DNA from: Pyronema omphalodes | Lineage: Eukaryota; Ascomycota; Pezizomycetes; Pezizales; Pyronemataceae | Length of the DNA: 64,000 nt | Assembly (NCBI GenBank): GCA_024516155.1 | Contig: JAJJXM010000006.1 | Span: 1,054,001 to 1,118,000, forward strand | Direction: 5' to 3' | Part shown: one piece after another, positions 1-64,000 of the stretch | How positions within the stretch are numbered: position 1 is the first letter of the stretch | Layout: every line of letters starts with the position of its first letter | The notes under the pieces: model-generated | What the model was told of the DNA's origin: nothing | Seen by the model: only the letters and a program-made list of their open reading frames with translations | The model's database searches: none | Position numbers and translations under genes: made by a program

Positions 1-2863
1 AAGCCGTGCTCGTGGCAATCTCGATACCCATACAATTTGCAAGGTGTTTCCAAAAGTGGGCGACAAATTGTGGGCCGCGGTCGGATACTACTGTGTCTGG
101 CAGGCCGTGCAGTTTGAATATGTTTTCCAGGAAGAGTTGTTCCAAGCCTTCCCCGTCTATCGTGGAGTGACAGGGCACCAAGTGCCGCTGTTTCGTGAGT
201 CAGCAAACGATCGCACATATTGCGTCGAAGCCTTCTGATATCGGGAGTCCAGCAACAAAGTCCACAGATATGTTTTGCCACTGGTGGTGCGGGACCGGTA
301 GGGGTTTCAAGGTTCCATAAGGTGCGTGGCTGGTTGCTTTCGTTCTCTTACAAATGTGGCAATTGCGGACGAATTGGTCCACATCTTTTCGCATCGAAGG
401 CCAATAATGATTTCGGGCAAAGAGTTCGAAAGTCTTTGCACGGCCCGGGTGTCCCATGGTGGGGGGGTCGTGGTGATCTTGTAGTAGCTTTAGCCGTAGT
501 TTGTCCAGTGCGGGGACAGAGAGACAGTCTCGATAATACAATCTGTTTTCCAACGCGGAGCAGTCGGCGAGTGAAATGTCCTTACAGATTTGTGTCCCGT
601 CTTCCAACATTCCCAACACTCGGTTTGGGAATGAATTTGTCTTGTATCCCTCCTTAAACAGGAGGTCCACCTCGGAGGGTGAAAGTCTCATAGGCGGGGT
701 CATGCACAATTGGAAATTCTGTGGCTTTAGGACAGATTGTTGATTCGCTAGTATGCGTTCGTCTCCCTTCCCCGGGAGATCGGCGGCTCGTCTCGGCAAG
801 GCGTCCGGTTTCCCTCCCCAGGTTCCAGGTCGCTAGGTGATGACAAAGTCAAACCGGGACATGAATTCGGACCAGCGTGCTTGTCGTCTGTTTAGTAACT
901 TCGTTGTCATAAAGTATTCGAGGTTCTTGGGGTCTGTCAATACTTTTATCAGGAAGGCGGAGCCCTCCAAGTGGGGACGCCATTCTTCGAAACATCGAAC
1001 TCTTGCCAGTAGTTCTTTGTCATAAATCTCACAGTTGCATTCCGCCGGGGAATGCTTTTTGGAGTCAAACGCGACCGAATGTGACACGTTATCGTCGTTG
1101 TATTGTGACAATACTCCAGCGGACACATGATCAGATGCATCCGTTTCCACCACAATCGGTTTCTCGTAGTCAAAATGCTTGAGAATTGGTGCTGAGGTAA
1201 ATGCGTTCTTTAGTCTGTCATAGGCACTTTGCTGATCTTTACCCCAGGTAAAGGGTATTGCTTTGCCATCTTGCTTCTTGGTCACAGCTGTTAGGGGGGA
1301 GACTACTTTTGAGTAGGCTTTAATAAATCGTCAGTAGAAGTTTGCGAACCCGAGGAATTCTTGAACCTGTTTTGAATTGGTTGGTTCCTGCCAATCTCTG
1401 ACTGTCGCTACTTTGGAGTCCATCATGCGAGCGCCGTCGCGGCCAATGTTGTACCCCAGGTACTGGACTTCAGCTTTCGCAAACTTACATTCTTCTGGTT
1501 TCAAATGTAGTTTCTCTTGTTTAAGTCTCTCCAAGATTTTCCGAACGTGCGAGGTGTGATCAGGCTTTGTTTCCGACAATACGAGGATATCGTCCAGGCA
1601 CGCAGTGCAGAACTGGTCCAAATATGGTTGTAACACGTCGTTGATGAACGCTTGGAAATCGGCAGGCGCGTTGGTGAGCCCAAAGGGCATCACCTTTGAC
1701 TCGAATAATCCGTACCTTGTGCGGAAGGCCGTTTTCCATTTGTCGCCTTCTGCCATCCTAATCAGGTTATAGGCGCTGCGGACGTCTAGGGTTGTAAAGC
1801 ACTGAGCTTTGGAAAGATTCATCATCATTTCCTGTATCAATGGTAGCGGGTACCGGTTTTTTTCTGTCCCTTCATTCAATCTTCAGTAATCCACGCATAA
1901 GCGTAAGGATCCGTCTGATTTCTTCACAAATAATATCGGTGAGGCAGCTGATGATTGGGAACGTTGTATGAAGCCTTTTTCCAAATTCTCATGTAGCCTT
2001 GCTTTTAATGTTTGTGACTCGTTGCGTGATAACGAGCATAGTGGACCGAAGGGGGGAACGAATCCCTCTTTCAACAGGATCTTGTGGTCGTAGGGTTGGT
2101 GTGGGAGGAGTTCTTTTGCGTTGACTTCCTTGAACAGGTCGAGGTAGTCGTGGTATTCTTCGGGGATCATGTCCCGTAACTCTTCATCCGTAAGTGGGGG
2201 TTCATCTTCCGAGGCGACAGCGATTTCGTTCAGCGACACTGAAAAGACTGTCAAACTTTCATCTTCTACCATCTCATTAAACTCGGAGATGGTTAGGCTG
2301 GAGATTGCTATCGGAGGGTTGTCAGGGGGGTCGGGGAACGGGTTTCCAAGTTTCGGCAAGGAGTCTGTGTCGGGCTCGTGGACGACAGGAGGGGGCCTCG
2401 AGTCCAGGACCTCGACACCGGTCGTGCTCACAGGTAACGGGGTGCAGTTCCTTAGGCAGTATTGTGACATGAAGCTTACGGTGTTGCAGCTGAAGCTTAT
2501 TGTCACGTCATGTTTTCTCAGCCAGGGGATGCCCAGCACCACCGGGTAGTGGCCTAACTTGGTGACGAACATGGGGAGTGTTTCCGAGTGACCATTGATG
2601 GTACACTCCACTTAGGCGAGGTGGGTGATTTTCCCTGAGGATATAGCTCGGCCGTCAATGACTTCGATCGTTCGGGCTGTGAGTAGGGGTGTCAGAGTGA
2701 GTTTGTGATGGCGGGCGAAATTGCGATCCACAAATGCGATGCCAGTGGCGCCGCAGTCAACGAGCGCTACTGTTTTCACGGAGCGGTTATTAGAGAACAA
2801 GGAGCAAGGGAGGACAAGGTGTTTGCATTCTAATTTGACAGTAAAATCTGCGCCTGATAACAA
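1..2863 (-). pseudogene. pol: pol of A1 (protease-RT-RNase H-integrase), stop-ridden
   Basis: One reading frame without frameshifts from 2863 to the window edge, but cut by stops at 2612, 1883, 1331, 833 and 200 (lowest coordinate of each codon). Order: aspartic protease (VDCGATG near 2750), RT (LDDIL active site near 1590-1605, with the usual Tyr changed to Cys), RNase H (ETDASD near 1135-1150), HHCC zinc finger and start of the DDE integrase core. Compared with A2, the stops at 1883, 1331 and 200 are CGA-to-TGA and 2612 is CAA-to-TAA, which suggests cytosine deamination. Non-functional. Confidence 0.85.
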
Positions 2864-2919
2864 TAGTGTGTCTGCAATAATCTTCCTACCAGCGGCATAG
2901 CCATCTTCATGCGGCTGGT

Positions 2920-4267
2920 TTAGTCTTCTCCCGAAACATCTTCTTCACTATCCAACAATTCAACACTTGCAACTTTGACATCAGTCTTAGCGGGGCACGA
3001 GGCTGCCATGTGGCCGAGGCCACCGCAGTAGAGGCAACGTCCTTCTGACAGGCAGGTAGCGCGTTCCTGTGCTGATAGTTTCTGTCGGGGTCCCTGGGCA
3101 GGGGTCTGTTTGCTAGAGGAGGCGGCAGTGGACTGGGTAGCGGGGGTGGGGCGGCTTGTGGCGGGGGTGACGGCGGTAGTGGGTTTGACTTGGCCGCGGT
3201 TGGTGCGCAGCTTGCCCAGATTTCCCAGGGCTCTCAACTGAGAGTCCAACTTTTGGCACTGGTCGACAAACTCGTGCATTGTAGTGGTGGGAGGGGCGCC
3301 AACCAACTTTTCATGCAATTTGAGGGATAGGCCGTTCCATAGGGCGTCCATGGTAGCGGCTTCATCCCAGCCCAGTTCTGCAACCAGGCGGGAAAACTCT
3401 GCATAGTAATCTGTGAACTCGCGGTTGTTTTGGCGGAGATTCTGTAGTTTGAAACGAGCCGTTGCGCGCTCGTCCGCGTCTCCAAAGGTACGCTGCAAGA
3501 TCTTAATGACGTCCTCGACGTCGGTTAGGGCCCAGCTGTTACCATTATCCTTGATATACGGTAGGATCTGGTCGAGGGCGCGTCCGCCGAGACGGCCCAT
3601 GGCGTAGGAGATTCGCTTGTGGGGGGTTAGGAAGCGCAATTCGTCGCTCACCAAGTTAATACGAAGCAAGGAAACAAAACGGCGGAGGTCCTCCTTGTTG
3701 GACCCATCGAAGGTTGGTGGATTCGTAATTTTATCGGCGGTGACGCGGATGCCGGGGGAGGTGAGCAACGCGTTAATGAGGGTGCGCTGATGGGTGATCT
3801 CCCTCTCATAGTATTGATCTTGGTTCGCATTTGCTTGTGCCTCCGGGGTTAGGAGGATTTCGGGGCCTCGGGGGGGAAGTCTTGGAACTGGCGCGATGAT
3901 AGCGGGGGCGGGAGCCGGCGGCTGTGGCAGTGGTGGGGGGCGCGGCAGCTTGCGGCGCTGTCTCTGGTCCGTTGGGGTAAACCTGCACGGACCTAGTCTG
4001 AATAACCACGGGGGAAATGGGGGCAAGGGTGGGGGCTTCCGGAGCCCGGGAGGCGACAGGACTGGAGACTCGGGTGCTGGTGCGGGAGCCGGGGGTTTCT
4101 GTGAAGTCGTATAATATGTAGCCCGTGGGATGATCATGGGCGTCTAGGATCGATTGAGCGAGCTGCTTGGTGAACGTGACTGGGTCGTGCCCGTCTGGAA
4201 ACTGAGTCATGGAAGCAGCGTTGACGATCAGCTGCCAATGCCCTTCCTTGATGACTTTAACGTGCAT
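2920..4267 (-). pseudogene. gag: gag of A1 (frameshifted)
   Basis: Gag-like structural protein that would form the cytoplasmic virus-like particle. The start MHVK at 4267 corresponds to MHIK in A2. A proline-rich linker follows, then a capsid-like region and a zinc knuckle (C-LYC-GGLGH-MAAS-C pattern) near 3000-3045. A frameshift near 3915, in the Ala/Pro-rich stretch, moves the coding frame, so the intact C-terminal part is read in a different frame (open from 4137). Gag ends at 2920 and pol lies in the -1 frame relative to it. Confidence 0.8.
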
Positions 4268-4499
4268 GTTGGCGGGCTCAGACGATCGGCTTAAGTCGGA
4301 TGGTGTGACGGACCTACTCCTGGTAAGTATAATCATGGAGTTCCCAGCGGACCACAAGGTAGCCATGATCTTCTGCTGTTCGGATGGCTCGTCGGACTGC
4401 GCCAGCGAATCGGTTAGATATTCCGAAGGTCTCGGTTAGTGTGTAGGTCTCTAGGGCTTGTTTCAAGGCGTGTGTCCAAGCAGAACCGGTTGGGTTCAT
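4257..4499 (-). pseudogene. Small ORF upstream of gag (ORF0), A1
   Basis: The frame begins MNPTGSAW and matches the intact 80-codon ORF0 of A2 at most positions, so it is real coding sequence and not a shadow. In A1 a TAG at 4314-4316 ends it after 61 codons. Without that stop it would run to a TAA at 4257-4259, just past the gag ATG (4267), as in A2. It has no motif I recognise. It could be a separate leader protein or the gag N-terminus in a different frame. Confidence 0.6.
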
Positions 4500-4524
4500 G
4501 CGTGTCAGTCGAATGAATTTTTAG

Positions 4525-4533
4525 ATCGAACGT
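4525..4533 (-). promoter_or_regulatory. Candidate self-priming site of A1
   Basis: Nine bases (ACGTTCGAT on the minus strand), two nucleotides inside the 5' LTR end, are the exact complement of ATCGAACGT within the LTR (4748-4756). A2 has the same pair. This is the arrangement expected for Tf1/sushi-type self-primed reverse transcription rather than tRNA priming. Confidence 0.55.
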
Positions 4534-4535
4534 AA

Positions 4536-5054
4536 TGTCAGGGAACTAAGAACGGACGTTCGAAGAACACAGTAAACACTACCGGCAGGGGGGGGAATGG
4601 GCGGGTTCCGGGACACGGGAACGCAAGGACAAGACCCGAAGTGCACGACAGACGGCCGGCACACTGGACAAGGACAGGGACAAGGACCCAGAATGACGTG
4701 AGTCTTGGGATGAGGAATCTTATTAAAGGACGAGGGAAAGACACAAGACGTTCGATGGAGAACTCAACGACGGGGAGGCAAGCCTCCTTATGTACGAAGG
4801 GCGGCCAGCACTGTTGCTGGGCCGTCATTCCACATCGCTACATGAACAGCTTCCGTTCTCCATCATTTCACCTGCGACGCCACAGCTTCTACAGCTCGTG
4901 GTACGTCATCCATCATCAGTCAATCAATCATCAACAACGGCACGGCACATACAACAACACAACACGGCAAGACAACGGCACGACGGCAACAACAACAACG
5001 ACAACACGATGGTGACGCAACAACACAACGGCTCGTCAGCCGTGTGCCGTGACA
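4536..5054 (-). repeat. 5' LTR of A1
   Basis: About 519 bp bounded by TGTCA...TGACA on the minus strand. It matches the A2 5' LTR (16001-16535), including the opening TGTCACGGCACACGG and a TTG/ACAAC-rich stretch near 4920-5020. Internally it carries a segment at 4748-4756 complementary to the primer-binding region just past its inner end. Confidence 0.9.
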
Positions 5055-5898
5055 TTTCAATCCACAAACCGACGGCCAAACAGAACCAATGAACACTATT
5101 ATGGAACGATACCTTCGAGCCCACGTCAACTATCTTCAAGATGATTGGGCCGATTGGTTACCATTAGCAGAATTCGCTGCAAACAATCAAGCTTCCGAGA
5201 CACCGAGAACTTCCTCATTGTTTGCTAATAAAGGATTCGACCCCCGTTGTCAATTCTATTTACTTCCAGCAGCTACGAATGACGTTAACGATCGATGGGC
5301 CCTCACTACATCGAAAACCCTCGCCGAAATCCATTACCATATACGAGTCGAAATCAATAGAGCTAATCGACGTTATCAAGAGAATGCTGATAAACATGGA
5401 CTCCCATCACTGAATTATCAGCCAGGAGATCTGGTATGGATGAATGCTCGCAATTGGAAAACTCGTCGACCCTCCCGGAAATTAGACAACAAACGTTACG
5501 GACCTCCCAGGATTATCGCCAAAGTATCCCCCTATGCCTACCGATTGGAGCTACCCCCGACGATGAAATGCCATAACGTACGACATGTCTCCCTATTGGA
5601 ACCCGCTGCCAATGACCCTTACCCCGGTCAACAATCAGACCCACCACCCCCGGTGGAGATCGACGGTGAAGACGAATACTTCATCGAAGCCATCCTCGAA
5701 TCCTGAATTCACCCAAAGAACCTTCAGTACATGGTCAAATGGGTTGGATAGGATATGCCCGATTGGGAACCCGCCCAACTTCATTCCGACAGTAAAGCCG
5801 TTGACGACTCCCATAAAAAGTACCCCAATAAACCGGGACCCCTCCCCAACTTATCTTAGAAGTTACTTCGCCGGAGCTCAGTCCGAGAAGGGGGATCC
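5055..5898 (+). pseudogene. pol: pol 3' part of B2 (integrase C-terminus and chromodomain)
   Basis: Starts within the conserved integrase segment around the catalytic Glu (PQTDGQTE-like; cf. 32840-32860 in B1). It continues through the GPY/F-type region (near 5490-5600) into a chromodomain-like segment. A stop at 5704-5706 replaces the Arg seen in B1 (DSRIHRKK), and more stops follow before the LTR. The 5' part lies beyond A1, outside the window. Closely related to B1 at the protein level. Confidence 0.85.
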
Positions 5899-7034
5899 TG
5901 TCACGGCGCGAGGATTATTACCTTCCCCCTCCTCGTCATTCATTCACCTATTATCATTCGCTTCATTATTCAGCACTGGTTTGTTTATTTATTTCTATTG
6001 TCCTTCGGTCATCAATCATGGCCCGTCACCCGCCTGGGTTAGGGTTGCGCTGAATTCCCAAATTGTCAAAAGGTCACGCGACCTACCCCCAGGGTTAGGG
6101 GTCTGCTCGGATCCCTTTTCGGAAATTCCATACCGACGGTCTACCCATCATCTTATCCGATAAGATAAGATCGGTCAAGTGTCTCTTATCAGTAGTAGAT
6201 CAGTATGCACGCGCACTGGTCTACTAATGTGCGCACACGTCACTAGGGCTAGGGCACGATCAACTTATCCATAAGATAAGATCTAGTCATGTGACCTTAT
6301 CAGTATTGCACCATTGTTCCAATCGCAGCTGATCTGGTTTCACGTGACTAGGGTTAGGGTTGCACCCACACGCAAACAAACTAGGGTTAGGTTTGTGACC
6401 GTACGCGCACAGCTAGGGTTAGGGTTACGGACGCACGCGCAGCATTAGGGTTACGGAAGCGCGCGCGTGACTTCGCTCAGGGTTACGCTAGCGCGCTGTG
6501 AAGTACGCTATCGCGCACGCGAGTTACGCTATCGCGTACGCGAGATATGCTAACGAGCGCGTGATGAGGCTGTTCACGCAAACACGCTAATTTGGTACGA
6601 ACGCGTTAGCGCGTCTGGAACGCGCAACCGCGACCACGTTGTTTACTTAGTTATTTTTCGGGGAAAAATCTGCAAATAGTGGCTTGGCGTGTAAGGAGGA
6701 AAAATTGTATATAAGAGGATTGTTTCTTTGTTTGTCCATTTTGTTTTTCTTTTCTCCTTATACAGTTATTTGTTTATTTACAAATTCAAATACTTTGTCG
6801 ATCTTTGTTTACGTCCTCGTTCTCGTCCCCGTCTTTGGCTCTCTTTGTCCCTTGAAATCTTTGTTTATCTCCTCAGCTTCTAAACACAGAAATCTCTAAG
6901 TTGATGCTCGACACAGCTTAAGAGTTTCAAACGATGAAGTTATTATAAGGATATCTTCATTGAAGTCAAGAGTGAATAATTGAGAAGAGCGCTGAGGTTC
7001 TCCGTCAGCCATCTCTCCCTTGTTCGCCGTTACA
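5899..7034 (+). repeat. 3' LTR of B2
   Basis: About 1,136 bp from TGTCACGGC to GCCGTTACA. It contains several interspersed TTAGGG/CCCTAA units (6040-6450), CG-rich alternating stretches of the GCGCGC type (6370-6630), a cluster of GATAAG/CTTATC motifs (6140-6310) and a TATATAAG box (6708-6715). Similar sequence occurs at 15461-16000, 22124-23052 and 37136-38276. Confidence 0.92.
6708..6715 (+). promoter_or_regulatory. TATA box in B2 LTR
   Basis: TATATAAG, conserved in B1 (37459-37466, minus). Fifty nucleotides downstream (6758-6769) lies the segment whose B1 counterpart is complementary to the primer-binding region, so it plausibly marks the transcript 5' end. Confidence 0.6.
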
Positions 7035-7865
7035 AATATGGCAAACTCGACAGAAGAATGGATAATCAAGATAGTATCCCGGGCCGGAACCCCTAGAGGA
7101 ACTCCGGCTGGCCACGTCACGTGATTCGTGACTTTCCGGTAGGACCTCACGAGGATCCCGGCCCGAGGCGTCGAAACTATTATACACTGTCAGTTTGGGA
7201 GGACTCGGGACGGAGAAGGAGAAAGGAACACTGACCTCAAGGGTGTCAACTTACCCTTGACACAACTACGAACGACGCTGATGGAGGACGAGGAAAATGA
7301 CGAAACGTCACCTCCTTATACCTGACGAGTAGTCGGCACTACACGGCTACGATAGGGGCTGCAGAGGAACAGGGGATTCCAAAATGATGCAGATGCGGCG
7401 CAACGGTGTCATCCGGTGTTACGAGTCTGGTGAACAGTTGGGCGAAGACATAAGGCAGAGTCTAGTCAGCAAACAGGAGTGGAATGCAGGACAAGGATCA
7501 TCAGTGCATCAGCATGGGACGACGTCCAGCAGGGAACTCCACTCAGGAAACCTGTTTGATGTTACTGATATGACGCGTCCCTAAGCCTAGAGCTGCCAAC
7601 TTGGAACAAGACGACGTTTGTATCCACACCAGGGTGTGGCTGCGGGCAAGTGCACGCAGGTAGGGCACATATGACATCACACAGGAATGTCACGGCGTGA
7701 CCGACTCTGGTAGGGCATCAGGATGCCGTATGATGTCAGTGACCTCTACTCGCAATCGAGATTCTCCAGGGAGATCTATGATGGCGCGACTCATCCGATA
7801 AATGACTCATGGGTCATTATCCCAAGAGTTCATGCGTGATGCAGTCCGACGGCGTGGCCCTCCGG
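7035..7865 (+). repeat. D-like LTR fragment D3
   Basis: Diverged D-family LTR in plus orientation. It starts at the point equivalent to base 57 of the D1 LTR (AATATGGCAAACTCGAC) and runs through recognisable blocks such as CCCGGGCCGGAACCCC and GATTCTCCAGGGAGATC. It is broken on the left by B2 and on the right by the reverse-oriented D2 LTR. Small ORFs here (e.g. 7384-7584) have no support as genes. Confidence 0.8.
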
Positions 7866-7969
7866 TGTGAACCTGGGTATTGAGGCTTTCAATACCAAGG
7901 CTTTTCCGATCAGTTGGTGCTTCGTTCGAAAGATATTCAACCAATAGATTTTTCTCAAGAAGACAGGAA
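7866..7969 (-). repeat. 3' end of D-like LTR D2
   Basis: On the minus strand this ends with CCCAGGTTCACA at 7866 and contains GAACGAAGCAC and GATCGGAAAAGCCT, aligning with the last ~110 bp of the D1 LTR. The preceding part of the same LTR reappears at 51105-51520, on the far side of the LINE array, so D2 was split by the LINEs. Confidence 0.75.
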
Positions 7970-8154
7970 GTTAACTAATCTGATCTTTGTTTTATTGTGA
8001 TTAGCGCTACATGGCTATCGCACTCCAGCTACTTCATACCCTTCTTTCTCCTCATAGAAATAACAAGTAACATGACAAAGGAAATAAACAAAAGTGAAAA
8101 TGGTACAAAGCGTGTGTAACTAGGACAGGTATTTTTATAACATAGGAAAGAACT

Positions 8155-10748
8155 TTATCCGTCAAAAGCCGCGTATCCCATAACTTCTACTCCTCCGTCC
8201 ATCCTTTCCTTGTCTTTATCATGTAGTGGTGTGGCTCTATAGCGCATCTCCCTCGAGTACCCCAAGCCTGTCCGTTTGGCGAACTTCAGTAATGCAGATA
8301 TGCCGGTCTGGTTGCTGAGGAGTTGTGGTATGGTGAAGTTTGTTAATGTTGTCTGGCATAGTTCTTGTCGTGCGGTATGTGGTTTGGGGCAGTCAAGTAG
8401 GTAATGTTCTGCGGATATGAAGCCAGATCTGCAGTCGCAGGTGGTTGGTTGTTGTTCGGGGTGGGGATCAATTGGTGTACGTCCGCATCTGATGCGGAAG
8501 AGGGCCCGTGAGGTGCGGAAGGGTAGGTGTTCGAGGTGTTTAGGGTACGACAGCGAAGGGGGTAGTCCGTCCGGGGCGTCTTTTTGCCATTGTTGAAGGA
8601 AGTGGTGTCTGATTTGGGCTTTCATCCAAGCATGCGATGTGATGGCTGCGTTGCAGGGGTTTTGTCATTGTGCGCCGAGTTTTGCTAAGCTGTCTGCAAG
8701 TTCGTTGCCGGTGATGTTTGTGTGCGAGGGGGTCCAGACCGTGGTGAAGGTCCATCCCTTGGTGGTGAGGCGTTGTGCTAGTTGGAGTGTTTCTCTGGCG
8801 TACTGGTGGTTGTTGGTATTGCTGCGTAGGGCCTCTATGGCCGCTTGGTCGTCGAGGCTTAGGAATACTTCCGCTGGTTGTGTGTCTAGGAGCATGCGTG
8901 AACCTTCCGTTGTGGCATGTAGTTCTGTGTCGAAGACTTCGGATTGTGTTCCGAGGTGGCAGTGGTGTGATTGGAGGTGTTGGGGCCCGTTTGTTGTTAT
9001 TCTGTAGAGGGCTGCCCCGCATCCTGTGCTGTTGTTGTCCAGTTTCGATCCATCGGTGTAGAGGAGGTATGTGCCGGGTGGTAGTGTGTTCAGCCAGAAG
9101 AGGTGGCGGGTGTTGGGTTGGTCTGTCTTGTTGGGGTTCGGTGAGGATGTGGTGGGCATGTGGAAGGCTGGGTTTTCTGGGGTGCGGTTTTTGATTGTGC
9201 CGACCAGTAGATGTTCAATGTGGCCTCGGAGGTGTGATAGTCCAGGTGAGGTCTTTGGGCATTTTGGTGTGAGTTCGAGGCCTGCTAATGGGTGGTGAGC
9301 GGGTAGGAAGAGGAGTCCTAGCGCATATATTGCTGAAAGATAATCGAGGTAAATGTGGAGAGGGGGTAGGTGTGCGCAGATGCGTAGTTTCGTGAGGTTT
9401 GTGCTTAGGGTGAGTCCTGTGGTCCTGCGGATAGCGTTGTGGTATGTTGCTGTTAGTAGTCGCAGAGTGGTGTCTTTTCCGGTCCACTAGGCTGGGGAGG
9501 CTCTCAACATTTTTGGAAGGAGGAGGGTGAGGATGAGGTGTCGTGCCATATGGGTGTTCAGTCCGTTTGAGCGATGGCGAAGGTGTAGGAGGGAGCCCAG
9601 TGTATTCTTGCCGGCTCCAGCAGCTTGTGTTGTGTGTGTGATGAAGGTGAGTGATTCGTCAATGTTGACGCCGAGGCATTTGATGCTTCGGGTTGGCGTT
9701 ATCGTTGTGTTGTTTAGTGTGAGTTGGGGGAGAGTTGTGAGGTCCGTTACTTTGTGGTGGCTTGCGCTTGGGACGCAGTGAAGGAGTTAAGTTTTGTCTG
9801 AGGAGAAGTTGAGGCCGAGGTGTTTGCCACGTTCTGTGAAGTGCGCAGTTCGTGTTTTGACGCTGTCTATCGCGAAGTGTCCGGAGTTTGCTGATTGGAG
9901 AAGGCCAGTGTCGTGGACGTATGATGCGGTGAATTCCTTAGCTGGTTGGTGATTGGCTTCGAGCATAGCATCGGCATAGATGAGGAAGAGGATAGGTGCG
10001 GCGGGTAATCCTTGCGGCAATCCATATCGAAAGGGCTTGGGTGTCTCTAGTTGTTGATCACAGGAGAAGGCTAATGTGCGATTGGAGGTGAATGCTTTTC
10101 TCCATGCAATGAGGTAGGCAGGCATGTGACGCTGTCGCATCACCTGGAGGAGGAGTGTTGGGTTGGTGTTGTTGAAGGCACCCTCGATGTCATGTGCCAG
10201 AAGGGTAGGGCGAGGTGGGTGTTTCTTTTTCCGGTGGTGGGGATTGCGAGGTGGGTGCTGATGGGCGTGACGAATGCCAGTAGTGCGTCTATTGCTGAGT
10301 ATTGTTGTCTGGCCCCCATCTGGTGTGGTGATATGGCAAGGCATGCGGAGGCTGATTTGGCTAGTCGTAGAGCGGCAATCTTGTCGTATACCTGGGAAAT
10401 GCAGGGTAGGAGGGATATCGGGTGGTATGACTTTGGCGAAGTGTATTTTCTTTTGCCTGGTTTGGGGATGACTACGCATCGAGCTACCTTCCATTGCTCT
10501 GGGAAGGTCTCCTGCCGCAGGAGGGCGTTGAATAGTTTGGCTAGTGCGGAATGTTGGGCTTGGTGATATTCGGCGATCAGTTGGTAGGTGATGTTGTCGT
10601 GTCCAGGTGCTCATGCATATTTTAATTTTTGTATGACCTGGTTTACTTAGTCATTGGTTATGGGGTGGAAGTTGTCAGTTCTGTCTTTGTGTGTTTTGAC
10701 AAATTGAGGTGGGATGTCAGGGGGCTCATGTGTTTGGTGTGGGAATAG
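8155..10748 (-). pseudogene. LINE1 ORF2, 3' part (RT, RNase H, zinc motif)
   Basis: The sequence aligns with LINE2 ORF2. It contains RT blocks (10614-9787; the YVDD motif has become YVHD near 9915), RNase H with the first catalytic Asp in a TDGSK motif (about 9050), and a C-terminal Cys/His segment (8155-8625, CDC...H...C). The reading frame is cut by stops and shifts near 9785, 9490, 8665 and 8630. The region 10620-10748 is the RT-proximal part, ending at the C insertion. It encodes no working protein. Confidence 0.85.
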
Positions 10749-11708
10749 TGTCAAGAATCAACAATGACATGTTGATACGAGCTATGGTTGCGTCAGCAAT
10801 CGCATGGGCGTTGGGAATCATGGTCACGGTGTGGTACTTGGCTACCACGGGACGACGAGAATAGCAAAAGGAACAAGAAGACCACGGGGGACAAGGAGGA
10901 AGAAGGAACAAGAAGGTCGTCGGGAAAGAGGTGCAACGAGGTGGGACGAAGGAAAGCGAGATGAAGCAGGACGGAGCTCGGCGAAGCTTCGGTACAGCTT
11001 CGGTGAGCTATGGGGAGCTCCGGAGGATACGGCGAGGAAGGTAACACAGCTCGGTGGAGCTCGGTGGAGCTCAGCCGAGCTGGGAAAAAGAGACGGAAGA
11101 AGTTTCGGCAAGGAGCGGAGGAGGGAGCGACGGGTAGGGGACGCGCGAAGGTGGATCGAATACGGAGCTGCGCGAGAGCTCGCATAGGATTAGGAAAGCG
11201 CGGCGCGCGTTTCGGAAGGCGAGGAGAAATAGGAAAAAACCAGAAAAAAGGATACGCAATTATTGATCAGATACATGTTTGTAATTATTATTAGTTAGTT
11301 AGTTAGCATGGGAAACAAAGGGGCGTGAAGACTTACGGGAATTATGGGAAGCTCCGGGGGTTGGACTGCTGGGCATGAGCCCCTTGGGTTACGAGGAAAA
11401 GGAGGAGATTAATGGATATATGAGGGAGAGGGGAGGAACGCTGTATTTAGTCTTCACGCAATCAATTACCTTTCACCCCAACTTACCTTGACCACTCAAA
11501 GATTGTCTGTCCGTGTGCTGAACGAGATCACGCAAAACCCAGAGCCCCCAACCCTAACCCCTTCCATCACCACCTATCACTTCTCCCCCCAACCGGCCAC
11601 ACTACAAAGAAGACAGCCTGCCTACCTTGATAGGTACCAACGAAAGAACAGACGAGCCTTTGTGTGTCGCCTACCTCAGATATCGATATCTGCGTGGCGT
11701 ACCTAACA
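10749..11708 (+). repeat. 5' LTR of C
   Basis: 960 bp, TGTCAAG...CTAACA. It includes a GAGCTC/AGCTTCGG-rich tract (10970-11080). The first ~115 bp encode, in the 3' copy, the membrane-spanning end of ORF3. It lacks a 33-bp repeat present in the 3' LTR (995 bp). Confidence 0.95.
11417..11465 (+). promoter_or_regulatory. TATA box and self-priming segment of C LTR
   Basis: TATATGAG at 11417 (TATATAAG in the 3' LTR at 40736) is followed 39 nt later by ACGCAATCAA (11456-11465). That decamer is the exact complement of TTGATTGCGT at 11710-11719, one base past the LTR. The spacing puts the decamer at the predicted mRNA 5' end, as required for Tf1-type self-priming. Confidence 0.65.
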
Positions 11709-11709
11709 T

Positions 11710-11719
11710 TTGATTGCGT
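11710..11719 (+). promoter_or_regulatory. Primer-binding region of C
   Basis: TTGATTGCGT, complementary over 10 bases to LTR positions 11456-11465. I did not recognise it as a tRNA 3'-end complement. Confidence 0.6.
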
Positions 11720-11908
11720 CTCCCCCCAAGGTACCCAACACACCAAAAAAAAGAACGACCGTGCAAACAAGAAAAAACCCTGGATCCCTTCCGATTACGA
11801 GATCTCGGCGAAGCTATCAGCGATTACGCCAGACCAGCCAGCCCAGTGACGCCAGAACAACCTTCGAGACCCCAGTCCCCAACAACGAACGAAGAAGATA
11901 ACTCCGGA

Positions 11909-12856
11909 ATGACGACCCCTCACGGAACCGCAGGAGCCTCCCTTCCCCCCGTTCAGATGACGACCGATCAACTGCGAACCCTCTTGCAACAGTTGTATCA
12001 ACCTCCCCCGTCCAGCCAACCTAACATCGTAGACCCCGAGCTCTATTATGGCGAAAGAGCCAAGTTACGAGCGTTCCTTATCCAATGCGAGCTCAAGTTC
12101 AACTGTGAACCTAGCAAATTCGATAGGGATGCGAAAAAGGTCAATTATGCCAGCGCCAGGTGTAGGGGAAACGCCTGGGCATGGATCGAACCATCAATGA
12201 AAGAGGAGGGAGTGAGTAAGTATGAAACCTAGAAGGATTTCAAAACAGCTATTGGTAGAGCCTTCGGAGAAGCCGACAGCAAGGAAGTAGCACGGCGAAA
12301 ATTCAAAAACATTAAGCAAGGAAACCGCTCTGCTGCTGCTTATTGGGCCGATTTCCAAAGACTAATGGCGGATTCGGATTATAACGACTCAATGTACATT
12401 GATCAGGTCCATCACGGGTTGAACATGGAAGTACAACGGCAACTCGCCCTGTTAGATGACAGACCTCGCAATGTCACGGACTACGTAAACAAATCTATTG
12501 CCCTTGACAATGGATTGTTCAACTTCCGAACACTTCATACTCGAAACGACAACCAGCACTACCGTGAATTCCGTGATACCCATGTCAGCCACCCCCGAAT
12601 GCATGAAAGCCACATGTCAGACCCTACACCGATGGAATTAGATGCGACCCGAAGAACGAGAGGAAAGGACCGAATGGAAGAAGAGAAGAGAAGACGAAAC
12701 AATGAGTGTTTCAACTGTGGGAAGACAGGTCATTTTTCCGCTCGCTGCCCTAACAAAAAACCTTATCCTCCAAGAAGAACCTACCGTGCAGCCGAAGCAA
12801 TGCTGAGCGAAGATGTACAAGAAGACGAGTCGGGAAAAGAGGATCCCCAGGAGTAA
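11909..12856 (+). pseudogene. gag: gag of C (one internal amber stop)
   Basis: Gag with a capsid-like region and a CCHC zinc knuckle (C-FNC-GKTGH-FSAR-C, about 12711-12753). The first ATG of the frame is at 11909, but the frame is open back to about 11714 without an ATG, so the true start may lie upstream. A TAG at 12230-12232 interrupts the segment between KYET and KDF, most likely from a Trp codon. The pol frame (-1) opens at 12754, directly at a run of six A (12755-12760), giving a ~100-nt gag/pol overlap. Confidence 0.8.
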
Positions 12857-15460
12857 GAAGTCCGACGCCGCTCCTGGGGAAGAAGAACATCGAACCAAAA
12901 CCCCCCGATCGCCCCCTCATAATATCAAGCATAGGACGATACCAACGGGACGAACAAAGTATCTTGGAAGTCACTATTCAAGGAAAAAATAACAAGACAC
13001 ACCATACAACCGCCATGGTCGACTGCGGGGCTACAGAAAATTTCATTGACCAAGATTACGCATACCAAATCAAACTGCCCCTAAATAAAAAAACAATACC
13101 AAGAAGAGTCCTCGCAGTTGACGGAAGAGAAATTGCAAGTGGTCCAGTGACCCACGACACCACCGTTAAGTTCACCATCAACAATCATCACGAAGACATA
13201 AATCTCCACTGCATCACTATTGGGAACTCACCGATAATAATGGAATTACCATGGTTAAAAAAGCACAATCCAAATATTGATTGGAAGGAAGGAAGAGTAA
13301 CGTTCGACTCCGAGAAATGCGCAAAATACTGCTTGGAACAATCACCACACGCCAGAACCATTCCCGAAGAATCAGCAATACGACAATACCAACAGGACCT
13401 CGTACAAACAACACAAGGCAAAGGAAACAAAAGCCACGAGGACCAGGGAGACTCGCTGAGCGAACTTTCTTCCGCGTACGAGGAGATATTCTTCATAAAT
13501 GAGTCGAACGAACGCTATAATAACGAACCAGAGGAAAAGAAAGACGCCGAAAAAGCCACCTCCGCGGCACAACAAACACCAGAAGAAATCGCACCGCGGG
13601 AATACCACGACCATCTAGTAGTATTTGGAGACAACAACAAATCCGTCCTACCGCCACATCGACGCCAAGACCACCAAATCCCCTTACTGGAGAATAAATC
13701 ACCGCCGTTCGAACCATTGCGAGCTCTTGACGAAAACCGACTTCAAGCACTGAAAGAATATATCGATAGTAGCTTGGAAAAGGGTTGGATCAGAAGCTCA
13801 ACCTCCCCGGCGGGGGCCCCAATCCATTTTGTAAAAAAGAAAGACGGGGGACTCCGCTTATGCGTGGACTACCGGGGGCTGAATGCCATAACCATCAAAG
13901 ACCGGACTCCCCTGCCATTGATTGGAGAAGCCTTGGATCGACTATCAAAAGCAAACATTTAAACCAAGGTAGATGTTAGAGACGCATATCACAACTTGCG
14001 GATAGCCAAGGGGGATGAATGGCAAACCGCCTTTTGGACGAAATACGGTCTCTATGAATATTTAGTAATGCCTTTCGGATTGACCAATGCACCAGCGTCA
14101 TTCCAGCGTTGGATGAATGAAGTACTCAGCGACTATCTCGACATATTTTGTATCGCATACCTAGATGATATTTTAATTTACTCCGACAATTCGCAACAAC
14201 ATCGTGACCATGTACGACTAATGCTAGCACGAATCCGTGACGTAGGCCTCAAACTAAAAGCAACAAAGTGCGAATTTCACACGCACAAAACGGAATACCT
14301 CGGATACATCATCGCCCCAGAAGGAATCTCGATGGACCCGGAAATAGTCAGAGCGGTAAAAGAAGGCAAAGAACCAACGAACGTAAAAGGAATCCAAAGC
14401 TTCCTTTGCTTTGCAAATTTCTATAGAAATTTCATACGAGATTTCAGCAAAATTACCAAACCGCTCACGAAACTCATCCGAAAAGATACACCCTTTGTCT
14501 GGGATGATGCGGCACAGCAAGCCTTCGACAACATTAAACCCCCATGATAACCCAACCCATCTTACGCCATTTCGAACCCAGCCAACCCATTACCCTAGAA
14601 ACAGACGCATCCGATTACGCTATCGGTGCGGTCTGCTCCCAACCAGACTCGGACGGTGTGCTACATCCGCTTGGATACTTCACCCGAAAGTTAAAAGATG
14701 CCGAACGAAATTATGACATACATGATAAAGAATTACTCGCAATTGTGGAAAGTCTACAAAAATGGGCAACTTATTGCAAAAGTACCCAACAACAAATCAA
14801 AATACTGACGGACTACAAAAACTTAGAGTATTGGCAAACAAAAAAAGATCTCAATTTACGCCAGGCACGGTGGGGAGAAGTACTTGCCAATTATGACTTC
14901 CGCATTGTGTATAGACCGGGCAAATTGGCTGGAAAACCGGACATCCTTTCCCGCGAGTCAGGAGACTCGCCCTGGGAAGGGGAGGCGAAACATCGACAAA
15001 ACAAGGACGGCATCTTACTCCCGGAACAAACTTTCGTTGTCAATACCACCGAGGTAGTAGAAATTAAAGAAGATGGGGATATAATAAAATTAATAAAAAC
15101 AAAAATGGCGACCGATCCAGAAAGACCAGACGTGCTGAAGAAGTTACGAAGCGGCGAACGACAAGATAATAAGGTAGCACTAGGACTGTGCGAGGAACGG
15201 AACGGGCTATTGACATACGAGGGACGCATCTGGATACCTCAAGATGACGAACTCCGTCTGCAGATTCTCCACGATCACCACGACGCACTCGTCGCCGGTC
15301 ATCCAGGGCGAGCTCGAACACTTGAACTCCTCTCCAGAAAATACTACTGGCCACAACAGCGTCAATACGTACAAAGGTACGTAGACAACTGCGATACGTG
15401 CAAACGAATAAAACCAATCCGCCATGCCCCCTTCGGGCTCCTCAAACCATTGCAACTACC
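12754..15460 (+). pseudogene. pol: pol of C, 5' part (protease, RT, RNase H, integrase zinc finger)
   Basis: Protease (VDCGATE near 13020), RT (AYLDDILIYSD near 14158-14190), RNase H (ETDASDYAIG near 14600) and the integrase HHCC finger (HH near 15275-15300; C-DTC near 15390-15400). Lesions: a stop at 13960-13962 between LSKANI and TKVD, and a -1 frame change near 14545. The coding sequence stops at 15460 where B1 is inserted and resumes at 38277-38282. Pol has no ATG near its start, consistent with frameshift expression from gag. Confidence 0.88.
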
Positions 15461-16000
15461 TGTAACGGCGAACAAGGGAGAGATAGCTGACGGAGAACCT
15501 GAGGGCTCTTCTCAATTATTCACTCTTGAGTTCGATGAATATAACCTTATAATAACTTCAACGTTAGAAACTCTTAAGCTGTGTCAAGCATCAACTTAGA
15601 GACTTTCTGTGTTTAGAAGTTTAAGGAAATAAACAAAGATTTCAAGGGACAAAGAGATCCAAAGACGGGGACGAGAACGAGGACGTAAACAAAGATTTCG
15701 ACAAAGTATTTGAATTTGTAAATAAACAAATAACTGTGTAAGGAGAAACGAAAACAAAATAAACAAACAAAGAAACAATCCTCTTATATACAATTTTTCC
15801 TCCTTACACGCCGAGCCACTATTTGCAGATTTTTCCCGAAAAATAACTAAGTAAACAACGCGGTCGCGGTTGCGCGTTCTAGACGCGCTAACGCGTTCGT
15901 ACCCAATTAGCGTGTTTGCGTGCACAGCCTCGTCGCGCGCTCGTTAGCGTATCTCGCGTGCGCGATATCGTAACTCGCGTGCGCGGTAGCGTACTTCGCG
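15461..16000 (-). repeat. B1 3' LTR, distal part
   Basis: Begins (plus strand) TGTAACGGC at the CTACC duplication and matches 37136-37676 over its whole length. It is cut at 16000 by A2; the target TCGCG (15996-16000) is repeated at 22124-22128. Confidence 0.93.
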
Positions 16001-16535
16001 TGTCACGGCACACGGCTGACGAGCCGTTGTGTTGCGTCATCATTGTGTTGTCGTGGTTGTTGATTGACATCGTGCCGTTGTCTTGCCGTGTTGTGTTGTG
16101 TTGCTGTCGTGTTGTTGTGTTGTTGTGTGTGCCGTGCCGTTGTGACTGGTAGACCGATTGATGATGGATGACGTACCACGAGCTGGAGAGCTGTGGCGTC
16201 GCAGGTGAATTGATGGAGAACGGAAGCTTCAGGTAGCGATGTTCGATGACGGCCCAGCAAGAGTGCTGGCCGCCCCTTTGTACATAAGGAGGCTTGCCTC
16301 CCCGTTGTCGAGATTCTCCATCGAACGTCTTGTGTCTTTCCCTTGCTCCTAATAAAGACTTCTTCTTCCAGTCCTACGTCACTCTTGTCCTTGTCCCTGT
16401 TCCTGTTTCGTGTGCCGTCCGTCTGACGAGCACTTCGGTCCTTGTCCTGCCGTTCCCCGTCCCGGAACCCGCCTAGTCCCTCTTGCCGGTAGTGTTCAGT
16501 GTGTTCTTTGAACGTCCGTTCCTAGTTCCCTGACA
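16001..16535 (+). repeat. 5' LTR of A2
   Basis: TGTCACGGCAC...TGACA. A TATA-like TACATAAG at 16281 lies 39 nt before ATCGAACGT (16320-16328), the segment complementary to the primer-binding region. AATAAA occurs at 16351-16356. The start is TTG/GTGTTG-rich low-complexity sequence. Confidence 0.93.
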
Positions 16536-16537
16536 TT

Positions 16538-16546
16538 ACGTTCGAT
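16538..16546 (+). promoter_or_regulatory. Primer-binding region of A2 (self-priming candidate)
   Basis: ACGTTCGAT, two bases after the LTR, complements LTR 16320-16328 over nine bases. The same pair is conserved in A1. Confidence 0.55.
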
Positions 16547-16569
16547 CGATAATTATTCAACCGACACGC

Positions 16570-16812
16570 ATGAACCCCACCGGTTCTGCCTGGACCTACG
16601 CATTAAAACAAGCCCTGGAAACGCACACCCTAAACGAAACCTTTGGGATTCCCGACAGATTCGCTGGCGCAGTGCGAAGAACCATCCGACGAGCAGAAAA
16701 TAACTGCTACCTTGTGGTCCGCTGGGAACTCCAGGACTACACTTACCAGGAGCACATCCGCCGCACCATCAGACTCAAGCCAATCCTCAGAGCCCGCCAG
16801 AATGCATATTAA
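16570..16812 (+). CDS. ORF0 of element A (80 aa, unknown function)
   Basis: Starts MNPTGSAW and is rich in charged residues in its second half. I recognise no domain. It is conserved in A1 (4499-4257) with substitutions but no early frameshift, so it is likely translated. Its TAA (16810-16812) overlaps the gag start region: the gag ATG is at 16802, in the +1 frame. This layout would allow termination-reinitiation. Alternatively it could be the N-terminus of gag joined by a +1 shift or splicing. Confidence 0.55.
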   Translation: MNPTGSAWTYALKQALETHTLNETFGIPDRFAGAVRRTIRRAENNCYLVVRWELQDYTYQEHIRRTIRLKPILRARQNAY

Positions 16813-18139
16813 ACTTATTGACGAAGGACACTGGCAGCAAATTGTGAACGCTGCCGCCATGACCCAGTTCCCTGATGGCCATGAACCGCTTACTTTCACC
16901 AAACAACTCGCACAGTCCATCTTAGACGCTCAGGACCACCCCACGGGTTATCTCTTAAACGACCTCGCGGAAACCCCCGGCTCCCGTAACAGCACTCGGG
17001 TATCCAGCCCTGTCGCCTCCCGCGCTCCGGAAGCTCCCACCCCTGCCCCCATTCCCCCTGTCGTGATCCAGACTGGCTCCGTCCAGGTTTACCCAAACGG
17101 CCCAGAACCAGCACCTCGAGCCGCCGCACCCCCTACCACAGCCGCAGCCGCAGCCCCCGCCCCCGCTATAATCGCACCAATTCCAAGACCCCCCCCCCGA
17201 GACCCCGAAATCCTCCTAACCCCGGAGGAACAAGCCGATACGAATGAAATTCACTATTACGAGAAGGAGCTCACCCGCCAGCGTGAACTCATCAACGGGC
17301 TACTCGCCTCCCCTGGCATCCGCGTGACCGGAGACAAAATCTCGGATCCGCCAACCTTCGACGGGTCCAACAGGGAGGACCTCCGCCGCTTTGTCTCCTT
17401 GCTTCGCATCAAGTTGGTGAGCGACGAACTACGTTTCCCGACCCCTCATAAACGGATTTCTTATGCCATGGGCCGCCTCCGCGGACGCGCCTTGGATCAG
17501 ATTCTTCCTTATATCAAGGAAAATGGCAACCGCTGGGCCCTCAACGACGTCGAGGACGTCATTAAAGGTTTACAGCGAACCTTTGGAGACCCGGACGAGC
17601 GCGCAACGGCTCGTTTCAAACTACAAAATCTCCGACAAAACAACCGCGAATTTTCGGACTATTATGCAGAGTTCTCCCGCCTAGTCGCAGAGTTAGGCTG
17701 GGACGAAGCCGCCACCATGGATGCCCTGCGTAACGGCCTGTCCCTCGAGCTGCACGAAAAGTTGGTTGGCGCCCCGCCCACTACCACGATGCACGAATTT
17801 GTTGACCAGTGCCAAAAATTGGACTCCCAATTGAGAGCACTTGAGAACCTCCGCAAGCTGCGTACCAACCGCGGCCAAGTTAAACCCACTACCACCGCCA
17901 CCCCCGCCACCAGTCGCCCCACCCCCGCTACCCAAGCCACCACCGCCTCCTCCAGCAAGCAAACCCCGGCCCAGGGACCCCGTCAGAAACTGTCGGCACA
18001 GGAGCGCGCGACCCGCCTGTCAGAAGGACGTTGCCTCTACTGCGGTGGCCTCGGCCACATGGCTGCGTCGTGCCCCGCCAAGACGAATGTTAAAGTGGCG
18101 AGCGTGGAATTATTGGATACTGAAGAAGAGGTGTCGTGA
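16802..18139 (+). CDS. gag: gag of A2
   Basis: 445 codons from MHIK. A Pro/Ala-rich linker (residues ~70-145) is followed by a capsid-like retrotransposon gag domain (~165-340), a Thr/Pro/Ala-rich stretch and a zinc knuckle C411-C414-H419-C424. It would form the particle and bind element RNA. The ORF is open further upstream (16643), but A1 aligns best from this ATG and ORF0 occupies the upstream frame. It ends at TGA 18137-18139. The pol frame (-1) opens at 18124, and I see no classical slippery heptamer in that overlap. Confidence 0.85.
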   Translation: MHIKLIDEGHWQQIVNAAAMTQFPDGHEPLTFTKQLAQSILDAQDHPTGYLLNDLAETPGSRNSTRVSSPVASRAPEAPTPAPIPPVVIQTGSVQVYPNGPEPAPRAAAPPTTAAAAAPAPAIIAPIPRPPPRDPEILLTPEEQADTNEIHYYEKELTRQRELINGLLASPGIRVTGDKISDPPTFDGSNREDLRRFVSLLRIKLVSDELRFPTPHKRISYAMGRLRGRALDQILPYIKENGNRWALNDVEDVIKGLQRTFGDPDERATARFKLQNLRQNNREFSDYYAEFSRLVAELGWDEAATMDALRNGLSLELHEKLVGAPPTTTMHEFVDQCQKLDSQLRALENLRKLRTNRGQVKPTTTATPATSRPTPATQATTASSSKQTPAQGPRQKLSAQERATRLSEGRCLYCGGLGHMAASCPAKTNVKVASVELLDTEEEVS

Positions 18140-21100
18140 AAAGAATATGCCAGCTGCAAGAAGATGGCTCTGCCGCTGGTGGGAATATTATTGCTGATAC
18201 ATTGCTATTATCGGGCGCAAGTTTTACTGGAAAGTTAGAATGCAAACACCTTGTTCACTCCTGTTCCTTGTTTTCCAATAACCGCTCCGTGAAAACAGTA
18301 GTGCTCGTTGACTGCGGCGCCACTGGTATCGCCTTTGTTGACCGCAATTTCGCCCGCCATCACAAACTCCCCCTAACCCCCCTATCCACCGCCCGAACGG
18401 TCGAAGTTATCGACGGCCGCCCCATATCCTCAGGAAAAATCACACACCTCGCCCAAGTAGAGTGTACCATCAACGGTGACTCGGAAACCCTTCCCATGTT
18501 CGTCACCAAGCTGGGTCACTACCTGGTGGTGTTGGGTATCCCCTGGTTGAAGAAACACGATGTAACAATAAGCTTCAGTTCCAACACTGTAAGCTTCGAC
18601 TCCCAATACTGCCTAAGGAACTGCACCCCGTTGCCTGTAAGCACAACCGGTGTCGAGGTCCTGGACTCGAGGCCCCCTCCCGCTGTCCACGAGCCCGACA
18701 CAAACACCATGCCGGAGTTAGAAGACTCGGTCCCCGACCCCCCGGACGAAACACCAATAGCGATCTCAAGTCTAACCATCTCTGACTTCAAAGAAATGGT
18801 AGAAGACGAAAGCCTGACAGTGTTCTCGCTATCGTTGGATGAGATCACCGTCGCCCTACAAGACAAGCCCCCCCTCACGGATGACGAACTGAAAGACATG
18901 ATCCCCGAAGAGTATCATGACTACCTCGATTTATTCAAGGAGGTCAACGCGAAGGAACTCCCCCCACACCGACCCTACGACCACAAGATCCCACTGAAAG
19001 AGGGATTTGTCCCCCCCTTTGGCCCGCTATACACGCTGTCACGCAACGAGTTGCAGACGCTGAAAACGTGGCTCGATGAGAATTTGGAGAAAGGATTTAT
19101 ACAACGCTCCCAATCACCAGCCGCTTCGCCGATATTATTCGTGAAAAAATCAGACGGATCCCTACGCCTGTGTGTCGATTACCGAAGACTGAATGAAGGT
19201 ACCGAGAAGAACCGGTACCCGCTGCCATTGATACAGGAAACGATGATGAATCTTTCCAAAGCTCAATACTTTACGACCCTTGATGTCCGCAGCGCTTATA
19301 ACCTTATCCGAATGGCAGAGGGCGAAGAATGGAAGACGGCCTTCCGCACAAGGTACGGTCTATTTGAGTCGAAAGTGATGCCCTTTGGGCTCACCAACGC
19401 GCCTGCCGATTTCCAGGCATTTATAAATGATGTCCTGAGACCATACCTGGACCAGTTTTGTACGGCATACTTGGACGATATCCTCGTATTCTCCGAAACA
19501 AAGCCCGATCACACCGCACACGTTCGAAAGATCTTGGAATGACTCAAACAAGAAAAACTGCACTTGAAGCCAGAGAAGTGTAAGTTTGCTAAGGCAGAAG
19601 TACAGTACCTGGGCTACAACATCGGCCGCGAAGGCGCGCGCATGATGGATTCCAAAGTAGCCACAGTGAGAGATTGGAAGGAACCAACCAATTTGAAACA
19701 GGTCCAAGAGTTCCTGGGCTTCGCGAATTTCTACCGAAGATTTATCAAAGACTACTCAAAAGTGGTCTCCCCTCTGACGGCTCTGACCAAAAAGAAAGAT
19801 GGTAAAGCAATCCCCTTTACCTGGGGTAACGATCAGCAAAGCGCCTTCGACCGACTGAAGGATGCATTTACATCAGCACCGATTCTCAAGCACTTCGACT
19901 ACGAGAAACCGATTGTAGTAGAAACAGACGCATCTGACTATGTGTCTGCTGGAGTCTTATCACAATACGACGACGATAACGTGTTACACCCCGTCGCATT
20001 TTATTCCAAGAAGCATTCCCCGGCAGAATGCAACTACGAAATCTATGACAAAGAACTACTGGCAATAGTTCGTTGTTTCGAGGAATGGCGTCCCCACTTG
20101 GAGGGCTCCGCCTTCCCTATAAAAGTATTGACGGACCATAAGAATCTCGAATACTTTATGACGACAAAGCTGCTCAACAGACGACAAGCACGCTGGTCCG
20201 AATTCCTGTCTCGGTTCAACTTTGTGATCACCTATCGACCGGGAACGTTGGGAGGAAAACCGGACGCCCTGACAAGACGAGCCGCCGACCTCCCGGAAGA
20301 GGGAGACGAACGCATACTGGCGAACCAGCAAGCTGTTCTAAAGCCACAAAACTTTCAGTTATGCATGACCCCGCCCATGACACTTGCACCTTCCGAAGTA
20401 GACCTCCTGTTCACAGAAGGTTACAAGACAGATTCATTCCCCAACCGAGTGTTGGGAATGCTGGAAGACGGTACACAAATCTGTAAGGACATATCACTCG
20501 CCGATTGCTCCGTGTTGGAAAACAGATTGTACTACCGAGATTGCCTCTATGTCCCCGCGCTGGATAAACTACGATTGAAACTACTACAAGATCACCACGA
20601 CCCCCCCACCATGGGACACCCGGGCCGTGCAAAGACTTTCGAACTCCTCGCCAGGAATTATTACTGGCCCTCGATGAGAAAAGATGTGGACCAATTCGTC
20701 CGAAATTGCCACACTTGTAAAAGAACAAAAGCTACCCGCCACGCACCCTATGGAACCTTGAAGCCCCTACCGGTCCCGCACCACCCTTGGCAGAATATAT
20801 CTGTGGACTTTGTTACTGGACTACCGACATCAGAAGGCTTCGACGCAATATGTGCGATCGTTTGCCGACTCACGAAACAGCGGCACTTAGTGCCCTGTCA
20901 CTCCACGATAGACGCAGAAGGCTACGCGCAACTCTTCCTGGAAAACGTATTCAAACTACACGGCCTGCCAGACACAGTAGTGTCCGACCGCGGTCCGCAA
21001 TTTGTGGCCCACTTCTGGAAACACCTGGCAAATTGCATGGGTATCGAAATTGCCACGAGTACGGCCTTCCATCCCCAAACCGACGGCCAAACAGAGAGAA

Positions 21101-21759
21101 TTAACGCGGTTACGGAGCAATATCTCCGCGCGTACGTCTGTTATTTACAAGACGATTGGAAGAAATTTTTACCACTGGCAGAATTTGCTGCAAATAACCA
21201 AGTATCGGATACAACGTCGCTGTGTCCGTTCTACGCTATATACGGCCGACACCCCAAATGCTCTTTCGAACTGGAAATCAGGACAGACAATCCTGAAGAA
21301 GTGAAAGCGAACGAGGTAGCGGAAAGGAAGTCACACATCCATGACGTCTTACGTTCAGAAATGAAATACGCCCAAGCCCGCCACATAGAAGCCGCCGACA
21401 ATTCCCGACTCCCCGCGCCGGTCTTCAAACCAGGAGACCTAGTATGGCTGGACGCCCGCAACCTCAGAACCCGCCGCCCCTCAAAGAAACTGGAAAACAA
21501 ACACCTAGGCCCCTTCACCGTGTTACGACCCATTGGATCCCACGCCTATGAATTGGATATACCGGAGACAATGAAACATCATAGGACCTTCCCCGTGTCC
21601 CTACTGAACCCAGCCCCTTCGGACCCCCTCATTATGTTGTCGTTGTTGTTGTCGACATCGTTCCGTTGTCTTGCCGTGTTGTGTTGTGTTGCTGTCGTGT
21701 TGTTGTGTTGTTGTGTGTGCCGTGCCGTTGTGACTGGTAGACCGATTGATGATGGATGA
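18124..21759 (+). pseudogene. pol: pol of A2 (one stop, C-terminus deleted)
   Basis: Protease with VDCGATG near 18310, RT with AYLDDIL at about 19465-19485, RNase H (ETDASD near 19922), integrase HHCC finger (20593-20720), DDE core (VDFVTG near 20805; SDRG near 20985; Glu of QTE near 21091) and a GPY/F-like segment (near 21500). A TGA at 19540-19542 interrupts RT; A1 has CGA there. After about 21625 the frame runs into LTR sequence, because the end of pol and the start of the 3' LTR are deleted. Any C-terminal chromodomain is therefore absent. The deletion removes cis sequences as well as coding sequence, so the copy is probably dead. Confidence 0.88.
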
Positions 21760-22123
21760 CGTACCACGAGCTGGAGAGCTGTGGCGTCGCAGGTGAATTG
21801 ATGGAGAACGGAAGCTTCAGGTAGCGATGTTGGATGACGGCCCAGCAAGAGTGCTGGCCGCCCCTTTGTACATAAGGAGGCTTGCCTCCCCGTTGTCGAG
21901 ATTCTCCATCGAACGTCTTGTGTCTTTCCCTTGCTCCTAATAAAGACTTCTTCTTCCAGTCCTACGTCACTCTTGTCCTTGTCCCTGTTCCTGTTTCGTG
22001 TGCCGTCCGTCTGACGAGCACTTCGGTCCTTGTCCTGCCGTTCCCCGTCCCGGAACCCGCCTAGTCCCTCTTGCCGGTAGTGTTCAGTGTGTTCTTTGAA
22101 CGTCTGTTCCTAGTTCCCTGACA
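21630..22123 (+). repeat. 3' LTR of A2 (5'-truncated)
   Basis: Matches the 5' LTR from about base 40 onward to the terminal TGACA at 22123. The missing opening includes the TGTCA end. The join with pol is at roughly 21625-21635 (CTCATTATGTTG versus TCATTGTGTTG), so the exact junction is ambiguous by a few bases of homology. Confidence 0.85.
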
Positions 22124-23052
22124 TCGCGTGCCCGCTAGCGTAACCCTAAGCGTAGTCACGCGCGCGCTTTTGTAACCCTAATCGTGCGCGTGCGTCCGTA
22201 ACCCTAACCCTAGCTGTGCGCGCACGGTCACAAACCTAACCCTAGTTTGTGTGCGTGCCATGCCAAGCCACTATTTGCAGATTTTTCCCCGAAAAATAAC
22301 TAAGTAAACAACGTGGTCGCGGTTGCGCGTTCCAGACGCGCTAACGCGTTCGTACCAAATTAGCGTGTTTGCGTGAACAGCCTCATCACGCGCTCGTTAG
22401 CATATCTCGCGTACGCGATAGCGTAACTCGCGTGCGCGATAGCGTACTTCGCAGCGCGCTAGCGTAACCCTGAGCGAAGTCACGCGCGCGCTTCCGTAAC
22501 CCTAATGCTGCGCGTGCGTCCGTAACCCTAACCCTAGCTGTGCGCGTACGGTCACAAACCTAACCCTAGTTTGTTTGCGTGTGGGTGCAACCCTAACCCT
22601 AGTCACGTGAAACCAGATCAGCTGCGATTGGAACAATGGTGCAATACTGATAAGGTCACATGACTAGATCTTATCTTATGGATAAGTTGATCGTGCCCTA
22701 GCCCTAGTCACGTGTGAGCACATTAGTAGACCAGTGCGCGTGCATACTGATCTACTACTGATAAGAGACACTTGACCGATCTTATCTTATCGGATAAGAT
22801 GATGGGTAGACCGTCGGTATGGAATTTCCGAAAAGGGATCCGAGCAGACCCCTAACCCTGGGGATAGGTCACGTGACCTTTTTGACAATTTGGGAATTGA
22901 GCGTAACCCTAACCCAGGCGAGTGACGAGTGATGATCGAAGGCCGAAGGATAATAGAAATAAATAAACAAACGAGTGCTGATCAATGAAGCAAATGATAA
23001 TAGGTGAATGAATGACGAGGAGGGGGAAGGTAATAATTCTCGAGCCGTGACA
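22124..23052 (-). repeat. B1 3' LTR, proximal part with internal duplication
   Basis: Bases 22129-22258 continue the LTR seen at 15461-16000. At ~22260 the sequence jumps back to an earlier LTR position (CCACTATTTGCAG) and then runs 791 bp to the LTR end at 23052, matching 37486-38276. About 324 bp (one segment with TATA-distal CG-rich and CCCTAA units) is thus duplicated in tandem compared with the 5' LTR. Confidence 0.85.
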
Positions 23053-23520
23053 GGATCCCCCTTCTTGGACTGAGCTCCGGCGAAGTAACTTCTAAGATAA
23101 GTTGGGGAGGGGTTCGGTTTATCGGGGTACTTTTTATGAAAGTCGTCAACGGCTTTACTGTCGGAATGGAGTTCGGCGGGTTCCCAATCGGGCATATCGT
23201 ATCCAACCCATTTAACCATATACTGGAGTTTCTTCCGGTGAATTCGGGAGTCGAGGATGGCTTCGATGAAGTATCCGTCTTCACCGTCGATTTCCACCGG
23301 GGGTGGTGGGTCTGATTGTTGACCGGGGTAGGGGTCATTCGCAGCGGGTTCCAATAGGGAGACATGTCGTACGTTATGGCATTTCATCGTCGGGGGTAGT
23401 TCTAATCGGTAGGCATAGGGGGATACTTTGGCGATAATCTTGAGGGGTCCGTAACGTTTGTTGTCTAATTTCCGGGAGGGTCGACGGGTTTTCCAATTGC
23501 GGGCATTCATCCATACCAGA
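22869..23520 (-). pseudogene. pol: pol C-terminus of B1 (GPY/F and chromodomain)
   Basis: Continues the integrase frame from the other side of D1 (CCAGA duplicated at 23516-23520 / 32483-32487). It has the GPY-like segment (KRYGPL near 23455), a chromodomain-type module (near 23265-23110, with QYMVKWVGY) and then reading on into the LTR (boundary 23052) for about 60 codons before its stop at 22869. A GAAGGGGGATCC polypurine tract immediately precedes the LTR. This half is open, but upstream pol is broken. Confidence 0.85.
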
Positions 23521-24929
23521 TGTCACACCCTAAAATGTGTGAGGATAGAATTGGTATCATATATAACGCAATGGAGAATATGGCAAACTCGACAGAGAAT
23601 GAATAGTCAGATTAGTATCCCGGGCCGGAACCCCCAGAGGAGCTCCGACAAGCCACGTCACGTGATTCGTGACTTTCCGATAGGACCTCACGAGGATCCC
23701 GGCCCGAGGCGTCACAACTATTATTCAATGTCAGTTTGGGAGGATTCAGAAGAGAAGAGATTGGGGAACACTTACCTCATGGGTGTCGACTTACCCTTGA
23801 GCAACTACGAACGACGCTGATGGAGAACGAAGACGAAGACGAAAGGACACCTCCTTATACTTGAGGAGTGTTCGGAAGTTCACGGCTACAAAGGGGTCTG
23901 CATCGGAAGAGAGTTCCAAGGATGTGCAGAGCGGTGCGACGAAATCATCCGGTGTTACTTAGTTGGGTGAATGGTCAGCCAGGAAGACAAGGCAGAGTCT
24001 AGTCGGCAAACAGGAGTGGGGCTATGGACAAGGGTCAAGATTGCTAAGGCATGAGACGACGTCCATAAGCATGCATCCCTCTCAAGGAAACTGTTTGGTG
24101 GAACCGATATGACGCGCCCTTAGGCTATTGACTACCAACCAAGGAACAGCTCGGCGTTTGCATCCACACCAGGGTGTGGCTGCGCGCAAGTGCGCGCAGG
24201 TGGAGCCATAATGACATCACACAGGAATGTGTCGGAGTGATCCACTCCGGTAGGGCATGGATGCCTTATGATGTCAGATTCCTCCATTCGCAATCGAGAT
24301 TCTCTAGGGAGATCTATGATAGCACGACTCACAAGATAAATGACTCACATGTTATTTGTCAGAGGAGTTCATGCATTATGCAGTCAAGCGGAGTTGCCCT
24401 CACATATGACTCATAACCCTGACACCTGATTGGAAGGTGTGGTAGTACAGAGAGGAATGTCAAGGATTAGTCTGACGATAGCAAGCATCATGCAAGCAAG
24501 TAATCAATATGATTACGCACTTCGTATGATGCAATCTATCAGCAGATGCGTCTCAGAAATGACTCTTGTCTTATCTCCTAGGCTCAGTTTGGAAATTGGT
24601 TCCCTAGGAAGTCTGGGCGAACTTGTAGACGAAAGTCTATAAAAGAGCCTTTGTCTTCCCTCTCTCTCCTCCATCATCAACCATTTGATCCTCTACGCGT
24701 CGATACCTATTATCACCAACGAATACCTCCGAAGACAACCCTTAAGTTTATTCCGCCTGTGATCGATTAATTCTCTTCCTAGCTTTATCTTTGGATAAGC
24801 TCTATTAGTTCTTGGGAACGAAGTGTCTGCCTGTTCTTGGGAACGAAGTGTCTGTCTTCACTGAGAACGAAGCACTTGAGAAACAATCGGATAAGCCTCT
24901 GCATAGTCGAAGCTGTGCCCAGGTTCACA
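23521..24929 (+). repeat. 5' LTR of D1
   Basis: TGTCACACCC...GGTTCACA. Contains a repeated TTCTTGGGAACGAAGTGTCTG unit (24811-24850, two copies), a CT-rich stretch after the TATA box, and the CCTTAAGTTTAT segment (24740-24751) complementary to the primer-binding region. Short ORFs in it have no gene support. Confidence 0.97.
24638..24645 (+). promoter_or_regulatory. TATA box of D1 LTR
   Basis: TATAAAAG followed by a pyrimidine-rich tract (TCTTCCCTCTCTCTCC), typical of fungal promoters. The same box occurs in the 3' LTR at 32191-32198. Confidence 0.65.
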
Positions 24930-24931
24930 CT

Positions 24932-24943
24932 ATAAACTTAAGG
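24932..24943 (+). promoter_or_regulatory. Primer-binding region of D1 (self-priming candidate)
   Basis: ATAAACTTAAGG, two bases after the LTR, is the perfect 12-base complement of CCTTAAGTTTAT at 24740-24751. Unlike A and C, that LTR segment lies ~100 nt after the TATA box, so the transcript start may be further downstream than the box suggests. Confidence 0.6.
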
Positions 24944-25038
24944 CTACAAGCTACCAAGTTTATTAATCGATACGATAACGAAAAGACCCTCTTCTAGGGC
25001 AAGCAAGATCAATTTCACAAAGCACCTACTACTCAGCA

Positions 25039-27210
25039 ATGTCCTCCTACCGCAGAATCACTGCATCCCCGGCAGCCCGTCACGATGACGATGTTTCCAT
25101 GGGAGATATGGTGGAAGTCCATCGCCCTCAATCATGGGACCAACTCTCTGCAGCTGGTAAAGCTGTAGTTCGCCAGGGAACCACTGTCAGCAGGGACCAG
25201 CTTCCAGAATGGTTCGTCAAGATGGTGGACAGGATGGAGACAACTGAACAAGATGTGCAGGCATTGATTGAAGCCCTGAAGAAAGAAGGAGTTTCTGTAC
25301 AGACCGATATGCAAAACGTCAAGAATCTGTACCAAGAAATGTCAGGCATTATGCAAAATGCCTACGATGTTGTTATTCGACAAGGCGACATCGACAGAGA
25401 ACTCAACCAAACAGCCATTGTTAGACTCATCCAGTCAAGCAATGAATTCAGTTCTCAGGTTTGGAACGCCCTTGGTGAACTAGCCACGGACGCTCAAGAA
25501 AAGCAAACAGCCAACCATCAGGCTGTTCAACAACTCAACATTGGTGTACAAATCATCAATGATTACCTCCAAGGATTCTCCAACCATCAACAAGGATGGA
25601 ACTTCGGTGTTGAAGGCTGGGCAGCCACAAAGAACCAGGCTGACCAACAAAGGGACGAGCAAATCCGTCTTTTAGCCCACAATGAGCAAGAACAGCAACG
25701 AAGGCTTTTGGAGTACGAGACAGAGAGGGAAAATGAGAAGAAGGAGATTATCGATAAGGTCATTCAAAGGGTCATGGACATGACAGCCAATAATCAACCT
25801 ATCGATGCACAGTCACTTGCGGATGCGGTACAGGACGAACCCCAACGCAGAACTCTCTCCCCAAGCATTTTTCAGGTGGCAGTAGACACAAATCTACCAC
25901 CCTCTAGAAACGACACACCCCCTCCAGCAGCAGGAGGAAATGGAGGACGAGGCAATGGCCCTCCAAGAAGAAGGGTTACCATTCCCCCTCCTGAGCCCTC
26001 CGATGATGGTCAAGGAAGACCCGGACAGCCAGAAAGGCCCCCTCGCCAAAAGACTAGAGAAGAAAGAGAAGCTGAGGAGGATGCAACAAGATTCCTCACT
26101 TCAATTATCGACAAAATCCAAGGACCCAGAGATGCACCAAAGAGACCCAAGATGCCAGAACTCAAGGCACCTCAATTTTTCTCAGGAAAAGACAAGACTC
26201 TGCTTAGGGCCTGGTGGATGTCAGTACAGGATTACGTGGAAACATATGCCACATCCTGGCCTGATGAAGATGCGCAGGTTAAGTGGGTTGGTAGTCTATT
26301 CACCCACAAGGCTTTAGCATGGCACCAGGAGCGCAGGAAGTCTATTCAGAAACAAAAATTGAAGGATACTTGGGCTGCATTTTCCAGTGCATTTGAGACA
26401 AGGTTCGAGGATAAGAGGGAGGCTCAGAAGGACGTCAAACGCATTACAGAACTACAGTACGATGGTGATATCGATGATTATATCACTAAGTTGGAGGATC
26501 TGAATATGCGTGTTGGAGCACTGGGCCCTATGTTTAGGAATGTGATATGGGAGGCTATGACACCAGCTATCAAGAAGATGGTTTACCAACGGTGTGGAGA
26601 GGTTCCCAATGATGATGTTGCCCTGATTCATGCAGTCAAAGAAGCTGCACATGTTGTGGAAGGCTTGAATGAAGAATTGGGGTATACGAAGAAAAAGACC
26701 TTAGAAGTGCGTGGGGAACGCAAGGATAAAGGGAAAGAAAGGGAAGCTGCTCGCCCACGTGAGGTGCAGCAGAAGGACCGAAAGGTTAAGGATAAGGGAT
26801 CAAAGAAGGAATTTGCTGGGAAAAAGGACAGGAAGTCAGATAAACCGGCGGTTTATGCCTCAGGAAGGGAGGCTTTGCAAGGAGTACCCCAAGCCGAAAT
26901 CGACAAACACAAGAAAGATAAGGCTGAATGTTGGCGATGTGGTCGTGCTGGTCATAGAATGTACGACTGCTATGCAAAGAAGACAGTTGGGGGAACTGAC
27001 CTGGCAAAGGATGGAAAGGTAGCTTCTTCAGGAAAGAGGAAGCGGGATGATGAAGATCATGAAGAAGGGCATGAACAGGAAAAGCCCAAGGAAGCCAAGA
27101 AGGCGAAGACTGCTGCAGTAAGGCAAGATGAGGAAGACACTCACATGTCTGATGCGCAACCAAGGATCTGGGAAATGGAGGATGAGGAAGTCATTGATTC
27201 GGATTTTTAG
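25039..27210 (+). CDS. gag: gag of D1
   Basis: 723 codons, intact. A long Gln/Glu-rich, probably coiled-coil N-terminal half (residues ~60-260) is followed by a Pro-rich linker with basic and acidic stretches (~280-350), a gag capsid-like domain (~375-540, with AWHQERR and LEDLNMRVGALG), a Lys-rich basic region (~545-625) and one zinc knuckle C631-C634-H639-C644. The acidic tail ends DSDF-stop. It should assemble the particle and package RNA. It ends at TAG 27208-27210; the pol frame overlaps by 13 nt. The E family gag has the same layout. Confidence 0.93.
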   Translation: MSSYRRITASPAARHDDDVSMGDMVEVHRPQSWDQLSAAGKAVVRQGTTVSRDQLPEWFVKMVDRMETTEQDVQALIEALKKEGVSVQTDMQNVKNLYQEMSGIMQNAYDVVIRQGDIDRELNQTAIVRLIQSSNEFSSQVWNALGELATDAQEKQTANHQAVQQLNIGVQIINDYLQGFSNHQQGWNFGVEGWAATKNQADQQRDEQIRLLAHNEQEQQRRLLEYETERENEKKEIIDKVIQRVMDMTANNQPIDAQSLADAVQDEPQRRTLSPSIFQVAVDTNLPPSRNDTPPPAAGGNGGRGNGPPRRRVTIPPPEPSDDGQGRPGQPERPPRQKTREEREAEEDATRFLTSIIDKIQGPRDAPKRPKMPELKAPQFFSGKDKTLLRAWWMSVQDYVETYATSWPDEDAQVKWVGSLFTHKALAWHQERRKSIQKQKLKDTWAAFSSAFETRFEDKREAQKDVKRITELQYDGDIDDYITKLEDLNMRVGALGPMFRNVIWEAMTPAIKKMVYQRCGEVPNDDVALIHAVKEAAHVVEGLNEELGYTKKKTLEVRGERKDKGKEREAARPREVQQKDRKVKDKGSKKEFAGKKDRKSDKPAVYASGREALQGVPQAEIDKHKKDKAECWRCGRAGHRMYDCYAKKTVGGTDLAKDGKVASSGKRKRDDEDHEEGHEQEKPKEAKKAKTAAVRQDEEDTHMSDAQPRIWEMEDEEVIDSDF
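27198..27210 (+). other. Gag-pol overlap and candidate -1 frameshift site of D1
   Basis: The pol frame opens at 27198 and is -1 relative to gag. Gag ends GAT TTT TAG. Slipping back one base on the T run reads TTT TTA GAG into pol. This is not a textbook X XXY YYZ heptamer, but the equivalent place in element E is (T TTA AAC at 57914-57908). Confidence 0.55.
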
Positions 27211-27293
27211 AGTCCTCTAGGGAAGCGTCACCCGAGGAGGATGGATATGAAGACGCAGTAATAGGGAAATGCGCAGGAATAAAAAGGAAATCA

Positions 27294-30200
27294 ATGGACA
27301 GCCTTCTGTCGACCAGGACTAAGAGTCGACGAAAAGACAATGGAGCAGCTATTCCAGTTACCCAGGAATCAGCTCCCACTCCTCCTCACCATGGACCGAG
27401 ACCAATTATCAACATGGTTCTCAACTGGTCCAAGAATCAACAACGCACAGTTAGAGTCCTTCTTGATACAGGATCTACTGCTGCCCTCCTGGACAAAGCC
27501 TTTGTCCACAAATACAAAATCCCAACCGTTAAGAGAGACACCCCTTTACAAATCCGCAACTTTAACAATGAAATAGTTGCTGGAGCAGGTGAAGTCTTCA
27601 CGGTTCCCTTCATATTGCAGCATAAGAAACATTTTGCTGCAGAATCTTTTGAAGTCGCTCCACTCGATAGTGACTGCGATGCTATCCTGCCTTATTGGTG
27701 GATGGCACTACATCAGCCCTGCAACCTCTGGGGAGATCAAGACAAAATCTCCTTTACATCCTCACGTTGCAAAGAAAAATGTACAAAGGCACAAGCCAGT
27801 GCCTTCTCACTCAAGGTCGATAAACATGTCCTTGACCATCCAGAAGCCTTAGTCTTAGGCCACATCTCATCTGTATCCACCAAGGAGGAATTATCTGAGG
27901 CCCTTCAGCAAGTCCCAGAGAAATTCCGCGGCTGGATCAACATTATGACAAAGGAAGCTGCAGATAGGCTTCCTGATCACAAACCCTACGACCATGCGAT
28001 TGACCTAGTTGAAGGCGAAAAGCCTCCTTGGGGACCTGTCTATGCTCTCAACGAAGTTGAGCTAGAGACACTAAGAGAATGGTTGAAGGATATGCTGCGC
28101 ACTGGTAAAATCAGACCTTCCAAGTCACCAGCAGCAGCTCCTATTCTCTTTGTCCCAAAGCCTCATGGCAGAGGTCTACGGTTATGTGTTGATTACCGGG
28201 GCATCAACAAAATTACAATTGCCAACCGGTACCCACTCCCACTCATGTCAGAATTACAAGACAGAGTTAGAGGAGCAAAAATATTTACGAAAATGGACCT
28301 CAAGAATGGATATCATCTCATCAGAATAAAAGAAGGAGATGAATGGAAAACGGCCTTTCGATGCCGATATGGATTATATGAATTTTCGGTTATGCCTTTT
28401 GGCTTGAGCAATGCCCCAGCCACATTCCAAGATATGATGAATCATATCTTTAGAGACATGTTGGATCAGGGAGTAATTGCGTATATTGATGATGTTCTCA
28501 TATATGCTGAGACAGAGGAAGAACACGACAAATTGGTTAAGGAAGTGTTAAAAAGATTGGAAGAAAATGGGCTGGTTATCTCTCCGGAAAAATGTGTTTG
28601 GGGACAAAACAGAGTGGAATTTCTGGGTTATATTATCAGCGAAAATGGCATTGAAATGGCAAAGGACAAGGTACAAACAGTCCTGGTATGGGAACCCCCA
28701 AAATCCTTGAAAGAAACACAGGGCTTTCTTGGATTCGCAAACTTCTATCGCAGATTCATCAAGGACTTCTCCAAAATATGTCGACCTCTCACAGAATCAA
28801 CAAAGGGCGATGCGAAGAAATGGGAATGGACTGTTGCTATGGAACTAGCATTTGATGAGCTCAAAAGTCGTTTCACTACTGCACCAATCTTAAGTCATTT
28901 TGACCCAAGACAGGTTTGCATTGTTGAAACAGATGCTTCAGATTTTGCTTTAGGCGCAGTTCTATCCCAGAAGGGGGAAGATGGAAAGTTGCACCCCATT
29001 GCTTTCCACTCAAGAAAATTCACTCCTGCTGAGATTAACTATGAGATCCATGACAAAGAGCTGTTGGCTATTGTGGACTCATTTAAAGTATGGAGACGAT
29101 ATCTTGAGGGAGCAATGCACACTGTCCAAGTTTACAGCGACCACCAAAACCTTGAGTACTTTACAACAACAAAAGTACTCAATCGACGTCAAGCTAGATG
29201 GGCTCAAGAGCTTGCTGGCGTTGACTTTAAGATTTTTTATAGACCTGGGGTTAAAAATGGGAAACCTGATGCTCTATCTAGGCGTCCGGAGTTCCGACCT
29301 GAAAAGGGGGGAGGTGAAGATCAGCCGATTACGACGATCCTGCATAAGAGTCATTTTGCATCCATCTCGTCAATCAGCAGTGCTGGAGAAGGAACATCAT
29401 TTATTATTTCTTCAGCACGTCTTTCCTCTATTCCTTTTATTAAATGGTCAGAAGAATTCTTAAAGATGGTAAAGGAAGCTGGTAAGCTGGATGAGATTTA
29501 CGTGGAGGCAACAAAGAAAATTAAGGAACCATTGACGATAGATAATGGCATAGTCTATCGAAAGGAAAAACTATGGGTACCAAAGGATTTGGTAAAGACA
29601 GTTCTGGAATCTGAACATGACTCGAAAATTGCAGGTCACTTCGGACAGGACAAAACAATTGAATTAATACGAAGGAACTTCTGGTGGCCAAGAATGGAAG
29701 AACAAATAATAACTTATGTAAAGAGTTGTATGGAATGTCAAAAAGACAAAAAAGCACGGCACCTCAAGTACGGATTACTTCAACCTTTGGAACTACCCTA
29801 TGCCCCATGGCAATCAATCGCCATGGACTTTATCACCGACCTACCAGAATCCAATGGATGCGATCAACTATGGGTAATAGTTGACAGATTCTCTAAGATG
29901 GCCCACTTCATACCACTGCAAAAAGACGGCAAGACAACTACAGACCTTGTTAGAATCTTTGCGAAGGAAATTTGGAAGTTACATGGGCTACCTACGGATA
30001 TTGTGTCGGACAGGGACTCCAGGTTTACAAGCACAACCTGGAAAGCATTTCTTGGGACACTAGCAATCAAACCTAGAATGTCCACAGCGTTCCACCCTCA
30101 AACAGATGGACAGACGGAACGACTTAACCAGACAATTGAAGCATACCTCCGCTCCTTTGTCAATCATGAGATGAATGATTGGGTTGATCTATTGCCAATG

Positions 30201-30902
30201 GCTGAGTTCGCTTACAACAACTCAGTAACCAGCGCTACAGGACTATCACCTTTTTATGCGAATTACGGTTACAACCCCATTGCCAGCAATCCCATTCCAA
30301 CAGCTGTGCAAAACCCTGCCAGCAAAGCATACGCTCATTGGATGCATACAGTGCATGAAGGTGCTAGGTCAGCATTACAGAAGGCACAAGAAAGAATGAA
30401 GAAGTATGCAGACCTTCAGCGAAAGGAGGCCCCTACTTACCAAGTTGGAGACTTGGTTATGCTCGATGGACGACACATAAAAACAAGACGCCCATCACAC
30501 AAATTGGATCACAAATTACATGGTCCATTCCAAATCGAAAAGGTCATATCCCCAACAGCAATACGTCTCACACTACCAAGAAGATGGAAGATTCACAATG
30601 TCTTCCACACTTCCCTACTGGAGCCCTTCCACACTGGAACCAGAGCTCCACCAGACCCAAACAAAATTCTTCGGGAAGCAGACGATGTTGAGGGAAGCGA
30701 GGAGTACGACATAGACGAAATTATGAGCAGCTACAAATCAGGCAGCAGAGTACTTTACCTCGTCAAATGGCTAGGGTGGCCCAACAAGAAAGACTGGACG
30801 GCAGAACCCTTCGACAACTTTTCAGTAGGAGGTCAGGAGAAGCTAAGAGATTTCCATCTCAAGTATCCTGATTCTCCGAGGGACTACCGACTCAAAGACT
30901 AA
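27294..30902 (+). CDS. pol: pol of D1 (protease-RT-RNase H-integrase-chromodomain)
   Basis: 1,202 codons from the first ATG; the frame is open from 27198, so translation probably continues from gag. Aspartic protease D58-T-G60. RT with YIDD at 397-400. RNase H beginning ETDASD (near 544). Integrase zinc finger H775/H782-C812-C815 and catalytic D845, D906, E942 (D-35-E spacing). GPF motif near 1080. Chromodomain about 1136-1193, which would direct integration to marked chromatin. All catalytic residues I can check are present, so the enzyme set looks functional. The stop is followed by 171 bp including the polypurine tract. Confidence 0.95.
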   Translation: MDSLLSTRTKSRRKDNGAAIPVTQESAPTPPHHGPRPIINMVLNWSKNQQRTVRVLLDTGSTAALLDKAFVHKYKIPTVKRDTPLQIRNFNNEIVAGAGEVFTVPFILQHKKHFAAESFEVAPLDSDCDAILPYWWMALHQPCNLWGDQDKISFTSSRCKEKCTKAQASAFSLKVDKHVLDHPEALVLGHISSVSTKEELSEALQQVPEKFRGWINIMTKEAADRLPDHKPYDHAIDLVEGEKPPWGPVYALNEVELETLREWLKDMLRTGKIRPSKSPAAAPILFVPKPHGRGLRLCVDYRGINKITIANRYPLPLMSELQDRVRGAKIFTKMDLKNGYHLIRIKEGDEWKTAFRCRYGLYEFSVMPFGLSNAPATFQDMMNHIFRDMLDQGVIAYIDDVLIYAETEEEHDKLVKEVLKRLEENGLVISPEKCVWGQNRVEFLGYIISENGIEMAKDKVQTVLVWEPPKSLKETQGFLGFANFYRRFIKDFSKICRPLTESTKGDAKKWEWTVAMELAFDELKSRFTTAPILSHFDPRQVCIVETDASDFALGAVLSQKGEDGKLHPIAFHSRKFTPAEINYEIHDKELLAIVDSFKVWRRYLEGAMHTVQVYSDHQNLEYFTTTKVLNRRQARWAQELAGVDFKIFYRPGVKNGKPDALSRRPEFRPEKGGGEDQPITTILHKSHFASISSISSAGEGTSFIISSARLSSIPFIKWSEEFLKMVKEAGKLDEIYVEATKKIKEPLTIDNGIVYRKEKLWVPKDLVKTVLESEHDSKIAGHFGQDKTIELIRRNFWWPRMEEQIITYVKSCMECQKDKKARHLKYGLLQPLELPYAPWQSIAMDFITDLPESNGCDQLWVIVDRFSKMAHFIPLQKDGKTTTDLVRIFAKEIWKLHGLPTDIVSDRDSRFTSTTWKAFLGTLAIKPRMSTAFHPQTDGQTERLNQTIEAYLRSFVNHEMNDWVDLLPMAEFAYNNSVTSATGLSPFYANYGYNPIASNPIPTAVQNPASKAYAHWMHTVHEGARSALQKAQERMKKYADLQRKEAPTYQVGDLVMLDGRHIKTRRPSHKLDHKLHGPFQIEKVISPTAIRLTLPRRWKIHNVFHTSLLEPFHTGTRAPPDPNKILREADDVEGSEEYDIDEIMSSYKSGSRVLYLVKWLGWPNKKDWTAEPFDNFSVGGQEKLRDFHLKYPDSPRDYRLKD

Positions 30903-31060
30903 TGCTTGATGTTTTTCCCATGTGGTTTTCATCAGGTAGAGTTGGTAGTAGGATGTAGGGGCTGGAGGACTACATCCAAAATTGATCACTTAAGTCACTG
31001 GGCTACGGCGTGGTGCGATCACAGAAAGATGAACTACGAGCTTCGGGACGAAGCTTGAAC

Positions 31061-31073
31061 AGGGGAGAGGTGG
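31061..31073 (+). promoter_or_regulatory. Polypurine tract of D1
   Basis: AGGGGAGAGGTGG directly before the 3' LTR (31074), the expected plus-strand primer. E has a similar GGGGGGAGGTGG. Confidence 0.8.
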
Positions 31074-32482
31074 TGTCACACCCTAAAATGTGTGAGGATA
31101 GAATTGGTATCATATATAACGCAATGGAGAATATGGCAAACTCGACAGAGAATGAATAGTCAGATTAGTATCCCGGGCCGGAACCCCCAGAGGAGCTCCG
31201 ACAAGCCACGTCACGTGATTCGTGACTTTCCGATAGGACCTCACGAGGATCCCGGCCCGAGGCGTCACAACTATTATTCAATGTCAGTTTGGGAGGATTC
31301 AGAAGAGAAGAGATTGGGGAACACTTACCTCATGGGTGTCGACTTACCCTTGAGCAACTACGAACGACGCTGATGGAGAACGAAGACGAAGACGAAAGGA
31401 CACCTCCTTATACTTGAGGAGTGTTCGGAAGTTCACGGCTACAAAGGGGTCTGCATCGGAAGAGAGTTCCAAGGATGTGCAGAGCGGTGCGACGAAATCA
31501 TCCGGTGTTACTTAGTTGGGTGAATGGTCAGCCAGGAAGACAAGGCAGAGTCTAGTCGGCAAACAGGAGTGGGGCTATGGACAAGGGTCAAGATTGCTAA
31601 GGCATGAGACGACGTCCATAAGCATGCATCCCTCTCAAGGAAACTGTTTGGTGGAACCGATATGACGCGCCCTTAGGCTATTGACTACCAACCAAGGAAC
31701 AGCTCGGCGTTTGCATCCACACCAGGGTGTGGCTGCGCGCAAGTGCGCGCAGGTGGAGCCATAATGACATCACACAGGAATGTGTCGGAGTGATCCACTC
31801 CGGTAGGGCATGGATGCCTTATGATGTCAGATTCCTCCATTCGCAATCGAGATTCTCTAGGGAGATCTATGATAGCACGACTCACAAGATAAATGACTCA
31901 CATGTTATTTGTCAGAGGAGTTCATGCATTATGCAGTCAAGCGGAGTTGCCCTCACATATGACTCATAACCCTGACACCTGATTGAAAGGTGTGGTAGTA
32001 CAGAGAGGAATGTCAAGGATTAGTCTGACGATAGCAAGCATCATGCAAGCAAGTAATCAATATGATTACGCACTTCGTATGATGCAATCTATCAGCAGAT
32101 GCGTCTCAGAAATGACTCTTGTCTTATCTCCTAGGCTCAGTTTGGAAATTGGTTCCCTAGGAAGTCTGGGCGAACTTGTAGACGAAAGTCTATAAAAGAG
32201 CCTTTGTCTTCCCTCTCTCTCCTCCATCATCAACCATTTGATCCTCTACGCGTCGATACCTATTATCACCAACGAATACCTCCGAAGACAACCCTTAAGT
32301 TTATTCCGCCTGTGATCGATTAATTCTCTTCCTAGCTTTATCTTTGGATAAGCTCTATTAGTTCTTGGGAACGAAGTGTCTGCCTGTTCTTGGGAACGAA
32401 GTGTCTGTCTTCACTGAGAACGAAGCACTTGAGAAACAATCGGATAAGCCTCTGCATAGTCGAAGCTGTGCCCAGGTTCACA
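31074..32482 (+). repeat. 3' LTR of D1
   Basis: 1,409 bp, same length as the 5' LTR and identical on inspection except G/A at 24433/31986. Ends GGTTCACA before CCAGA. Confidence 0.97.
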
Positions 32483-35400
32483 CCAGATCTCCGGGCTGAT
32501 AATTCGGTGACGGGAGTCGATGTTTATCGGCATTCTCTTGATAACGTAGATTAGCTCTATTGATTTCAGCTCGTAAATGGTTATGGATTTCGGCGAGGGT
32601 TTTCGAAGTTGTGAGGGCCCGTCGGTCGTTTACATCCTTCGTAGCTGCTGGGAGTAAATCAAATTGGCAACGGGGGTCGAATCCTTTATTAGCGAAGAAC
32701 GGGGAAGTTCCCGTTGTCTCGAATGCTTGGTTATTCGCAGCGAATTCTGCTAATGGTAACCAGTCAGCCCAATCGTCTTGAAGATAGTTGACGTGGGCTC
32801 GGAGGTATTGTTCCATAATAGCGTTCATTCGTTCTGTTTGACCGTCCGTTTGTGGGTGGAATGCCGTAGATAATCGAGGCCCGATTCCCAAACGTCGACA
32901 GAGATTCTTCCAAAACAAAGCAGCGAACTGGGGTCCTCGATCAGAGATAATGGTAAGGGGGAGTCCATGCAATCGAAAGATGTGGGTAATAAACAAAGAC
33001 GATAATTCCTTTGCGTCGATATCTGTTTGACAGGCAATCAGATGTCGTTCTTTGGTTAATCTGTCCACAACTACCCAAATTGCATCACACCCATTGGACC
33101 ATGGTAATCCTGTAACGAAGTCCATTGATATGTCCTGCCAGGGTCTTTCTGGGATAGGTAGTGGGTGTAGGATACCAAACGGGGCGTGTCTGGTAGGTTT
33201 CGAACGTTGGCAGGTATGACAATTTCGAATATATCTTTCCACGTCTGTCCTCATCTGGGGCCACGTATAGGTTCTTAAGAGGTATTCTAATGTTTTAGAT
33301 CTACCTGGGTGTCCAGCCGTAGGAGAGTCGTGGTGTTGTTGCATTAGGTGTAATCGTAGAGGTTCGTAATTCGGGACCCATAAACATCCCCGGTAGAGTA
33401 GACGGTTATTGTTTACTGTACATTCAGCTAATGTAATGTCTTTACAATAACGAGTGTTATTGTTTAGCATTTCAATAACCTTAGTAGGGACTGGGTCTTT
33501 CTCGTAGGCTTCCGTGAAGAGCTGGGATAAGGCGGGGTTTGTTTGTTGTGGGTCCGGTATTACGGTTTGTTGCAAATTCGTTATTGTTTGTTGATTACTG
33601 GGGGTAACAGCCGCAACGTGAAGGATATTCTCTGGCTTAATGATCGTTGTGTGGTTCTCTAGGGAGCGTTCATCCCCCTCTTTAGGCAGATCTCCGGATC
33701 GACGAGTCAGTGCGTCTGGTTTACCGCCTGCGGTACCGGGGCGGTAAACAATCTTAAAATTAAACTGAGACAAGAACTGGGACCAACGGGCTTGACGGCG
33801 GTTCAAGAGCTTTGTCGAAGTAAAATATTCCAGATTCTTATGATCTGACAGTACTCGAATGGGGTTAATAACAGATTGTAATTCGGGACGCCATTCTTCG
33901 AAAGCCCGGACGATAGCCATGAGTTCTTTATCGTATATCTCATAATTACATTCGGCGGGGGAATGTTTCTTTTGAAGTAAGCAATAGGGTGTAAGATTCC
34001 TTCGTCATCATACTGAGAAAGTACTCCGACAGAGACATAATCAGAAGGATCGGTTTCGACAATAACATCTCGGTCTGGGTCGAAACGAGCCAGAACGGGG
34101 GCGGATGTAAATGTCGATTGCAATTCCTCAAAGGCCTGTTGCTGAGGTTCCGACCAGACGAAGGAACTCCCTTTCGTGTGAGTAACGTGAGAGGTTGGAC
34201 TATTTTTGAATAGTTCTTAACGAAACGTCGATAGAAATTTGCAAAACCCAAAAATGCTCTAACATCTTTGAGGTTCCGGGGAGATTCCCAATCTCGAACT
34301 GCAGTAATCCCTTCAGGGTCCATCTTTATTCCTTCTGTACTAATGATGAGTCCTAACTACTTTACTTCCTTCTGATGGAACTCGCATTTCTCTGGTTTGA
34401 GATGTAACCCTGCTTTTTCGAATGCTTCGAGGATCAATTTAACATGTTGTTTATGTTCTTCGAGATTATCCGAATAGATCAGGGTGTCATCCAAATAGGC
34501 AGTACAGAATCGATCAAGGTAAGGTGCCAATACGTCGTTAATGAAGTTCTGAAACGTTGCAGGGGCATTGGTAAGCCCGAAGGGCATAACCAATGATTCG
34601 AATAATCCGTACCGGGTACGAAAGGCGGTTTTCCATTCTTCCCCATTTGCCATACGTATTAAATTATACGCTCCCCTAATGTCGAGCTTAGTGAACCACT
34701 TAGCTCTTGAAAGGTTCATTAAGGTATCCTGCATCAGGGGAAGAGGGTAGCGGTTCTTGATCGTTCCGGCGTTGATTCCACGATAATCGACCACCAAACG
34801 CAATGAACCATCGCCTTTCTTTACGAAAAGAATGGGAGCAGCCGCTGGGGATGAAGAGGCACGGATGAAACCTTTGGTCAGGTTTTCATCTAACCAACGT
34901 TTTAATTCCTCCAACTCTGGACGTGATAGGGAGTAAAGGGGGCCGAAAGGAAGGCTGAAAACCATTGACACGTGATATCTTGTGATCCGACGGTCGATGG
35001 GGCGGTAACTTATCGGCATTGACTTTTTCGAAGATTCCCAAGTACTGGTGATATTCGGGTGGTACAATAGTCTTAAGATCCGGTTCCTCTTTCTCTGGTT
35101 GAAGAGCTGTGGTGATTTCATTCAAAGATAAGGAGAATTGTTCGGCTTTTCCGTAACGGTTATTGGCATTGTTTACGATACGTCGAAACGTCGTAGCTGA
35201 AATAGCACAGATCTTATTCTGTTGTTTCGGAGCAATACCCTTAACAGGGGTGGGTGTTAACGTGGTTCGGTGGGGGAGGCAGTTCGGTGATGAGAATTTG
35301 ATATCGTTGTCGGCGAAGTTTATTGTAACATCGTGTTTACGAAGCCATGGGATTCCTAAAACGAGGGGATAATGACCAAGCCGAGTAACGTAGGCAGTTA

Positions 35401-35906
35401 GTAATTCATGATGGTCTCCTATTGTACATTCGACTTCAACGTATTCGGTGATGTCTCCTGATGAAATGGGTCGACCATCAATTACTTCAACCATTTTGGG
35501 GTTTTTTAATTGATAACGGGGGAAGTTGTGTTGGCCGTGCGAAGTCTTCGTTCATGAAGGAAATTCCTGTGCATCCGCAGTCTACGAGAGCATGAGTATC
35601 GATTTTGGTATTGTGTTCAGTTAGTGTACATGGCACGACCAAATGATTCCCATCCAATTCGTTTTCTTGTTTACTTGACAAAGAACTAGCGGATACATAA
35701 ACGATTTCCTGAGATGAAACGAAAGACGAGGCAGGGGCTGGTCCAACAACAGAGCCAACAGGCTGTTGATGGACTACTCTTTTCCCTGGTCGACGTCGGG
35801 GTTTGTTGGGATATCCAAAACCTCGGCGGCGGCTAGGCGAATCTTGCGGGAGTTGTTTGCTGCCAACGTAGAACATTCGTTCTTGAAGTGATCGGCTCAT
35901 CCACAA
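32483..35906 (-). pseudogene. pol: pol of B1, main part, frameshifted
   Basis: Protease (VDCGCTG near 35575-35595), RT ([11 protein letters not shown] near 34470-34500), RNase H (VETDPSD near 34045-34065), integrase HHCC finger (near 33210-33330) and DDE core (MDFVTG near 33115; SDRG near 32945; Glu near 32835). The frame changes near 35490, 35000, 34150 and 33920 and there is a stop at 34357. The last 1.4 kb (33920-32483) is open and runs into the D1 insertion, resuming at 23520. The second Asp of RNase H ETDASD has become Pro-Ser-Asp context. Confidence 0.85.
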
Positions 35907-36892
35907 TAAAGACAGAGTCTCTTAGCCATTCGTTCATCACGACGGCGTTGGTTCTGAGCCTTTTGGGAAGCTGATAGGTCCATGGGGGCCGATCCGTAAT
36001 TACCACTATTGGTATTCGTTGGGTGGGACGCCGGGCGAGACGGCGTGGAGCTGGAGAGACTGGGGACCGAAGGAACGTGCCGCTTTGTGGTGTTTGATTG
36101 AGCTCGAATTCCATAATCTAGCTTCATACAAAGATCCACAAATTTGGTGAAGTTCTGAGGTTCTTCGGCTTGGTAAACAAGACTGGTCTGAAGGTCTCGA
36201 GAGAGCCCACGCTTCAGAGCAGCCTCCTTTGCGTTTTCATCGTAGTTCAAGATAGCCATTAATCGTTGGAACTCTGCGTAATATTGGGTAAACTCACGGT
36301 TGCCCTGTTGAAGTTTATCCAATTCCGCAGATGCAGTACCAACTTGATCAGGATCTCCGAAGGCAGCTTCCAGAATTGCAATGAGAGCCTCAACGTCCTT
36401 AAGCTTAATCTATTCTGTAAGGACGTAAGGTTGAATTTGATTCTGAGCGTTGCCTTTGAGATATCCATAAGTATAACGTAGCTTATGTTGATCATCGGTA
36501 AAACGGGAGGAGTCTCCGGCGAGCTTGGATCTGACCTTCGAGATGAAGTTCAAGAGTTCCTTGCGTTCACCAGAGAACTCAGGTGGGTGGGGTAATTCGA
36601 TAGGACGGGTATTCGGAAGGGGACCGTTCTTCGTAAGGGCTTGTAGGAGTCGAACGGAGGCGTTGGCGCTTTCGAGATCCCTCTCCAAGTCGGTAATTCG
36701 TTGGGCGTAGAGGGAGTTGTCCTTTCGAGCTTCTGTGAGTTCGACTCGGAGGTCGCCTGTAAGTTGACAGTCTTGTTCGTATTCCTTTATGGCGTTGCGG
36801 ACCAATTTGATCTTCGTGGGGTCCTGTTCGACCTCCAACCTTTCGGCTTCGTTGAGGTACAGGGCCACGACGACCTTGTCATTTTGGTCCAT
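35897..36892 (-). pseudogene. gag: gag of B1
   Basis: Starts MDQNDKVV. An acidic, probably coiled-coil N-terminal part (residues ~10-95) leads into a gag capsid-like domain and a Cys-rich end (CLYCG then H and C downstream), i.e. a zinc knuckle. A TAG at 36410-36412 stands between LTE and IKL, probably from a Trp codon. A TGA at 35897-35899 falls inside the knuckle, where Gly is expected. Downstream the pol frame is entered through an overlap I could not define because of decay. Confidence 0.8.
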
Positions 36893-37135
36893 TTCGAGGG
36901 ATTAGCGGAGGTGCCAGATGTTGGTTTCGTCGTTATATTGAATTCGAGTTGCTGCGTATTCGTTTCCGAGTTGTCGAGCAATTTTGATTTCGTCGAGGAC
37001 GACGGGGTTGTCGAGGGAACGGAAAATCGGTAATAGATTGATGAATTCGTAGAACCAGAGGTTGTGAAGCATGTAAAGCTTGTTGTAATCGAGAGTTGAC
37101 GGTAGAGCCGGCAGGTCTTGATTACACAGTTATGT
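36893..37135 (-). promoter_or_regulatory. B1 leader with self-priming primer-binding region
   Basis: 243 bp between LTR and gag. At 37122-37133 the minus strand reads ATAACTGTGTAA, the perfect 12-base complement of TTACACAGTTAT in the LTR (37416-37405). That LTR segment starts 50 nt after the TATATAAG box. No other feature is visible in the leader. Confidence 0.6.
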
Positions 37136-38276
37136 TGTAACGGCGAACAAGGGAGAGATAGCTGACGGAGAACCTGAGGGCTCTTCTCAATTATTCACTC
37201 TTGAGTTCGATGAATTTAACCTTATAATAACTTCAACGTTGGAAACTCCTAAGCTGTGTCAAGCATCAACTTAGAGACTTTCTGTGTTTAGAAGTTTAAG
37301 GAAAGAAACAAAGATTTCAAGGGACAAAGAGATCCAAAGACGGGGACGAGAACGAGGACGTAAACAAAGATTTCGACAAAGTATTTGAATTTGTAAATAA
37401 ACAAATAACTGTGTAAGGAGAAAAGAAAAACAAAATAAACAAACAAAGAAACAATCCTCTTATATACAATTTTGCCTCCTTACACGCCGAGCCACTATTT
37501 GCAGATTTTTCCCGAAAAATAACTAAGTAAACAACGCGGTCGCGGTTGCGCGTTCTAGACGCGCTAACGCGTTCGTACCAAATTAGCGTGTTTGCGTGCA
37601 CAGCCTCGTCGCGCGCTCGTTAGCGTATCTCGCGTGCGCGATATCGTAACTCGCGTGCGCGGTAGCGTACTTCGCGTGCGCGCTAGCGTAACCCTAAGCG
37701 TAGTCACCCGCGCGCTTCTGTAACCCTAATCGTGCGCGTGCGTCCGTAACCCTAACCCTAGCTGTGCGCGTACGGTCACAAACCTAACACTAGTTTGTGT
37801 GCGTGCGGGTGCAACCCTAACCCTAGTCACGTGAATCCAGATCAGCTGCGATTGGAAAGATGGTGCAATACTGATAAGGTCACATGACTAGATCTTATCT
37901 TATCGATAAGATGATCGTGCCCTAGCCCTAGTCACGTGTGCGCACATTAGTAGACCAGTGCGCGTGCATACTGATCTACTACTGATTAGAGACACGTGAC
38001 CGATCTTATCTAATCGGATAAGATGATCGGTAGACCGTAGGTATGGAATTTCCGAAAAGGGATCCGAGCAGACCCCTAACCCTGGGGATAGGTCACGTGA
38101 CCTTTTTGACAATTTGGGAATTGAGCGTAACCCTAACCCAGGCGAGTGACGAGTGATGATCGAAGGCCGAAGGATAATAGAAATAAATAAACAAACGAGT
38201 GCTGAATAATGAAGCAAATGATAATAGGTGAATGAATGACGAGGAGGGGGAAGGTAATAACTCTCGAGCCGTGACA
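37136..38276 (-). repeat. 5' LTR of B1
   Basis: 1,141 bp (plus strand TGTAACGGC...GCCGTGACA). Holds TTAGGG/CCCTAA-type units, alternating purine-pyrimidine CG-rich stretches, CACGTG boxes and a GATAAG cluster. Reference length for the family. Confidence 0.95.
37459..37466 (-). promoter_or_regulatory. TATA box of B1 5' LTR
   Basis: TATATAAG on the minus strand, conserved in B2 (6708-6715). Confidence 0.6.
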
Positions 38277-39370
38277 CTACCAACGAGACCACGGGACTCC
38301 ATATCCATGGACTTTATCACCGGATTACCTGTAACGGAAGGAAGTAATTTGTTGTGGGTTATAGTGGATCGACTCACCAAGATGACCCACTTTGTTGCAT
38401 GAAACGACACGATGGGTCCGAAAGACTTAGCAGAAGGATTTATCACCCACATAGTACGAGCCCATGGCCTCCCCAACAGTATCGTATCTGACGGAGGGTC
38501 GTTGTTTACCTCGAAATTTCGGAAACAAATAACGGAAGCCATGGGAACAACTCGGAACCTCAGTACAGCATTTCATCCCGAAACGGATGGGCAAACAGAA
38601 AGAACAAATGCTACGCTGGAACAATATTTACGAGCATATTGTAATTACCAGCAAGATAACTGGAAAACACTGTTGCCCATCGCTGAATATTTTACAACAA
38701 TACCAAATCCGAACCCCTAGGGATTACTCCGTTCTACGCAAACTATGGATATCACCCGAGATTTCAACCGGACCTTAGTACAGCAAAAAACCCCACCCCC
38801 GATGTATTAGATTATGTTACCTCATTAAATAATCTACAAAATCAACTACGTACAGAAATACAATGGGCACAGGCCGAACAAGCGGAACAGGCAAATAGGA
38901 AAAGGAAACCCGACCCCATTCTAAGAAAAGGAGATAAGGTAGGGCTAAAAAGGAAGTTCATAAAAACAACCCGCCCATCGAATAAATTAGATTACAAGCT
39001 ATTAGGGCCCTACACCATCCTTGAAAAAATAGGAACAAAAGCATATAAACTCGCACTTCCCCCCAGCGTAAAATTCCACCCTGTCTTTCACCTCTCCCTG
39101 TTAGAACCCACCACAACAAAGTATCCCCGTATCCCCCGACACACCAAATCCCCTCCTCCGGCGATCATCGTGGATGGACAACACGAGTGGGAAGTCGAAG
39201 AAATAATTGACTTCCGTTACTACCGAAAACAACTACAGTATAAGGTCAAGTGGAAGGGATTCCACGACGAGGATAAGACCTGGTATCCCTCCGGCAACTT
39301 CGACAACTCCCCAGAAGTCATCCAGGACTTCCACCGGAAATACCCCCGAAAACCAGCACCCAAAAACTAG
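38277..39370 (+). pseudogene. pol: pol of C, 3' part (integrase core to chromodomain)
   Basis: Resumes the frame lost at 15460, after the CTACC duplication. Integrase core (MDFITG near 38312; SDGG near 38490; Glu of QTE near 38599), GPY motif (near 39008) and a chromodomain (about 39185-39345, with YKVKWKGF). Lesions: TGA at 38401-38403 replacing a codon after FVA, and a frame change near 38690. It ends at TAG 39368-39370, only two bases before ORF3. Confidence 0.85.
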
Positions 39371-39372
39371 CA

Positions 39373-40149
39373 ATGAGAAACGATTCCCCGCAGGAGTACA
39401 CCTCCTCGGAAGAGACGATGGTCCGGAACCACGATCTGACCTTTCCCCGACCTTTCTTTGATATACTCCACGAAAACCTGCACTGGACCTTCTGTCGCGA
39501 AGACCAGTGTACTACTCACCAAGATCAAAAAAATCAGAAAAACCCCTATAATCCTCCCGGAGAAAACGGGTACCCGACGGACCACTGCTACTGTGGTGAA
39601 ACGCATTCCCCCGAACTCGACGAAGTCATCCGAACCCAACGACTTAACCCCCGAAAAGCCTGCCGACGATGGCAACAAGGACGATGCATCTGCCATCAAT
39701 GCGGATTCCTCGTCAACCTAACCCAGCTCTCCTCACGATGCCGAATCCCCGCGAGAATCCCCAAACTCACCAATTACGACGAAACCCATACGACGCTACC
39801 CAACCCAGAAGAACCCAGAAAACCCAACCTCCCTGCATCCTCTTCTCAGGGTGAAATTCAACCAACGCAGACCCTCGATACGGAACGACCTCCGGAACCA
39901 GAGCCCCGGTCACCCTACTATCCTCTAACCCCGGGTCCCCAACCAATTCCCAATCACCGACGAACTCAGGAATCCACTCACCTATCAGACCCAAGAAGCC
40001 TCGTCGGAGCCTCGGCCCTGGAAAGGGGGCTAATGTCAAGAATCAACAATGACATGTTGATAGGAGCTATGGTCGCGTCAGCAATCGCATGGGCGTTGGG
40101 AATCACGGTCACGGTGTGGTACTTGGCTACCACGGGACGACGAGAATAG
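39373..40149 (+). CDS. ORF3 of element C: Cys/His-rich protein with C-terminal membrane segment
   Basis: 258 codons, uninterrupted, ATG two bases after the pol stop. There is no N-terminal signal peptide. Residues 41-123 hold eight Cys (41, 46, 72, 74, 97, 105, 107, 110, plus 123) and His 49, 71, 78, 108, suggesting metal binding. A Pro-rich linker (~140-215) follows. Residues ~229-252 are a strongly hydrophobic segment (LIGAMVASAIAWALG and onward), then a short TTGRRE tail. The last 116 bp lie inside the 3' LTR, and the 5' LTR carries the same coding sequence. The position after pol and the membrane anchor recall env-like ORFs, but I recognise no fusion or glycoprotein features, and it could be a tail-anchored zinc protein. 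No function is assigned. Confidence 0.65.
   Translation: MRNDSPQEYTSSEETMVRNHDLTFPRPFFDILHENLHWTFCREDQCTTHQDQKNQKNPYNPPGENGYPTDHCYCGETHSPELDEVIRTQRLNPRKACRRWQQGRCICHQCGFLVNLTQLSSRCRIPARIPKLTNYDETHTTLPNPEEPRKPNLPASSSQGEIQPTQTLDTERPPEPEPRSPYYPLTPGPQPIPNHRRTQESTHLSDPRSLVGASALERGLMSRINNDMLIGAMVASAIAWALGITVTVWYLATTGRRE
40020..40033 (+). promoter_or_regulatory. Polypurine tract of C
   Basis: GGAAAGGGGGCTAA directly before the 3' LTR, located inside ORF3. Confidence 0.7.
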
Positions 40150-41028
40150 CAAAAGGAACAAGAAGACCACGGGGGACAAGGAGGAAAAAGGAACAAGAAG
40201 GTCGCGGGGTCAAGGAGGAAAGAGGAACAAGAAGGTCGTCGGGGAAGAGGTGAAACGAGGTGGGACCAAGGAAAGCGACATGAAGCAGGACGGAGCTCGG
40301 CGAAGCTTCGGTACAGCTTCGGTGAGCTATGGGGAGCTCCGGAGGATACGGCGAGAAAGGTAACACAGCTCGGTGGAGCTCGGTGGAGCTCAGCCGAGCT
40401 GGGAAAAAGAGACGGAAGATGTTTCGGCAAGGATCGGAGGAGGGACCGACGGGAAGGTGACGCGCGAAGGTGGATCGAATACGGAGCTGCGCGAGAGCTC
40501 GCGTAGGATTAGGAAAGCGCGGCGAGCCTTTCGGAAGGCGAGGAGAAATAGGAACAAACCAGAAAAAAGGATACGCAATTATTGATCAGATATATGTTTG
40601 TAATTCTTATTAGTTAGTTAGTTAGCATGGGAAACAAAGGGGCGTGAAGACTTACGGGAATTATGGGAAGCTCCGGGGGTCGGACTGCTGGGCATGAGCC
40701 CCTCGGGTTACGAGGAAAAGGAGGAGATTAATGGATATATAAGGCAGAGGGGAGGAACGCTGTATTTAGTCTTCACGCAATCAATTACCTTTCACCCCAA
40801 CTTACCTTGACCACTCAAAGATTGTCTGTCCGTGTGCTGAACGAGATCACGCAAAACCCAGAGCCCTCAACCCTAACCCCTTCCATCACCACCCATCACT
40901 TCTCCCCCCCAACCGGCCACGCTACAAAGAAGACAGCCTGCCTACCTTGATAGGTACCGACGAAAGAACAGACGAACCTTTGTGTGTCGCCTACTTCAGA
41001 TATCGATATCTGCGTGGCGTACCTAACA
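40034..41028 (+). repeat. 3' LTR of C
   Basis: 995 bp, TGTCAAG...CTAACA, followed by the AATAG duplication. It differs from the 5' LTR by scattered substitutions and a 33-bp tandem repeat (near 40190-40240, GGAACAAGAAGGTCG units). TATATAAG at 40736-40743. Confidence 0.95.
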
Positions 41029-41033
41029 AATAG

Positions 41034-42231
41034 GGAGTCTCGTAGTGTGGTGCATTTTTCTTCGAATGTTTCCTTTCCTTCCAGGGGTGGGAGTGGTCGG
41101 TTGTGTGTGTCACCAGCGGTGAGGCAATACCATACGTCTGTGGAGGTGGAGTTCTGTAGCCGTGTGACCCAGTATTGTTCTTTGGCAAATTGAACTTCTT
41201 GCTTCCATTCGTAGCGCTGGTGTTTGGCTTGCAGCTTGAGGGTGGGGTTTGTGCGGTCTGAGCGATAGCGTCGTTCAGTGTTTTGTAGTTTCTTGTTCTT
41301 TTTGTTGTGGTCTGGATGCGACCATGGCGCGTGCTTTGCTCTGGGCTGGACCATGGTACTGCGGCGTGGTAGCTGTCTGAATGAGGGAGGTGATATCTTC
41401 GACTGCGCGGTGGGCGGTCTGTGCGTTTGTGATGTTGTCGAGGTTGACGGGGTCGTAGATGATCGTTTGGTGATACAATTGCCAGTTGGCTTTGCGCCAT
41501 GCTGGTTTGGGTGTTTTGTTGGGGGTGGTAAGGTTCATGTGGATAGTGCAGATTGCGTGATCAGAGGTGGAGTCTGGGTTGATCTCGTGGATGAGGATTT
41601 CGTCTGTAATGCTACCCGCAGAAAAGCATAGCTCGATGACCGACGGTCGCATTCCGTTGCGTGGGTAGTGTCTTGGGATTCCCGGTTCGTTGTGCAGGAT
41701 GAATTGATGTTGGTCCATCCAATTTGCGATTGTATTGGAGTGATCTCGGTGGCGTCTGCGTTGGTCGTCATCTATGGCAGTTGTGCCCCCCCACCAATCA
41801 TGGTGGGCGTTCATATTCCTCATGATGATTGCAGGGGTCTGGGGTCGAAAGGAGGGGAGGAGGTCGGCTAGGGCGTTTGGTTTTCCCGGTGAGTAGAAGT
41901 TGTAGATCATTATTGGTTGGTCATTAGGTAGGCAGAGTTTGGTGCCAAGGAATGAATTCTGGTGGGTGAAGGTGGTGGTTGCATATACCCCTGGTAGTCA
42001 GCGTATGTAGGTGGTGCATAGTGGCTTTTTGTCTGTGGGGGTGAACATATGGAAATCGGGATGTGTTGGCGGGAGTTTGGTGTGTTCGATAGCCGGTTCT
42101 TGCAGAAGCATAACGAGTGTTTTTGGGTTAGAAGCAAATGATTGTAGTGCTGATGTTGTTGTAGCATGTCCTTTTGCGCAGTTCAGCAGCTGCACACATG
42201 CTGTGTCCATTTTTGTTGTGTTATTCATCAA
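41034..42231 (-). pseudogene. LINE1 ORF2, 5' part (endonuclease)
   Basis: AP-like endonuclease region: an N-terminal QEP motif (near 42110), the MNAHHDWWGG segment (near 41800-41820, where LINE2 has GDMNAHH) and SDHA (near 41555). Several frame changes relative to LINE2 (near 42000, 41900, 41380). It is separated from its RT half by element C. Confidence 0.85.
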
Positions 42232-43708
42232 TCTTCGCTTCTCATTGCGTCAGGTGTGGGTTGCCTGCTTGCTTTCGGCTTCGGCGGGGGTGGTGTTGTT
42301 GATTTGGTCCATGTGCCTGGTACGTGTTGGGCGCAGGGGGTCGGTCGCTTTGTGGGGTCCGTTGCAGTTTGAACATTTGATCGGTGGGTGAGCGCAGGAC
42401 ATTCCAGCCTTGCATGAATGGATGGTGTATGGGTGGGTCTTGGTGCTGTGGTTCTGTGCACAGACGGCGCATGTAGATTCGGCGGCTTTGCACAGTCTGG
42501 GGTGGTGGCCGAAGTGTTGGCAGTTGGTGCATTGGGGGGATGGTTGCCAGGAGTGGTATTCCCCTATCTTGCAGAGTCGGTTGCAGATTGCGAGTCTATT
42601 GGTACCTGGTTTGTTGAGGTTGATGGTGCCAACAAGTGAGACTATCAGAGTGGATGAAGTCTTCTCTGCACGGCGTTGAGTGGGGACCAACCACCGCGGG
42701 TCTTGCCCGAGGCGCAGGGAGGGGTAGGATGACTTGATTTCTGATCGGATGTAGGTGAGGCTAGCGTCGGTGGGGACATTGTGTAGGAGACATTCAGCTC
42801 AGCGTTCGTTACTGCGTGCATCGGAGGGTCGAAAGTTGTTGGTGACGTTGGTGATAATCTGCAGGTATGGGGCATAGGCTTCGGCCTTGGTGGTGAGGTT
42901 GGTAGTGAGGACCAGGCGGTTGTTGCTAGTTATGCGTGCCAGGGTGAATGCAGGTAGGTTGATATCGGAGGTGGTTTTGATGGCGGTGTTGATGGCGTCA
43001 AGTGCATGGTTGGCTGTGGTGTCGGCATCGGTGACTTTTTCCCCGAGCGTAATGATGACTTCGCGGTCGACACGTGGGAGCGCTTTCGGAATCAAGGTGG
43101 CACGGGTTTTCCTGTTTTTCTTGGCTTGGACGGTGATGAATGGCTTGTCTTCGACAGTGGCAGAGAGTTTGGAAGCCAGGGAGGTGTCACCGTACCAGAC
43201 ATTGGTGTACCCAATTCTGGGGAGTGGGCTGGTAGAGGGGTACAGCGGGGGTGGGCGCGGGGACGGTTGAGCGGCCCTGTTCGGCAGGTGCTTTCCCGGT
43301 GGTTTTCGCGGTGGCAGGTTGGAGTTTGCGGACTTGGTTGGTGAGTTCGGCGACGTGGCGTTCGAGCTGGGCAACACGGTTGGCGCTTGCGTTCTGGGCG
43401 TTGGCGAAGGCGTTTTCCATGCGGACAAAGCGGGCAAGAATCTGGTTCAGGACGGTGGGGTTGGTGGTGTCAAACATGGTGGGGCGGTTGATATCCTCCG
43501 GTGCAGTTTTGTTGAGGCGCTTGCGTGGGGACCTAGTGCCGGTAGCGATAATGCTTTGGGGTACTGGGGTTCCGTAGCGCGAAGGGGTAGGAGAGAAAAT
43601 CTCTGACGGAGGAGGCTGGGTGAGGGAGATGGCGGGGGCAGCAGAGGCAGAGCGTTGCTGTTGCTGTTGTTGGTTTCCGAATTAAGTGGGGATCTTTTGC
43701 TGGGACAT
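42228..43708 (-). pseudogene. LINE1 ORF1 (gag-like, zinc knuckles)
   Basis: Aligns with LINE2 ORF1 from MSQQKIPT, where a TAA now follows at codon 9. Later frame changes fall near 43190-43440, 42800 and 42690. The C-terminal Cys/His knuckles (42250-42560) are still recognisable. It is not translatable as one protein. Confidence 0.85.
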
Positions 43709-43968
43709 TGTGTTCCCAAGCAAAGGAGAAGAAGTAAGAGTAAAAGCAATAAAGGAGGCTGTGCAACCTTCGACCAAGAAGTTAACTAATCTGATCTTTG
43801 TTCTATTGTGACTAGAGCTACATGGCTATCGCACTCCACCTACTTCATACCCTTCTTCCGCCTCATAATAACAAGTAACATGACAAAGGAAATAAACAAA
43901 AGTGAAAATGGTACAAAGCGTGTGTAACTAAGGCAAGTATTTTTATAACATAGGAAAGAAAAGAAATT

Positions 43969-46900
43969 TTATCCGTCAAAAGCCGCGTATCCCATAACCG
44001 CTACTCCTCCGTCCATCCTTTCCTTGTCGTTATTATCAAGTGGTGTAGCTCTATAGCGTATCTCCCTCGAGTACCCCAAGCCCGTCCGTTTGGCGAACTT
44101 CAGTAACGCAGATATGCCGGTCTGGTTGCTGAAGAGTTGTGGTATGGTGAAGTTTGTGGATGTTGCCTGGCATAGTTCTTGTCGTGCGGTATGTAGTTTG
44201 GGGCAGTCGAGTAGGTAATGTTCCGCGGATATGAAGCCAGATCCGCAGTCGCAGGTGGTTGGTTGTTGTTCGGGGTGGGGATCAATTGGTGTACGTCCGC
44301 ATCTGATGCGGAAGAGGGCCCGTGAGGTGCGGAAGGGTAGGTGTTCCAGGTGTTTAGGGTACGACAGCGAAGGGGGTAGTCCATCCGTGGCGTCTTTTTG
44401 CCATTGTTGAAGGAAGTGTTGTCTGATTTGGGCTTTCATCCAAGCATGCGAGGTGATGGCTGCGTTGCAGGTGTTTTGTGATTGTGCGCCGAGTTTTGCT
44501 AAGCTGTCTGCAAGTTCGTTGCCGGTGATGTTTGTGTGCGAGGGGGTCCAGACCGTGGTGAAGGTCCATCCCTTGGTAGCGAGGTGTTGTGCTAGTTGGA
44601 GTGTTTCTCGCGCGTACTGGTGGTTGTTGGTATTGTTGCGTAGGGTCTCTATGGCCGCTTGGTTGTCGAGGCATAGGAATACTTTTGCTGGTTGTTTGTC
44701 TAGGAGCATGCGTAAACCTTCCGTTGTGGCGTGTAGTTCTGTGTCGAAGACTTCGCATCGTGTTCCGAGGTGGCAGTGGTGTGATTGGAGGTGTTGTGGC
44801 CCGTTTGTTGTTATTTGGTAGAGGGCTGCCCCGCAACCTGTGCTGTTGTTGTCCAGTTTGGATCCATCGGTGTAGAGGAGGTATGTGCCGGTTGGTAGTG
44901 TGTTCAGCCAGAAGAGGTGGCGGGTGTTGGGTTGGTCTGTCTTGTTCGGGTTCGGTGAGGATGTGGTGGGGATGTGGAAGGCTGGGTTTTCTGGGGTGCG
45001 GTTTTCGATTGTGCCGACCAGTAGATGTTCAATGTGGCTTCGGAGGTGTGATAGTCCGGGTGAGGTTTTTGGGCATTTCGGTGTGGGTTTGAGGCCTGCT
45101 AATGGGTGGTGAGCGGGTAGGAAGAGGAGTCGCAGCGCATATTTTGCTGAAAGATAATCGAGGTAAATGTGGAGGGGAGGTAGGTGTGCGCAGATCCGTA
45201 GTTTCGTGAGGTTTGTGCTTAGGGTGAGTCCTGTGGCCCAGCGGATAGCGTTGTGGTATGTTGCTGTTAGTGGTCGCAGAGTGGTGTCTTTCCCGGTCCA
45301 CCAGGCTGGTGAGGCCCACAGCATTTTTGGAAGGAGGAGGGTGAGGATGAGGTGTCGTGCCATATGGGTGTTCAGTCCGTTTGAGCGATGGCGAAGGTGT
45401 AGGAGGGAGCCCAGGGTATTCTTGCCGGCTGCTGCAGCTTGTGTTGTGTGTGGGATGAAGGTGAGTGATTCGTCAATGTTGACGCCGAGGTATTTGATGC
45501 TTCGGGTTGGCGTTATCGTTGTGTTGTTCAGTGTGAGTTGGGGAAGAGATGTGAGGTCCGTTGCTTTGTGGTGGCTTGCACTTGGGACGCAGTGGAGGAG
45601 TTCAGTTTTGTCTGGGGAGAAGTTGAGGCCGAGGTGTTTGCCACGTTCTGTGAAGTGCTCAGTTCGTGTTTTGAGGCGGTCTATCGCGAAGTGTCTGGAG
45701 TTTGCTGATTGGAGCAGGCCGGTGTCGTCGACGTATGACGCGGTGAGTTCCTTAGCTGGTTGGTGGTTGACTTCGAGCATAGCGTTGGCATAGATGAGGA
45801 AGAGGATAGGTGAGGCGGGTGATCCTTGCGGCAATCCACATCGAAATGGCTTGGGTGTCTCTAGTTGTTGATCAAAGGAGAAGGCTAATGTGCGATTGGA
45901 GGTGAATGCTTTTGTCCATGCAATGAGGTAGGCAGGCATGTGACGCTGTCGCATCACCTGGAGGAGGAGTGTTGGGTTGGTGTTGTTGAAGGCGCCCTCG
46001 ATGTCATGTGCCAGAAGGGTAGGGTGAGGTGGGTGTTTCATTTTTCCGGTGGTGGGGATTGCGAGGTCGGTGCTGATGGGCGTGACGATTGCCAGTAGTG
46101 CGTCTATTGCTGAGTATTGTTGTCGGGCCCCCATCTGGTGTGGCGATATGGCAAGGCATGCGGAGGCTGATTTGGCTAGTCGTAGAGCGGCAATCTTCTC
46201 GTATACCTTGGAAATGCATGGTAGGAGGGATATCGGGCGGTATGACTTTGGCGAAGTGTATGTTCTTTTGCCTGGTTTGGGAATGACTACGCATCGAGCT
46301 ACCTTCCATTGCTCTGGGAAGGTCTCGTGTCGGAGGAGGGCGTTGAATAGTTTGGCTAGTGCGGAATGTTGGGCTTGGTGGTATTTGGCGATCAGTTGGT
46401 AGGTGATGTTGTCGTGTCCGGGTGCTGATGCATATTTTAATTTTTGTATGACTTGGCTTACTTCGTCGTTGGTTATGGGGTGGAAGTTGTCAGTTGTGTC
46501 GTTGTGTGTTCTGACAAATCGGGGTGGGATGTCAGGAGGCTGATGTGTTTGGTGTGGGAATAGGGAGTTTCGTAGTATGGTGCATTTTTCTTCGAACGTT
46601 TCCTTTCCTTCAAGGGGTGGGAGTGGTCGGTTGTGTGTGTCACCAGCGGTGAGGCAGTTCCAAACGTCTGTGGAGGTGGAGTTCTGTAGCCGTGTCACCC
46701 AGTATTGTTCCTTGGCGAATTGAACTGCTTGCTTCCATTCGTAGCGCTGGTGTTTGGCTTGCAGCTTGAGGGTGGGGTTTGTGCGGTCTGAGCGATAGCG
46801 TCGTTCAGCGTGTTGTAGTTTCTTTTTCTTTTTGTTGAGGTCTGGATGCCACCATGGCGCGTGCTTTGCTCTGGGCTGGACCCATGGTACTGCGGCATCG

Positions 46901-47760
46901 GTAGCTTTGTGAATGAGGGAGGTGATATCTTCGGCTGCACGGTGGGCAGTCCGTGCGTTTGTGATGTTGTCGAGGTTGACAGGGTTGTCGATGATCGTTT
47001 GCTGATACAATTGCCAGTTGGCTTTGCGCCATGCTCGTTTGGGTGTTTTGTTGGGGGTGGTGAGGTTCATGTGGATAGTGCAGATTGCGTGATCGGAGGT
47101 GGAGTCTGGGTTGATTTCGTGGATGAGGATTTTGTCTGTAATGCTACCTGCAGAAAAGCATAGGTCGATGACCGACGGTCGCATTCCGTTGCGTGGGTAG
47201 TGTGTTGGGATGCCTGGTTCGTTGTGCAGGATGAAGTGATGTTGGTCCATCCAAGTTGCGATTGTATTGGAGTGATCTCGGTGGCGTCGGAGTTGGTCGT
47301 CATCTATGGTAGTAGTGCCCCCCCACCATTCATGGTGGGCGTTCATGTCCCCCATGATGATTGCAGGGATCTGGGGTCGAAAGGAGGGGAGGAGGTCGGC
47401 TAGGGCGTTTGGTCTTCCAGGTGAGTAGAAGTTGTAGATCATTATTGGTTGGTTATTAGGCAGGCAGAGTTTGGTGCCAAGGAATGAATTCTGGTGCGTG
47501 AAGGTGGTGGTTGCATATACCCCTGGTAGTCGGCGTATGTAGGTGGTGCATAGTGGCTTTTCGTCTGTGGGGGTGAACATATGGAAATCGGGATGTGTTG
47601 GCGGGAGTTTGGTGTGTTCGATAGCGGGTTCTTGGAGAAGTATAACGAGTGTTTTTGGGTTAGATGCAAATGTTTGTAGTGCTGATGTTGTTGTAGCATG
47701 TCCTTTTGCGCAGTTCAGCAGCTGCACACATGCTGTGTCCATTTTTGTTGTGTTATTCAT
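43969..47760 (-). CDS. LINE2 ORF2: endonuclease-RT-RNase H
   Basis: 1,263 codons, intact. N-terminal APE-type endonuclease (QEP near residue 38; D138 in GDMNAHH; SDHA near 217). Reverse transcriptase about 430-720 with the catalytic YVDD at 676-679. RNase H about 958-1090 with D965 in TDGSK, E in DTELHA, D in CLDNQA and D in GNELAD. C-terminal Cys/His motif (CDC...H...C near 1180). All key residues I checked are present, so it should nick DNA, copy its RNA by target-primed reverse transcription and degrade the RNA strand. Its ATG overlaps the ORF1 stop (ATGA), implying coupled translation. Confidence 0.95.
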   Translation of the reverse strand: MNNTTKMDTACVQLLNCAKGHATTTSALQTFASNPKTLVILLQEPAIEHTKLPPTHPDFHMFTPTDEKPLCTTYIRRLPGVYATTTFTHQNSFLGTKLCLPNNQPIMIYNFYSPGRPNALADLLPSFRPQIPAIIMGDMNAHHEWWGGTTTIDDDQLRRHRDHSNTIATWMDQHHFILHNEPGIPTHYPRNGMRPSVIDLCFSAGSITDKILIHEINPDSTSDHAICTIHMNLTTPNKTPKRAWRKANWQLYQQTIIDNPVNLDNITNARTAHRAAEDITSLIHKATDAAVPWVQPRAKHAPWWHPDLNKKKKKLQHAERRYRSDRTNPTLKLQAKHQRYEWKQAVQFAKEQYWVTRLQNSTSTDVWNCLTAGDTHNRPLPPLEGKETFEEKCTILRNSLFPHQTHQPPDIPPRFVRTHNDTTDNFHPITNDEVSQVIQKLKYASAPGHDNITYQLIAKYHQAQHSALAKLFNALLRHETFPEQWKVARCVVIPKPGKRTYTSPKSYRPISLLPCISKVYEKIAALRLAKSASACLAISPHQMGARQQYSAIDALLAIVTPISTDLAIPTTGKMKHPPHPTLLAHDIEGAFNNTNPTLLLQVMRQRHMPAYLIAWTKAFTSNRTLAFSFDQQLETPKPFRCGLPQGSPASPILFLIYANAMLEVNHQPAKELTASYVDDTGLLQSANSRHFAIDRLKTRTEHFTERGKHLGLNFSPDKTELLHCVPSASHHKATDLTSLPQLTLNNTTITPTRSIKYLGVNIDESLTFIPHTTQAAAAGKNTLGSLLHLRHRSNGLNTHMARHLILTLLLPKMLWASPAWWTGKDTTLRPLTATYHNAIRWATGLTLSTNLTKLRICAHLPPLHIYLDYLSAKYALRLLFLPAHHPLAGLKPTPKCPKTSPGLSHLRSHIEHLLVGTIENRTPENPAFHIPTTSSPNPNKTDQPNTRHLFWLNTLPTGTYLLYTDGSKLDNNSTGCGAALYQITTNGPQHLQSHHCHLGTRCEVFDTELHATTEGLRMLLDKQPAKVFLCLDNQAAIETLRNNTNNHQYARETLQLAQHLATKGWTFTTVWTPSHTNITGNELADSLAKLGAQSQNTCNAAITSHAWMKAQIRQHFLQQWQKDATDGLPPSLSYPKHLEHLPFRTSRALFRIRCGRTPIDPHPEQQPTTCDCGSGFISAEHYLLDCPKLHTARQELCQATSTNFTIPQLFSNQTGISALLKFAKRTGLGYSREIRYRATPLDNNDKERMDGGVAVMGYAAFDG

Positions 47761-49238
47761 AATTCTTCTGTTCTCATTGCGTCAGGTGTGGGTTGCCTGC
47801 TTGCTTCGGCTTGGGCAGGGTTGGCATTGTTGATTTGATCTATGTGTTTGATGCGTGTTGGGCACAGGGGGTCGTTTGCTTTGTGGGGTCCGTTGCAGTT
47901 TGAGCATTTGATTGGTGGGTGGGTGCAGGACATTCCAGCCTTGCATGACGGAATGGAGCATGGATGGGTCTTGGTGCTGTGGTTCTGTGCACAGACGGCG
48001 CATGTAGGTTCGGTGGCTTTGCAAAGTCTGGGGTGGTGGCCGAATTGTTGGCAGTTGGTGCATTGGGAGGATGGTTGCCAGGAGTGGTATTCCCCTATCT
48101 TGCAGAGGCGGTTGCAAATTGCAAGTCTATTGGTGCCTAGTTTGTTCAGATTGATGGTGCCCACAAGTGAGACTACTAGAGTGGATGCAGTCTTTTCTGC
48201 ACGGCGTTCAGTGGGGACCAGCCAGCGCGGGTCTTGTCCGAGGCGTAGGGAGGGATAGGTCGACTCGATTTCTGATCGGATGTATGTGAGGCTAGCGTTG
48301 GTGGGAACATTGTGTAGAAGGAATTTAGTCCAGCGCTCATTAATGCGTGCATCGGAGGGTCGGAAGTTGTTGGTGACGTTGGTGATAATCTGCAGGTATG
48401 GGGCGTAGGCCTCGGCCTTGGTGGTGGGATTGGTGGTGAGGACAAGGCGGTTGTTGCTAGTTATGCGGGCCAAGGTAAATGCAGGTAGGTTGATATCGGT
48501 GGAGTTTTTGATGGCGGTGTTGATGGCGTCTAGTGCGTGGTTGGCTGTGGTGTCGGCATCGGTGATCTTTTCCTCCAGGGTAATGATAACCTCGCGGTCG
48601 ACTCGTGGGAGAGCTTTCGGAATCAAGGTGGTAGGGGCTTTCTTGTCTTTCTTGGCCCTAACTGTAATGAATGGTTTTTCTTCGACAGTGGCAGATAGCC
48701 TAGAAGCAAGGGACTGCTCATTGTACCACGCGTTGGCAGGGTTGCTGAGGGGGGTGGGCTGGTAGAGGGGTACGGCAGGGGTGGGCGCGGGGGCGGTGAA
48801 ACGTCCCTGTTCGGCTGATGCTTTCCCGGGGGTCTTTGTGTTGGCAGGCTGGAGTTTCCGGATCTGGTTGGTGAGTTCGGTGACGTGACGTTCAAGCTGG
48901 GCGATACGGTTGGCGCTGGCATTGTGGGCGTTGGCGAAGGCATTTTCCATGCGGTCAAAGCGGGCAAGAATCTGGTTCAGGAAGGTGGGGTTGATGGTGT
49001 CAAACATGATGGGGCGGTTGATGTCGTCCGGAGCAGTGTTGTTGAGGCGCTTGCGTGGGGAGCTAGTGCCGGTAGCGATGATGCGTTGGGGTACTGGGGT
49101 TGCGTAGCGGGGAGGAGCAGGAGAGAATGTCTCAGACTGAGGGGGCTGAGTGAGGGAGACGGCGGGGGCAGCAGAGGCGGAGCGTTGCTGTTGCTGTTGT
49201 TGGTTTCCGAATAAAGTGGGGATCTTTTGCTGGGACAT
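47757..49238 (-). CDS. LINE2 ORF1: RNA-binding gag-like protein
   Basis: 493 codons from MSQQKIPT. The frame is open upstream, but that stretch crosses the element's 5' end, so this ATG is preferred; the equivalent ATG starts LINE1 and LINE3 ORF1. Gln- and Pro-rich N-terminus, a short coiled-coil-like stretch (~90-140), and a C-terminal series of Cys/His knuckles (~390-465: C-TNC-QQFGH-HPRL-C, C-AVC-AQNH and C-SNC-NGPH patterns). It probably forms the RNP with element RNA. Confidence 0.9.
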   Translation of the reverse strand: MSQQKIPTLFGNQQQQQQRSASAAPAVSLTQPPQSETFSPAPPRYATPVPQRIIATGTSSPRKRLNNTAPDDINRPIMFDTINPTFLNQILARFDRMENAFANAHNASANRIAQLERHVTELTNQIRKLQPANTKTPGKASAEQGRFTAPAPTPAVPLYQPTPLSNPANAWYNEQSLASRLSATVEEKPFITVRAKKDKKAPTTLIPKALPRVDREVIITLEEKITDADTTANHALDAINTAIKNSTDINLPAFTLARITSNNRLVLTTNPTTKAEAYAPYLQIITNVTNNFRPSDARINERWTKFLLHNVPTNASLTYIRSEIESTYPSLRLGQDPRWLVPTERRAEKTASTLVVSLVGTINLNKLGTNRLAICNRLCKIGEYHSWQPSSQCTNCQQFGHHPRLCKATEPTCAVCAQNHSTKTHPCSIPSCKAGMSCTHPPIKCSNCNGPHKANDPLCPTRIKHIDQINNANPAQAEASRQPTPDAMRTEEL

Positions 49239-49475
49239 TGTGTTCCCGCGCAAAGGAGAAGAAGTAAGAGTAAAAGCAATAGAGGAGGCTGTGCAACCTT
49301 CGATCGAGAAGTAAACTAATCTGATCTTGGTTTTATTGCGACTAGAGCTACTATGGCTATTGCGCTCCACCTACTTCATGCCCATACCCTGCAACACCGC
49401 AGTTGCTCTGGGATACAACCACCCGCGCGACCTATAATACTATGTACAGGAGATCCGGCTATGCCCAGGGTATTT

Positions 49476-49500
49476 CAAACAAAAACAAAAACAAAAACAC
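49476..49500 (-). repeat. A-rich simple repeat in LINE3 3' region
   Basis: CAAAAA units on the plus strand (GTTTTT on the coding strand), with more A-rich sequence near 49535-49555. Low complexity. Confidence 0.7.
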
Positions 49501-49623
49501 ATAAATCCTACAAAGGAAACCTAAACTAGCCCTTCAAAAACAAAAACAAACAAAGGAAAAGCTACGAGTTACGCGGGTCAAGTGGAGAGTTTGTTAGGTG
49601 TGGTAAGATATCTCTGCAGTCAT

Positions 49624-51021
49624 TTAGAGCTCGCGCTCCATTGACAAATCGTTATCAGTGTTCGGGGCCTTGCCTTTCCCGGCCGGGAGATGTTTGATCC
49701 GTACGGGGCAAAGTGGGTCGGTTGCTGGGTGAGCAGCGCTGCACAGAGCGCATTTCATAGGCGGGTGGGTGCAGGACTTTCCGGCGCGACAAGAGGGGAC
49801 AGGGCATTGGTGGTCCTTGGTGCTGTGTGGTTGGGCGCAGATAGCGCAAGTGGGTTTCTCCGCTTTGCAGAGGGAGGTGTGGTGGCCGTAAGCCTGGCAG
49901 TTCCGGCATTGGGTGGTTGGTGTCCAGGAGAAGTATTCTGTAATACGGCATTTGCGATTACAAAGAAGGAGGGTGTTGGTGCCGATCTGGTTGAGGTTGA
50001 CTACACCGCTAAGGGCAATCACCATTGTTGAGGCTTGTTTGTTGAGGCGGCGGTCAGCTGGAACTAGCCAGCGGGGCTCTTGCATAAGTTGGAGGGTTGG
50101 GTAGGTCGCTTCAATAAGCTGTTTCACGGCTGGACCTGTGGTGTCGGTTGGAAGGTTGTGGACGAGGAATTTTGTCCACCGGCTATTGGTGATTGCGGAG
50201 ATGGGTTTCATGATTTTGATTTCGGTGAGGAGAATCTGCATGTATGGCGCGTATGCAGAGGCAGGGGTGGAAGGGTTGGTTGTTAACACAAATTTGTTGT
50301 GATCATTGAACCTGGCTAGAGTGAAGGGTGGAAGAGGGATTGCCTTGGATTGGATGAGGGTTTCGTTGATGTGGGATAGCATAATAGTCGCTACCGTTTC
50401 TCGAGTTGTGGTCAGTTCGGGGCTGTCTAGTGTGATGATGATCTCCCTTTCGATGCGAGGGAGGGCTTTCGGGATGATGGGGGCCGGTGTATGCTTCTTT
50501 TTCTTGCGAGACACGGTGGTAAATTGTTGATCCTTGCCTTCAACTGATGCAGTAACGCGTTCAGCCCAGGTAAGGTTGCCGGTAGTTGGTTTCTGTGGTT
50601 TGGGGGCGGCTGGGGTGGGGACCCGAACGTTGGACCTTCCCCTTTCGGTGTGGTTGCCCGGTGGCGTGTGGGATGCAGGGGTAGCGGTGAGTTGTCGGCG
50701 CGTACGGTGGAGCTCAGCCGTGATGGAGGCGACTTGTTTTTCGAGTTCCCGTATGCGGTTGGTGCTGGTAGCTTGTGAAGAAAGCAGGGCTTTCTCCATT
50801 CGCTCGACTTGTAGGGATAGCTGGAGGAGGAGTTGGCGGTCTGGTTCGGCAAGTGAAACGCCGGCGGTGGCCGGTCTCGGTTCGTTATCGGCAGGTGCGA
50901 CAGTGGGGCGTTTGCGCGCTCCACTAGGAGTTGGTGTGGATCTTTCGGGGGACGGTGGAGGAGGGGACCCGACATTAACGGTGTTCCTGAACCTGAAAGT
51001 GTCGAGATTGCGTTGAGACAT
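49624..51021 (-). CDS. LINE3 ORF1 (gag-like, zinc knuckles)
   Basis: 465 codons, uninterrupted, starting MSQRNLDT. Resembles LINE2 ORF1 in layout and in stretches such as IPKALPRIEREIIITLD and the C-terminal three-knuckle block (C-RNC-QAYGH-HTSL-C and following, about residues 375-445), but is clearly diverged. Ser/Pro/Thr-rich N-terminus and a Leu/Glu-rich coiled-coil-like stretch (~70-115). It would bind RNA. An intact frame without any partner ORF2 is notable. Confidence 0.85.
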   Translation of the reverse strand: MSQRNLDTFRFRNTVNVGSPPPPSPERSTPTPSGARKRPTVAPADNEPRPATAGVSLAEPDRQLLLQLSLQVERMEKALLSSQATSTNRIRELEKQVASITAELHRTRRQLTATPASHTPPGNHTERGRSNVRVPTPAAPKPQKPTTGNLTWAERVTASVEGKDQQFTTVSRKKKKHTPAPIIPKALPRIEREIIITLDSPELTTTRETVATIMLSHINETLIQSKAIPLPPFTLARFNDHNKFVLTTNPSTPASAYAPYMQILLTEIKIMKPISAITNSRWTKFLVHNLPTDTTGPAVKQLIEATYPTLQLMQEPRWLVPADRRLNKQASTMVIALSGVVNLNQIGTNTLLLCNRKCRITEYFSWTPTTQCRNCQAYGHHTSLCKAEKPTCAICAQPHSTKDHQCPVPSCRAGKSCTHPPMKCALCSAAHPATDPLCPVRIKHLPAGKGKAPNTDNDLSMEREL

Positions 51022-51104
51022 GGTAGAGATGTTCTCAACAAGATAAAAAGAGGAGTCTGCGCAACTACAGACGAGGAGAAAGGGGGGCGAGCACTGGATC
51101 GAAG

Positions 51105-51520
51105 GTAAACTAATCGATCACAGGCCGAATAAACTTAAGGGTCTCGTCCTGAGGTATTGGTGTGGAAAGGTAATCGTCGTAACAAGAGATCAAGTTGCTG
51201 ATGCTGGAGGAGACGGTGGGAAGACTTCGGGTCTTTTACAGACCTTCGTCCACAAGTTCGCCCAGACTTCCTAAGGGAACCAAGTTCAAAACCAAGCTTA
51301 GGAGATAAACGTGGGTCAATCCTTTGACAAATCTGCTGATGGCCAACATCATGCTGCGTGCGCAGTTATATTAATTGCTCATGTGCATGATGACCCTCGT
51401 GTCAGATTGATCCTTGACATTCCTCGCCGTGCTACCACACCTTCCGATCAGGTATTAGGGTTAAGCGCCTAGTGGAGGGTTACTCCACTTGAGCGCATAA
51501 TGCAATGACTCCTCTGATAA
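51105..51520 (-). repeat. D-like LTR D2, inner part
   Basis: On the minus strand it matches the D1 LTR from about GTCAGAGGAGTTCATGCA through the CCTTAAGTTTATTC and GTGATCGATTA blocks. It is bounded on the left by LINE3, inserted at GATCGATTAGTTTAC. On the right the E remnant inserted at a site reading TTATCAGAGG. The 3' end of this LTR is at 7866-7969. Confidence 0.8.
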
Positions 51521-51542
51521 TGTAAACCGGGGGTCTTAGGGT
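51521..51542 (-). repeat. LTR tail of E-III
   Basis: Plus strand TGTAAACCGGGGGTCTTAGG and two more bases, identical to the LTR ends at 52412 and 60314. It marks the outer boundary of the E array. Confidence 0.8.
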
Positions 51543-52345
51543 ACAGCCTGTAACTCTTCTCTTTCACGTTGGCTTGCCGCGGCGGCCTCGTCTTGTTGCT
51601 TCTTCAGGCGATCATGATCAGCCTGTTGTCGTTTCTGGAGTTGTGAAAGGCGGTCCATTGCCTTTCGGAGTCGCTTTTTCTCTTCCGCCAGGTCCGCCTT
51701 CAATGCAGCTTCCTTATTCTTCAATTCCTGCTTGTCTTTGGCCATCCGGGCCTCCAAGTCCTTTTCTTTTTGTCGTAATTCTGCTGCCCATCGTTCGCAG
51801 CTGGCGTTCCATTCCTCCTGTTTTGTGGCTTCCGCTTTATAGAAAGCGATGATGATTTGTTGGTTATTTTCTAACTTTTCGGTATAAGCCTCCATGGTTA
51901 CTGGTCGATGGACCTCGTCATTGGCCCGAGTGATCTGGAGGTCCTCCATTTGTCGTTGCAGCTGAGTATATGCTTCGGCGACCTCCATGAATTGGCGGTT
52001 GGTGAGGTTGAATTGGGCATTTACCGCGTTACCCATCTGTTGTTGTGTTTGTCGGAGGGCTTGGTCCAAGTTGACTTGGATGTTTTCGTATGCCGTTTGC
52101 ATATTCATGAACAGCCGGATTGCATCGCCCTCGTCGTTCTGGATCTGGCTGCGTAGGTTGCTGATGTCTACCGCAGTACGAGCCAGTTTTCTCATCAGGT
52201 CCTCAGCCCGTGGTGGAATGCTCGGAATACTGATGGAATCTGGTATCCCACTCATTTCTACCTCATTACTGACGCCGTCGGTGTCAGCACTGAGGAGAGC
52301 CCATGAGGGGAGGGGTTGGAATTCGTATTCCATAAGTTCAGCCAT
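51536..52345 (-). pseudogene. gag: gag N-terminal fragment of E-III
   Basis: Open frame starting MAELMEYE for about 268 codons, then truncated at the deletion. Strongly charged and coiled-coil-like (residues ~130-265, KEKDLEARMAKDKQEL and similar). It keeps the frame that is lost through several 1-bp indels in E-I, so the two gag copies come from separately decayed elements. Confidence 0.85.
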
Positions 52346-52400
52346 GTCGTAGTATAGTGGCTGATGCGTACTTCTCGATTCACTCGGTGAGGTGTATGAG

Positions 52401-52410
52401 TAAACTTATA
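52401..52410 (-). promoter_or_regulatory. Primer-binding region of E (self-priming candidate)
   Basis: TATAAGTTTA on the minus strand, beginning two bases past the LTR end, pairs with its 10-base complement in the LTR (52554-52563). E-I has the same site (60303-60312) with a one-base-shorter match. It resembles the D1 site. Confidence 0.5.
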
Positions 52411-52411
52411 G

Positions 52412-54019
52412 TGTAAACCGGGGGTCTTAGGGTAACGGACGGCCGGGTAACTCTCAAATTCTCGAAAGAAAAAGAGAGAAGTAATAATTCCAAGAAACGA
52501 AATAATTACTTCTCAAGGGGATTCTTGTAACGGGAAGTAGAGTTGATAATGGTTATAAGTTTAAACTCTCCTGCGTATCTCAGGGAGCGTTTCGAGAGTA
52601 TCGGTTTCGTTTGGTGGTCGTTTGTTTCAGAGGGACGACCGGAGGTATTGTATTGTTTGGAGGTAAGGTATATATTTGAGGACGTCGGGTATTGACTCAA
52701 AAGATGACAATAACCCTTCCTGGGAAGTGTTGTTGTATTCGGGACAGTATTGATTGCGTTGCTGGATGAAGGCTTCTTCGAGTGGGGGCTTTGGCACTTT
52801 TATATTTTTCTTATCTTGAGCTCCCCACTCATATACCCTGCAAGCACTATGCGGTGGGCGGAAGTGGAAGTAACCTAAGACGTTGGTTGGCTACACCTAA
52901 ACGTTATTTTTCCACCATACAAAATGCAACTTTTGTTATAAACGCTAATAACGCGAATATACTTTGAGACATCCTCCGGGCCGTTATCCGGATGATGCCT
53001 TAGTGGTTTGCTAATGCCTAGACTCGTTCATTTCGTCGTTTGCATTGATGTCATTAATAATAATAAGGCATCGGAATGCATTTCGAGGAATGTGCATTGC
53101 AGGACCGGCTGACGCGTTCCTGCAACTAACTTCGGACTTCGATATCCGGTTGGCGATTCCGTCGCATCCGGTGAAGTCGTTTGTATAATCTGATGATGTT
53201 GTCATGGTCGGCAATGGACTGTGGACCTTCCGGGGGTCCCTAATAGGTGGAGGTCCGATGTTCCGTTCGTCGTATGGTCGTCTCGTCATATCGGCAGTTC
53301 AAAGGTGCGTTTGCGAAGATAAGGTTTCCGGTGATAACTAACCAAAAAGGTAGTGAACTCCGTATCTCCTTCGGCCGACTAGACTCCGCTGTCGTATGAT
53401 GTTATCCGGCTTATCCGGTTTCCTCCGTCGGTCAGGCGTAATGCCTCGGTCACATATGACTATGTTTTCTTGGTTTACGGCAAAGTGTTTCGTGAATACA
53501 TTATCCCATTAAACTTAAATACAGTTCTTTCCCTCATAACCTTCCTATCCTCATCAACCTCGATATCTGTTTCCTGCGGTGACCTACTTGCGTCACATTC
53601 TCCTTTCTATTCGTATGTATATCTGGCCCGCCGGGTCTCTTAGTTCCACGACCCTTTCTGGACGGTTTTCTCGTATACGGCGGAAGAGGTGCGTTCGCTC
53701 AAAGGCTTCGGTAAGTCTTTGAGTGAGGCCCTAAGGTTATAAGTATTCCAGGTTTTTATCAGCGGCAGCGGTATGTTCCTCGAGGTATGGCTGCGCAGTA
53801 GAAACCGCAGTCATTGATCGGAAACAGACCCACCTCGGGGGCTGCCCCGGGTTTCCCCGCCCTAGATGACGCTGACTTTTTCCCTGGCCCCCCATTATCC
53901 TACTTCCTGCGGGAAGTGGATGAAGGGTGGTTAGTAATAGCTCTCGCCTTTGGCTTGAGTTATTACTTAGGTAAGAATCCCCATTCTTTGTAAATGTCTT
54001 ATCGGGGTAGGGTATGACA
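52412..54019 (-). repeat. E LTR, left copy
   Basis: 1,608 bp, TGTCATACCC...GGTTTACA on the minus strand, with TATAAAAG at 52804-52797. A GGGGGGAGGTGG polypurine tract lies next to it at 54020-54031. It is the 3' LTR of E-I and the 5' LTR of E-III at once. Confidence 0.92.
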
Positions 54020-54187
54020 CCACCTCCCCCCTTATAAGATTTCGCCCCGCAATCACTAACAATGATTATAGTAATTCATAAACGGGGTCTTTTCTAATGA
54101 AGTCCTCCAGCCTCTTCATACACCTACACGTTTTCATGATAAGACCATTAAAACCTCAGTTAGGAAAGGTATCTTATGATCACTTGG

Positions 54188-57100
54188 TTAAACGCGTTGG
54201 TCCCTCGGCATGCTTGGGTTCTTTGAGTGGAACTCGCGGAGAGATTCCAAGCCGCCTACTATGAAAGATTCATATGGTTCTTCTGTTTGATATTTCTTTA
54301 AGGGAAAGCCTTTCCATTTGACTCGGTAAAGTACTTTTCCTCTTGTTTTCCTACTCAAAATGATGTCTTCAATTTCCCATTCCTCATTGCCTTCAATGTC
54401 ATCTGCTTCGTCGATGATCTGAAGGAGGTCTGGGGGAGGTCTGTTGCCATTGTTGTAGGGCGCGAGTAGGGAAACGTGGAAGGTGTTGTGGATCTTCCAT
54501 TTCCGGGGGAGAGATAAGCGCATCGCCGTGGGTGATACTACTTTCTCTGTGGCGAAGGGGCCGTGCTTTTTGTGGTCGAGCTTGTCTTTTGGTCTCCTTG
54601 TTTGTATGTGTCGTCCGTCTAACATGACCAGATCTCCAACCTTAAATTCTGGGGCATCCTTTCGTTTAGCGTCTGCATACTTCCGCATTCTTTCTTGTGT
54701 CGACTTCAAGTTCTGAATAAGTATGCCATGGACGGAGGTGATGTGGTTGATGAAGCTTTATTCCTCATTCAGTTTCGTATTTGATGATGCTGGGTTGGTG
54801 CATGCTGGATGTCTTCCGTAATTGGCGTAGAAGGGCGACATGCCAGTAGCCTGGGTTATTGAATTGTTGTAGGCGAATTCGGCCATGGGTAGTAGGTCGA
54901 CCCAATCATCCATCTCGTAGTTAATGAATGATCGGAGGCATGCTTCGATGGTTTGGTTGATTCGTTCAGTTTGCCCATCCGTTTGAGGGTGGAAGGCTGT
55001 GCTCATTCTTGGGCGAACACCTAAAATGCCTAAGAATTGTTTCCACTCTGTCGAAGTGAATCTGGAGTCTCGATCACACATTATGTCTGTCGGAATGCCG
55101 TGGAATCTCCAAATCTCTCTTGCGAATATCTTGACCAGATGAGCAGCTGTTTTCTCATCTTTCTTGAGCGGGATAAAATGAGCCATCTTTGTGAATCTAT
55201 CGATAATGACCCATAGTTGATCGCAACCATCAGAGAGCGGTAAGTCCGTTATGAAATCCATGGCGATTGATGTCCATGGAGCGTATGGAAGCTCGAGTGG
55301 CGAAAGCATTCCATAGGGTTTGTGTCGTGCTGTTTTGTCTCGTTGACATCCGTTACAGCTTCGGATGTATTCAATTATTTCCTGGTCCATCTTTGGCCAC
55401 CAGAAATTTCGTCTTATCAATTCTATTGTTTTATCTTGGCCAAAGTGGCCTGCAATTTTACTGTTATGCTCTGTATGAAGGACCGCTTGTCGTGCATTCT
55501 GTGGGACCCAGAGTAATCCTTTGCGATATAATCAACCATTTCTTTCTTCTCATAATCCTTCCGTCCTGGCCTTTTCCTTTCGTTCTTGATCCTTCGCGCT
55601 TCCATCCAAACTCCTTAAAGCCTGCTGGTATGCTGCGTCCTTCTTTCCTGCTTCCTTTATATCCATTTCAAATTCCTTTGTCCATCTAGACACTGCCGTT
55701 GACAGATATTCTAGTTGAACTGCCGAGCAACAAAAAATCATTCATTCTCCTCCTGTACTTATTGCTGAGATTGCGTTGAAGTGTTTTTCTTTCAGGATCG
55801 TCTGTACAGGCTGATCCCCATCTCCCCCCTTTTCAGGGCGGTACTCCGGGCGCCTAGACAATGCATCTGGCTTGCCATTACTTGTTCCTTTTCGATAAAA
55901 CATTTTGAAGACCACGCCGGCCAATTCCTGAGCCCAGCGTGCCTGCCTTCGGATGAGCACTTTAGTTGTCATAAAGTACTCGAGATTTTTATGGTCGGTG
56001 TATACCTGAACCATGTGTAAGGATCCCTCCAAATATTGTCACCAAACCTTAAAGCAGTCAACAATTGCCAGTAATTCCTTGTCGTGAATTTCATAATTGA
56101 TTTCTGCGGGGAGAATTTCCTGGAGTGAAAGGCGACAGGGTGCAATTTGTTATCATCCCCTTTTTGTGACAGGGTGGCACCTAGTGCGAAATCTGAAGCA
56201 TCGGTTTCAACAATACATTCGCGCTGAGGGTCGAAATGTGTGAGGATCGGTGCTGTCGTGAAGCATTTCTTGAGTTTTTCAAATGCTGTTGTCATGTTTT
56301 CGGTCCAAACCCAATCTTTTGGGGAACCTCTTGTTGAGTCGCTTAAGGGTTTGGCGATCTTGGAGAATCCGGCAATAAAGCGACGGTAAAAGTTGGCGAA
56401 TCCGATGAATGATTGGACGCCTTTCAAATTAGTTGGCCGCTGCCAATCTTGAATGCTCTGAACCTTATCCTGGGCCATTTCAATTCCGTCTTGTGAGATG
56501 ACATAGCCTAAGAAATCAACCTTGGTCGTTGACCAGAAACACTTGTCTTGAGAAATAGCCAGGCCATTTTCTGCAAGTCATTTCAGAACATCTAGGACTA
56601 GTCTGTCGTGCTCTTTCTCAGTTTCGGCATAGATGAGAATATCGTCAAGGTAGACAATGAGGCCTTGATCGAGTAAGTCCCGGAATATGTGATTCATCAT
56701 ATTGTGGAAGGATGCCGGTGCATTAGAGAGTCCGAACGGCATTACTGTGTATTCGTACAGCCCATATCTGGTTTTGAAGGCTGTCTTCCATTCGTCTCCA
56801 GGCTTTATCCTGATTAGATTATAGCCGTTTTTAAGATCAATTTTGGTGAAGATTTTGGCACCGCGAACACGATCTTGTAGTTCGGTCATGATCGGTAAGG
56901 GGTACCGGTTTGCTATGGTTACTTCATTCAAGCCCCGGTAATCAACACACAGTCGTAGTCCTCTGCGATGGGGTTTTGGGACGAAGATGATTGGTGCCGC
57001 TGCTGGGGATTTTGAATGTCTAATTTTACCGAGTTCCAACATTTCCTTTAGATATTTCCGAAGTTCTGCGAGCTCGTCTTCGTTCAAGGGGTACATTGGT

Positions 57101-57890
57101 CCCCATGGCGGCTGTTCTCCCTCCTTGAGGTCGATTGTATGATCATATGGCTTATGATCTGGTAGTTTGTCGGCTAGTTCCTTCCCCAAGACTTCGCATA
57201 GGGGTCGGAACTTATCGGGTAGGATGCAGGCTGGGTTGATGTCGGTTGTGTCTGAAGTAACAGCGGCAACATACCCAATCACTGTGGCATCTTCATTGAA
57301 TAGGATATCTGGATCCAACAAGAGCGAGAATTCTTGTGCCGCAGCTAGCGTACAGTGTTGCCTGCAGAAGTTGGTGTCCAAGGTAATGTTGTCGGAGTTT
57401 CCCCAAAAGTTGTTCGGTTGGTGTTTTGCCATCCACCAACATGGTAGGGTGATGTCCGTTCCCGATTCCAACGGCATAATTTCGAAAGTTTCTCTTGTAT
57501 AATGCTGTCGGTATTGTAAAGGGAGGGAAGGGGTAAAGGCCTGTCCAGCCTCGCGTAGTGCAGATCCGTCTGCTCCATTGATGCGAAGGGCTGGTTTCGA
57601 TTGATGTGGGGAAGATTATGTTTCACTACAAATGTCGAACTGATAATGGGGATTGCTGCCCCAGTGTCGAACATTGTCCGGACGCAGAACACCCGTTCCC
57701 CTGGTACTGATATGTTCATTTTAACTATGGGCCGTGGCCCGGATTTTGGGGGTTCATTTTCAACTTTTTTTATGATTTTAGCCTTTTTACTGTGTTTTTG
57801 AGTTTTTTGTGGTTTTGTCCGTTTAACGCCGCAAATCGAAGGATGTCTATGGTTTAATGCGTCTTGATCTGGTGGACCGTGCTTGCACAT
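54188..57890 (-). pseudogene. pol: pol of E-I
   Basis: Protease (FDTGAA near 57670-57690), RT (VYLDDILIYAE near 56630-56660), RNase H (VETDASD near 56200-56220), integrase finger (near 55350-55430), DDE core (MDFITD near 55255; CDRDSRF near 55060-55080; Glu near 54975), GPF and a chromodomain (about 54370-54220, YRVKWKGF). Lesions include a frame change near 57540, TGA at 56578, a frame change near 56115, a TGA near 56033, breaks between 55740 and 55420, and a stop at 54758. The frame starts in -1 from gag via T TTA AAC. Confidence 0.88.
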
Positions 57891-57904
57891 CGTAGCCGGT
57901 CTTG

Positions 57905-60247
57905 TTAGTTTAAATCCGAATGTTCGGACCTAATCTCCCAAACACGGGGGGAATCTGGTGAAACCGGTGCAACCGCGGCTACCTCCTTAGCCTTTTTGGT
58001 AGGTCGCTCATCTTCAGACTCTTTGTCGTCAGCCTCGTCGTCGGTTGACCTTGCCCTTTTCTTTCGGTTCACCGCAGCCACTTTTGCTGCAAGTTCGGTA
58101 CCTTGAGAGGTCTTCTTCGCAAAGCATTCCAATGTGTGATGGCTGGAACGTCCACATCTCCAACAGGACGCCTTATCCGCCTTGTACTGGTCGATTTCAG
58201 ACTGAGGCACACCGACCAATGCATCCCGGGTGCTCTGAAATTTCTTCTCCTTTGGTTTGTTGGAGGTTAAAGATCTATCCCTCTGGTTATCCTTCGATTT
58301 CTGGTGACGTCCCTTATCTTTCTCATTCTTCTTTGTTGACCTATCCTTTTCCGGCTGGAAATCGATTTGTTGTAGGAGTGGATTCTCCTTCCGATTCATC
58401 TCCTTTTCTCTGTTCGTGGCCTTCTTTACAAGGGCGGCCTTGCAGAGTTCAAATGATGGGTCGTATAGATCTTCAGTCAGATCCGATGCTGCTCGGACGA
58501 CCTCGTCAGCGAAGGACTGAGCATACATCTCTCGGAGAACCTCTCGCTGAAGCTGAGCCTTCTCCTGGTAGATCAACATCCGGATTCCCCACTGGTCGGC
58601 GGGAAGCCCGGTCTTGTGCCAGCCCGGTAGGTGTTTCCAGCGAAGCGTGTTCATTTTCGCGGTGTAGTTCCGTCGTTCATGAGGGTCGCGGAAGTATTGA
58701 GTCATTGCCGCCGCGTAGGTTTCCCAGGTGTCTTGTTGCTTAGAGGACTCCCACGCGTCGACGCGATTCTGATGCCATTGGCGTGCACCGCCCTTGAGGA
58801 AGGATCCAAGCCAATGGATCTTTTGAAGGTCCGTTCGATAGTCAATCGCTCGGACTGTCATGAACTCTTTCACGGCGTTGAACCAAGGCATGAACTCTGC
58901 CTTCTCCCCAGAAAAGGATTCCGGCTCCTTCATTGTAGGAGCCTTACCAACGACCACGGGTGCCCCGTTTTTTGACACCCTATTCTTCTTATCCCGTTTG
59001 CGGAGCTCCCGAATGTATCGCCGAATTTCTTTTGGGATCTGTTCGGCATACCTGGGCGCAGAGTCTGAATCAGAATCAGAGGACTCAGAGCTACTGCTGT
59101 CAGGTGGAGGAGGAGGAGGGGTTACACGTCCGTTTGGTGGACTACTTCCTCGTCTGGAACCCTTTCGGGAGGCCTGACTGGATCCTCGTCCGTTCCGTTC
59201 ATTTGGTCTGGGAGGAAGTGGCGGTGGCAGGTTATAAAGGGAGTCATCATCTCCCTGGTCGTCGGGCTCGGAATTGGTCATGTCGTGGTCACTCTCCGGT
59301 GAAGGGGCCCGACCATCTCTACAACGACCTTGGATGACTTCACTGATTAGTGATGCTACATCTGCTTGCCTACCCGGCCCTGCAACCCTTTTGACCTGCT
59401 CCTGTAGTTCCAGCTCAATCGCCTTCCACTTGTTGTCGAAGGCAGCCTGTAACTCTTCTCTTTCACGTTGGACTTGCCGCCGCGGCCTCGTCTTGTTGCT
59501 TCTTCAGGCGATCATGATCAGCCTGTTGTCGTTTCTGGAGTTGTGAAAGGCGGTCCATTTCCTTTCGGACTCGCTTTTTCTCTTCCGCCAAGTCCGCCTT
59601 CAATGCAGCTTCCTTATCCTTCAACTCCTGCTTGTCTTGGCCATCCGGGCCTCCAAGTCCTTCTCTTTTTGTCGTAATTCTGCTGCTCATCGTTCGCAGC
59701 TGGCAGTTCCATTCCTCCTGTTTTGTGGCTTCCGCTTTATAGTAAGCCATGATGATTTGTTGGTTATTTTCCTAACTTCTCGGTATAAGGCCTCCATGGT
59801 CACTGGTCGATGGACCTCGTCATTGGCCCGAGTGATCTGGAGGTCCTCCATTTGTCGTTGAAGCTGAGTATATGCTTCGGCGACCTCCATGAATTGGCGG
59901 TTGGTGAGGTTGAATTGGGCATTTACCGCGTTACCCATCTGTTGTTGTGTTTGTTGGAGGGCTTGGTCCAAGTTGACTTGGATGTTTTCGTATGCCGTTT
60001 GCATATTCCCGAACAGCCGGATTGCATCGCCCTCGTCGTTCTGGATCTGGCTGCGTAGGTTGCTGATGTCTACCGCAGTACGAGCCAGTTGTCTCATCAG
60101 GTCCTCAGCCCATGATGGAATGCTCGGAATACTGATGGAATCTGGTATCCCACTCATTTCTACCTCATTACTGACGCGGTCGGGGTCAGCACTGAGGAGA
60201 GCCCATGGGGGGAGGGGTTGGAATTCGTATTCCATAAGTTCAGCCAT
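57905..60247 (-). pseudogene. gag: gag of E-I (N-terminal half frameshifted)
   Basis: The first ~150 codons (60247 to ~59790) match E-III. Single-base indels near 59790, 59770, 59695, 59640 and 59480 then break the frame compared with E-III. From 59281 to 57905 the frame is open (458 codons): Pro-rich linker, Ser/Asp-rich stretch, capsid-like domain (~130-260 of that segment), Lys-rich basic region, and a zinc knuckle C-WRC-GRSSH-HTLE-C (near 58130-58170), as in D1. Confidence 0.85.
57908..57914 (-). other. Canonical -1 frameshift heptamer of element E
   Basis: Gag ends GAT TTA AAC TAA. The heptamer T TTA AAC is in the correct phase (X XXY YYZ), immediately before the stop. The -1 frame continues open through CTA ACA AGA to the protease ORF (57890 onward). 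Basis: direct reading plus known behaviour of this heptamer class. Confidence 0.75.
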
Positions 60248-60313
60248 GTCGTAGTAAAGTGGCTGATGCGTACTTCTCGATTCACTCGGTGAGGTGTACG
60301 AGTAAACTTATAG

Positions 60314-61921
60314 TGTAAACCGGGGGTCTTAGGGTAACAGACGGCCGGGTAACTCTCAAATTCTCGAAAGAAAAAGAGAGAAGTAATGATTCCAAGAAGG
60401 GAAATTATTACTTCTCAAGGGGATTCATCTAACGGGAAGTAGAGTTGATAATAGTGATAAGTTTAAACTCTCCTGCGTATCTCAGGGAGCGTTTCGAGAG
60501 TATCGGTTTCGTTTGGTGGTCGTTTCTTTCAGAGGGACGACCGGAGGTATTGTATTGATTGGAGGTAAGGTATATATTTGAGGACGTCGGGTATTGACTC
60601 AAAAGATGACAAAAACCCTTCGTGGGAAGTGTTGTTGTATTCGGGACAGTATTGATTGCGTTGCTGGATGATGGCTTCTTCGAGTGGGGGCTTTGGCACT
60701 TTTATATTTTTCTTATCTTGAGCTCTCCACTCATATACCCTGCAAGCACTATGTGGTGGGCGGAAGTGGAAGTACCCTAAGACGTTGGTTGGATACACCT
60801 AAACGTTATTTTTCCACCATACAAAATGCAACTTTTGGTAAAAACGCTAATATCGCGAATATACTTTAAGACATCCTCCGGGCCGTTATCCGGATGATGC
60901 CTTAGTCGTTCGCTAATGCCTAGACTCGTTCATTTCGTCGTTTGCACTGATGTCATTAATAATAATAAGGCATCGGAATGCATTTCGAGGAATGTGCATT
61001 GCAGGACCGGCTGACGCGTTCCTGCAACTAACTTCGGACTTCGATATCCGGTTGGCGATTCCGTCGCATCCGGTGAAGTCGTTTGTATGATCTGATGATG
61101 TTGTCATGGTCGGCAATGGACTGTGGACCTTCCGGGGGTCCCTAATAGGTGGAGGTCCGATGTTCCGTTCGTCGTATGGTCGTCTCGTCATATCGGCAGT
61201 TCAAAGGTGCGTTTGCGAAGATAAGGTTTCCGGTGATAACTAACCAAAAAGGTAGTGAACTCCTTATCTCCTTCGGCCGACTAGACTCCGCTGTCGTATG
61301 ATGTTATCCGGCTTATCCGGTTTCCTCCGTCGGTCAGGTGTAATGCCTCGGTCACATATGACTATGTTTTCTTGGTTTACGGCAAAGTGTTTCGTGAATG
61401 CATTATCCCATTAAACTTAAATACAGTTCTTTCCCTCCTAACCTTCCTATCCTCATCAACCTCGATATCTGTTTCCTGCGGTGACCTACTTGCGTCACAT
61501 TCTCCTTTCTATTCGTATGTATATCTGGCCCACCGGGTCTCTTAGTTCCACGACCCTTTCTGGACGGTTTTCTCGTATACGGCGGAAGAGGTGCGTACGC
61601 TCAAAGGCTTCGGTAAGTCTTTGAGTGAGGCCCTAAGGTTATAAGTATTCCAGGTTTTTATCAGCGGCAGCGGTATGTTCCTCGAGGTATGGCTGCGCAG
61701 TAGAAACCGCAGTCATTGATCGGAAACAGACCCACCTCGGGGGCTGCCCCGGGTTTCCCCGCCCTAGATGACGCTGACTTTTTCCCTGGCCCCCCATTAT
61801 CCTACTTCCTGCGGGAAGTGGATGAAGGGTGGTTAGTAATAGCTCTCGCCTTTGGCTTGAGTTATTACTTAGGTAAGAATCCCCATTCTTTGTAAATGTC
61901 TTATCGGGGTAGGGTATGACA
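60314..61921 (-). repeat. E LTR, right copy
   Basis: 1,608 bp, exactly 7,902 bp from the left copy. Differences are scattered through the part nearest gag (e.g. AACGGACGG versus AACAGACGG; GCGTTCG versus GCGTACG), and I saw none in the ~320 bp nearest pol. It serves as the 5' LTR of E-I and the 3' LTR of E-II. Confidence 0.92.
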
Positions 61922-62089
61922 CCACCTCCCCCCTTATAAGATTTCGCCCCGCAATCACTAACAATGATTATAGTAATTCATAAACGGGGTCTTTTCTAAT
62001 GAAGTCCTCCAGCCTCTTCATACACCTACACGTTTTCATGATAAGACCATTAAAACCTCAGTTAGGAAAGGTATCTTATGATCACTTGG

Positions 62090-64000
62090 TTAAACGCGTT
62101 GGTCCCTCGGCATGCTTGGGTTCTTTGAGTGGAACTCGCGGAGAGATTCCAAGCCGCCTACTATGAAAGATTCATATGGTTCTTCTGTTTGATATTTCTT
62201 TAAGGGAAAGCCTTTCCATTTGACTCGGTAAAGTACTTTTCCTCTTGTTTTCCTACTCAAAATGATGTCTTCAATTTCCCATTCCTCATTGCCTTCAATG
62301 TCATCTGCTTCGTCGATGATCTGAAGGAGGTCTGGGGGAGGTCTGTTGCCATTGTTGTAGGGCGCGAGTAGGGAAACGTGGAAGGTGTTGTGGATCTTCC
62401 ATTTCCGGGGGAGAGATAAGCGCATCGCCGTGGGTGATACTACTTTCTCTGTGGCGAAGGGGCCGTGCTTTTTGTGGTCGAGCTTGTCTTTTGGTCTCCT
62501 TGTTTGTATGTGTCGTCCGTCTAACATGACCAGATCTCCAACCTTAAATTCTGGGGCATCCTTTCGTTTAGCGTCTGCATACTTCCGCATTCTTTCTTGT
62601 GTCGACTTCAAGTTCTGAATAAGTATGCCATGGACGGAGGTGATGTGGTTGATGAAGCTTTATTCCTCATTCAGTTTCGTATTTGATGATGCTGGGTTGG
62701 TGCATGCTGGATGTCTTCCGTAATTGGCGTAGAAGGGCGACATGCCAGTAGCCTGGGTTATTGAATTGTTGTAGGCGAATTCGGCCATGGGTAGTAGGTC
62801 GACCCAATCATCCATCTCGTAGTTAATGAATGATCGGAGGCATGCTTCGATGGTTTGGTTGATTCGTTCAGTTTGCCCATCCGTTTGAGGGTGGAAGGCT
62901 GTGCTCATTCTTGGGCGAACACCTAAAATGCCTAAGAATTGTTTCCACTCTGTCGAAGTGAATCTGGAGTCTCGATCACACATTATGTCTGTCGGAATGC
63001 CGTGGAATCTCCAAATCTCTCTTGCGAATATCTTGACCAGATGAGCAGCTGTTTTCTCATCTTTCTTGAGCGGGATAAAATGAGCCATCTTTGTGAATCT
63101 ATCGATAATGACCCATAGTTGATCGCAACCATCAGAGAGCGGTAAGTCCGTTATGAAATCCATGGCGATTGATGTCCATGGAGCGTATGGAAGCTCGAGT
63201 GGCGAAAGCATTCCATAGGGTTTGTGTCGTGCTGTTTTGTCTCGTTGACATCCGTTACAGCTTCGGATGTATTCAATTATTTCCTGGTCCATCTTTGGCC
63301 ACCAGAAATTTCGTCTTATCAATTCTATTGTTTTATCTTGGCCAAAGTGGCCTGCAATTTTACTGTTATGCTCTGTATGAAGGACCGCTTGTCGTGCATT
63401 CTGTGGGACCCAGAGTAATCCTTTGCGATATAATCAACCATTTCTTTCTTCTCATAATCCTTCCGTCCTGGCCTTTTCCTTTCGTTCTTGATCCTTCGCG
63501 CTTCCATCCAAACTCCTTAAAGCCTGCTGGTATGCTGCGTCCTTCTTTCCTGCTTCCTTTATATCCATTTCAAATTCCTTTGTCCATCTAGACACTGCCG
63601 TTGACAGATATTCTAGTTGAACTGCCGAGCAACAAAAAATCATTCATTCTCCTCCTGTACTTATTGCTGAGATTGCGTTGAAGTGTTTTTCTTTCAGGAT
63701 CGTCTGTACAGGCTGATCCCCATCTCCCCCCTTTTCAGGGCGGTACTCCGGGCGCCTAGACAATGCATCTGGCTTGCCATTACTTGTTCCTTTTCGATAA
63801 AACATTTTGAAGACCACGCCGGCCAATTCCTGAGCCCAGCGTGCCTGCCTTCGGATGAGCACTTTAGTTGTCATAAAGTACTCGAGATTTTTATGGTCGG
63901 TGTATACCTGAACCATGTGTAAGGATCCCTCCAAATATTGTCACCAAACCTTAAAGCAGTCAACAATTGCCAGTAATTCCTTGTCGTGAATTTCATAATT
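62090..64000 (-). pseudogene. pol: pol 3' part of E-II
   Basis: Same stops and frame breaks as E-I at the matching positions (e.g. 62660, 63325, 63644). I saw no difference from 54188-56098 when reading the two side by side. It includes the RNase H end, integrase and chromodomain and is cut by the window edge. Confidence 0.88.

What the first reader, a model, noticed from the sequence alone, without database searches (positions are those of the whole stretch)
39373..40149. A third ORF after pol in a fungal chromovirus, with a metal-binding-like region and an LTR-encoded membrane anchor
Seen: ORF3 starts two bases after the pol stop, is open for 258 codons, has clustered Cys/His (residues 41-123), a Pro-rich linker and a C-terminal hydrophobic segment (~229-252) whose coding lies in the LTR. 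Both LTRs carry this segment in frame (10749-10864 and 40034-40149). Known: most Ty3/gypsy chromoviruses have only gag and pol; an ORF in this position in other lineages is often env-like. Inference: a tail-anchored accessory protein, perhaps tethering particles to a membrane. Caution: the ORF being intact while gag/pol have about five lesions is not significant over 258 codons.
Basis: partly seen in the sequence, partly recalled or inferred. Interest (0 to 1): 0.78.

Follow-up and report, generated by a model that had tools for sequence, protein, structure and literature searches.

The report
Membrane-anchored third gene in fungal retrotransposons
A group of jumping genes that has multiplied in this fungus carries, besides its two standard genes, a conserved third gene for a probable zinc-binding protein with a membrane anchor at its tail, and that anchor is encoded in the repeat at the element's end; what the protein does is not known.

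Summary
ORF3 (39373-40149) is a real, conserved third gene of a clade of Ty3/gypsy chromoviruses, not a chance frame. I sorted copies in the same genome into five families (ORF3 identity 32-63%). In three of them, 92 of 114 full-length copies have no stop. ORF3 starts -1 to +13 nt from the pol stop in 16 of 19 loci and runs through the polypurine tract into the 3' LTR; its only hydrophobic segment is LTR-encoded. Thirteen Cys/His positions are kept in 91-99% of 77-87 aligned relatives. dN/dS between families A and B is 0.22, and 0.11 in the Cys/His block, yet ORF3 evolves faster than gag or pol. It has no fold match; one of 20 proteins scanned passes a short Pfam motif, WCCH. Two other Ty3/gypsy elements in the window lack it. 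Best reading: a tail-anchored, zinc-binding accessory protein, probably made by reinitiation after pol, holding Gag/RNA complexes at an internal membrane. The gene is well supported; its function is inference. Env is disfavoured; a host-factor antagonist remains open.

The parts
39373..40149 (+). ORF3, third gene (258 aa plus stop)
   Evidence: homologues
39469..39744 (+). Cys/His block, residues 33-124 (13 conserved Cys/His positions; H119 is Leu in this copy)
   Evidence: model pLDDT 84-92 per ten-residue block apart from residues 51-70
39745..39987 (+). Pro-rich, fast-evolving linker, residues 125-205, low model confidence (probably disordered)
40005..40017 (+). 13-nt box CGGAGCCTCGGCC directly upstream of the PPT, inside ORF3
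   Evidence: pattern CGGAGYCTCGGCC found 177 times in the genome against 2 for the reversed control; 96 of the 100 listed places lie at an ORF3 match
40020..40029 (+). polypurine tract GGAAAGGGGG, inside ORF3
40054..40122 (+). predicted transmembrane segment (about residues 228-250), LTR-encoded
   Evidence: Kyte-Doolittle peak in the tail of one copy from each of five families; helix 217-257, pLDDT 94-97 over residues 231-250
40034..41028 (+). 3' LTR (995 bp, TG...CA)
10749..11708 (+). 5' LTR (960 bp); 30 of 960 aligned positions differ from the 3' LTR; its first 116 bp repeat the ORF3 tail
10744..10748 (+). target-site duplication AATAG, left
41029..41033 (+). target-site duplication AATAG, right
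38741..39370 (+). 3' end of pol (SH3_Tf2-1 plus chromodomain) and its TAG stop
11714..15599 (+). broken gag and pol of the same element: capsid-like, protease, RNase H and integrase zinc domain on separate frames; pol is then interrupted by nested insertions up to about 38.28 kb

Best explanation
ORF3 is a genuine third gene of a fungal chromovirus clade. SHOWN: conserved position, frame, Cys/His pattern, C-terminal hydrophobic segment and purifying selection. INFERRED: (1) it is translated from the genomic mRNA by termination-reinitiation at the pol stop; (2) the block binds about three zinc ions; (3) the protein is a tail-anchored membrane protein with its N-terminus in the cytosol, held on an internal membrane (ER or nuclear envelope); (4) there it holds an element component (Gag, genomic RNA or particle) at the membrane and so helps assembly or nuclear delivery. 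My odds: a conserved protein-coding gene about 0.97, tail anchoring about 0.85, zinc binding about 0.8, reinitiation about 0.6. The confidence below is for step 4 together with the rest.
For: Five families with the same layout. 92 of 114 full-length copies in three families have no stop. 135 of 150 related RT copies have ORF3 downstream. Start -1 to +13 nt from the pol stop in 16 of 19 loci. NG86 dN/dS A vs B: whole 0.22 (bootstrap 0.14-0.31), Cys/His block 0.11, LTR tail 0.20 (bootstrap upper bound 0.58). Hydrophobic peak 1.8-2.1 in the tail of all five families' examples, at most 0.62 elsewhere. Under simulated neutral drift a stop-free hydrophobic tail survives in 0.8-2.5% of runs per lineage. 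Thirteen Cys/His positions kept in 91-99%. 129 relatives at E <= 0.001 with a profile. Confident model of block and helix, though the whole model is poor (mean pLDDT 66.0, pTM 0.34).
Against: No expression, localisation or metal data exist here. No fold match, so no borrowed function. Part of the conserved tail motif (residues 206-220, SLVGASA...) is explained by nucleotide constraint (13-nt box plus PPT): third positions vary least there. Selection on the tail is uneven: NG86 0.18-0.66 for the LTR part and 0.28-0.82 from residue 206 on across the between-family pairs, and YN00 gave 1.35 for B vs C. Nothing ties ORF3 to Gag or RNA physically. A protein that helps the element in cis might be expected to evolve no faster than gag, yet ORF3 does (34-36% against 62-67% identity for A-D and A-E).
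Confidence: 0.4

Rival explanations
1. ORF3 is a membrane-anchored antagonist of a host factor (as retroviral Vpu or Nef act, recalled; or an RNA-silencing suppressor): the zinc block binds a restriction, silencing or trafficking factor and the tail places it on a membrane.
For: It is the fastest-evolving of the three genes, with a linker dN of 0.735 against 0.130 in the block and linker ratios over 1 in three pairs (A-A 2.48, B-B 1.37, B-C 1.28; few sites). One of 20 proteins scanned one at a time passes Pfam's cut-off for WCCH (P0082, 24.4 vs 22.4 bits; P0039 just misses at 22.3), a motif reported in the begomovirus silencing suppressor V2 (PMC7831499, one passage read). Like nef and sag (recalled), the gene overlaps the 3' LTR.
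Against: WCCH is a 16-18 residue match here, absent or below cut-off in the window's own family. In the V2 paper the motif spans aa 79-102 and the heading read gives residues 1-92 as needed for activity, so the motif's own role is unclear. Fast evolution of a disordered linker is ordinary. No site-wise selection test was run.
Confidence: 0.25
2. ORF3 is an Env-like protein used for leaving or entering cells.
For: [quoted passage not shown]
Against: No N-terminal hydrophobic segment in five of five family examples (hydropathy only), so no signal peptide is visible; the Cys residues sit in Cys/His metal-type spacing, not in a disulphide ectodomain; only two N-glycosylation sequons in 258 aa; no similarity to viral folds.
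Confidence: 0.07
3. ORF3 is a membrane adaptor whose partner is nucleic acid in the nucleus or at the nuclear envelope, such as RNA export or particle docking at pores.
For: Zinc-type block plus a basic stretch before the anchor in families D and E (sequences). The nematode element Cer1 has an accessory protein with a Cys finger that is needed for export of genomic RNA (CERV, PMC10309623, passages read).
Against: CERV comes from a spliced mRNA and is described as nuclear, with no membrane segment mentioned in the passages read; it was not compared with ORF3 by sequence here. Families A-C look less basic before the anchor.
Confidence: 0.15
4. The frame is a passenger: the tail is kept by LTR cis-signals and the rest by chance.
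For: Residues 206-220 are constrained at the DNA level.
Against: dN/dS 0.11 in the Cys/His block far from the LTR, 13 conserved ligand-type residues, 92 of 114 copies without stops, retained hydrophobicity at 37-55% nucleotide divergence among families A-D.
Confidence: 0.03

Closest known systems
Sense additional ORFs between pol and 3' LTR (aORF-3S, 'env-like') of plant LTR retrotransposons (PMC7264820)
   Same: Position, orientation, transmembrane segment in some, disputed function (passages read).
   Different: Those are plant elements; here the ORF is in fungal chromoviruses, starts at the pol stop, and has a 13-position Cys/His block and an LTR-encoded anchor. No sequence comparison with them was made.
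ORF3s of bdelloid rotifer LTR retrotransposons (PMC5408684)
   Same: Third ORF after pol; some with transmembrane domains and Cys residues.
   Different: In the passages read one small ORF3 has two TM regions with Cys between, another is an env-derived glycoprotein, others encode GDSL esterase or DEDDy exonuclease. No sequence comparison was made.
Additional ORFs drawn in fungal chromoviruses by Novikova et al. (PMC2864245)
   Same: An 'add. [quoted passage not shown]
   Different: No sequence, domain or anchor is described in the passages read; whether any is this family could not be checked.
brtn of Boty-like elements in Botrytis cinerea
   Same: Additional gene of a fungal gypsy element.
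   Different: brtn is antisense, by the title of Zhao et al. 2011 in reference lists; that paper itself was not read.
nef (lentiviruses) and sag (MMTV), recalled
   Same: Accessory gene running into the 3' LTR; membrane-associated product.
   Different: No sequence relation tested; anchor position and start differ (recalled).
Pfam PF03716 WCCH motif
   Same: H-W-x2-C-x4-C-x2-H stretch; 1 of 20 proteins scanned one at a time is over the cut-off.
   Different: A short motif only; the window protein itself has no Pfam match.

Membership tests
Ty3/gypsy chromovirus (element) | Gag, PR-RT-RH-IN order with C-terminal chromodomain | tested here: met
   Relative L010: protease, RVT_1, RNase H, H2C2, rve, SH3, Chromo; window pol end Chromo 5.3e-13
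Ty3/gypsy chromovirus (element) | LTRs TG...CA, TSD, PPT | tested here: met
Env / env-like protein | N-terminal signal peptide and large ectodomain before the TM | tested here: not met
   Only one hydrophobic segment, at the C-terminus, in five of five family examples (hydropathy only)
Env / env-like protein | Traceable homology to a viral glycoprotein | tested here: not met
   No match with E <= 0.001 in Pfam, PDB sequences, PDB folds or BFVD for the window protein or profile
Tail-anchored membrane protein | Single TM near the C-terminus, short tail, no other hydrophobic segment | tested here: met
   by hydropathy and model only
Tail-anchored membrane protein | Post-translational membrane insertion, N-terminus in the cytosol | not testable with these tools
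   needs an experiment
Zinc-binding protein | Conserved Cys/His ligand set in a compact fold | tested here: met
   13 positions kept in 91-99% of 77-87 rows; block pLDDT 84-92 apart from residues 51-70
Zinc-binding protein | Metal actually bound | not testable with these tools
   needs metal analysis
PF03716 WCCH | Score over the Pfam cut-off (22.4 bits) | tested here: inconclusive
   Window protein no match; 0 of 14 (best E 0.0033); 1 of 20; precomputed for 1 of the 120 listed
Additional sense ORF between pol and 3' LTR (aORF-3S) | Sense ORF after pol, present in most copies | tested here: met
   135 of 150 related RT copies

The most novel reading that the evidence does not exclude
A clade of fungal chromoviruses has had a full third gene for as long as its families have been apart: a three-zinc, tail-anchored membrane protein whose anchor is carried in the LTRs and whose start is coupled to the pol stop. 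It would make these elements membrane-associated replicators, a retrovirus-like assembly step without an Env, or give them a dedicated counter-defence protein, in a kingdom where Ty3/gypsy elements are usually described with gag and pol alone.
Probability: 0.3. Interest if true: 0.8.

Novelty: new variant of a known kind. Interest (0 to 1): 0.6.

Why it matters
Fungal LTR elements are usually described with gag and pol alone (PMC3248453, passages read). A third gene kept under selection in at least five families, with 177 copies of a 3'-end signature in one genome and 129 scored relatives at E <= 0.001 in a protein database, means that a successful element group depends on something more. It gives a defined protein for asking whether LTR retrotransposons use membranes without an envelope, and a clean case of one DNA stretch serving as PPT flank, LTR end and anchor-coding sequence.

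Tried and rejected
Chance ORF: rejected by the other copies. Env: no visible signal peptide or ectodomain. Fold match to a known zinc domain: two models, PDB twice, BFVD once, VIA twice, no usable match. Sequence match to solved structures: none with E < 1. My first reading that family E has its anchor outside the LTR (note) was wrong: the aligned LTR was cut short by an indel, and E starts its LTR at the homologous codon. The conserved SLVGASA motif was first taken as a protein signal; the codon-position count shows that DNA-level constraint explains it. YN00 dN/dS failed for most pairs, so NG86 is reported. gag and pol dS were saturated, so no dN/dS is given for them. In one search my family E tail was read out of frame, and its row and pairs are dropped. 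Host species: not determined; a fungus (65 Fungal_trans matches, 0 of 14 control genomes). One relative is named Pyronema domesticum (P0021).

Literature: ten searches. None turned up this protein, but subscription journals are mostly not held and no supplements could be read.

Full report
WHAT IS THERE. ORF3 at 39373-40149 is as described: 258 codons, ATG two bases after the pol TAG, Cys/His-rich middle, Pro-rich linker, hydrophobic tail. The element is bounded by LTRs 10749-11708 and 40034-41028 (30 of 960 aligned positions differ), with TSD AATAG and a matching empty site in a paralogous LINE copy near 46.56 kb. Its gag and pol are broken and pol is interrupted by nested insertions. The polypurine tract (40020-40029) and the LTR start (40034) lie inside ORF3; residues 222-258 are encoded by the LTR.

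IT IS A FAMILY OF GENES. A search of the window's own 60.8 Mb genome scored 147 of 384 candidates; two more searches with other family members scored 127 of 512 and 114 of 511. All three lists are therefore lower bounds. I sorted the copies into five families, A (the window's) to E; one ORF3 from each gives 32-63% identity between families. Counting only matches over the whole query: A 13 copies, 10 without a stop (window copy included); D 39, 32 without; E 62, 50 without; together 92 of 114. Families B and C were not counted this way, and frameshifted copies appear as partial matches and are not in the count. Searching with the reverse transcriptase of family A gave 150 scored copies of 1052 candidates. 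Of these, 120 have an ORF3 match 1.5-5 kb downstream on the same strand and 14 at 5-14 kb; the window's own element has it about 25 kb away behind nested insertions (places). That is 135 of 150.

SAME LAYOUT. Of the 20 loci, 19 were tested (L017 has no ATG there and was left out). In 16 of 19 the ORF3 ATG lies -1 to +13 nt from the pol stop: A +2, B +3 or +5, C +11 or +13, D +5, E -1, where TAA and ATG overlap as TAATG. The three exceptions: L022 lost its usual stop (-4); L018 has no stop and reads from pol into ORF3; L009 has an earlier TGA in the pol frame, eight codons before the usual stop, though its junction still reads TAGCAATG. In examples from all five families the LTR begins at the homologous ORF3 codon and the hydrophobic tail is LTR-encoded. 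Two other Ty3/gypsy elements in the window do not have ORF3. The one at 23521-32483 has gag, pol, a weak chromodomain match below Pfam's cut-off, LTRs 99.93% identical, and 171 nt between pol and LTR. The other, 16040-22124, has a pol frame without a chromodomain match that ends inside the LTR. Their pol proteins are 39% and 46% identical to A, against 69-85% in the alignments within the ORF3 group. So the gene appears to mark one clade; no tree was built.

SELECTION. A versus B (NG86): whole ORF3 dN 0.284, dS 1.318, ratio 0.22 (bootstrap 0.14-0.31); Cys/His block 0.11 (0-0.21); LTR-encoded tail 0.20 (0-0.58); linker dN 0.735 with dS saturated. An earlier alignment gave 0.25, 0.11, 0.20 and 0.42. 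The other between-family pairs give 0.32-0.50 for the whole gene and 0.15-0.30 for the block where dS was computable. Against the reading: the tail is less clear, 0.18-0.66 for its LTR part and 0.28-0.82 from residue 206 on; YN00 gave 1.35 for that region in B vs C; linker ratios exceed 1 in three pairs. Residues 206-220 are constrained as DNA: third positions differ least there (0.23 against 0.29 and 0.31). They contain a 13-nt box found 177 times in the genome against 2 for the reversed control; 96 of the 100 listed places lie at an ORF3 match. The hydrophobic tail is not explained by that: under simulated neutral drift at 37-55% divergence a stop-free tail with hydropathy >= 1.7 survives in 0.8-2.5% of runs, yet the five family examples keep it (1.8-2.1). 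ORF3 is the fastest of the three genes: A-E identity is 36% for ORF3 and 62% for gag; pol is about 74%.

PROTEIN. In an 88-row alignment (the window protein and 87 of the 143 relatives with ids; short and pol-fused ones mostly left out) thirteen Cys/His positions are kept: H33 75/77, H37 71/78, C41 75/78, C46 76/78, H49 75/78, C72 82/83, C74 80/83, H78 80/83, C97 84/87, C107 85/86, C110 86/87, H119 83/87, C123 84/86. Twelve would suit three zinc ions; that assignment is inference. The window copy itself has Leu at 119. AlphaFold gives the block pLDDT 84-92 in ten-residue means (49-72 over residues 51-70), a 217-257 helix with 94-97 over residues 231-250, and low confidence in the linker; the whole model is weak (mean 66.0, pTM 0.34; a shallower alignment gave 61.8). 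No PDB match by fold, none by sequence with E < 1, and the six BFVD hits (E 1.1 or more) are noise. The window protein has no Pfam match. Twenty proteins were scanned one at a time (16 relatives, two pol fusions, two fetched family members); one passes WCCH (P0082, 24.4 bits, cut-off 22.4) and one just misses (P0039, 22.3).

DISTRIBUTION. A profile search found 129 proteins at E <= 0.001 (120 listed; only the 7998 candidates sharing most words were scored). None of those listed has a more telling name than 'hypothetical protein'; an earlier search gave one named Pyronema domesticum. Two are pol-ORF3 fusions (P0119, P0142), which independently place the gene after integrase. The host is a fungus (65 Fungal_trans matches, none in 14 controls); the species was not identified.

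HOW IT PROBABLY WORKS. Ribosomes finishing pol reinitiate at the adjoining ATG, so little ORF3 is made (inferred from spacing). The product has no visible N-terminal signal and one C-terminal membrane segment, so it would be inserted after translation with the zinc block in the cytosol (inferred). The block most likely holds an element component, Gag or RNA, at an internal membrane (inferred, 0.4). The main rival is antagonism of a host factor (0.25), helped by fast evolution and the WCCH hint. An Env role is unlikely (0.07).

KNOWN OR NEW. [quoted passage not shown] brtn of Botrytis is antisense by title. In ten searches I found no description of this protein, which is not proof that none exists. 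I therefore file it as a new variant of a known kind.

Noticed in passing
window 39727-39729 (codon 119 of ORF3): The window copy has Leu where 83 of 87 aligned proteins have His, so this particular copy has probably lost a metal ligand.
   Followed up: yes
window 40005-40017: 13-nt box CGGAGYCTCGGCC just upstream of the polypurine tract: 177 copies in the genome against 2 for the reversed control; 96 of the 100 listed places lie at an ORF3 match. A possible cis-signal that also codes for the conserved SLVGASA motif.
   Followed up: partly
window 23521-32483: A young Ty3/gypsy element with a weak chromodomain match (LTRs 1410 bp, 99.93% identical; gag 25039-27210, pol 27294-30902) without ORF3.
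   Followed up: partly
window 16040-22124: Another Ty3/gypsy element whose pol frame ends inside its 3' LTR and which has no ORF3.
   Followed up: partly
window 43969-49370: LINE-like two-ORF element (endonuclease, RT, RNase H), related to the copy into which the ORF3 element inserted; it served as the empty site.
   Followed up: partly
L018 6908-7882: Family B copy in which pol and ORF3 form one uninterrupted frame; two metagenome proteins (P0119, P0142) are also pol-ORF3 fusions.
   Followed up: no
L010 just after its 5' LTR, and other loci: TTTGATTGCGTC follows the 5' LTR in the examples of families A, B, D and E (TTAGATTGCGTC in C); I could not assign it to a tRNA primer.
   Followed up: no
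L010, L012, L016, L026, L027 near the gag-pol junction: gag ends in a conserved GKE(D/S)PQE and overlaps pol, which lies in the -1 frame, suggesting programmed frameshifting.
   Followed up: no
window 51544-56098 and 59443-64000: 4.56 kb direct repeat, 98.7% identical, carrying minus-strand frames.
   Followed up: no
P0039-P0142 (metagenome group): A large ORF3 group with a long Gln-rich, heptad-looking linker in place of the Pro-rich one (by eye); the window's genome was not searched with it.
   Followed up: no
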